Source: an uncultured Methylococcaceae bacterium (GTDB taxonomy: Bacteria > Pseudomonadota > Gammaproteobacteria > Methylococcales > Methylococcaceae). From it: a stretch of 38,291 nucleotides of DNA. Shown in pieces: positions 1 through 38,291 of this stretch. Both the position numbers and the translations under genes were made by a program. Numbering within the stretch: the first letter of the stretch is position 1; the number at the start of each line of letters is the position of its first letter. Location: contig CAIZPP010000118.1 of assembly GCA_903934875.1 (NCBI GenBank), positions 1 to 38,291 of the forward strand, written 5' to 3'. The notes below the pieces were generated by a model. It had not been told where the DNA came from, did no database searches, and worked only from the letters and a program-made list of their open reading frames with translations.

Positions 1-40
1 TACGGACTCTCACCGTACTATGTGTACGCCATCACGGGCG

Positions 41-141
41 CACGGAGTGCGGCGACTCGTCGCCGCCTTTTGCGTCCAGCGGCGACGAGTCGCCGCACTC
101 CACAAGTTGCCATCCTCTAGCGATGACTGCGTAACATCAGT
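41..141. repeat. MITE-like palindromic element, left part outside window or degenerate
   Basis: A near-perfect palindrome (about 41-103) has arms made of GGAGTGCGGCGACTCGTCGC and its reverse complement. It is followed by a tail ending in ACTGCGTAACATCAGT (126-141). The same palindrome and the same tail recur in the opposite orientation at 24212-24352, and the palindrome alone recurs at 27583-27644. The TGCGTAACATCAGT end is the shared terminal repeat of several elements here. It has no coding capacity. It ends 36 bp before the leader-distal CRISPR repeat, so it marks the trailer boundary of the array. Confidence 0.6.
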
Positions 142-177
142 GAAGTAAAATAACTATTTTTATGATGTCCTTTGCTT

Positions 178-3100
178 TTTCTAAGCTGCCTGTGCGGCAG
201 TGAAGGCGTAGGATGGAGCGTAGGAGCGAGGTTATTCTTTCTAGGCTGCCTGTGCGGCAGTGAAGGGTTCAATTGGTAGGTTCTGTGTCCCGTTTTTTTT
301 CTAAGCTGCCTGTGCGGCAGTGAAGAGGCGGACCTTGCCTAGGCTGCGAAGTGCGCTTTTCTAAGCTGCCTGTGCGGCAGTGAAGATGGTTTGCAGTTCT
401 TGCTTATTCGCCAATCTTTTCTAAGCTGCCTGTGCGGCAGTGAAGCACACATTAGAAGGCTTGCAGGCTTTAATTCAGTTTCTAAGCTGCCTGTGCGGCA
501 GTGAAGATTTTGCTGTTCGACGGAATAGCGACACATATTTTCTAAGCTGCCTGTGCGGCAGTGAAGCGGCGGGCATCATTGATTTGGTCGATTCGTTATT
601 TCTAAGCTGCCTGTGCGGCAGTGAAGGAGCCGCTGGCGGCGCTTTTGGGGGCGTTTTATTTCTAAGCTGCCTGTGCGGCAGTGAAGCTAAGCGCTATCGT
701 TTGCATGAAATATCTCCCTTTCTAAGCTGCCTGTGCGGCAGTGAAGCAGCAGAGAGATGGAAATCGCTTTGTCACCAATTTCTAAGCTGCCTGTGCGGCA
801 GTGAAGCATGACGATGGCGGCTAAATCGTCCAGTACGATTTCTAAGCTGCCTGTGCGGCAGTGAAGCTTGACAAGCATCGGCAACCTAAAAACCGCCTTT
901 TCTAAGCTGCCTGTGCGGCAGTGAAGTCCTATACCTACCAGGGCATTGATATTGTTCATTTCTAAGCTGCCTGTGCGGCAGTGAAGTTGTAACCTGCTGC
1001 ATGGGTGGCTCCGTAGATTTTCTAAGCTGCCTGTGCGGCAGTGAAGACTTCTGTTGGTAATTAGACCTAGTTTCTTCCTTTCTAAGCTGCCTGTGCGGCA
1101 GTGAAGTGTACCGGGCCATTGAGCCGCATATCTGGGGTATTTCTAAGCTGCCTGTGCGGCAGTGAAGTTCGCAAACTAATATATTTTGACACACCAACAT
1201 TTCTAAGCTGCCTGTGCGGCAGTGAAGAACTGGGACCGCTTGCACGTTGTAAACTGGGCTTTTCTAAGCTGCCTGTGCGGCAGTGAAGGATCCATCCAAT
1301 TCAATTCGAGAATATGGTTATTTTCTAAGCTGCCTGTGCGGCAGTGAAGACAGCATCAACATCTTCATCGTCTTCCCATCGTTTCTAAGCTGCCTGTGTG
1401 GCAGTGAAGTTGAACCGCTGGCGGGCTATCAGTCAGGATAAATTTCTAAGCTGCCTGTGCGGCAGTGAAGGAATGGGTCTAGGGCTGTTGCCCCCGGCTT
1501 GCTTTTCTAAGCTGCCTGTGCGGCAGTGAAGAATGGGCGGATTACGTCCGCATCGCCGTTTAGTTTCTAAGCTGCCTGTGCGGCAGTGAAGGTAGAAATC
1601 AAACTGATTACTACCTAGGTTAATTTCTAAGCTGCCTGTGCGGCAGTGAAGCCAATGTAGGATTTATTTCCGCCTGATGTAATTTTCTAAGCTGCCTGTG
1701 CGGCAGTGAAGAGCTGAAGCGGCACGGCGGCTCGGCATCAACGTTTCTAAGCTGCCTGTGCGGCAGTGAAGACTGGCCTCCGTGGTCGGGATGGCGGCAA
1801 TCTTTTTCTAAGCTGCCTGTGCGGCAGTGAAGCTAGCGTTGTCGCGCATAGGCGATGAGGCGACTTTCTAAGCTGCCTGTGCGGCAGTGAAGCGCCGAAC
1901 TCGTCAGCAACAACAGATTGGTCAATTTCTAAGCTGCCTGTGCGGCAGTGAAGGTTGCCGCAGCCGTCAAATCAATGTCCGTCGCTTTCTAAGCTGCCTG
2001 TGCGGCAGTGAAGGTTAAAGGTTTAAGTTGCGTTGTCGGAGTAGCTTTCTAAGCTGCCTGTGCGGCAGTGAAGAAGGTGTCGCGCGGTTTTATGCCGACC
2101 CTCTCTTTCTAAGCTGCCTGTGCGGCAGTGAAGACTTTTTCATCGACATTGTCGCTCTGGTTAACTTTCTAAGCTGCCTGTGCGGCAGTGAAGTTTTCAG
2201 ACCATGTTTAAGGGTGCCTGTGCCCGTTTCTAAGCTGCCTGTGCGGCAGTGAAGCATTTGCGCGTCCATTTTGCAATCTGCGCCCATTTCTAAGCTGCCT
2301 GTGCGGCAGTGAAGCGGCACACTGATGATTGAGCCTAAACACCTCGATTTCTAAGCTGCCTGTGCGGCAGTGAAGCATTTTATGGCACTTGGGACAATTC
2401 ATCGACCTTTCTAAGCTGCCTGTGCGGCAGTGAAGCAAACGCCCAGTGCCTCATGGGTAGCGACTGATTTCTAAGCTGCCTGTGCGGCAGTGAAGCGCGT
2501 GGGATGCGGTGGCCACTAGACTTCTAATTTCTAAGCTGCCTGTGCGGCAGTGAAGGGTGTTTACATTTGAATGCCCGTTCGATGCACTTTCTAAGCTGCC
2601 TGTGCGGCAGTGAAGGAAGATCCGGCCCTATGTCTACCAAATCACCAATTTCTAAGCTGCCTGTGCGGCAGTGAAGCGAGTCGCTTAGATCGGCCGTATT
2701 TTCTTGGCTTTCTAAGCTGCCTGTGCGGCAGTGAAGGCGAAAGAGCGCGGTCTGCATACATTTGTACTTTTCTAAGCTGCCTGTGCGGCAGTGAAGGGCG
2801 GCGTAGCGGCGAATTGATGGACCAATATTTTCTAAGCTGCCTGTGCGGCAGTGAAGCATGCCGAGGCTATTTTCATCAACCCCACTGATTTCTAAGCTGC
2901 CTGTGCGGCAGTGAAGGTTCTCACTGGTCTTGCGGTCCGATTGGCTGATTTCTAAGCTGCCTGTGCGGCAGTGAAGTTGAGGTATCAAGCGTCGTTGATC
3001 CGTTCGGCGTTTCTAAGCTGCCTGTGCGGCAGTGAAGGAACTCGTCTTTCGCCGCTTGGCTGCGTTCACTTTCTAAGCTGCCTGTGCGGCAGTGAAGTAG

Positions 3101-4602
3101 GTATAATTGCTTCCGGCTTGCTTGTCACTTTCTAAGCTGCCTGTGCGGCAGTGAAGGTCAACCACAGGCATTTTGGCATGTTTTCGGCGTTTCTAAGCTG
3201 CCTGTGCGGCAGTGAAGAGATTCAGGACGTTGCTAGGCATAGGTTGTGCTTTTCTAAGCTGCCTGTGCGGCAGTGAAGGGGCATGAGCATTCCGTGGAAC
3301 TGACGAACATTTTCTAAGCTGCCTGTGCGGCAGTGAAGTTGCCCTAAATGCCTCAATCCGCGCAACCATTGTTTCTAAGCTGCCTGTGCGGCAGTGAAGC
3401 CTGCATTGGCGCGGTATTGCAATGCGATGGGTTTCTAAGCTGCCTGTGCGGCAGTGAAGCTGCGCGGCCGCGATGCCGGAGCGACACTGACTTTCTAAGC
3501 TGCCTGTGCGGCAGTGAAGGAAACTTGATTGCTATGCCAACTGTTGAAGCATTTCTAAGCTGCCTGTGCGGCAGTGAAGGACGACTCCCCCTCCGCCTCG
3601 ACTTCCCTCATTTTCTAAGCTGCCTGTGCGGCAGTGAAGGGCTACATCGCCGACGATATGCAGGCATTCCATTTCTAAGCTGCCTGTGCGGCAGTGAAGA
3701 ATCTCAGCCGGGATGCCCCAGGCCGCTTTTGTTTCTAAGCTGCCTGTGCGGCAGTGAAGGTTCACCCGGACACGCTGATTTATCCGGCTCTTTTCTAAGC
3801 TGCCTGTGCGGCAGTGAAGATCGTTTTGCCGTGGTGCGTCCAATGACGTTTTTTCTAAGCTGCCTGTGCGGCAGTGAAGATTACATTCGTCCTCCAAGGT
3901 GCGACCCGGATTTTTCTAAGCTGCCTGTGCGGCAGTGAAGAGCACCTTGGAGCACAAATGTGATGTTTGTATCTTTCTAAGCTGCCTGTGCGGCAGTGAA
4001 GTCGTTTCATCCGCCGCAATCACATTCTCATAATTTCTAAGCTGCCTGTGCGGCAGTGAAGTCGTAGCGCGGGTTGACATCATCCACCCAGCCTTTCTAA
4101 GCTGCCTGTGCGGCAGTGAAGTCGGCAATCTGCTCCTCTGTCAATTCATCTACGTTTCTAAGCTGCCTGTGCGGCAGTGAAGGGAAATGGTGGTGTCCGA
4201 TCGTGGTCCCGAGGTTTCTAAGCTGCATGTGCGGCAGTGAAGTACACATGAGGAACCATGACGGGCCACTACCCTTTCTAAGCTGCCTGTGCGGCAGTGA
4301 AGGCGCCTGCGGTGCATCCCCCTGCCGAGTAGGTTTTCTAAGCTGCCTGTGCGGCAGTGAAGGGCGGATTCTCCCGCTATGCCTACCCGACCGATTTCTA
4401 AGCTGCCTGTGCGGCAGTGAAGGATGAGGGTCTGCCCGTCGCCGCCCATCGCCCTTTCTAAGCTGCCTGTGCGGCAGTGAAGACGTTCAGGCATGGCGGT
4501 CTCCAATTGGGTTTTTTCTAAGCTGCCTGTGCGGCAGTGAAGATTTCACTAGACAGCCCCGCGCCTAGGCGTAGTTTCTAAGCTGCCTGTGCGGCAGTGA
4601 AG
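178..4602 (-). CRISPR. Type I-F CRISPR array, 74 repeats / 73 spacers
   Basis: I count 74 copies of a 28-nt repeat. In crRNA sense (minus strand) it reads CTTCA, stem CTGCC, loop GCACA, stem GGCAG, then 5' handle CTTAGAAA, which is the typical I-F repeat architecture cleaved by Cas6f at the 3' base of the hairpin. Phase shifts show 54 spacers of 32 nt, 18 of 33 nt and one of 31 nt (3098-3128). Repeats look identical except for three that I saw: 238-265 (one change in the handle, near the distal end), about 1383-1410 (loop change) and about 4215-4242 (one stem pair lost). The leader lies at the right end beside cas6f, so the newest spacers should be near 4600 and the oldest near 178. All open frames inside the array are translations of the repeat and are not genes. 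Confidence 0.99.
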
Positions 4603-4733
4603 TAGAGCAATCTACCGACAATAGTCTAATTGTTAAAGAAATTTTGTGCAAATCCGCACTTAGGCCAAAAATTTACAGCCTATTCTAACCAATTGATCCG
4701 TATTGGTTTATTTGGATGCCAAAAAATAAGGGT
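4603..4733 (-). promoter_or_regulatory. CRISPR leader with promoter and possible IHF site
   Basis: This 131-bp AT-rich stretch separates the last repeat from the cas6f stop codon. On the minus strand it carries a -35-like TTGCAC (plus-strand 4646-4651), 17 bp, then a -10-like TAGACT (4623-4628), placing transcription start just before the first repeat. Further upstream, about 85-95 bp from the first repeat, the minus strand reads ATCAATTGGTTA (around 4686-4697), matching the IHF core ATCAANNNNTTR. IHF bending of the leader is known to be needed for spacer integration in type I-F and I-E systems. The function is inferred from position and motifs. Confidence 0.7.
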
Positions 4734-5291
4734 TCAAAACCAAGGCACAGTGGCCGTGGGGCTGAGGCCGTAGGCACTGAACGTACCTTCCACTGGGTGC
4801 TCTTGCACGGGCAAATGCTCAATAAACAAGCGGAATTGCTGACCGGTGCTTTGGCTTTTCAAGACCAAATAAGGCAGGCGCAAGGTTTCCGCCGCACTGT
4901 CGGGTATCGCTTGCCTCGCTTCATCGATATCGACTCCCTTTCTCGCCACCATGCGGCGGCGCAGCCGCTCGGGGTTGCTCTTCGCTTGAACGCGGTGGAC
5001 GATGCGGTGCCCAGTGTGGGACGGCACCGCGCCAACCGTGCCGAGTTCGACATGGTCGCGCATCCCCGCCAGCCAAGCCGAGGCCATAAGCTTTTCGAGG
5101 TCGGCTGTTTGCCCGTGCAGGCGCAAACGCCCACCCAAAGCCGTGCCCGTGACATCGGGAAAACTCACGCCTATGCCCTGCCCGCCCAGCCCGGCCAGTC
5201 CGCGATGCAGCTTGCCGAACAGGGCGTTCATCAACATGGCGGGGGGGAACTCCGGGTCTGGCAACAGGGTAATATCCAGATAGGCGTCCAT
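4734..5291 (-). CDS. cas6f: CRISPR-associated endoribonuclease Cas6f (Csy4)
   Basis: This 185-residue protein is the crRNA-processing nuclease of type I-F, cutting the precursor at the 3' base of each repeat hairpin and staying bound to the 3' hairpin as part of the Csy complex. The start MDAYLDITLLP was chosen because it falls 4 nt after the csy3 stop and puts the catalytic histidine at residue 29 (FGKLH29), the position known in Pseudomonas Csy4. An arginine-rich segment near residues 106-118 (NPERLRRRMVARKG) matches the helix that docks in the major groove of the repeat stem. The C-terminal half carries the family's LPYLVLKSQSTGQQFRLFIEH segment in shortened form here. It is the last gene of the csy operon and sits directly beside the leader, the usual I-F arrangement. 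Confidence 0.97.
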   Translation of the reverse strand: MDAYLDITLLPDPEFPPAMLMNALFGKLHRGLAGLGGQGIGVSFPDVTGTALGGRLRLHGQTADLEKLMASAWLAGMRDHVELGTVGAVPSHTGHRIVHRVQAKSNPERLRRRMVARKGVDIDEARQAIPDSAAETLRLPYLVLKSQSTGQQFRLFIEHLPVQEHPVEGTFSAYGLSPTATVPWF

Positions 5292-5295
5292 GGCT

Positions 5296-6351
5296 TTAGT
5301 CCTTGTCACTTGCGCCGAACACACCGCCGCGCACCAGCGTGGCGATTACATAGTGCTGGTCGCCGACCTTGGCAGGGGGTTTGTCATGCAACACCCAGTT
5401 GTCGAGTAGGTTGTAAAAATCGGCTTTGTGCTTGGGCTGGCGGTAGGCTTTGCCTTGCGAGGTGACGGAGCCGTAAGGTTCGACGGCGATTGGTCCGAGA
5501 TTCGCGCCTTCGTCGTCGGGATACCAAGTGTCGATGGTGCGCAGGGCGTTGCCGATTTTTTGGCTGTGGATGGCGGCCACGTTGGCAACGGTGTAGAGAG
5601 TTTTGCTCTTTTGGCCTTTCTTGTCGCCCTTGTCGAGGATGAGTTCCTGCGAGGGGTAGGCTTCCTGGCCGTCGCCGAGGCGGGCGTAGGCAATCACATC
5701 AAGCAGGACGTAGTCGCTGCCGGACAGCCCCTGTTCAATCACCTTCGCCAAGGCTTGCAGTTTGGCTTCCGCCGGTTGCGGCACGTCGAAGTTGCGCAGC
5801 GAAAAGCTGAGTGCGTCGAAACCCCAGGCCGGACCGGGTTGGCCCTGTGCCAGTGGGCTGACCAGCACTTCGACTTGTTCCGCGCCGACGCGGTTGCGCC
5901 ACAGGAAGCGGCCGCTGGCGAGGTTGACGGCGTAGCGGCTGGCGAGTTCGGCAAAGCCGATTTGCTCGACGTATTGTTTTACCGTGGTTTGCAGCTTTTG
6001 CTGGTAGTCGGCGTTGTTGCAGGCCGACGGCGCACCCGCACCGCCTAGGACGCGCAGCGTGAAGCGGACGCGCAGGGTGTCGGCATCGCTGGGCAGGGTG
6101 GCGACATCGACGGTTTGCAGGTTGGGCTGTTGAATGTCTGCATCCAGCTTGGCGGTGTTGTTTTGGTCTCTATCTTTCAACCGGTTGGAGATGGTGCCGC
6201 GCACGGATTTTTCACGCACGGTCACGGCGGGCCATTGGCTGCCGTGGTCGCGGTCGTCCCAGCTTCCGGCGCTGAACAGCGCGTCGGAGGGGTCGAGCTT
6301 GCGTTCAAAGGCGAGCACGGAGGCGGTTTTCAGTGGTTCGGTTTTAGCCAT
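5296..6351 (-). CDS. csy3: Csy3 (Cas7f), backbone subunit of the Csy complex
   Basis: This 351-residue protein forms the six-subunit backbone that wraps the crRNA spacer in type I-F surveillance complexes. The first residues ([20 protein letters not shown]) and later segments [23 protein letters not shown] and the C-terminal [15 protein letters not shown] are typical of Csy3. The chosen ATG at 6351 has an AAGGA ribosome-binding site about 8 nt upstream; an earlier in-frame ATG at 6408 would add residues with no family resemblance. It is followed after 4 nt by cas6f. Unusually, 239 bp of hairpin-rich sequence separate it from csy2, so it may have its own promoter; a weak TTGAGG-17-TTTAAA pair can be seen upstream on the minus strand. 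Confidence 0.96.
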
Positions 6352-6590
6352 AGCGGTTTTCCTTAGGGTGTGTGTATTGTTTAAATTTAAATGGTCATCA
6401 TCCCTCAATGCTGTTGAATCAAGTCGTCATTCCTTAATGGACCGCCGGAACCTAGGCTACAGGGGTATCCTAGGCGCGTGCCATCCATGTAATCTGGATT
6501 CCGGCAATCCCTGCCGGAATGACGGGGGAAATCTTAATTAAACAGCATTGCCCTCATCCCCGGCCCTTCTCCCGGCGGGAGAAGGGAGGC
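6352..6590. repeat. Intergenic hairpin cluster between csy2 and csy3
   Basis: There is no gene here. Two clear inverted repeats are visible: ATTCCGGCA/TGCCGGAAT with a 5-nt loop (6498-6520), a common REP-type intergenic unit, and CCCTTCTCCC/GGGAGAAGGG with a 3-nt loop (6564-6586), starting 5 bp from the csy2 stop codon. A pair of CCTAGG boxes brackets about 6451-6475. The hairpins could stabilise the csy1-csy2 mRNA 3' end or attenuate transcription into csy3. Neither has a T-run on the minus strand that would make it a classic intrinsic terminator. Confidence 0.6.
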
Positions 6591-7619
6591 TCAAAGCGTC
6601 TCGGCATAGGCGTTGACGCAGCGGTATATGCCGGTGGCGGTGTCGGCCTCGGTGCGCCAGAGCAGGGCTTGCAGGCTGTCAATGCGGTGCGGGCTGACCC
6701 ATTCGCCTAGCGAGTACAGGCTTTCGACGAAGCGGAACGGGGTGGCATTGTCGCGGGCATTGGCAACTTGGCCCGGTTCGTAGAGGTCGGAAATGCCGGC
6801 ATAGCCGATAGGCAGGGGGACCAGCCAACCGGGGCGTTTGCGGATGGTCCAGCCGGATTTGTCGGTTGTCGATTCTGCAACGGAGTCACCCACGTCATCG
6901 TACATGTCTTCTTTTTGTTCGGCATCCGGCACTTCGGGGGTCTGTGGCGGCGGCTCGTGGTGCAGGCTGCACAGGTCGAGCAGGGCATCCAACGCGTGGG
7001 CTTCGCCGTTTTCCTTGCGCAGTTCCAGCAGCCGAGCGGCGAGGAAGTCTTCCCGTTGCACCAAGGCGAAACCGGGCAGTAATTGGCGGCGCAACTTGCG
7101 GAATTGAGCGCGCCTGTCTTCGGCGGCTGAGGCGACCGTCAGGCATTGGGCTTCAAAACGCTTGCCTTGGCGTCTAGGCAGGATGCTACCACCGGCCAGC
7201 CTCATGCCTTGAACTGCATGGTGCGCGGCCGCGGCAAAATCGCGGCAGTCGTCTTCGTTGAGGTAGTCGCGGATACCGATTAATAAACTAATTTCCATGT
7301 GGGCGCGACCCTCTTCGACCAGCGCCGAGGGTTTGTCCTCAAACTTTTTCCACCCGGCGTAAACCGGGTTGCGGGTCAGGCAAAAGACTTTATGGGCGCG
7401 TTTGTTGGGGTGGGAAACCTGCGGATCGAACTGGTGGCAGACGATGCCCACACCGGTAAAACGCTGCCCCCATGATTCTGCCAAACGACGTTCCAGCGCA
7501 TGGGCAAAGCCGGTGAAGGCCGTCGGCGAGGGAAAACCCCAACTCAGCGGGCCGGTGATGGTGTTGGCGTTTTGCACTTGCAACCTGGGCAAAAATAAAA
7601 CGGCGTTTAACTCAGTCAT
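6591..7619 (-). CDS. csy2: Csy2 (Cas5f), 5'-handle binding subunit
   Basis: This 342-residue protein is the Cas5-family subunit of the type I-F Csy complex. Together with Csy1 it binds the 8-nt crRNA 5' handle. The start MTELNAVLFLPRLQVQNANT was chosen because it resembles other Csy2 N-termini (NALLxLPRLQVQNANAIS) and overlaps the csy1 stop; a longer upstream frame would be unrelated sequence read inside csy1. Family segments include GPLSWGFPSPTAFTGFAHAL near residues 24-43 and the C-terminal stretch ending near ALLWRTEADTATGIYRC. It overlaps csy1 by 8 nt, which suggests translational coupling. Confidence 0.95.
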   Translation of the reverse strand: MTELNAVLFLPRLQVQNANTITGPLSWGFPSPTAFTGFAHALERRLAESWGQRFTGVGIVCHQFDPQVSHPNKRAHKVFCLTRNPVYAGWKKFEDKPSALVEEGRAHMEISLLIGIRDYLNEDDCRDFAAAAHHAVQGMRLAGGSILPRRQGKRFEAQCLTVASAAEDRRAQFRKLRRQLLPGFALVQREDFLAARLLELRKENGEAHALDALLDLCSLHHEPPPQTPEVPDAEQKEDMYDDVGDSVAESTTDKSGWTIRKRPGWLVPLPIGYAGISDLYEPGQVANARDNATPFRFVESLYSLGEWVSPHRIDSLQALLWRTEADTATGIYRCVNAYAETL

Positions 7620-8928
7620 GGCCGATCTCCAAGCGGAACATGCCCAGTTCCCGTTCGATGGCCTTGGCCCAGTGGGCGGCAGCAGATTGGTCAAAGTGCA
7701 TCTTTTTCGTGTCAAGGCGGCTGTTGAGCCAGATGCCAAAGCTCCGGGCCACCTCGTCCTGCCAGTCGCCACGACGATACTGCGCGGCAAATTCAGGGTC
7801 GGCTTCGGCACGGCCAGGGTCCAGCCAGCATTGCTCGGCGGGGTTGAGTTGGCAATCCGGGTCTTTAGTCCAGCCGGGGGCCAATTCGTGCAGCGTCGCC
7901 GCGTAGTTCAATAGTTCGTCACACAACTGGCCCAGCCATTCGTCGCGTTCGTCGCGGATGTCTATCGTGCTGTTGCGTTTTTGCACGGCCAATAAAAATT
8001 TTTTCAGCTTATCGGTCAGGCTGCGAACATTGGAGCGGGAACCAAAAATACCGCCGAATTTGCCGCTGAACACGCTTTTCACACACAGTGGCGCACGGAT
8101 GGCTGCGGATTGCCAGCTTGGCGGCAGCGAGGCGAGCAGGTAGTTTTCGCCGTAGCGTTCGCTGTTAAGCTGGCTGATGTTTTGCGGTTTTGTGCCGCCA
8201 AACTTTTGCAGTGCGAAATTGGGGTAGTCGCGGTAGCCTTCGCGGTGTGGCTTGCCTTCCCGTCGGGCATCCCGTGCCGCTTTAGCGGAATCGGAGAAGC
8301 GACTTTCGCGGATGCTGTGCCAGACGGCACCGGCTAGGCTGGAAGGGAACAGCGGCGCCAACAAGTGGTAGCCTCCGCTTTCCAACGGCCAGTAAACTTG
8401 CTTGGCGAGGGTGTGGGAGGCTGGCTGGCCTTTGGGTTCGACTAAAGTTGCAAAAGCATCCATCCATGCCATTGAGGTTTCGGCATCGTCGGAAAATGCC
8501 GCCGCCAGTGCGGGGTCTTTGGCAATGGCACGTTGCAGCAGCGTTTGGCCTTCCACTTCAAGGCGTAAGAATTTATAGACATCAAGCGCGGCGGCATTGC
8601 CTACGACATCCGGTTTTTTCCCATCGCCCAGTGTGTGTGTGCCAATGGCGCACTCGCCTGCTTGTGGGTTGCCCGCAGAGTACAAGTTGGAACCTCGCGC
8701 ATCAGGGTGTGTGTATTTCAAGGCATGGCTGACTTGCTGTATTTGACCGACTCGCCGCGCCGCATCGGCGATCCATGTTTGGGGATGATAGGCATCTAGG
8801 TGCTTTTGGCGTTTCTCGTCTTCGCCCTCCTTAAGTTCGTCTAGCTTGGTTTGCAGGCGTTCTTGCAGGAAAGCTTGGATGGTGCTTTGAATCGGCCCGT
8901 GTAGGGCGGGTGGCAGGGTTTGACTCAC
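7612..8928 (-). CDS. csy1: Csy1 (Cas8f), large subunit / PAM recognition
   Basis: This 438-residue protein is the large subunit of the I-F surveillance complex. It contacts the CC PAM on target DNA and caps the crRNA 5' end with Csy2. It begins with GTG at 8928, supported by an AAAGGAG ribosome-binding site 9 nt upstream; the protein starts MSQTLPPALHGPIQSTIQAF. Recognisable Csy1 segments are SHALKYTHPDARGSNLY, ASHTLAKQVYWPL and FGGTKPQNISQLNSERYGE. It is the first gene of the csy operon. Its upstream region (8929-9269) is unusually long and holds a possible structured RNA and the protospacer of the mini-CRISPR guide, so expression is probably autoregulated. Confidence 0.95.
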   Translation of the reverse strand: MSQTLPPALHGPIQSTIQAFLQERLQTKLDELKEGEDEKRQKHLDAYHPQTWIADAARRVGQIQQVSHALKYTHPDARGSNLYSAGNPQAGECAIGTHTLGDGKKPDVVGNAAALDVYKFLRLEVEGQTLLQRAIAKDPALAAAFSDDAETSMAWMDAFATLVEPKGQPASHTLAKQVYWPLESGGYHLLAPLFPSSLAGAVWHSIRESRFSDSAKAARDARREGKPHREGYRDYPNFALQKFGGTKPQNISQLNSERYGENYLLASLPPSWQSAAIRAPLCVKSVFSGKFGGIFGSRSNVRSLTDKLKKFLLAVQKRNSTIDIRDERDEWLGQLCDELLNYAATLHELAPGWTKDPDCQLNPAEQCWLDPGRAEADPEFAAQYRRGDWQDEVARSFGIWLNSRLDTKKMHFDQSAAAHWAKAIERELGMFRLEIGHD

Positions 8929-8983
8929 GGACAGAGGCTCCTTTCATGATGAGTGTGTCGGGCTGGGGAATATGCGCTATAAT

Positions 8984-9165
8984 GACAACCCGAAGCAATA
9001 AGCCTCGGGGCGGCTTGCATTACACTCTTCTGGCGTGATGCTTGCCGAACACCGTTGCACCCTCCTTATCGCCATAACCGGGCGATTGGGTCTCGCTAGG
9101 CACGAGAGTTTGTTGGTTTTGAGGGCCAAGGTTGTTGGTAGCAGCCTTGGCCTTCGACTTTTGTG
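8984..9165 (+). ncRNA. Candidate structured small RNA, unknown family
   Basis: A perfect -10 box TATAAT lies at 8978-8983 on the plus strand, with no good -35. Downstream come consecutive hairpins: AAGCC/GGCTT (about 8996-9018), GCATTACAC/GCGTGATGC (about 9016-9041), ATCGCC/GGCGAT (about 9068-9085), TCTCG/CGAGA (about 9090-9107) and GGCCAAGG/CCTTGGCC (9124-9152), the last followed by TTCGACTTTT, a weak terminator. CGAAG (8991-8995) can pair with CTTCG (9152-9156) to close the whole fold. I could not match it to 6S, 4.5S, tmRNA or RNase P RNA. The complementary strand can fold similarly, so it might instead be a structured 5' leader of csy1 mRNA. Confidence 0.35.
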
Positions 9166-9191
9166 CATCATACAAGCAGGCAAAAAATTTA

Positions 9192-9231
9192 TCAATACCT
9201 AGCTACGCTAAATTTCACTAATGAAAAAATA
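9192..9231 (-). promoter_or_regulatory. Candidate csy promoter overlapping the CreR-like protospacer
   Basis: On the plus strand, CC (9198-9199) is followed by a 32-nt protospacer (9200-9231) that partly matches the mini-array spacer at 9298-9329. Matches are at positions 1-5, 7-11, 13, 14, 16, 17, 19-22, 26 and 31. Read on the minus strand, TTAGTG (plus 9216-9221), 18 bp, and TATTGA (9192-9197) form a weak -35/-10 pair that would send transcripts into csy1, leaving a leader of about 255 nt. Csy complex bound here would cover the promoter. The PAM and match are seen; the promoter assignment and repression are inferred. Confidence 0.65.
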
Positions 9232-9269
9232 ATTCCAGCCCATATAGTCTCTATTTAATGCGATAATGT

Positions 9270-9383
9270 CAAGTCTACCGAATAGGTAGCTTAGAAATAG
9301 CTGCGCTACATCTCGCTAAATGACTGTTTTTCCACTGCCGCACAGGCAGATTATCAAAAAACGGGGCACGAAGCCCCGTTTAT
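9270..9383 (+). ncRNA. creR: CreR-like cas-regulating guide RNA (one-spacer mini-CRISPR)
   Basis: Two degenerate copies of the array repeat lie in crRNA sense on the plus strand, 9270-9297 (20/28 identical) and 9330-9357 (23/28), separated by a 32-nt spacer; the 60-nt period equals that of the main array. Repeat 1 has stem CTACC/GGTAG in place of CTGCC/GGCAG, a compensated pair change, and keeps the full handle CTTAGAAA. Repeat 2 keeps stem and loop CTGCC-GCACA-GGCAG exactly, but its handle is degenerate. These are the parts a single mature crRNA needs. An extended -10 (TG-C-GATAAT, 9259-9267) would start transcription at about 9273-9275, at the base of the repeat 1 stem. A terminator follows directly. 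CreR guides that repress cas promoters by partial complementarity are known in other CRISPR systems; assignment here is by structure and target match. Confidence 0.88.
9355..9383 (+). terminator. Rho-independent terminator of the mini-CRISPR
   Basis: ACGGGGC (9361-9367) pairs perfectly with GCCCCGT (9373-9379) across the loop ACGAA. It is preceded by a run of A and followed by TTATCCTTTATT. It begins immediately after the second degenerate repeat, so the mini-array is a self-contained short transcript. Confidence 0.75.
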
Positions 9384-9400
9384 CCTTTATTCACAAACCA

Positions 9401-9527
9401 TTAGGACTTACGCAAAGCTCAGTTCGTGCTGAGCCTGTCGAAGCATGAAGGGGCTTTGCAGGTGCCGTTCACCCTTCGATAAGCTCAGGGCGAACGGTGT
9501 TGGCAGACGTTTTTACGTAAGTCCTAA
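9401..9527. mobile_element. Small MITE-like element, 127 bp
   Basis: Perfect 12-bp terminal inverted repeats TTAGGACTTACG (9401-9412) and CGTAAGTCCTAA (9516-9527) flank a non-coding core. The core carries two inverted copies of a widespread intergenic motif, one containing CTGAGCCTGTCGAAGCATGA and the other TTCGATAAGCTCAGGGCGAA. CCA occurs directly before and after the element and may be a 3-bp target duplication. It sits between the mini-CRISPR terminator and the vapC stop codon (3 bp away). There is no transposase. Confidence 0.6.
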
Positions 9528-9530
9528 CCA

Positions 9531-9926
9531 TCAAACCAGCCACACCCGCACACCCGGCGTGATGCCTGCCTCCCTCGCCGTTTTGCAAAACCCCCGGTCA
9601 AAGGTGTGCATCACGGCGGAGCCGCAGGCCGCCAGATGGAGCGCATCGGCAAAATCCGCGCCTTTGGCATACCAGTCTAGCGCCCGCGCCACGGCCTGTT
9701 CGTCTTCGATCACCGCATTTGCTGTTTGGAGCAACAACGCGAAAAAGGCATGGATACGCTCACGAGGCAGCTTGTAGCTGAAGCGCAGAACCCATTCAGT
9801 TTCCAGCAGCACGGTGCGGGTAATCAGGGCACTATGGGTTTTGAGCAAGTTTTCGGCAATATCCGCCTGCACGGGTGGATCGTTGGTCACTAGCCGCACG
9901 AGCATGTTGGTGTCCAGCGCGATCAT
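9531..9926 (-). CDS. vapC: PIN-domain ribonuclease toxin, VapC-like
   Basis: This 131-residue PIN-domain protein is probably an endoribonuclease toxin that cleaves RNA when free of its antitoxin. PIN acidic residues are visible in order: MIALDTNMLVRL (D5), LLETEWVLRF (E), GADFADALHLAA (D) and TFDRGF (D). The start at 9926 was chosen because its ATG overlaps the antitoxin TGA by 4 nt and the resulting N-terminus matches VapC proteins. The pair is inserted between the csy operon and cas2-3, all on the minus strand. The RNA target cannot be told from sequence. Confidence 0.88.
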   Translation of the reverse strand: MIALDTNMLVRLVTNDPPVQADIAENLLKTHSALITRTVLLETEWVLRFSYKLPRERIHAFFALLLQTANAVIEDEQAVARALDWYAKGADFADALHLAACGSAVMHTFDRGFCKTAREAGITPGVRVWLV

Positions 9927-10198
9927 CGACTGCGCTGCTCGGATTCTTCCCAATCCGTGCCATATTCAACGGGTTTGCAAAGCGCTTCAATCGGCACAGG
10001 AGAGGCATTGGATTGGAGAAAACCGCGCAGTTCTTCCAGCCTGCGTGTCTTCACTGCCGATTTCGCTTTCAACAACACACCGGACTCGGTCGTTTCGATG
10101 ATGAGTTCATGGCCGCTTTCCCAATGCAGCTGGTCGCGGATGATTTTGGGGATAACCACTTGCCCTTTGCTGGATAGGGTTGCGGTGGTGATGGTCAT
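9923..10198 (-). CDS. AbrB/MazE-type antitoxin
   Basis: This 91-residue protein has an N-terminal SpoVT-AbrB DNA-binding domain (TATLSSKGQVVIPKIIRDQL, about residues 5-24, then GHELIIE and GVLLKAK). A C-terminal tail rich in charged residues probably wraps the toxin. AbrB-type antitoxins normally bind their own promoter with the toxin and repress it. The start MTITTATLSSKG at 10198 is set by the domain start; the longer frame to 10312 adds unrelated residues. The stop overlaps the toxin start (ATGA). It lies 196 bp downstream of the cas2-3 stop; the gap contains a -10-like TATAGT on the minus strand (plus 10220-10225), so it may have its own promoter. Confidence 0.85.
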   Translation of the reverse strand: MTITTATLSSKGQVVIPKIIRDQLHWESGHELIIETTESGVLLKAKSAVKTRRLEELRGFLQSNASPVPIEALCKPVEYGTDWEESEQRSR

Positions 10199-10394
10199 AG
10201 CTGACTCCGATTTAGTAAGACTATAAGTAAGCCATTCTAACCCGCTTTTAGCAAATCGGCTATCCTGCCAATTTGTCCGGCTTCCATGGCCGGAATGATG
10301 GGCTACAATCATGGTTTTGGCTCAAACTGAAAACGTGCTTCGCAAGGGAAAATGTAGCATTGTGCCTGTGTTCTCTGAATATAGCATCCAAAAT

Positions 10395-13300
10395 TTAACC
10401 GCGACGGGTAAAACCCAGTGCCGGGTGGTATTGCCATTCCTCATTGCCTTCCCGTCCCGGCAGATCGACCATGCCGAAACGCATGGTGCAGTCTTTAAGT
10501 TCCATTTCCCGGTTTTCCGCCAAGGCTTCCAGTGCGGCTAGGTAGTCCGGTTCGCCAAAAAAGCTGATGCGAGGGCCGGACTCAAGTTGTTCTGCATTGA
10601 TCGTGTGGAATAATTGGCTCTGGTCAGTGGGCGGTTCGCCCGGTTCTTCCAGCCGGTAAAACTGAATCTTATCATGCTCGTCCGGCAGCAACACAAAGCG
10701 TCGATGGCCTTCTTTATCGTCACGGAACGGCTGGTTGCGCTGCAATTCGCCGCAGAGGTGGGCGCGGGTGCTCCACCATAAATAGACGGCGTTTTGCTTC
10801 TCGCCTTTTTGCATCAAGTCGCGCAGACGGTCATGCTCCAAATCGGCTAAGTTGCGCTCAGGCTGCAATTCGGGACGTTCGCAAATGCGGGCCGAGGCAT
10901 CAATCCTTGCCAGTTGCTCAGAGGTTAGCAGTTCGGTCAACACATGGGTTTTCAGCAGGAATTCTTTGCTTTCAAAACCCGGATGGCAAAACGCCGGTTT
11001 GCCCGGATTTTCCAGATGGCTCAGATTGGTGTCCAGCAAGCATAAGTTAGGGTGGGTGCATGCGCCTGTGCGATGGCGACGGAGGCGGCCCGCCAGTTGA
11101 ATGATGGAGCGCACCGAGGAGGGTTCGACGATAGCCCAATCGTAATCGTGGTCGCGTCCGACCTCCGCCACGGCGGTCGCCAGCACAATGACGATATGTT
11201 CGGGTTCCGGGCTGCTATCCAACAAGCTGCGCAGCTGCGGCTTATCGAACAATGCCTGCGGATTTTGGTTTTCCGATTTGCGGTTGAGCAGACGATCTAG
11301 GCAGTTTTCGATGCCCGAACGCACCAATAATGGATGCCGTGAATGATAAATACATAAGTGGATATGATGCCCAGGGCTGGCCCCTTGCGTATAAAGTACC
11401 TTGGCGGTTTCCACCAGGGTGTCAATGTGCGCCATGCGGATTAAACCAATACTGACGCGCTTGCCGCTATGCGGGTCTGGTTCGCTGCGGTGCAGTGCGT
11501 GAAAGGTGTGTGCCTGTTCCCGCAAGTGCTTGGCGAATTCTGCGCACAGCACGGCTCGCGGCTGGCCGGTAGCGATGGGCAGGGCGCGGATTTCGGCACG
11601 GCGGCGCATTTCTTGGGCCGCAAGCTTGGCGATGCGTTTAGTGACAAACGCACCGTGTTCTTGCGCGAAACTGAGTGGGGTGGCATGGTCGCTGGTGGCG
11701 GGGGCTTCAAATTCGTCAAACCACGCGCAACAAACATTGACCGGCTGACCGGGAATGCCCCGGTTGGCCTGATAAACGCGACGGCCTGCCCAATAAGCCT
11801 CAAACAAACCTTCCACCAGCGCGGGCGGCAAAGTGGCCGAAGACAGCAACACCCGGCTACCTAACATTCCAGCCCAATTGACTAAGCGGGACAGGGCGGG
11901 TAAATCGGCTATATCGAAGTCGTCGGGTTCGTCCAACACCAAGTCGGAGGTCATCAACCGTAGCATGGGTGCAATTTGATGGCCACCACGACCGCTTTCG
12001 CAGGCGGGCATTAAGTGGTCGATGGTGCAGGCAAGAATGGGAGCATTAAGCAGTTTTTGCGCATTGATGTTGCGCTTGAATTTTTGCCGGTCTTTTGGGT
12101 CGCCTTCCAACCAACGGTTTAACGGGCCGTCCTCCAGGCTGCCGTCAAAATGCACATAGCCCTGATCCTCCGGCAACAGTTCGGCGCTGGACTCGGCACC
12201 CGCTTGAGCCTGTTTGCTTTCCTCCTGTTTCCGCATGTCGTGCAAGTCACGAATAGACGCCCCGCCGCCTACCATCACTGCCAACACGTCAGAGCCTAGC
12301 CCCAACTCGTCCCGGTATACATCCCCGGTCTGCAAAGTCAGGGTGCGCAGCCCTAGGGCAATGGTGAAACGCGCCCCTAGCTGCGGGTCGGCCAAGGCAT
12401 AGAGAATCCGCCCATTGGCGATGGTTTTGCCAAAGCCGGTTGATGCCATATTCACGCCGAAGAATCCTTGCGCTTCCGATTTGAGGCGCACACTTTCCGC
12501 CAAGTCAAAGGCGCGGTCTTGCCAGCGAAAGCGCTTGTCTTTACTTCGTTGGCGCAAGCCTTTGTAGCGGGCGATGCGTGACAGTTGTTCAGCCAGATTG
12601 GGCAAACTGCGGACGACTTTTCGGGCGTTGACTTCCACGCCGATTAAATGCTCGTCCAAACGCTGCTTTGGCTGTTTTTTGTCATCGACCCAGTGCGAAT
12701 TGGCATACAGCGGCTTGCTGGCTTTAACCGCCGCATCGCCGTAACAATCATGGCTAGGCTGGCTCGAATAGTAATGATCGGCCAACATCAGCGCCAAACG
12801 AGACAGGTGGACGACATAGGGGTTGTCGAGCAAGCCCGAGCCACTGTTAGCAAGGCTTGGATGCTTTAAGACAGCCTGTGCCGTCCGGCTGGCGCGTCGC
12901 CGCCATTCGCGGCTGTCGAGTGGCAGGGCTTTGAATGTCCAACAGGCCGCTTTGTCCGCTTGATCTTTGCCTTTTTTGCTTTTATCTTCCGCTTCTTGCT
13001 TGCCTTGGCAAGCGCCGCACCAATTGGCGGAGATATTGGCGGGCAAATTTTCAAGAACACCTTTGTTTAGTTCAGCTCCCCACTGCGTAGGCATCCGGTG
13101 ATGGCTGACAATCAGCCAGCCGACCAGTTGCGCCAACGGCGGCATGGGTTTGGGGCGGGCATTGAATGGACTGCGAGGGGTTGGTTCTTGCATACCATCG
13201 CGGGCCAACCGGGCGGTGATTTGATCCATCAAACTGTCCGGCTGCTCCGCCAATGTTGCCAAGCGCCCCAACCACCCCTCGTCGCTTTTATCCTCGCTGA

Positions 13301-13778
13301 CAAATGCCTCAAACAGCCGCAACGACACCCATTCATGCCGGTAGGCATCGGCAATGGGTTTCTTGCTGGTCAATTTGTTTTGAAACGCCAGATTAGCTTT
13401 GCCGACATCATGAAACAACGCTGCCAGAGCCGCCAACAACCTGATAATTTCAGCCGTATGCCAGTCATTTTCATCGCCGGCCCGCAGCACATCCCGCTCG
13501 GTGATGTTAGTAGGGGTGGCACCCCGCTCGTTGAACTGGCGGGCATCGCCGACGACCCACAGCAGTTCGCTGTAGTCTTTGCCGCGTATCCAGTGGCAGG
13601 CGACGGCGGTGTTCTTGCGGGCGGTCTTCCGCAACAGGCGGTGCAGGGTTTCCAGCCCTTGTTGGGTGATGGCGGTCTGCCAAGTGCGGTCGCCGCGCCG
13701 TTCGGCAAACTGGTCGAGGATGCGCCGCGACTCGGTGAGGGCGTTTTTACTGCATTGGGAAATCAGCAACACATTCAT
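10395..13778 (-). CDS. cas3: Cas2-3 fusion, type I-F nuclease-helicase
   Basis: This 1127-residue protein is the type I-F fusion of Cas2 and Cas3. Residues 1 to about 95 form the Cas2-like domain (MNVLLISQCSKNALTESRRI), which joins Cas1 for spacer integration. An HD nuclease domain follows (LFHDVGKAN with H123 and D124; later HEW and SHHRMP). The superfamily 2 helicase has motif I at about 444-452 (STGFGKT), DEPD at about 616-619, an SAT motif (LLSSATLPP), then ATAVAEVGRD and QLAGRLRRHR as motifs V and VI. Together these degrade DNA marked by the Csy complex. The ATG overlaps the cas1 TGA by 4 nt. The length is normal for the family and all key residues are present. Confidence 0.97.
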   Translation of the reverse strand: MNVLLISQCSKNALTESRRILDQFAERRGDRTWQTAITQQGLETLHRLLRKTARKNTAVACHWIRGKDYSELLWVVGDARQFNERGATPTNITERDVLRAGDENDWHTAEIIRLLAALAALFHDVGKANLAFQNKLTSKKPIADAYRHEWVSLRLFEAFVSEDKSDEGWLGRLATLAEQPDSLMDQITARLARDGMQEPTPRSPFNARPKPMPPLAQLVGWLIVSHHRMPTQWGAELNKGVLENLPANISANWCGACQGKQEAEDKSKKGKDQADKAACWTFKALPLDSREWRRRASRTAQAVLKHPSLANSGSGLLDNPYVVHLSRLALMLADHYYSSQPSHDCYGDAAVKASKPLYANSHWVDDKKQPKQRLDEHLIGVEVNARKVVRSLPNLAEQLSRIARYKGLRQRSKDKRFRWQDRAFDLAESVRLKSEAQGFFGVNMASTGFGKTIANGRILYALADPQLGARFTIALGLRTLTLQTGDVYRDELGLGSDVLAVMVGGGASIRDLHDMRKQEESKQAQAGAESSAELLPEDQGYVHFDGSLEDGPLNRWLEGDPKDRQKFKRNINAQKLLNAPILACTIDHLMPACESGRGGHQIAPMLRLMTSDLVLDEPDDFDIADLPALSRLVNWAGMLGSRVLLSSATLPPALVEGLFEAYWAGRRVYQANRGIPGQPVNVCCAWFDEFEAPATSDHATPLSFAQEHGAFVTKRIAKLAAQEMRRRAEIRALPIATGQPRAVLCAEFAKHLREQAHTFHALHRSEPDPHSGKRVSIGLIRMAHIDTLVETAKVLYTQGASPGHHIHLCIYHSRHPLLVRSGIENCLDRLLNRKSENQNPQALFDKPQLRSLLDSSPEPEHIVIVLATAVAEVGRDHDYDWAIVEPSSVRSIIQLAGRLRRHRTGACTHPNLCLLDTNLSHLENPGKPAFCHPGFESKEFLLKTHVLTELLTSEQLARIDASARICERPELQPERNLADLEHDRLRDLMQKGEKQNAVYLWWSTRAHLCGELQRNQPFRDDKEGHRRFVLLPDEHDKIQFYRLEEPGEPPTDQSQLFHTINAEQLESGPRISFFGEPDYLAALEALAENREMELKDCTMRFGMVDLPGREGNEEWQYHPALGFTRRG

Positions 13779-14752
13779 GCGGCCTTCTCTCCCAGTTCAA
13801 GCGCTATCTCTTTCAATGTGTCGATCATGAAATCCAGCGCTTCAGTCTGGGCGAGGGCATCAATGCAGGCTTGGCGGAAGGTCTGTTCGTCATCGCCGCG
13901 CATCGCCGAGATGAAGGCTTGCGGCAGGATGACGGCATCCTTGACCAAATCGGCGGCATCGAACACCAAGCCACCACGCCGGGTCTTGCCGTGCAGCACG
14001 GCCAAACCATGCGGCAAACCTAAAACCCAAGTGGCCGTCGCGCCTAAACCGTAGGCCAGATAATTGCCGTGGTCGAGAAAGCGGTTGGCCGGATCGGTGC
14101 CAGTGCCGTGCTTGGCCCGTGTGAAGTCGCCATATTTGACCGCCTGTGCAGCCAATTTGAACAGTTTTTTGGTCAGGCGGGCTTCCTCCGCCAGCAAGGT
14201 CTGATTGTCTGGCATTGATTCCAGCGTCTGCTTGGATTCGCCCAGCGCGGCCTGTAAGCGTGCCTTTTCCACGGCAAAACCGCCTTCGGCCAGTGTGCGG
14301 TTGCCAGACCACTGCTGCTCAATGCGCTCCAAACGTGTGCGCTGAATCATTTTCGCCGCTTGCAAACGCAATTCATCTCTGAACCAGAACCGCACCCAGT
14401 TTTGCAGGTATTCGGTGGGGCGGTATTCGCTCTGCGGGCTGAACCATGCGATTTCCACATCCATTTCATTGACACTGTAAAGCGGGGTGCCTCCGCCGCC
14501 GCAAAACCCCACCATCACTCCGGCCTTGCCCAGTTCCCGCATTGCCTGCTGGGTTATCGAAGTGCCCGTGCCTAGCATGACAGTCGTGGTATTGGCGATG
14601 GGGATGTTCCAGTAAAGCGAGCGCCTGCCCTCGTTGGTGACGAATTCGACCCGCCCGCCATTGACTAGCAGCCGGCAACGTTCAAGATAGTAAATATTGG
14701 CCCGCTTGGAGTGCAGGATGGTTTTAAGGTCGGATGGGGTAAAGTTGTCCAT
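13775..14752 (-). CDS. cas1: Cas1 integrase, type I-F
   Basis: This 325-residue protein is the CRISPR spacer integrase. The start MDNFTPSDLKTILHSKRANI was chosen by family resemblance; a longer frame to 14974 reads back into the neighbouring gene. With this start the metal-binding residues fall at E190, H254 (VLHGKTRRG) and D268 (VFDAADLVKD), the numbering I recall for Pseudomonas Cas1. The segment NRFLDHGNYLAYGL is a type I-F signature. It is translationally coupled to cas2-3. It lies only 61 nt after the dipeptidase gene on the same strand, with no clear promoter or strong ribosome-binding site in the gap, so read-through from the upstream operon is possible. Confidence 0.97.
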   Translation of the reverse strand: MDNFTPSDLKTILHSKRANIYYLERCRLLVNGGRVEFVTNEGRRSLYWNIPIANTTTVMLGTGTSITQQAMRELGKAGVMVGFCGGGGTPLYSVNEMDVEIAWFSPQSEYRPTEYLQNWVRFWFRDELRLQAAKMIQRTRLERIEQQWSGNRTLAEGGFAVEKARLQAALGESKQTLESMPDNQTLLAEEARLTKKLFKLAAQAVKYGDFTRAKHGTGTDPANRFLDHGNYLAYGLGATATWVLGLPHGLAVLHGKTRRGGLVFDAADLVKDAVILPQAFISAMRGDDEQTFRQACIDALAQTEALDFMIDTLKEIALELGEKAA

Positions 14753-14813
14753 GTTTGTTTGACGGGTGGGCAGAAGTTCAAGCTGAGGTGGCCTAAGGCG
14801 ATTTCCGAAAATG

Positions 14814-15428
14814 CTATGGCATAATTTCCGAGAAATCCAAATTAAGGATGCCATACTCTTGCCAGCAGTAGCAATCGAAATGCCACCACTCACGCGGGTG
14901 GACGGTAAACCGTTCCGCCTCCATCGCCTGCCGCAGCAAATCACGCATGGACCGCGCTTGCGCCGTGCCGCCATGGTAATCCGGGTAGGCTTTCTCGTTC
15001 ATTTCGTCGAATGCGCTGGGCATGGCGACTTCCTGCCCAGTGTCTAGATGGTATAGGCTTAGATCGATTGTGCAGCCACGGTTGTGGCGTGAGCCTTGGC
15101 CAGGGTTGGCGACGAACAGGCGCTGGTCTCCGCTGACCGCGTCCCAAAACAGTTTGGTGACCGACCAAGGTCTGTAGCCGTCGAATAGCAGCAAGCCGAG
15201 CCCTAGCGGTCGCAACCGGGCATGTGCGCGCAACAACGCTTCTGCCGCTGGTTTTTGCAGGAAAACCCGTGCCTCACGGTAAACCGGCCTGCCGATAAAG
15301 TTATTAGCCGTGGCGTAGCGCACGTCTAGGCGCGGGCCACCGTCCAAGGAAGTTATTTCCACCAGTTCCGGCGGGCGGAAGGGGCCGGGTTCCACTGGCG
15401 GTCCGTCATCTGCCGCAGTTTTTGTCAA
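14814..15428 (-). CDS. ddpX: D-Ala-D-Ala dipeptidase (VanX/DdpX family)
   Basis: This 204-residue zinc peptidase belongs to the M15D family, which hydrolyses D-alanyl-D-alanine. The catalytic set is visible: the SxHxxGxxxD motif ([10 protein letters not shown] with H115 and D122), E180 and H183 in EWWHFDC, and the conserved arginine in FDGYRPWS (R86). There is no signal peptide, suggesting a cytoplasmic role in recycling peptidoglycan dipeptide rather than vancomycin resistance, because no vanHA genes are nearby. Its ATG overlaps the stop of the hybrid kinase gene by 4 nt, so the two are co-translated. Confidence 0.92.
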
Positions 15429-18241
15429 AGTGCCTCCTTTGGCGTAGGGTGCGTGGTGCCAAGGTTGTCATCTGCCAGCCATAATGCAACTTTGGCGTTG
15501 AGCTTGTCTTTCGATACAGGTTTCGCTAAATAATCGTTCATCCCTGCCGCGAGGCATTGCTCTTGGTCGCCTGCCATAGCGTTGGCTGTCATCGCGATGA
15601 TCGGAATGCTTCGGTTGACCATGCCTGCTTCGCCTGCGCGGATTCGGCGCGTTGCCTCGAACCCGTCCATCACTGGCATTTGACAATCCATGATGACTAG
15701 CTTGTATGATTTTTGCGAAAGTGCGTTTAGCGCCTCTTGGCCATTGCAGGCCACGTCCACCCGATGGCCCTGCTTGGTCAGCATGGCGGTGGCGACCTTC
15801 TGATTAACCGGGTTGTCCTCGACCAGTAGGATGCGGCTTCCGTCACGATTGATTTCCTCAATCGTGAAGTGCGTAATAATCGACTGGGGCGGTGTCTCCG
15901 TCGACACGCCCGCCCGCAGTGCGCTCAGGCAACGATATAGCAATGCCTTCTTGACGGGTTTTGTCAGGTAAGCGTCGAAACCAGCAAGGCGCATCCGTTC
16001 GGCATCGCCACGCTGGGGTGAGGATGTCAATAAGACGCAGCGTGTCATGGCAAGCGCGGAATCGCCGCGAATCACCTTCCCCAGCGCCTCACCGTCCATT
16101 TCGGGCATGTTCATGTCGATGATGGCGAGTTCGAACGGCTTGCCAGCCGCCGCCGCCGCCTGCAACGCCTCAACCGCATCCGCGCCGCTGGCCGCTTCAG
16201 CAAATGTGCAAGCCCATGTTTGCAGGAGCGTTGACAGTAGTTTCCGGTTCGTCGCGTTGTCATCCACCGCCAGCACACGATATCCCTTTAGATCCCCGGA
16301 TTCGGTCAGTGGACGAAGCATTCCAGCGGTGCCGGACGGTCGCTCGAATACGGCGGTGAAGCGGAATGTCGAGCCTTTCCCCTCCTCGCTAGTGACATTG
16401 ATCTGACCGCCCATCGCAGCGGTTAGACGCTTGGAAATCGACAGGCCCAGTCCTGTGCCGCCGAACTTGCGTGTCGTCGAGCCATCGGCTTGGGTAAAGG
16501 GCGAGAACAGATAGTTAAGTTTGTCGATTGGAATACCGATGCCAGTATCGCGTATCTCGAAACATAGGGTAATCGTTTTTTCGCTTTGTGCGGTTTGTGT
16601 GACCTCAACGACAACTTCCCCTTGGGACGTGAACTTGATGGCATTGGCTACTAGGTTAATGAGGACTTGGCGCAGACGCCAGGGGTCGCCGCACAGTCTA
16701 CAGGGTAGCCCTTGTTGAAACAGGCAGACAAACTCGAGGCCCTTTTCATGTGCCTTGAGCGACATAGTGTCGGAGATTTGGTCGAGGATGCCATCAAGGT
16801 CGAAATCAATTTTTTCCAGTTCTAGCTTGCCCGCCTCGATCTTGGAGAAATCTAAAATATCGTTAATGATTTTAAGCAACGATTCGCCGTTGTCGTTGAT
16901 GATTTTCGCGAATTCGCGCATCTCGCCGGAAATTTGCGAGTCGAGTAGCAATTGGGCCATGCCGATAATGCCGTTCATGGGGGTGCGGATTTCGTGGCTC
17001 ATATTGGCCACGAATTCCGACTTGGCCCGGTTGGCACTCTCGGCGGCATCCCGTGCTTCGCGGTTGGCGCGTAAATAAAGCACCACGGCAACCACCGCGA
17101 CAATGAGCATCGTGCCGGCAATGGCGATCAACAGGAGTAGCCAGGGCCGTTCGTTTTCGAGGCGGGCGATCTCAGGCAAGGGCAGCGGGACATGGACTGT
17201 GATGCCCCCATCGGGAACGGTCTGCGAGGCTAGGATAATTGGCATGGGTCTGCCGCCTAGGGTATTGAGTTCGGCATAACGGCCGTCTCCCCAAGGCAGG
17301 ATTTCTAGAGGTGTGATGCTTGCCTGCTCGTAGCGTAGGGACCGGTCGCGTGCGAGTGGGGATGTTTGGGCGGCTCCAGGCAAACGGCGATATTCGAATG
17401 CCTTGTCCCCAGTCAAGACAATGATGCCCTCCGAATCGGTGATGAAGGCGTTAACCGGTTTGGTCCAACGCGATAATTTCGCGATGTCGCGCTTGGTCAC
17501 TACGGCACCAATGAAGCGCCCTTGGTCATCGTGGACTGGATGCGAATAGAAAAGCCCTGGTTTCTTGCTTACCTTCCCAATTGCATACTGCCGGCCTGGA
17601 TGCCCGCTGAGCGCCTGCTGGTAATATTCGCGCTCGCTGTAGTTGGTGCCTACAAAACTGGTAGCTTCATCGACATTGCTTGCGGCTATACAATCGCCCG
17701 CCGCGTTAATTACCCAAATGACATCTATGTTGAGCACGGTTGCCACAGTCTTAAGGAAGGCGTTGAGTTTGGCAAGCGCGGGGGTTCTGCTCCATAATTG
17801 CTTACGATCATTATAAGTCAACGCGGATGCCTTGGCCTCTGGCCCGAAGCGTTCCAATTGCTTGTCAACCACGTCCTCGGCAACCATAACTTGCGGGATG
17901 CCCCGCAGGATTGTGATGGCATCGTTGATGTCATCCGCAACGCTACGGGCTTGCTGCTGTGCCTGCGCGACGGCATTCCGGTAGGCGATGTCGGCCATTT
18001 TGGTAGTGTAGTAAGTGGAACCCATCCAAGCCAAGGCGACCCAGGCCACTACCAAGGTCCCCGCCAACTTGTAGATGCCCCCGAATGAACTGATGTGCTG
18101 TAAGTTTACAAAAAAGGCAATGAGTGTAATGGCGATGATTACGCTGGCGGCAATCAGAACGATGTATGCCAGCACACCGGGGGCCAGTTCAGAACCCCCG
18201 ACGGTATAGACATTCTGATGGATAAAATGCAAAATGTTCAT
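15425..18241 (-). CDS. Hybrid sensor histidine kinase with two receiver domains
   Basis: This 938-residue membrane kinase has two N-terminal transmembrane segments (about 20-43 and 54-73), a periplasmic Cache-like sensor region (about 75-355; [11 protein letters not shown] and [13 protein letters not shown] are typical), a third membrane segment (about 360-383), a HisKA domain with the phospho-acceptor H416 in [11 protein letters not shown], and an HATPase domain ([28 protein letters not shown]). Two receiver domains follow, with phospho-acceptors D709 ([11 protein letters not shown]) and D852 ([11 protein letters not shown]). There is no HPt domain, so a separate phosphotransfer protein is expected. 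The start at 18241 gives the ATGA overlap with the DUF58 gene. The ligand and output are unknown. Confidence 0.93.
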
Positions 18242-19182
18242 CCAGAAATTCCAAACAATGCCAAGCTTTCCAAGCACAAGCGCAACTGTGCCTGACCCGA
18301 AGACGGCTTGATGTCGGTCCCAGGCAGGCGCAGGCCGTAAGTGGTCCCCGCTTTTTCAGCATCCAACAGCCAGCGGCATAATCGACTTAGCCGTGCCTCT
18401 GCGTCGAAACCTGGGGTCTGCTGCCAATCCAAGTACAACTGGCTGGTCTCTTCCCCCCGGTATTCCTTAACATGCACGCCCTGCCCTTTTGCCACCCCTT
18501 TCCAGTGTATCCGCCGCAAGGGGTCACCTGGTTGGTAACTTTGAAAACCGTAGAAATCGTCGGCAGTGGCGTGTTTGAATCCCCCTTCCCCGCCGGGTGC
18601 CGCCGGGAAGGGAATCTGGTCCGGGGCAGGCCTTGGGTACACCAGCACCCGTTGCTTGAACCCCACAGGTGACCAGGCATGGAAAATTCCTAATGGAAAT
18701 TCGCTGGACAGAACAACGGTGGGCAAATCCACCCAACCTCGTTGTGTCGCCGCAAAGGCCAGAATGACCGGTACGCTCTCGCCGGGGGGCAGATTCAACT
18801 CATGTTGTGGTCCTTGGCGGAAGCCGACACGGACGGCAATGCGGAGCGTTAGGGTCGGATTGTCGATGGCTAGCGTGAAACGCGCAAAATCGCCGGCGAA
18901 TACCGGATTTGGGTGGCTGACGCGGAGGCTAAGTCCGGCCAGATTGCGGAAGCCGTAAAATGTGCCAAGTGTGGCGATGCCACCCACCAGGAAGGTTAGG
19001 ATGAATCCTAGGCTGTTGTTGTAATTGATCGAGGCTAGGAGTTGGACACATAGCAAAAATAAGAGTCCCAACCCGCGCCGGTTCGGAATGATGAAGACCC
19101 GCCGATGGGTGAGGACGATAAGTCCCTCGGTTAATTTTTTATCCTGGAAAAAACGGCGTGGATTGAGGCTAAACTTTGCCAT
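18238..19182 (-). CDS. DUF58 family protein
   Basis: This 314-residue protein has two hydrophobic segments near residues 37-80 ([18 protein letters not shown] and [20 protein letters not shown]) and a cytoplasmic C-terminal part with the DUF58 signature [21 protein letters not shown]58 proteins regularly pair with MoxR ATPases and are thought to act with them as chaperones or in envelope stress responses; the precise role is unknown. The start at 19182 ([12 protein letters not shown]) lies 1 nt after the moxR stop, and the stop overlaps the kinase start. The usual downstream transglutaminase gene of such operons is absent and a kinase stands in its place. Confidence 0.9.
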
Positions 19183-19183
19183 G

Positions 19184-20098
19184 TCAGGGAACGGCCACTT
19201 CTGCCAACAATGGGGCAACTATCGCCCTTGAGTCAGTGGCGCCGCTCATGGCGAGCTTTAGGCGGTGGCCAGCGACCGAAGACAGCACCGCCTGCACGTC
19301 TTCCGGCAGTATGGCTTTGCGCCGGTCCATGTAGGCCCAAGCCCTTGATGCGTTGAGCACCGCCATCCCGGCGCGGGGCGACAGCCCGAGTTGGTAGGTT
19401 CCCGATTCACGGGTATGTTGGATCAGCGCTTGGATATAATCAAGCAGGGCATCGGAGGCGTGGACGGTCCGGCTGTCATCCTGCATCGATTTGAGCATTT
19501 CGGTATCCAGGCAGGGCGGTGTCCGTTCCAGCAGAATTTGCCGTTCTTCGCCCTTCAACAATGCCCGTTCCGAACGCCGGTCAGGGTAGCCGAGTTCAAT
19601 GCGCATCAAAAAGCGGTCAAGCTGGGACTCAGGCAAGGGGAAAGTGCCAATCTGGGTGAGAGGATTTTGCGTGGCAATGACGAAAAAGGGGGCTGGCAAT
19701 GCGCGGGTCTCGCCTTCCACTGTCACCTGGCGTTCCTCCATGGCCTCCAGCAGGGCGCTTTGTGCTTTTGGAGTGGATCGGTTGATCTCGTCAGCGAGGA
19801 CCATTTGGTGAAAGATGGGGCCAGGCTGGAATCTGAAGCTATGGCTTTGTCCGTCGAAGATGGACGAGCCGATCACATCGGCAGGCAACAAATCGCTGGT
19901 AAACTGGATGCGCTGGTAGTTCAGGCCCAACAAATGGGCTAGAGTGTGAGCCAAGGTAGTCTTGCCGACGCCGGGTATGTCCTCAATGAGTAGATGCCCC
20001 CTTGCCAGCAGGCAGCACACTGCCAAGCGGATTTGCCGCTCCTTGCCAAGGATGATGGTACCGGCCAAGGCTAACAGGCGGTTCAATTGCTCGTGCAT
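19184..20098 (-). CDS. moxR: MoxR family AAA+ ATPase
   Basis: This 304-residue MoxR-type AAA+ ATPase has Walker A GVGKTT (43-48), Walker B LADEIN (D103, E104), sensor region VIATQNPLTQIGTFPLPESQLDRF and a C-terminal lid with GLSPRAGMAVLNASRAWA. MoxR proteins act as chaperones for maturation of metal enzymes or envelope complexes. It is the first gene of a minus-strand cluster moxR-DUF58-kinase-ddpX in which the genes nearly touch or overlap. A 76-bp divergent promoter region separates it from cobU. Confidence 0.93.
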   Translation of the reverse strand: MHEQLNRLLALAGTIILGKERQIRLAVCCLLARGHLLIEDIPGVGKTTLAHTLAHLLGLNYQRIQFTSDLLPADVIGSSIFDGQSHSFRFQPGPIFHQMVLADEINRSTPKAQSALLEAMEERQVTVEGETRALPAPFFVIATQNPLTQIGTFPLPESQLDRFLMRIELGYPDRRSERALLKGEERQILLERTPPCLDTEMLKSMQDDSRTVHASDALLDYIQALIQHTRESGTYQLGLSPRAGMAVLNASRAWAYMDRRKAILPEDVQAVLSSVAGHRLKLAMSGATDSRAIVAPLLAEVAVP

Positions 20099-20123
20099 TT
20101 GGATATTCCCGAAGTCATCTAGG

Positions 20124-20153
20124 TGAGTTTACGCATGGAATGCTTGATATAAT
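20124..20153 (+). promoter_or_regulatory. Promoter for the cob operon
   Basis: An extended -10, TTGA followed by TATAAT (20148-20153), lies 21 bp upstream of the cobU start on the plus strand, with a weak GAGTTT-like -35 at about 20125-20130. The moxR-cobU gap is only 76 bp, too short for a cobalamin riboswitch. Confidence 0.5.
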
Positions 20154-20174
20154 AATCTAACACTTAATAAATGG

Positions 20175-20696
20175 ATGGAGTCATTGCTTATTCTAATTCT
20201 TGGCGGTGCCCGTTCTGGCAAGAGCCGCTATGCCGAAAGTCTAGCCCTAGCATCGGGGAAAAAAACCGTCTACATAGCCACCGGCTGGGCTGGTGATGAA
20301 GAAATGTCAACTCGAATAGCCCGCCACCGCGAACACCGACCGCCGGACTGGCTGACTGTTGAAGAGCCTTGCGCACTTGGCAACGCACTGCAAACCCATG
20401 CCGATCTCAATCGCTGCCTCATTGTGGATTGCCTGACCCTCTGGCTTTGCAATGTGCTGGCGCAAGGCGATGAGCGATTTCACCAAGAGCGAACCGCCTT
20501 GCTGGATAGTCTACACGGTTTGCCTGGCACCATCTGCCTCGTCAGCAACGAAGTTGGGCTAGGCATAGTCCCCGACAATCCTCTGGCGCGCCGTTTTGTC
20601 GATGAAGCCGGATGGCTGCACCAAGATTTGGCGCGTATCTGTGACAGGGTGGTATGGGTCGCCGCCGGCTTGCCGCAAATTTTAAAGGACATGTGA
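20175..20696 (+). CDS. cobU: Adenosylcobinamide kinase / guanylyltransferase
   Basis: This 173-residue bifunctional enzyme phosphorylates adenosylcobinamide and transfers GMP to it, giving adenosylcobinamide-GDP in nucleotide-loop assembly of cobalamin. The P-loop GGARSGKS lies at residues 10-17, and ARHREHRPPDW (about 49-59) holds the histidine region used for guanylylation. Further CobU segments are DCLTLWLCN and VSNEVGLGIVPDNPLARRF. The stop TGA overlaps the cobT start (TGATG). First gene of a four-gene operon cobU-cobT-cobC-cobS. Confidence 0.96.
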   Translation: MESLLILILGGARSGKSRYAESLALASGKKTVYIATGWAGDEEMSTRIARHREHRPPDWLTVEEPCALGNALQTHADLNRCLIVDCLTLWLCNVLAQGDERFHQERTALLDSLHGLPGTICLVSNEVGLGIVPDNPLARRFVDEAGWLHQDLARICDRVVWVAAGLPQILKDM

Positions 20697-21739
20697 TGAG
20701 TTGGACAATACCAGAAATTAAATCTCCGTGTTCCACAATCCGTTACCAAGCTTTGGAACGCCAGTCCCGACTGACCAAACCACCCGGCTCCTTGGGGAGG
20801 CTGGAGGATTTGGCGGTGCAACTGGCGGCGATGCAAAGCAAGACAAAGCCGGCTGTGGACAGGGTTTGGATCAGCGTGTTCGCCGCCGACCACGGCATTG
20901 CCGAAGAAGGCGTGTCGGCCTTTCCGCAGGCGGTTACGCGGTTGATGTTGCGCAACTTCGTCCACGGCGGTGCGGCAATTAGTGTGCTTGCACGTCATCT
21001 AGGGGCCAGCCTGGAAGTGGTGGATGTGGGCGTTGCAGAACCTTTGGAAAACTGCAAGGAGATCATTATTGCCCGTGCAGGCAACGGCACGGCCAACTTC
21101 GTGAAGCAAGCGGCCATGAACGAAAGCCAACTGGCAATCGCATTGTCCGCCGGAGCGGAAGCCGCACAGCGGGCTATTGAGTACGGTGCTGAAGTTTTTC
21201 TGGGCGGGGAGATGGGCATTGCCAACACCACATCGGCCTCCGCCATGGCCTGCGCCTTGCTCAATGCCGAGCCGGATGCGCTCACCGGGCCGGGTACGGG
21301 ACTGGATGATGCGGGTGTTGCGCATAAGCGCGGGGTGATCACACTGGCATTGCGGAACCATGCCGCCGGTTTGCATGAGCCTATGGAAATCCTCCGCCGC
21401 TTGGGCGGCTTCGAGATTGCCGCCTTGGTCGGTGCCTATTTGCAATCCGCAGCCTTGCAACTGCCTACTCTGGTCGATGGCTTCATTAGCAGTGTCGCCG
21501 CGCTGCTGGCATTTAATTTGCGGCCAGCTTGCGCTGAGTGGCTGATATTTTCCCACCGCTCTGCCGAACCCGGACACCGACGGGTGCTGGATGCCTTGGA
21601 TGCCAAGCCTATCCTTGACCTTTCCATGCGTTTGGGCGAAGCCAGCGGTGCGGCGCTGGCCTTGCCGATCCTGCGCGCCGCCTGTGCCTTGCATGGCGAA
21701 ATGGCCACATTCACCGAGGCGGGGATTCCCACAGAATGA
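20696..21739 (+). CDS. cobT: Nicotinate-nucleotide--dimethylbenzimidazole phosphoribosyltransferase
   Basis: This 347-residue enzyme makes alpha-ribazole phosphate, the lower-ligand precursor of cobalamin. Family segments are clear: RLTKPPGSLGRLEDLA near residues 22-37, VFAADHGIAEEGVSAFPQ, GEMGIANTTSASA, GPGTGLDDAGVAHK and a C-terminal GEASGAALALPILRAA that carries the catalytic glutamate. The start at 20696 gives MSWTIPEIKSPCS and a 1-nt overlap with cobU; an upstream in-frame ATG inside cobU was rejected. Its stop overlaps the next gene by 4 nt. Confidence 0.96.
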   Translation: MSWTIPEIKSPCSTIRYQALERQSRLTKPPGSLGRLEDLAVQLAAMQSKTKPAVDRVWISVFAADHGIAEEGVSAFPQAVTRLMLRNFVHGGAAISVLARHLGASLEVVDVGVAEPLENCKEIIIARAGNGTANFVKQAAMNESQLAIALSAGAEAAQRAIEYGAEVFLGGEMGIANTTSASAMACALLNAEPDALTGPGTGLDDAGVAHKRGVITLALRNHAAGLHEPMEILRRLGGFEIAALVGAYLQSAALQLPTLVDGFISSVAALLAFNLRPACAEWLIFSHRSAEPGHRRVLDALDAKPILDLSMRLGEASGAALALPILRAACALHGEMATFTEAGIPTE

Positions 21740-22326
21740 CAACCATTGACCTATTGCGCCATGGCGAAGCGGCACCGGGCCTGTGCCTGGGCGCTGCATT
21801 CGATGCACCTCTGACCGAAAGAGGCTGGTCGCAAATGCGCAACGTTCTGGCTTGGGCGCCACCTCCCTGGCAAGGTGTGGTCAGTTCGCCCCTGCTTCGT
21901 TGTGCGGCTTTCGCCGAGGAGCTTAGCGAGTTCCACGGACTTGCATTGAAGTTTGACGAACGCTTGCGGGAGTTGGGTTTTGGTGCTTGGGAGGGGAGAA
22001 GCTGGAGCGATTTGTATGGTCAAGAAGGCGGGCAGCTATTCGAATTCCAGCGCAGCCCGAGCTTCAATCCAGCTCCTGGAGGCGAGGATTACCACGCTTT
22101 CGAGGCCCGTGTAGCCGATGCCTGGCAGGATTTGCTAGAGACGGCGAAGGGTGGCCATTGGCTTGTGGTTACCCATGCCGGCGTATTGCGCACAATTCTT
22201 CGGCTAGTGCTGGGATTTCCTGAAGAGCGCTTGTTCTCCCTCCATGTGCCTTATGCCGGCATGACCCGGATTGAGCAGAAAGACGACTACCCTAGCCGTT
22301 TAGTTTTCCACGGGGGCAGGCTGTGA
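21736..22326 (+). CDS. cobC: Alpha-ribazole phosphatase, histidine phosphatase family
   Basis: This 196-residue histidine phosphatase has the RHGE motif at residues 8-11, SSPLLRCAAFAEEL, LRELGFGAWEGRSW and the second catalytic histidine in VVTHAGVLRTIL. Placement between cobT and cobS, with 4-nt overlaps on both sides, points to removal of the phosphate from alpha-ribazole-5'-phosphate or adenosylcobalamin-5'-phosphate. On sequence alone it could not be told from other phosphatases of the family; the context decides the call. Confidence 0.88.
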   Translation: MTTIDLLRHGEAAPGLCLGAAFDAPLTERGWSQMRNVLAWAPPPWQGVVSSPLLRCAAFAEELSEFHGLALKFDERLRELGFGAWEGRSWSDLYGQEGGQLFEFQRSPSFNPAPGGEDYHAFEARVADAWQDLLETAKGGHWLVVTHAGVLRTILRLVLGFPEERLFSLHVPYAGMTRIEQKDDYPSRLVFHGGRL

Positions 22327-23060
22327 AGATATTCCATGCCTTGGTAATAGCCTTACAATTCCTCACCCGCCTGCCGGTTCCACAGCGCATCCATTTTACA
22401 CGCGAAGCCCAAGGCTGGTCAGTCGTGTGGTATCCCCTGGTGGGTTTGCTGATTGGGGCATTGCTAATACTGATGCAGGGGCTTTTGGCCGGGACCGGAC
22501 CGTTTTTAGCCTCCGCCCTGTCACTGACGGCATGGGTGTGGTTGACTGGCGGCTTGCACTTGGATGGGCTGGCCGATTGTGCCGATGCTTGGGTGGGCGG
22601 GCAAGGTAGCCGGGAGCGCAGCCTGAGAATTATGCAAGACCCCTATTCAGGCCCTATTGCGGTGGCCGCCATCCTGTTGCTGTTGTTGTTGAAATTCGCG
22701 TCATTGGTGGAATTGGCCGGACGTTCCAATCTTATGCCGTTGTTATGGACACCCGCCATCGGACGAAGCATCGTCCCCATTTTGCTGCTGACCACGCCTT
22801 ACGTGCGGCCTAGCGGCCTAGGCAGTTCCTTGGCGGAATGTCTCCCCCACCTGGCCGGCTGGCTGGCGGCTCTGTTTTCCTTGGCTTTCGCACTTCTCAT
22901 GCTAGGTCCGTGGCCGCTGTTGGCGGCGGCCCTGACCATCTGGTGGCTAAGAGTCCTGATGCTGCGGCGGCTGGGCGGCTGTACCGGCGATACGCTAGGC
23001 GCGAGCATCGAAATTACTGAGGCGGTGGTATTGGTGGCCTGTGCTTTGGTTTGGGCATGA
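22323..23060 (+). CDS. cobS: Cobalamin synthase (adenosylcobinamide-GDP ribazoletransferase)
   Basis: This 245-residue integral membrane enzyme joins adenosylcobinamide-GDP and alpha-ribazole. The start is GTG at 22323, overlapping the cobC stop; the protein begins MKIFHALVIALQFLTRLPVP, a typical CobS N-terminus. The metal-binding signature GGLHLDGLADCADAW lies at about 79-93, followed by RIMQDPYSGP. Several hydrophobic segments are visible. It ends 12 bp from the convergent DUF3301 gene. Confidence 0.95.
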   Translation: MKIFHALVIALQFLTRLPVPQRIHFTREAQGWSVVWYPLVGLLIGALLILMQGLLAGTGPFLASALSLTAWVWLTGGLHLDGLADCADAWVGGQGSRERSLRIMQDPYSGPIAVAAILLLLLLKFASLVELAGRSNLMPLLWTPAIGRSIVPILLLTTPYVRPSGLGSSLAECLPHLAGWLAALFSLAFALLMLGPWPLLAAALTIWWLRVLMLRRLGGCTGDTLGASIEITEAVVLVACALVWA

Positions 23061-23072
23061 CTTGCGGCGCTT

Positions 23073-23396
23073 TCAATGTAGCGTCCGGTCATTTTTCACC
23101 AGCCTAAGCCCCAGATTGAGCATTACCACCTGCTGGCCGAGCAGATGCACACTGCCCCGGCGTCGGTTTTCCCCTGTTTCGCTGAACTCGAACTGGTAAA
23201 CCCGCTGCAACACCAGCCGTCCATACTCGTTTCTTGCAGGCTTCACGCTGATGACGGAAATCGACTCATCAAGTAGCTGCAGGCCCTCCTCATCGCAGGC
23301 ACGCCGCACGGCACGGGTGCCGGCCTCGCGGGTTTTGAGGCTGTCGAACCAGAACCAAACGACGGTTCCAATGATAATAAGAATGGCTATTTCCAT
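23073..23396 (-). CDS. DUF3301 family protein
   Basis: This 107-residue protein has one N-terminal membrane segment (about 2-17, AILIIIGTVVWFWFD) and a soluble C-terminal part with RRACDEEGLQLLDESIS and RVYQFEFSETGE, the pattern of the DUF3301 family of gammaproteobacteria. The function is unknown. It converges with cobS and is divergent from the next phosphatase gene, 25 bp away. Confidence 0.85.
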   Translation of the reverse strand: MEIAILIIIGTVVWFWFDSLKTREAGTRAVRRACDEEGLQLLDESISVISVKPARNEYGRLVLQRVYQFEFSETGENRRRGSVHLLGQQVVMLNLGLRLVKNDRTLH

Positions 23397-23421
23397 TAAA
23401 ACAACCTAGTAGGGTAGACCA

Positions 23422-24060
23422 ATGACATTAAAACTTTACTTGCTTCGCCACGGTGAAACAGATGCCAGCCGGGATGGCGGCTATTGCGGCCGCTCCGACC
23501 CGGACCTGACCGAAACTGGGCAGCGCATGGCGGAGGATTTTGCCCATGCTTACCAAAACCACCCTTGGGCGGGAATTTATGCCAGTCCGATGCGCAGGAC
23601 CAAAGCCACTGTCGCGCCCCTGTGCAACTTATGCAAACTGGAGCCGCGAATCCGCGACGGCTTGCGTGAACTGGACTTCGGCGCATGGGAGGGCAAGACC
23701 TTCGCGCAAGCGCAGCAGGAATATCCTGACGACTATATGAGCTGGCTGGCCGATGCCGGCTGGAATGCGCCCACTGGCGGCGAACGTGGCATTGAGGTCG
23801 CCCGCCGTGCCTTGGCGGTTCTGGATGAAATCCAAAGGAACCACGTCCAGGGCGATGTGCTGGTGGTATCCCACAAGGCGACCATCCGCATTCTGTTAAG
23901 TGCGATGCTGGGCATCGACATTGGCAGCTATCGTGACCGCATTGGCGTGGCGACTGCCTCATTGGCGATTGTGGAGTTCCATGAGCACGGCCCTCTGTTG
24001 ACGAGGTTGGGCGACCGGTCGCACCTGCGTCAAGAGCTTAGAAATCTTGCCGGGACTTAA
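23422..24060 (+). CDS. Histidine phosphatase family protein (phosphoglycerate mutase-like)
   Basis: This 212-residue phosphatase has the RHGET motif (9-13), YASPMRRTKATVAPL, LRELDFGAWEGKTF and VVSHKATIRILLSAML with the second histidine. It is related to the CobC-like protein 1.1 kb upstream but is a separate gene with its own divergent promoter space. It could be a second alpha-ribazole phosphatase or a general sugar-phosphate phosphatase; sequence does not decide. A large hairpin element follows directly. Confidence 0.85.
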   Translation: MTLKLYLLRHGETDASRDGGYCGRSDPDLTETGQRMAEDFAHAYQNHPWAGIYASPMRRTKATVAPLCNLCKLEPRIRDGLRELDFGAWEGKTFAQAQQEYPDDYMSWLADAGWNAPTGGERGIEVARRALAVLDEIQRNHVQGDVLVVSHKATIRILLSAMLGIDIGSYRDRIGVATASLAIVEFHEHGPLLTRLGDRSHLRQELRNLAGT

Positions 24061-24062
24061 GT

Positions 24063-24207
24063 TTTGATATTACGCCCGAATAACGTGGCTATTGAAGGAT
24101 GGGCAAAGGCGCACCCGTGCGGCGTGCCCATCAACCGGGCCGATTAAGATGGGCACGGCCCAGCGGCCTTTGCCCATCCTTTTACGACAGTGCCGCGTAA
24201 CTTCAGT
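24063..24207. repeat. MITE-like element with nested hairpins
   Basis: Degenerate terminal repeats (GATATTACGC at the left, GCGTAACTTC at the right) bracket a long palindrome: AAGGATGGGCAAAGGC (24095-24110) pairs with GCCTTTGCCCATCCTT (about 24166-24181), and inside it GTGCCCATC (24124-24132) pairs with GATGGGCAC (24148-24156). The ends resemble those of the element that follows almost immediately at 24212. It could also end transcription of the phosphatase gene. Confidence 0.55.
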
Positions 24208-24211
24208 TAAG

Positions 24212-24352
24212 TTCTGATGTTACGCAGTCATCGCTAGAGGATGGCAACTTGTGGAGTGCGGCGACTCGTCGCCGCTGGACGCAAAAGGCGGCGACGAGTC
24301 GCCGCACTCCACAACATCCGGGCTACAGCCTACATGGTTGCGTAACATCAGT
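24212..24352. repeat. MITE-like palindromic element, complete copy
   Basis: Terminal repeats CTGATGTTACGCA (from 24214) and TGCGTAACATCAG (24339-24351) flank the palindrome GTGGAGTGCGGCGACTCGTC (from 24251) and its reverse complement (to 24312). About 100 bp of this element match, inverted, the sequence at 41-141 beside the CRISPR array. It is non-coding and probably mobilised by a transposase elsewhere. Confidence 0.65.
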
Positions 24353-24418
24353 TTAGTTATAGGACACACGACATACAGGCCAACTCGGTTTGCAAAACCG
24401 AGCCGGCCTGCCTAAGGT

Positions 24419-24820
24419 TTATTTGATCTTAGCCAATACCTTGCCTTCACTGTCAAAGCGGCAGAAATCGCCCGTGAAATAGCGTACGCAATCCTGAGTT
24501 TCCTCGATTTTTGCCTCGTCGCCGTTCAACAGGATTTTCAATTCGCAATAGTGCGCTTCGCCTTGGGCCTGCTTTTTCAGGTGTAGCTCGTTCTCGCTGA
24601 CTACCTTGGCCTCACCGGATATTTCCGTGGAGCAAGGCTTGTCGGTCTCGGTGCCGGTAGGTTCAAAGTCCACGTCCAGCAATACTTTCACCTCGCCTTT
24701 TTGTTTGGTTATTTTAAGGTGTTGGACATGGGTGCCGTCTTTGCGGATGTAATGGTCTGCGCCAGCCAATGCGCTGGCGGAAAACAACAGCCCTAAGGCA
24801 AAAACCATCGACTTTATCAT
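24419..24820 (-). CDS. Small secreted protein, unknown function
   Basis: This 133-residue protein begins with a signal peptide (MIKSMVFALGLLFSASALAG; cleavage likely after ALA or LAG near residues 19-20). The mature part has four cysteines (in KPCSTE, HYCEL, QDCVRYF and DFCRF), which could form two disulfides in the periplasm. Beta-rich alternation is visible (VKVLLDVDFEPTG, ELHLKK). I do not recognise the family. It lies 47 bp downstream of dapD on the same strand. Confidence 0.75.
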   Translation of the reverse strand: MIKSMVFALGLLFSASALAGADHYIRKDGTHVQHLKITKQKGEVKVLLDVDFEPTGTETDKPCSTEISGEAKVVSENELHLKKQAQGEAHYCELKILLNGDEAKIEETQDCVRYFTGDFCRFDSEGKVLAKIK

Positions 24821-24867
24821 GTGTGCGCTCCTGTTTATTGTTGTGTGAAAGGGGAAATCATTGGGGC

Positions 24868-25683
24868 TTAATCCCTCAGCAGTTCGTTGATGCCGACTTT
24901 GCCACGGGTTTTTTCGTCCACTTGCTTGATAATGATCGCACAGTACAAGCTATGGCTGCCGTCCTTCGCAGGCAGATTGCCGGACACCACCACCGAACCC
25001 GCAGGAATGCGGCCATAGGTGGTTTCGCCAGTCAGGCGATTATAAATCTTTGTGCTCTGCCCGATATAGACCCCCATCGAAATGACCGAGCCTTCTTCGA
25101 CCACTACGCCTTCGACGACTTCCGAACGTGCGCCGATGAAGCAATTGTCTTCGATGATGGTAGGCCCGGCCTGCAACGGTTCCAACACCCCGCCGATGCC
25201 GACGCCGCCGGACAAATGCACGTTCTTGCCGATCTGCGCACAGGAGCCAACCGTCGCCCAGGTGTCCACCATCGTGCCGGAATCCACATACGCGCCGATG
25301 TTGACAAAGGACGGCATCAAGATCACCCCCGGCGCGACATAAGCCCCCTTGCGCACGGCGGCGGGCGGCACCACGCGCACCCCGGCTTTGCGGAAATCTT
25401 CTGGGCTGTAACTGCCAAATTTGGGTTCGACCCTGTCGAAATAGCGGGTTTCGCCGCCATCCATGACGCGGTTGTCATTGATGCGGAAGGACAGCAGCAC
25501 GGCTTTTTTCAGCCACTGGTTGACAACCCACTGCCCGTTCACTTTTTCGGCGACGCGGAACTCACCGCTGTCCAGCAGGCGCACGGACTCGTTGATCGCC
25601 TCGCGGATTTCGGCACTAACCGAACTCTGGGTAATCTCGGTGCGGATTTCAAAGGCTTGGTTGATGATGTTTTCTAAGGACAT
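24868..25683 (-). CDS. dapD: 2,3,4,5-tetrahydropyridine-2,6-dicarboxylate N-succinyltransferase
   Basis: This 271-residue trimeric acyltransferase succinylates tetrahydrodipicolinate in lysine and diaminopimelate synthesis. The N-terminal helical part ([18 protein letters not shown]) leads into a left-handed beta helix of hexapeptide repeats ([40 protein letters not shown]). [16 protein letters not shown] and VGINELLRD match the family. The length is close to the E. coli enzyme (274). It is separated from dapC by a Toprim-ATPase pair, all on the same strand. Confidence 0.97.
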
Positions 25684-25720
25684 GGTGTTGGTTTACTCTC
25701 TCTTAAAAATTTGAGGTGGG

Positions 25721-26377
25721 TTAAAGTTGGAAGAGGCGTTTGATCCAATTGATGAAATTATTAGCCACCTTGGAATCGGCATCAAGATAACGCGCCGCAA
25801 TGGCTTGACCGATAGGTTTCCCCGGTTCTTTTTGCCATGCCAGCCAAGTATGCAATTGGGCCTTTGGTAAGCGCACATCGGGAAATGCTTTCGGATCGTC
25901 AGGGATACCAGCGACACATTGTATTGCGTATTGCCATGACGGATTGGATTCGCGGTTGGGTATCAGGAAGGCAATAAAATTTTCGAGAATGCCGGGGAGT
26001 TTGTTGTTAGGCATGATCCAGATGCCGACAGTTGGTAAATCTTGGCTGGTTATAATGGTGCCGTTCAAATCCGGCTGGTTTGGGATATCCAAATATCCGA
26101 AGCCGACAAGGCGGTCGCGCAAAGATTGCCAACGGGCAAGTAAATCTTCGTCGGCATCCACGATGATCCCTAGGATTTGTAAATTCGCCCGATTGAGTTC
26201 TTCATTCAAACTGCTAAGTATTACTGTATAGCCTTCCTTTTCTTTGATGCCGGATTCCTCAGGCAGGTGATGATATTCAATTATATTGCATAAAGCATGG
26301 AAATCATCGCTACCTTCCACCAACAATTGTTTAGGCAATTTATTGCCAATTTGCAGCAGTCTAGGTTTGTGCTTCAT
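25721..26377 (-). CDS. Toprim-like DUF3226 protein, putative nuclease partner
   Basis: This 218-residue protein has a Toprim-like fold signature: LLVEGSDDFHAL with E21, D24 and D25, and IIVDADEDLL with D74 and D76, the acidic residues that bind metal in Toprim nucleases and primases. NKLPGILENFIAFLIP and a C-terminal WLAWQKEPGKPIGQAIAARY segment resemble DUF3226 proteins. Its ATG overlaps the stop of the AAA ATPase gene by 1 nt (TGATG), so the two work as a pair. Split ATPase plus Toprim pairs resemble OLD-family and PARIS-like (AriA/AriB) anti-phage systems; a defence role is inferred. Confidence 0.8.
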   Translation of the reverse strand: MKHKPRLLQIGNKLPKQLLVEGSDDFHALCNIIEYHHLPEESGIKEKEGYTVILSSLNEELNRANLQILGIIVDADEDLLARWQSLRDRLVGFGYLDIPNQPDLNGTIITSQDLPTVGIWIMPNNKLPGILENFIAFLIPNRESNPSWQYAIQCVAGIPDDPKAFPDVRLPKAQLHTWLAWQKEPGKPIGQAIAARYLDADSKVANNFINWIKRLFQL

Positions 26378-27522
26378 CAGCGAACCTCGATATTTTCTTC
26401 GGTCGCTATCGTCAATGAATTTTTATCGTAAAGCACAGGCACAATCCCTTCACTGGTTTTCTTTTTCTGCAAGCGTATAAGCATGGCCTCGTCGGTTTCA
26501 TTTTCGGCAGCAGCTTCTTGGAAGGCTTCCACGCAATCCCAACTATGGGTGGTGGCAAAGACTTGGACGTTCCATTCATGGGCCAGTTTGAACACTGCCC
26601 GCCAGACATCTGACTGCGCTTGATGGTATAGACCTGTTTCAAATTCGTCGATTAACAAATAGCCGTCGCTGGCGACAGATATCGCTATGGCTAGGGCAAA
26701 AATGCGCTGTGTGCCTTCGCCTAGCTTCGCCATAGGAACTACGCTATCGAAACGATCCGTTCTGACGCAGGAAAATCGTACCATATCCTGGGTGTTGTCG
26801 CCTTTAAAGGTGAAACGACTGATGCCTGGATCAAATTTTTTCAGGAATGCAAGTATGGCATCTTCTTTATTAGTCAAAGCTATACTGTCCCAATATCTAG
26901 CAGTTGCCTGCCAAGGCAAGCCCTTGACTGGTATAAAGACAACATTATCTTCCTGTGATTTTTTAATGACTACCCTTAAAAGCTCTCCTTGTGTTACCGG
27001 CAAATCCGGCCATTCCGGCTCCATGATATGACCGGGATTTGGATAGCCTTTGATGCGAATGGTCCAATCGTTGCGAAGCTTAAACTCAATCACCGGCTGT
27101 ACAGCATGGGTGGCTTTATCTCTTGGAACGTCAATGATATACGACTCATTATAAGGCTCATAATGTTCTTCAAGAAATCGCGGTTCAAGTTCACCTGCAT
27201 CTTTTCCGCCTATGCGAAAAAAAGCTGATGCACTTTTTGTCGACGGGTGAGTGAAGAAGCTTTGTATAGCTTCAATTTGCTCATATATTGCCGAATTGGC
27301 ACGCAAGTTATAGCGCACTAATTCGTTGCGGTGATATAGAATGCTATGTATGACAGGCCAAGAAGCACCGCTCGCCAATAGCCATAAGCCTTCAAGCAAA
27401 GATGTCTTGCCCACGCCATTTTTCCCGACGATTAAATTAACCCTGCCCAGCTTTTCGATCACCAAATGCTCGAAGCAACGGAAATTTTGGATTTCCAGAG
27501 AATCCAAGTGCAGTTCGCTCAT
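26377..27522 (-). CDS. AAA ATPase of the OLD/RecF-like (AAA_15/AAA_21) group
   Basis: This 381-residue ABC-type ATPase starts with the SMC-like signature LEIQNFRCFEHLVIEKLGRVN, then Walker A GKNGVGKTS (33-41), a long variable middle, a signature-like KLGEGTQRIFALAIAI, Walker B YLLIDEFETGLYH (D292, E293) and the H-loop region FATTHSWDCVEAF. ATPases of this kind pair with Toprim or HNH nucleases in abortive-infection systems. It is translationally coupled to the DUF3226 gene downstream. It interrupts the dapC-dapD gene order and has a palindromic repeat just upstream, consistent with insertion. Confidence 0.85.
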   Translation of the reverse strand: MSELHLDSLEIQNFRCFEHLVIEKLGRVNLIVGKNGVGKTSLLEGLWLLASGASWPVIHSILYHRNELVRYNLRANSAIYEQIEAIQSFFTHPSTKSASAFFRIGGKDAGELEPRFLEEHYEPYNESYIIDVPRDKATHAVQPVIEFKLRNDWTIRIKGYPNPGHIMEPEWPDLPVTQGELLRVVIKKSQEDNVVFIPVKGLPWQATARYWDSIALTNKEDAILAFLKKFDPGISRFTFKGDNTQDMVRFSCVRTDRFDSVVPMAKLGEGTQRIFALAIAISVASDGYLLIDEFETGLYHQAQSDVWRAVFKLAHEWNVQVFATTHSWDCVEAFQEAAAENETDEAMLIRLQKKKTSEGIVPVLYDKNSLTIATEENIEVR

Positions 27523-27582
27523 AAATTATGGTTTCTTCATTCAGATTTAGAAAATTGGGCCTGCCCCATCCAGCCGCTATAT

Positions 27583-27644
27583 GTGGAGTGCGGCGACTCG
27601 TCGCCGCATGACCCGGAAAACGGCAACGAGTCGCCGCACTCCAC
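27583..27644. repeat. Palindromic repeat, solo copy
   Basis: GTGGAGTGCGGCGACTCGTC (27583-27602) pairs with its imperfect reverse complement ending at 27644 (one arm has a GTCGCCG to GTTGCCG change). It is the same palindrome core as at 41-103 and 24251-24312, but I see no TGCGTAACATCAG ends here. It lies between the ATPase gene start and the dapC stop. Confidence 0.65.
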
Positions 27645-27696
27645 AAAATATAAACTGCTGGCGATTGCCTTGCATAAAAGTGGGTCTAGGAACATT

Positions 27697-28896
27697 CTAT
27701 AAACTTCCTAAAAATTGTCTAATCCGCTCCGCCGCCTCCACACACTCGTCTAAGGTCGCCACCAAAGCCATGCGCACATGACCATGCCCCGGATTGATGC
27801 CATGCGCAGCCCTCGACAAATACCCGCCCGGCAGCACGGTGACATTCTGGCTGGCGAACAAATCGCGGGCAAACACCTCGCCATCCCCGCCCGGCACGGC
27901 CGGCCATAGGTAAAACCCGGCGGGCGGAATCTCCACATCCAATGCATCGCCCAAGATGGCATGGACGGCGGCGAATTTGGCGCGATATAGAACACGGTTT
28001 TCGATCACATGCGCCTCGTCGCGCCAAGCCGCCAAGCTGGCCTGCTGCACCGGCAAGGACAACGCACAGCCGTGGTAAGTGCGATAAAGCAAATAACTTT
28101 CCAGAATGGCAGCATCGCCGGCGACGAAACCGGAGCGCAAGCCCGGCGCGTTGGAGCGTTTCGACAGGCTGTGGAACACCACGCAGCGTTTGAAACCGGT
28201 GTTGCCCATTGCATAGGCCGCTTGCAGCAAGCCCGGTGGCGGATTGGACTCGTCGGCGTAAAGCTCCGAGTAACACTCATCAGATGCAATCACGAAGTCA
28301 AACCGTTCGGCGAGTTCGATCAAACGGCGCAAACCGGCCTCGTCTATCACCGCGCCGGTGGGGTTGCCGGGCGAACAGATATAAAGGAATTGGCAACGCG
28401 CCCAAACTTCATCCGGCACGACATCGAAATCCGGCAGAAAGCCCGTTTCCCGCGTGGCATTCAGAAAATAGGGTTCGGCCCCGGCCAACAATGCCGCGCC
28501 TTCATAAATCTGATAGAACGGATTAGGCATCGCCACCAAGGCGTTCAAACTTGGGTTGACGATGCACTGCGCGAATGAAAACAATGCCTCGCGGGTGCCG
28601 TTGACCGGCAACACTTGAGTTTCTGGATTGACCGCGCCTGTGGGCAGGCGGAAGCGGGTACACAGCCATTCGGCGATGGCCAGTCGCAAGGGGGCAATCC
28701 CTTTGCTGGCGGGGTAGTTACCCAGCCCTTGCAAATGGGCGAGCAGCGCATTGCTGACCAAGCTCGGCGTTGGGTGTTGCGGCTCGCCGATGGACAAGGC
28801 AATGTGCGGCTTGTCTGCGGGCGGGAAAACTGCTTGTTTCAACCGGGCCAGCCTTTCAAAGGGATAGGGTTGCAGTTGCTTGAGTCGGGGGTTCAA
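27697..28896 (-). CDS. dapC: Succinyldiaminopimelate transaminase
   Basis: This 399-residue fold-type I PLP aminotransferase converts N-succinyl-2-amino-6-ketopimelate to N-succinyl-diaminopimelate. The first residues (MNPRLKQLQPYPFERLARLK) and SIGEPQHPTP match proteobacterial DapC. PLP site segments are visible: CSPGNPTGAVI, ASDECYSELY and the lysine in SLSKRSNAPGLRSGFVAGD. It stands upstream of the ATPase-Toprim pair and dapD on the minus strand, so the dap genes were probably once adjacent. Confidence 0.93.
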   Translation of the reverse strand: MNPRLKQLQPYPFERLARLKQAVFPPADKPHIALSIGEPQHPTPSLVSNALLAHLQGLGNYPASKGIAPLRLAIAEWLCTRFRLPTGAVNPETQVLPVNGTREALFSFAQCIVNPSLNALVAMPNPFYQIYEGAALLAGAEPYFLNATRETGFLPDFDVVPDEVWARCQFLYICSPGNPTGAVIDEAGLRRLIELAERFDFVIASDECYSELYADESNPPPGLLQAAYAMGNTGFKRCVVFHSLSKRSNAPGLRSGFVAGDAAILESYLLYRTYHGCALSLPVQQASLAAWRDEAHVIENRVLYRAKFAAVHAILGDALDVEIPPAGFYLWPAVPGGDGEVFARDLFASQNVTVLPGGYLSRAAHGINPGHGHVRMALVATLDECVEAAERIRQFLGSL

Positions 28897-29319
28897 TGGA
28901 GTAATGCGATGCTAGCTGTGGGTTGTGCCGCCGAAAAGCCTGCATTCACGCAGACTTCGCCTACAAATCAAAGATATTAGTATAGGGGATTAGGGGCCTG
29001 CTTCCAACACGGACGAAGCGCATCCTGAGAGTGCGGGCATCTTGCCCGACACTGGCCTGACTAAAGACTGATGTTATGCAACCGTATAGGCTTGCAGTCA
29101 GCCCGGATCAAGCTTGCGGCGTAATCCAGGGTAACCACGCCACAACTCGGATTACTCCGCAAACGGCCCCATCAGGGCTGCGGCATTACGACACTTTTTT
29201 ATCCAAAAAAAATCTAAAGCTATTCAATATTTTCATAATATTGTAATAAAACTTCAAGAAAATGCACCCGTGCGCGTTGTGCGTAAGCAACACATCGTAA
29301 AAATTTTGCAACATTAACC
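28897..29319. other. Intergenic region with repeat remnants and a regulatory site
   Basis: There is no gene. A single terminal-repeat-like ACTGATGTTATGCA (29067-29080) is the only trace of the MITE family. About 29097-29195 holds degenerate repeated fragments (CCCGGATCAAGCTTGCGGCG, GGATTACTCCGC) of a common intergenic repeat. The AT-rich part at 29200-29265 carries the candidate Pho box described separately. Confidence 0.5.
29230..29247 (+). promoter_or_regulatory. Candidate Pho box upstream of the porin gene
   Basis: Two 7-nt half-sites, TTTTCAT and TTGTAAT, are separated by the 4-nt AATA, the spacing of a PhoB box (consensus CTGTCAT-4 nt-CTGTCAT). I count 9 of 14 half-site positions matching. 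It lies 73 bp upstream of the porin start. The porin and the following phosphate-binding protein are typical PhoB targets, which supports the call; the match alone is modest. Confidence 0.4.
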
Positions 29320-31161
29320 ATGGGTGCTCCTGTGAAAAGCAAATCCTTTAAGAAGGTCAACCTGCTGTTGGCCATGGCCTTGATCGGAAATGGAGCCTAT
29401 GCCTCCACGGCCGATCAGGAACTTCTCGATATCCTGTTGAAAAACGGTTCGATCAATAAATCCCAATACAATTCCATGCTCGGCAAAGATGGACTTGCCA
29501 GCAGCCAACTGCTCGACATCCTGTCGAAAAACGGCACGATTACTAAGGACCAGTACGCCAATCTGACCACGAAGAATCCTTCCCTTGCACCGACCCCGGT
29601 GGCCCCTGTGGCGACTTTAAACCTAAAAGGGAAACCAAATCCTGACGGTACTCATATCACCTTTGGTAAAACTGGTGGTATAGAGGTTTACTCTAATGTC
29701 AAAGTAAAAGAGAAAGACAAAGACGGCAATTTAGTTGATAAATTGGACCCGAACGGCATTCCGGTCGAAGCAAAAGGCGCGGACGACAAACCGATCAAAG
29801 ATTTCAGCTTCAAACTCGGTGGACGGGTTCAGATTGACTCACAGGTCAACTGGAACCAGAATGGCCCATATGGCACAGACTTGGCCGATGGCGTTGGTTT
29901 CCGTCGTGCTCGTCTGTATACGGAAGGTGTCATGTTCAGAGACTACGAATACCGTTTCGAGTATGACTTTGCCCGTAATAACGGCGGCACTCAGGGCATC
30001 ACCGATGCCTTCGTGAAATACATACATTTCGCTCCGTTCTCGGTCATCATCGGTCAGCAGAACGAAGGCAAGTCGATGGAATCGGTCATGAGCAACAATA
30101 ACCTGACCTTCATCGAACGCTCCCTGCCCAACAATGCCTTTTTTGAACAAGGCGCGAATAGCAAATACCAATTGGGTGCGAAGGCGGATTACTATTCCAA
30201 AATTTGGGAACTGCCTTACACCTTCAACGGTGGTATCACGACTGAATCGGTTGGCGCCCCCGGACCCGGCAACAGCTCGGGTAATTCACAAGGTACGACT
30301 AACGCCGCCGGCGGCACCAATGCCAACGGCACTAACATTAACCGCAACGCATTCTCTGGCAATACCAGCTACCAAGTTGTAGGCCGCACCACATTCGCAC
30401 CGATTTATGACAAGGGTAATTCCCTCCTGCATACGGGTGTTTGGGGCTCATGGCGTAGTGTCAACAACAATTTCAATGCCGACGGCACAGTCAGAACGGG
30501 CGGCTGGGCTTATCAGTCACAACCGGACACCGATGTTGACCGCACCAATTGGGTCAATACCGGCAATTTGACCTCAGCCCAAACCTGCGTGGTCGTCATA
30601 AAAGGGCAGCCATGTCGCTTGGTCACGACGAAGGCGGCCAACAATATCGCAATGTTTGGTGCGGAACTTGCCGGCACCTTAGGCCCGGCGCATTTCGGGG
30701 CGGAATACAGTCAGGCACAAATCGCTGGCCCCGGATATTCCGGCTCCGACACCTTGCAAGGCTTTTACACCTATGCGGGTGTATTCCTGACTGGCGAAAA
30801 CCGTCCGTATGATTATAAGAAGGGAACTTGGGACAGACTCATCCCGAATCACAACTTCTTAGACGGAGACGGTTGGGGTGCCTTCGAAATCGCCGGTCGC
30901 TATGATTTGATTGACATGAACACTAAGCATATCAACGGCGGTAGCATGGATGCCGGTACTTTGGCCTTCAACTGGTATCTTAGCCCGCGGGTGCGCTTCA
31001 TGACCAACTGGGTGCATGTGTTTGCGGTAAATAATAATAACGCCTTGCGCGCCGCTGGCGGAAAATGCGCATTCCCAGGACAAGGTTCCAATGCCGCCAT
31101 CGGTTGTTTTTCAGGCTTAAGCCCCAATGTTTGGGAAATGGCTGTTCGCTTCGACTACTAG
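29320..31161 (+). CDS. Phosphate-selective porin, OprP/OprO-like
   Basis: This 613-residue outer-membrane porin has a signal peptide (KKVNLLLAMALIGNGAYAS) and a C-terminal strand ending EMAVRFDY with a terminal aromatic residue, typical of outer-membrane beta barrels. KLGGRVQIDSQVNWN, GVGFRRARLYTEGVMFRDYEYRFEYDF and VIIGQQNEGKSMESVMSNN are signatures of the OprO/OprP family. The mature N-terminus carries two copies of a short motif (LLDILLKNGSINKSQY and LLDILSKNGTITKDQY), a SHOCT-like repeat. A GTG at 29332 is an alternative start giving a more usual signal peptide. The neighbour is pstS. Confidence 0.9.
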   Translation: MGAPVKSKSFKKVNLLLAMALIGNGAYASTADQELLDILLKNGSINKSQYNSMLGKDGLASSQLLDILSKNGTITKDQYANLTTKNPSLAPTPVAPVATLNLKGKPNPDGTHITFGKTGGIEVYSNVKVKEKDKDGNLVDKLDPNGIPVEAKGADDKPIKDFSFKLGGRVQIDSQVNWNQNGPYGTDLADGVGFRRARLYTEGVMFRDYEYRFEYDFARNNGGTQGITDAFVKYIHFAPFSVIIGQQNEGKSMESVMSNNNLTFIERSLPNNAFFEQGANSKYQLGAKADYYSKIWELPYTFNGGITTESVGAPGPGNSSGNSQGTTNAAGGTNANGTNINRNAFSGNTSYQVVGRTTFAPIYDKGNSLLHTGVWGSWRSVNNNFNADGTVRTGGWAYQSQPDTDVDRTNWVNTGNLTSAQTCVVVIKGQPCRLVTTKAANNIAMFGAELAGTLGPAHFGAEYSQAQIAGPGYSGSDTLQGFYTYAGVFLTGENRPYDYKKGTWDRLIPNHNFLDGDGWGAFEIAGRYDLIDMNTKHINGGSMDAGTLAFNWYLSPRVRFMTNWVHVFAVNNNNALRAAGGKCAFPGQGSNAAIGCFSGLSPNVWEMAVRFDY

Positions 31162-31231
31162 CGCTTTATCAACGCACGGGGTAAACTCCGTGCGTTGTCC
31201 TGTTGGGTTGAAATTAAACATGAGGTGTCAT

Positions 31232-32293
31232 GTGAAGAAAAAATTAATTATCCTCGGCGCAATGGCGCTGGGTTTAAGTGCGGGCGGTCCCGCGCAAGCT
31301 GAAGGTGGGCGCGATTATCTCAGCATCGTCGGGTCGTCCACGGTGTATCCGTTCTCCTCGGTGGTGGCCGAGCAATTCGGCAAGGGCGGCAAATTCAAAA
31401 CCCCCAAGGTTGAATCCACTGGAACCGGCGGCGGTTTCAAGCTGTTTTGCGGAGGGGTTGGAGTGCAGCATCCGGATATTTCCAATGCTTCCCGCGCCAT
31501 CAAGAAATCCGAATTTGAAGCCTGTCAGAAAGCAGGCGTCACGGACATAGCGGAAGTAAAAATCGGTTTTGACGGCATCGTGCTGGCATATTCCAAAAAA
31601 TCTAAGGCTAAGTTCGACCTAACCCGCAAGGAAATTTATCTGGCCTTGGCCAAACGGGTTCCCGATCCGAATGCCCCAGAGTCTGAAGTCTTGGTGGAAA
31701 ACCCTTACAAGACTTGGAATGAAATCAATCCTAAGTTGCCGAAAACCAAGATTGAGGTGCTAGGTCCGCCGCCCACTTCCGGCACCCGCGATGCCTTGGC
31801 CGAATTGGCTCTCGAAGGCGGCTGCCAAAGTTTTGCCTGGCTGAAAGCCAAAAAGGATTCGGACAAAAGCTTTTTCCAGAACGTTTGCATGACGGTCCGC
31901 CAAGACGGCGGTTATATCGAAGCGGGTGAAAATGACAACCTGATCTTGCAAAAGCTCGGTGCCACCCCCAGCACCGTGGGCATTTTTGGCTACAGCTATC
32001 TGGAACAAAACAAGGACAAGGTCAGTGCCGCCCCGGTCGATGGCGTGGAACCCACTTATGAGAACATTTCCAGCGGCAAGTATCCGATTGCGCGTCCGTT
32101 GTTCTTCTATGTGAAAAAAGGCCATATTGGGTTGATTCCGGGAATCGTTGAATACGTTGCCGAATTCACCAGCGAAAAAGCCTTTGGTGAAGAAGGCTAT
32201 CTAGTTGATAAGGGACTGATTCCGTTGCCTGAAGATGAGCGGAAGAAAGTCACTGCCGAAGCCAAACAACTGAAGTCGATTACCGTTCAATAA
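31232..32293 (+). CDS. pstS: Periplasmic phosphate-binding protein, PstS family
   Basis: This protein of about 353 residues has a signal peptide (KKKLIILGAMALGLSAGGPAQA) and the phosphate-binding signature SIVGSSTVYPFSSVVAEQF and ESTGTGGGFKLFC, then DISNASRAIKKSEF. It delivers phosphate to an ABC importer. I chose GTG at 31232 because GAGGTG lies 4 nt upstream; ATG at 31220 is possible and adds four residues. No pstC, pstA or pstB follows; an intrinsic terminator ends the unit. Together with the upstream porin it makes a two-step phosphate uptake pair across outer membrane and periplasm. Confidence 0.92.
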   Translation: MKKKLIILGAMALGLSAGGPAQAEGGRDYLSIVGSSTVYPFSSVVAEQFGKGGKFKTPKVESTGTGGGFKLFCGGVGVQHPDISNASRAIKKSEFEACQKAGVTDIAEVKIGFDGIVLAYSKKSKAKFDLTRKEIYLALAKRVPDPNAPESEVLVENPYKTWNEINPKLPKTKIEVLGPPPTSGTRDALAELALEGGCQSFAWLKAKKDSDKSFFQNVCMTVRQDGGYIEAGENDNLILQKLGATPSTVGIFGYSYLEQNKDKVSAAPVDGVEPTYENISSGKYPIARPLFFYVKKGHIGLIPGIVEYVAEFTSEKAFGEEGYLVDKGLIPLPEDERKKVTAEAKQLKSITVQ

Positions 32294-32328
32294 ATCGCCC
32301 AGCTTCCGCAGCCCCCATCCTGCCCTAT

Positions 32329-32364
32329 GCCCATGCAGTTTAATACCGCATGGGCTTTTTTTTT
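32329..32364 (+). terminator. Rho-independent terminator after pstS
   Basis: GCCCATGC (32329-32336) pairs perfectly with GCATGGGC (32348-32355) across an 11-nt loop and is followed by nine T. It begins 35 bp after the pstS stop codon. Confidence 0.9.
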
Positions 32365-32393
32365 GTAGGTGCCCATCCATTCGCCCTATAATA

Positions 32394-32523
32394 ACTGATG
32401 TTACGCACAAGCCCCTGTACGCTCATCGGTAATGGATTGCCGACCTGCGGCGATTCGTTTTGGAGTGTCAAGGCCTGCCTTGACAGGCAAAGCGAGCTTT
32501 GCCACTCCGTGCGTAACATCAGT
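32394..32523. mobile_element. MITE-like element, 130 bp
   Basis: Perfect terminal inverted repeats ACTGATGTTACGCAC (from 32394) and GTGCGTAACATCAGT (to 32523) surround a core with a palindrome, CAAGGCCTGCCTTGACAGGC and neighbouring GGAGTG/CACTCC arms. The ends match those at 24212-24352 and 126-141, but the core differs, so the elements share a transposase recognition end rather than a common core. TAATA-like sequence flanks both sides. It is non-coding. Confidence 0.65.
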
Positions 32524-32565
32524 AATAATTAAGAGGCCTAACAAAATATCAATACTAAGTACATC

Positions 32566-32907
32566 ATGCTCACCCTTTATGGCATTAAAAACTGCGACAC
32601 CGTCAAAAAAGCCCGGCTATGGCTGGAAACTCAAGGCATAGCCTATCGCTTCCACGATTTTCGCAAGGATGGCTTGGATTCGGCCCTATTGGAGCATTGG
32701 GAGGCTGAGTTGGGCTGGGAAGCCCTGCTGAACCGGCGCGGCACGAGTTGGCGCAAGTTGGAAGAAAGCCAACGCGCAGGCGTGGACCGAAGCAAAGCTT
32801 TGGCACTGATGCTGGCGCAGCCCAGCCTTATCAAACGCCCGGTACTGGCAACCCCGACGAAAGTGCTGGTCGGATTCACTGCCGAAGATTATGCGAACGA
32901 ACTATGA
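32566..32907 (+). CDS. ArsC/Spx family protein, YffB-like
   Basis: This 113-residue thioredoxin-fold protein of the arsenate reductase/Spx family begins [20 protein letters not shown], with the single cysteine of the YffB group in KNCDTVKKA, and ends with [14 protein letters not shown]. The role is uncertain; family members bind glutathione or act as thiol reductases. Its TGA overlaps the dapE ATG by 3 nt, the same neighbour arrangement as yffB-dapE in E. coli. Confidence 0.9.
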
Positions 32908-34037
32908 GTGACACTTTAGCATTGACCCAGGAACTGATCCGCCGCCGTTCTGTGACCCCGAACGACGCCGGCTGCATGGATTTGATCGCCGCCCGCTTGC
33001 TGCCTTTGGGTTTCGAGGCTGAGTGGCTGAATTTTGGCGCGACCAAAAACATCTGGCTGCGGCGGGGTGTAGGCGGGCCACTGTTTGTGTTTTTAGGCCA
33101 CACCGATGTGGTGCCCACGGGTCCGGTGGAAACATGGAGTTCGCCGCCGTTCGAGCCTAGCATCCGCGACGGCGTGTTATATGGCCGCGGGGCGGCCGAC
33201 ATGAAAAGCGGCGTTGCCGCAATGGTAGCCGCGCTGGAATCGTTCGTTCCCGAATATCCCGACCATCGTGGTTCCATCGCCGTGCTGCTGACCAGCGACG
33301 AGGAGGGCGACGGCAAGGACGGCGTGGTCAAGGTGGTGGAGGTGTTAAAAGCGCGTGGAGAGTCCATTGATTGGTGCCTAGTGGGCGAGCCGTCCAGCTT
33401 TGACCGGCTAGGCGATGTCATCCGCGTGGGGCGGCGCGGTTCCTTGTGCGGCATCTTGCGCGTATTGGGTGTGCAAGGCCATGTCGCCTACCCCCACAAG
33501 GCGGACAACCCCATCCACCGTTTTGCCCCGGCCTTGGCCGAACTCACCGCCGAGGTTTGGGATGGGGGGAACGAGTTTTTCCCCCCCACCAGTTTCCAAG
33601 TGTCCAATATCAATGCCGGGACCGGTGCGGATAATGTCATTCCCGGTCAATTGGAAGTACTGTTTAATTTCCGCTATGGCTCTATTTCGACGGCGGATAG
33701 TCTTAAATCCAGAACCCACGCCATTCTTGACCAGCATGGGCTGAATTACGAGCTAGATTGGCGTTTGTCCGGCTCACCCTTCCTGACCACTGAAACCGAA
33801 TTGATCGAGGCTGTGCAGCAGGCGCTGGAACAGGTCGTCGGGCTACGCGCCCGGCCCGACACCGGCGGCGGCACGTCCGATGGGCGCTTCATCGCACCGA
33901 CTGGTGCGCAAGTGGTTGAATTGGGAGTGCTGAATGGCAGCATCCACAAAGTTGACGAGCATACCCCAGTGGAAGACTTGGACTCCCTGTCCAAAGTTTA
34001 CCGGCAGGTGTTGATGAATTTGTTGGTGTCGCCTTAA
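32904..34037 (+). CDS. dapE: Succinyl-diaminopimelate desuccinylase
   Basis: This 377-residue zinc peptidase of the M20 family removes succinate from N-succinyl-LL-diaminopimelate. Metal ligands and catalytic residues are visible: [40 protein letters not shown] and the C-terminal [15 protein letters not shown]. The start [21 protein letters not shown] at 32904 overlaps the yffB-like stop; a longer frame starting at 32748 runs inside that gene and was rejected. It completes the dapC-dapD-dapE set present in the window. Confidence 0.96.
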
Positions 34038-34056
34038 TAAGCCTACTTGGGCGGGC

Positions 34057-34774
34057 TTTAAGGCAATAGATGAAAGGCTGCTAACACAGGGAAAATGCCT
34101 AGTATTTGGTTTCCTGCGCGGCTATCTGCCAGCCGAGATCGTCGAAGCCATCGACTGGGAGAGTCTGAGCATTGCGAAGGACAGCTATATCGAAAAAACG
34201 CTACGCAAGCATTTTTCTGACTTGCTTTACACTGCCCGCTATAAAGAACGGGAGATTAAGATTTACTTATTGGTTGAACACAAAAGTCATCCCGATCATT
34301 GGGTGCCACTGCAATTGTTACGCTATTTGGTGCGGATTTGGGAGTTGTGCCGCAAACAACACCCTAAATTGCCATTAACCGCCCATTTTGCCGTTTGTAT
34401 TGTATCATGGGCAGAAAAGCTGGCATCTACCGGATAATTTCAATTCTTTGTTTGACAAAACGGACATTGCACTTTCGTCATATATCCCGGCTTTTCGCTA
34501 TAAGTTTTGCGGTCTTGCCCTGCTTGAACCTGTCCTAATCCGGGACACGGTGATCAGTCGAGTATGCCTGTTGGCACTCAAGCATATTTTCGACCCTAAC
34601 CCCAAGAAGGCATTAGCAGAAATTTTGCCTTTGGTTAGGGAAATTATAAACAGGGATGCTGCGTTGGAGATGCTGGAAGTGCTGTTGCGGTATTACGTAC
34701 AGAACACCCAAACACTGGACGAGCAGGATATTTATGAACTCATCACCCAATCAATTGATGAAGCCCTAAGCTGA
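34057..34774 (+). pseudogene. Broken Rpn/YhgA-like PD-(D/E)XK nuclease gene
   Basis: Conceptual translation from about 34057 gives GFLRGYLPAEIVEAIDWESL, DSYIEKTLRKHFSDLLYTAR and IYLLVEHKSHPDHWVPLQLL, matching the start of recombination-promoting nuclease (Rpn) or PD-(D/E)XK transposase-like proteins; EHKSHPD is the nuclease-motif region. The frame then breaks near 34410: the sequence after SWAEKLAS continues in another frame from FVLYHGQKSWHLPDNF to the end at 34774. The usual N-terminal 30 or so residues are missing and no start codon is evident. It lies between dapE and sseA and is probably a decayed accessory gene. Confidence 0.8.
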
Positions 34775-34790
34775 GAAGGACGAAGAAGAT

Positions 34791-35645
34791 ATGAGCACCG
34801 AAAAACAATCCCCCCTAGTCAGCACTTCTTGGCTGGCCGAAAACCTAGGCGCACAAAATTGTGTTGTGCTGGATGCCAGCTTTTTCCTGCCCAACCAAAA
34901 CCGCGATGCCCAGGCCGAATACCGGCAAGCGCATATACCCGGTGCGCTGTTTTTTGATATCGACGCCATCGCCGACCACTCCACCAATTTGCCGCATATG
35001 CTGCCCAGCCCGGAGGCATTTGCCGCAGCCGTGGGCCTATTGGGCATAGGCAATGAAACTTTAGTTGTCGTCTACGACAGCAATTTCTTCATGGCCTCGG
35101 CTAGGGTCTGGTGGACCTTCCGTGTTTTCGGCCATACCCAAGTGGCGGTGCTGGATGGCGGTTTGGCTCGTTGGCGGCAAGAAAACCGGCCTTTGGATGC
35201 GGAACCCGTGCAAGTTCAGCCACAAAGTTTCAGCGCTAGTTTCCGCCCGGAACTGGTGCGCGACATCGCACAGGTCAAAGCCCTGCTTGGGCTAGCGAAC
35301 GCGCAAATCCTTGATGCCAGGGGACCAGGCCGCTTCCACGGCAGCGAGCCGGAGCCTAGGCCGGGCGTGCGCGGCGGGCATATACCCGGTAGCCGCAACC
35401 TGCCTTACAAAACCTTGTCGGACGAAGCCAGTTTTTGCCTGAAGCCTTTGGCCGAACTGGATGCCTTGTACCGGCAGACTGGCATAGACCTAGACCGGCC
35501 CGTAGTCACCACCTGCGGAACAGGCGTGACCGCTTCGATTTTGGCCTTAGGGCTGTATCTATTAGGCAATGAGAATGTGGCAGTCTACGATGGCTCGTGG
35601 ACGGAATGGGGTGCGCGGGACGATGTGCCGGTGGAGGTGGGGTAA
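34791..35645 (+). CDS. sseA: 3-mercaptopyruvate sulfurtransferase (tandem rhodanese)
   Basis: This 284-residue protein has two rhodanese domains. The N-terminal one is catalytically inactive (VVVYDSNFFMASARVWWTFR); the C-terminal one carries the active cysteine C242 in TCGTGVTAS, the CG(T/S)GVT loop characteristic of mercaptopyruvate sulfurtransferases rather than thiosulfate-specific rhodaneses. RGGHIPGSRNLPY precedes it. It moves sulfur from mercaptopyruvate to thiols or cyanide in the cytoplasm. It appears to be a single gene. Confidence 0.93.
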   Translation: MSTEKQSPLVSTSWLAENLGAQNCVVLDASFFLPNQNRDAQAEYRQAHIPGALFFDIDAIADHSTNLPHMLPSPEAFAAAVGLLGIGNETLVVVYDSNFFMASARVWWTFRVFGHTQVAVLDGGLARWRQENRPLDAEPVQVQPQSFSASFRPELVRDIAQVKALLGLANAQILDARGPGRFHGSEPEPRPGVRGGHIPGSRNLPYKTLSDEASFCLKPLAELDALYRQTGIDLDRPVVTTCGTGVTASILALGLYLLGNENVAVYDGSWTEWGARDDVPVEVG

Positions 35646-35761
35646 ATCGGTAAGGTGCGCAGTGCGCACCCTACAGCTCCATCGTTGCCCGACATTACCG
35701 CGCCGAAACATCGTCACCGTGGCATTTCACCAAATACTATTGACATGACCAACCGCCATAA

Positions 35762-35794
35762 TGTCGGGCGCAACGCAAAGAGACGCGCCCGACA
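35762..35794. terminator. Hairpin, possible bidirectional terminator
   Basis: TGTCGGGCGC (35762-35771) pairs perfectly with GCGCCCGACA (35785-35794), followed by GGGCTATTTAAATTTTTAC on the plus strand. It lies between the convergent sseA and DUF2442 genes. A second small palindrome GGTGCGCAGTGCGCACC (35654-35670) sits just after the sseA stop. Confidence 0.45.
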
Positions 35795-35801
35795 GGGCTA
35801 T

Positions 35802-36041
35802 TTAAATTTTTACAAAATGTCCACGTTCCAAGATTTGATCCAGATGAAAATCAAACTGATCGCTCCAGTAAATACGCTTGTTTTTAAACTTTACTGATTT
35901 AAACAACACCTTATCATAGAGCGGTTTGTAACATGGAATTCGTTCCAGTTCCTCCTTAACATCAAATTCAATGATGGAATCATCATCTAAATAGATTCTC
36001 ACAATATAATTTTCTTTAGTTTCAACATTAATCAACTTCAT
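35802..36041 (-). CDS. DUF2442 family protein
   Basis: This 79-residue protein (MKLINVETKENYIVRIYLDD, ending LDQILERGHFVKI) fits the DUF2442 pattern, small proteins usually encoded directly after a DUF4160 gene and suspected of forming toxin-antitoxin-like modules. A very purine-rich ribosome-binding site (GGGGGGGGAG) precedes the ATG. The partner DUF4160 gene upstream is frameshifted. Confidence 0.8.
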   Translation of the reverse strand: MKLINVETKENYIVRIYLDDDSIIEFDVKEELERIPCYKPLYDKVLFKSVKFKNKRIYWSDQFDFHLDQILERGHFVKI

Positions 36042-36057
36042 AGCTCCCCCCCCAGCT

Positions 36058-36325
36058 TTATCTTAATGGTTCTATGCGGTGTGGTTCCTGACCTGTAACA
36101 GCTAGCTTCCAGTCCAGAATTAAAGATTCCTGATATAACTCAATCCACGCCTGTACCAATCGCGTTTGTTTGCGAGGCAGATTACCCGAAAGAAGCTCAC
36201 CATCCAAAATCGAAAACACTGCTTCATCATCTTGATATTCAGCATGAATGTGTGGTGTATGATGCTTTGCATCATCAAAAATACATCATGATCTGAATAC
36301 CATAAAAAATGGAAATGGTTGGCAT
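36058..36325 (-). pseudogene. DUF4160 gene with a single-base frameshift
   Basis: On the minus strand the sequence reads MPTISIFYGIQIMMYF and then stops at TGA. If one T is removed from the run TTTTT at about plus 36276-36280, the frame continues DDAKHHTPHIHAEYQDDEAV and on to EPHRIEPLR at 36061, a full DUF4160 protein of about 88 residues with its HHxPHIHxEY signature. It lies 17 bp upstream of the DUF2442 gene, the usual order. This is either a recent inactivation, a slippery-run phase variant or a sequencing error in a homopolymer. Confidence 0.8.
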
Positions 36326-36420
36326 TTTTTATTCCTCTTTAATTCTCGTTCCCATGCTCTGTGCTCATCGTTATACAAGCGTTCGGATGGCGATTAATTG
36401 CAACCCCTAGGGTTGCTAGC

Positions 36421-38291
36421 TAGTGCCTGAACGAAAAGCACCATCAACATTATAAAACAATATGTTATAATAAGCCTATGGACTTGAAGATTCTCGTCAA
36501 AAAGGCTTTGACAGGCTCATTTTGCCCTACCAGAACCGTCTTTGCCACTAAAAACAGGCTGATACGCGCACAAGCCGGACAGCCCCCGAAAAATCTTCGT
36601 CACGCGAAAATACCCATGCGCACTGTGATTGATGCCCAAACGAGGTTCGGCCAAGTCGATATTGCCGACATCAAACTGGACCCCAAGTCCCGCGATGACA
36701 TCCCGCAACTGTTGCGGGGACTCCAGCACATATACACCGAACCCGAATTGCGCAAGAGCGTCTTTGCGATCCTTGAGGAAGTGCTCCCTGATCGGGTGGG
36801 CGCGGAAGGCAAGGCCAGCCCGGACACGGGTCGCCCCGGCATGGCGCAATGGACCATCCTCGTGCTGGGGGTGCTGCGGCTGGGGCTGAACACCGATTAC
36901 GACCGCATCCAGGAACTGGCCAACCAGCACGCCACCATCCGGCAGATGCTCGGGCATGGCGACTGGTCTGACCCGAGCCGCTACGAACTGCAAACCATAA
37001 AAGACAACCTCCGGCTGTTCACCCCGGAAATACTCGGTCGGATCAGCCGGGAAGTCGTGCGGGCGGGGCACAAGGCGCTAAAAAAAAGCCCGCAGGAAGG
37101 GCTGAACGCACGCTGTGACAGCTTCGTGGTGGAGACGGATGTTGAATTCCCCACCGACACCAACCTCCTGTACGAAGCCGTCCGCAAGGCCCTCGGGCTT
37201 TGCGCCGAGCTGTCAGGTGCGCACAAGCTGCCCGGCTGGCGGCAGGATGCCCACCTGCTCCGCAAGCTCAAGAAGGCGCACCGCCGCATCCAGAGGCTCA
37301 AGCACTCCACCTCCAAGGACGAACAGAAGCGCCAGGCGAGGGAGGAAGAAATCAAACAGGCGCACAGGGGCTACCTGGACTTGGCTGGGTCCCTCCTCGG
37401 GCGTATGCGTGGCACCCGCCAAGAACTCGCCAACCTGCCCGCAGTCCCGTTGCGGCTGGCATCGCTCGACGACTACCTGAAGCATGCCGGCCGGCAGGTC
37501 GACCAAGTTCGCCGCCGGGTGCTGGAGGGCGAGGCCATACCCCATGCCGAGAAGATCCTCTCCATTTTCGAGCCGCACACCGAATGGGTCAGCAAGGGCA
37601 AGGCGGGGGTGCCGGTGGAATTGGGGCTGAAGGTGTGCGTGGTCGAAGACCAGCACGGCTTCATCCTGCACCACCAGGTCATGGAGAAGGCCACCGACGA
37701 CCAGGTTGCGGTGCCGATCACGGAGCAAACCAAGGAGCGCTTTCCGTCTTTGGCCTCCATGAGCTTTGACAAGGGCTTCCACAGTCCGGCCAACCAGGCC
37801 GGACTCAAAGAAATCGTTGCCCAAGTCGTACTCCCGAGGAAGGGCAAGCTCTCGGCAGCCGCCAAGGCGATAGAATCCGAGCCGGAGTTTTTCCGGCTGC
37901 GCCGTAAACACTCCGCCGTCGAATCGGCGATCAACGCCCTGGAGTCACACGGACTGGACCGCTGTCCCGACCACGGCATTGACGGGTTCAAACGCTACGT
38001 CGCCTTGGCTGTGGTGGCGCGCAACGTCCAGCACCTGGGTGCCGTGCTGCGGGAGCAGGAGGCAAACCGGAAGCGCGGGCCTTACCAAAAAGCGGCCTGA
38101 CTCGACGGCAAAACGGCATTGCAGGGTAGGGGGGCAGGATCGGTGCGCCTTAAAATCGATCCTGATAGGAATTATTCCCAACAAATCGACGTGCAAGGAG
38201 GTTTTGCAAGGCCATACCTCGAAAAAACGCACCGACGATGCCGGGAAAAGTGCCGATTATTTCAAAAAACGGGGTTTTCGTTCAGACACTA
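36421..38291 (+). mobile_element. Complete insertion sequence, ISNCY-like, about 1.87 kb
   Basis: Imperfect terminal inverted repeats are TAGTGCCTGAACGAAAAGC (36421-36439) and, at the right end, the reverse complement of TAGTGTCTGAACGAAAACC (38273-38291), 17 of 19 matching. They enclose one transposase gene. The window ends exactly on the right terminal base, so any target duplication on that side cannot be seen. A TCAACA (36444-36449)/TATAAT (36466-36471) promoter with 16-bp spacing lies inside the left end. Confidence 0.85.
36616..38100 (+). CDS. ISNCY family transposase
   Basis: This transposase of about 494 residues begins MRTVIDAQTRFGQVDIADIKLDPKSRDD. I chose this start because family members begin here and because the internal -10 box at 36466-36471 would start transcription at about 36478, the position of the alternative upstream ATG (540 residues). 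Segments include GMAQWTILVLGVLRLGLNTDYDRIQELANQH (N-terminal DNA-binding part), FVVETDVEFPTDTNLLYEAVRK with the first aspartates of the DDE catalytic core, VCVVEDQHGF, and SFDKGFHSP near the second. It is intact and fills the insertion sequence. Confidence 0.88.
   Translation: MRTVIDAQTRFGQVDIADIKLDPKSRDDIPQLLRGLQHIYTEPELRKSVFAILEEVLPDRVGAEGKASPDTGRPGMAQWTILVLGVLRLGLNTDYDRIQELANQHATIRQMLGHGDWSDPSRYELQTIKDNLRLFTPEILGRISREVVRAGHKALKKSPQEGLNARCDSFVVETDVEFPTDTNLLYEAVRKALGLCAELSGAHKLPGWRQDAHLLRKLKKAHRRIQRLKHSTSKDEQKRQAREEEIKQAHRGYLDLAGSLLGRMRGTRQELANLPAVPLRLASLDDYLKHAGRQVDQVRRRVLEGEAIPHAEKILSIFEPHTEWVSKGKAGVPVELGLKVCVVEDQHGFILHHQVMEKATDDQVAVPITEQTKERFPSLASMSFDKGFHSPANQAGLKEIVAQVVLPRKGKLSAAAKAIESEPEFFRLRRKHSAVESAINALESHGLDRCPDHGIDGFKRYVALAVVARNVQHLGAVLREQEANRKRGPYQKAA

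Follow-up and report, generated by a model that had tools for sequence, protein, structure and literature searches.

A divergent mini-CRISPR beside csy1 in a type I-F locus of a probable methanotroph relative, probably the guide gene of a CreTA module

Stand-alone mini-arrays whose spacers are partly complementary to cas8-side promoters are said to have been described by Shmakov et al. in 2023, with one I-F1 mini-array reportedly tested as a regulatory guide. Cas-regulating RNAs (CreR) are described as a class in the parts of PMC12737573 and PMC12948488 available to us, and the former has them generally without a coupled toxin. Type I-F CreTA modules are placed by the available part of PMC10097628 between cas3 and csy1 in three Acinetobacter strains (WCHA45, LoGeW2-3 and ANC3789), where creA is divergent from a conserved 33-bp mini-ORF led by a Shine-Dalgarno (SD) sequence. 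According to the same text, the creT genes of WCHA45 and LoGeW2-3 are toxic and that of ANC3789 did no harm in the test host, in which only the creA of WCHA45 could be made functional; this CreA represses creT via Csy, with Cas1 and Cas3 dispensable. The toxicity of WCHA45 creT is reported there to require the SD and a start-codon hairpin (pairs 1-15, 2-14, 3-13 and 4-12), with loop nucleotides 5-9 proposed to pair with 23S rRNA, and synonymous changes that abolish toxicity are given at codons 2, 3 and 5 only. The paper also mentions a dozen homologues with the mini-ORF near related csy1 genes, and its methods cite 19 more modules, among which the lineage studied here may be included. In the CreTA of Haloarcula hispanica, an archaeal type I-B system (PMC8501985, likewise available in part), a one-psiR creA encodes a CRISPR-effector-dependent antitoxin, and the mini-ORF has an efficient start.

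The window analysed here, meaning the whole stretch of 38,291 nucleotides, carries a type I-F CRISPR-Cas locus identified by Pfam matches, with cas1, cas2-3, a PIN/MazE-like pair, csy1, csy2, csy3 and csy4. A mini-array lies on the strand opposite to csy1, in the stretch that separates csy1 from the PIN gene; its parts are listed in Table 1 together with those of the csy1-facing leader.

Table 1. Features of the mini-array, its target and the csy1 leader (positions of the window)
Feature	Position	Strand	Remarks
Main I-F CRISPR array	178..4602	-	crRNA strand is minus
csy2, csy3, csy4 (cas6f) ORFs	4734..7811	-	Pfam
csy1 (cas8f)	7612..8928	-	PF09611, E 4e-134; GTG start with SD
Hairpin with weak U tail, 3' of mini-ORF	8989..9009	-	weak terminator or creT 3' cap
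creT candidate, 33-bp mini-ORF	9020..9052	-	GTG TTC GGC AAG CAT CAC GCC AGA AGA GTG TAA
Strong SD of creT candidate	9059..9068	-	TAAGGAGGGT
Leader hairpin 3	9068..9086	-	ATCGCC...GGCGAT; immediately 5' of SD
Leader hairpin 2	9091..9108	-	CTCTCGTGCCTAGCGAGA; L016 copy differs by one base
Leader hairpin 1	9124..9152	-	GGCCAAGG...CCTTGGCC
-10 box of targeted promoter	9167..9172	-	TATGAT; 17-nt promoter spacer
-35 box of targeted promoter	9190..9195	-	TTGATA; begins 2 nt from PAM
Guide target (protospacer)	9200..9231	+	5' CC PAM at 9198-9199 (ACC)
Extended -10 proposed for creA	9259..9267	+	TGCGATAAT; directly before psiR1
psiR1, degenerate I-F repeat	9270..9297	+	20/28 against array repeat CTTCACTGCCGCACAGGCAGCTTAGAAA; 5' handle CTTAGAAA
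Predicted mature CreA RNA, 60 nt	9290..9349	+	placed after WCHA45 CreA handles (PMC10097628, available part)
psiS, guide/spacer	9298..9329	+	32 nt
psiR2, degenerate I-F repeat	9330..9357	+	23/28 against array repeat CTTCACTGCCGCACAGGCAGCTTAGAAA; eroded 3' end
Terminator-like hairpin of creA	9359..9381	+	hairpin, with psiR2 upstream of it

The initial annotation had pointed to two degenerate repeats 60 nt apart around a 32-nt spacer, on the plus strand and divergent from csy1, and our comparison bears this out. At exact 60-nt spacing, psiR1 and psiR2 together match the array repeat at 43 of 56 positions, compared with at most 29 on the opposite strand and 27-30 in 20 dinucleotide shuffles; outside positions 150-5200 of the window, the remaining 28-mers of both strands all stay at or below 18/28. 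The five-base-pair stem is intact (5/5) in both repeats, and the change in psiR1 is compensatory (CTACC/GGTAG as against CTGCC/GGCAG in the array). The element has the make-up described for creA in I-F CreTA, in which a short guide is enclosed by two degenerate repeats that are cas-linked and form hairpins. An upstream extended -10 had also been called; the motif is present, and the identical 9-mer stands at the same place before psiR1 in locus L009 of the same genus, although a simple sigma-70 scan of the plus strand lists ATGAAA-16-TATAGT at 9221-9248 and not this extended -10. The terminator claimed just downstream corresponds to the hairpin behind psiR2; read on the minus strand, this hairpin also precedes a run of T and may insulate csy1 from upstream genes. 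If a transcript were cut in the manner of Csy4, a 60-nt RNA would result that begins with CTTAGAAA and consists of an 8-nt 5' handle, the spacer and a 20-nt 3' handle, in agreement with the ends given in the initial annotation.

In type I guides, every sixth position is flipped out of pairing. Scored over its first 20 nucleotides without positions 6, 12 and 18, the spacer matches the PAM-flanked target at 16 of 17 positions, and no shuffled spacer does equally well or better (0 of 3000, and 0 of 5000 in a separate run). The mismatches fall at positions 6, 12, 15, 18, 23-25, 27-30 and 32, so that 20 of the 32 spacer positions match overall. Within the 5.4-Mb genome, a search with the PAM and the first 17 nucleotides, allowing up to two mismatches, returned only this target and the spacer itself, and no further site. 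The targeted promoter (TTGATA-17-TATGAT) points toward csy1, whose start lies 268 nt from the PAM with a weak hairpin in between, and no second promoter-like site directed at csy1 is listed by the simple sigma-70 scan in 8900-9420. The mini-array does mimic an I-F repeat, as would a phage-derived solitary-repeat RNA anti-CRISPR (Racr), and a mini-array might equally be aimed at other DNA; both readings, however, are hardly conceivable here and we reject them, given that a Racr consists of one lone repeat carried by a virus or prophage, whereas we find two repeats and a spacer inside a cas locus, and that within the genome the spacer nearly matches nothing but the promoter region next to it. 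Past position 18, the spacer (9316-9323, CTAAATGA) again resembles the target (9218-9224, CTAATGA) with a shift of one nucleotide, as if the spacer had once been copied from the promoter region.

The leader between the targeted promoter and csy1 is structured (z-score -2.87) and contains the SD-led mini-ORF, which, like the target, was absent from the initial annotation. The target is PAM-flanked, partly complementary to its guide and adjacent to the promoter of a downstream SD-led mini-ORF that resembles a known creT, the arrangement described for I-F CreTA. The LoGeW2-3 mini-ORF, read from its region as ATG TTT AGC ACA CAT TTA GTT AGA AGG GTC TAG, is likewise 33 bp long and shares with that of the window (locus L008) 6 of 10 residues when the start is counted (M, F, H, R, R and V) and 20 of 33 nucleotides, the latter reached by 14 of 5000 leader shuffles. 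All five pairs of a start-codon stem are possible in both. Of 20000 leader shuffles, 191 contained a 33-bp ORF with an SD of at least 5 and 7 contained one with an SD of at least 7, while an SD of at least 5, a 33-bp ORF and the full stem came together in three, and a 33-bp ORF at 6/10 residues occurred in one. Indeed, the mini-ORF is the sole ORF in the whole window, on both strands, that combines an SD of at least 7, a length of 33 bp and the full stem. We therefore consider that the mini-array is probably creA of a type I-F CreTA (type VIII toxin-antitoxin) guarding a csy1-side creT, a reading drawn from sequence comparison.

The likeness to the Acinetobacter modules extends to the location in the cas3-csy1 gap, two psiR around a psiS, a CC-flanked partial target and a divergent SD-led 33-bp mini-ORF downstream of that target; with LoGeW2-3 in particular, the window shares a possible stem across the start codon as well as F (codon 2), H (codon 5) and R-R (codons 8-9). 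There are differences as well. The target lies upstream of the -35 box in the window and downstream of the promoter in WCHA45; psiS measures 32 nt here, 20 nt in WCHA45 and 31 nt in LoGeW2-3; the mini-ORF starts with GTG and has AGA AGA where LoGeW2-3 has AGA AGG; the host is probably a methanotroph relative; and the cas3-csy1 gap also holds the PIN/MazE-like pair. The start-codon hairpin is absent from the minimum-energy fold of the leader and of a 37-nt mini-ORF piece and folds in a 20-nt piece only, whereas that of LoGeW2-3 forms in its 37-nt piece as well. The loop reads UCGGC in the window and UUAGC in WCHA45, and since it differs, the 23S pairing proposed for WCHA45 is not kept as such. 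Several points count against the CreTA assignment: the hairpin lies outside the minimum-energy fold, the loop is unlike that of WCHA45, the target sits on the other side of the promoter than in WCHA45, no more than 20 of the 32 spacer positions match overall, and the ANC3789 homologue was non-toxic.

Among related leaders, nucleotide identity to the LoGeW2-3 mini-ORF is 21/33 in L016 (0 of 400 shuffles), 19/33 in L018 (3 of 400) and 19/33 in L064 (12 of 400), although L033 also reaches 19/33 (32 of 400) despite having no comparable mini-ORF, so that an identity of 19/33 can arise without one. No nucleotide identity to LoGeW2-3 above chance was found in L011, L019, L030 or L061; L019 and L030 have an SD, a short ORF and 4/5 stem pairs, and L061 has 2/5 stem pairs. 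Six leaders, once aligned, differed too much to yield an RNA model of use in searches, with L030 out of register at the start codon.

Codons 8-9 are AGA AGA in the window and L016, AGA AGG in LoGeW2-3 and TTA TTA in L011, a locus of the same family with a Csy1 60% identical to that of the window. Of the 400 Arg codons in 12 ORFs of the window, 16 are AGA, and of the 45 Leu codons in the csy1 of L011, 0 are TTA. Because AGAAGR is common in the leaders (in any frame, it occurs in 12 of 20 as against 3.72 expected, with several of the 12 cases inside csy1 or another ORF), the comparison of this codon pair is limited to in-frame pairs of SD-led mini-ORFs. A strong SD and two consecutive AGA codons in the mini-ORF are shared with the Haloarcula hispanica CreTA, where the pair follows right after the start and not at codons 8-9 (PMC8501985, available part). 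In WCHA45, the codon pair 8-9 is unlikely to act, since the synonymous changes reported to abolish toxicity are confined to codons 2, 3 and 5 in the available part of PMC10097628. Although it has TTA TTA in place of AGA AGA, the L011 leader conserves with the window both the SD and the GTGTTCGGCA..CAT core, and its mini-ORF has no stop of its own, the frame continuing into csy1. Hairpins after the mini-ORF occur in L011 and L016 too. This frame running into csy1, these hairpins and the exchanged codon pairs would suit a regulatory leader peptide, in which a mini-ORF with tandem rare codons and a hairpin attenuates csy1-4 alongside the guide and no toxin is made; but the Acinetobacter homologues act as toxic RNAs in the available part of PMC10097628, and we regard an attenuator as quite improbable.

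To see how the mini-array compares with other loci, csy1 loci were gathered through Csy1 or PF09611 searches and from plasmid records (8 of 17 plasmid records were taken in), and 50 loci among those listed were scanned for two I-F-like repeats within 1.5 kb upstream of csy1. Genomes G494 and G638 match PF09611 and gave no locus, csy1 lies at the contig end in L005 and L055, L004 repeats L009, and alternative pairs in L062 and L066 as well as a one-base-shifted pair in L009 were left out. First-pass thresholds for the pair were 38 (37 loci), 36 (5 loci) and 34 (8 plasmid loci). The two-repeat layout that the initial annotation had suggested seeking upstream of csy1 in related genomes does recur: at a threshold of 36, a csy1-side mini-array stands on the divergent strand in 21 of the 50 loci listed and on the csy1 strand in none, with a pair in 0 of 200 shuffled regions. 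At uniform thresholds of 38, 36 and 34, divergent pairs number 19, 21 and 21 of the 50 loci listed, the csy1 strand yields none each time, and shuffled regions with a pair amount to 0, 0 and 2 of 200. L014 has one psiR1-like unit and no pair.

Twenty mini-arrays entered the target test; the twenty-first, L041, seen at threshold 36, stands outside the 20-locus counts (its target scores 14/17, p 0.0105). The best CC-flanked spacer match lies on the mini-array's own strand in 20 of 20, each reached by at most 18 of 3000 shuffles (that is, better than at least 99.4%), the weakest targets being those of L062 (12/17, 6 of 3000 shuffles) and L066 (12/16, 18 of 3000). Spacers vary among loci and each tracks its own target, with a mean score of 0.89 in the own region and 0.50 in the regions of other loci, where 4 of the 380 comparisons come up to the lowest score that a spacer has in its own region. 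Mismatches are found in 0/20 at each of positions 1-5, in 1/20 at each of positions 7-11, in 0/20 at position 13, 8/20 at 14, 4/20 at 15, 2/18 at each of 16 and 17, 9/18 at 19 and 5/12 at 20; these low rates at scored positions are partly chosen by the scoring, for which the shuffles allow. At the unscored positions 6 (16/20), 12 (14/20) and 18 (14/18), the mismatch rate is near three quarters, as free drift gives. The -35 box of the best promoter lies within -3 to +2 of the PAM in 11 of 20 loci, the window among them (or in 12 of 20, depending on a tie in L009), as against 0.99 expected from shuffles. The degenerate state of both repeats might have suggested a decayed stand-alone CRISPR array, a remnant without function; we reject this reading as practically excluded, for the spacer-target pairs in all 20 mini-arrays tested contradict it, as do the compensatory stem changes and the divergent layout in so many of the loci listed.

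The initial annotation had taken the mini-array for a CreR-type guide, and much of this holds: the locus has the marks of a self-contained crRNA-like guide, with its own target, a PAM, the -35 geometry and the same layout in other loci, and it resembles CreR in that a mini-CRISPR guide has limited complementarity to a cas-side promoter. If the guide were CreR only, it would repress the csy1-4 operon, and the 270-nt leader would be a long 5' UTR with no toxin. Such a layout is seen in L009 (same genus), L010, L037, L065 and L066, in which the PAM and the beginning of csy1 are 56-77 nt apart, the start codon being picked by its SD for L009, L010 and L037 and taken from the annotation for L065 and L066. 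The single csy1-ward promoter in the region scanned, the description of CreR as a class and the one published creT homologue of three that was not deleterious (PMC12737573, PMC12948488 and PMC10097628, available parts) also speak for it. However, the window differs from CreR in having a creT-like RNA between promoter and csy1, with a strong SD and a resemblance to published creT, and SD and start are well conserved between the window and L011. CreR being generally without a coupled toxin, and the first feature behind the targeted promoter being a creT-like candidate rather than csy1, CreA of a CreTA fits better than a stand-alone CreR, and we judge a guide that acts on csy1-4 only to be unlikely.

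Under the CreTA reading, a short RNA would start near psiR1, Csy4 would cut it to the crRNA-like guide and the Csy complex would load this guide. Held by the CC PAM and by pairing that is broken into segments (1-5, 7-11 and 13-17), Csy would then park at 9198-9231, where, beside the -35 box, it would exclude RNA polymerase from the csy1-facing promoter; we propose that the target is not cleaved because spacer-target pairing is too incomplete. The transcript held off would be creT, an RNA with the SD-led mini-ORF, a possible start-codon hairpin and the tandem rare AGA, with csy1-4 further downstream. Once Csy is lost or inhibited, creT would be made and would poison translation, and by this proposal the cell would be addicted to its Csy complex. 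Read-through past the hairpin at 8989-9009 could let the same guide site also tune csy1-4; we infer that this is a likely extra, since no other csy1-ward promoter is listed in the region and only a weak terminator stands before csy1. Because that terminator is weak, the leader may also simply belong to the csy1 mRNA; and since csy1 comes straight after the target in several loci with a mini-array, acting as CreR may be the basic role.

Modules of this kind have already been described in Acinetobacter; what direct sequence comparison adds is their extension to a probable methanotroph relative. If the CreTA reading is true, the cell would be bound to retain its CRISPR system. Among the I-F loci we looked at, mini-arrays divergent from csy1 turn up often, and their recurring geometry, a CC PAM beside the -35 box in about half and 5-nt pairing segments broken at positions 6, 12 and 18, offers an easy rule for finding such elements, which array finders may overlook, and renders testable whether CRISPR self-regulation and CRISPR addiction convert into one another. 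We raise, tentatively and with some doubt, the further idea that a single device can pass between CreR and CreTA: a divergent mini-CRISPR with its PAM right beside the -35 box of the csy1-side promoter, where the csy1 leader acquires or loses a toxic RNA. In the window, one Csy-CreA binding event would then gate both the toxin and the csy operon, and CreT would be a hybrid that joins a start-codon hairpin (the Acinetobacter mode) to a rare-codon pair at codons 8-9 swapped between lineages, as in the tRNA-sequestering archaeal CreT. A partial search of the literature found no description of a rare-codon swap or of a CreR/CreTA switch at this site, and we claim no priority.

Several minor observations concern the surroundings. 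The PIN-domain toxin and MazE-like antitoxin pair (9531-10312, minus strand) lies between cas2-3 and the mini-array, and in Vitreoscilla (L061) a VapC-family gene is likewise found upstream of csy1. An inverted-repeat element (9401-9527), with the ends TTAGGACTTACG and CGTAAGTCCTAA, separates the creA terminator from the PIN gene. An Rfam scan of 4600-16000 gave only two sub-threshold matches, CRISPR-DR4 on psiR1 and the sRNA AaHKsRNA41 overlapping the inverted-repeat element, neither of which names the module. Behind the targeted promoter of L033 (G448) and before csy1, a longer ORF begins ATGATGAACAAAAAG and could encode a protein under mini-array control. Genome G006, of one genus with the window genome, holds two I-F csy1 loci (L009 and L010), and a separate csy1-side mini-array with a separate target accompanies each.
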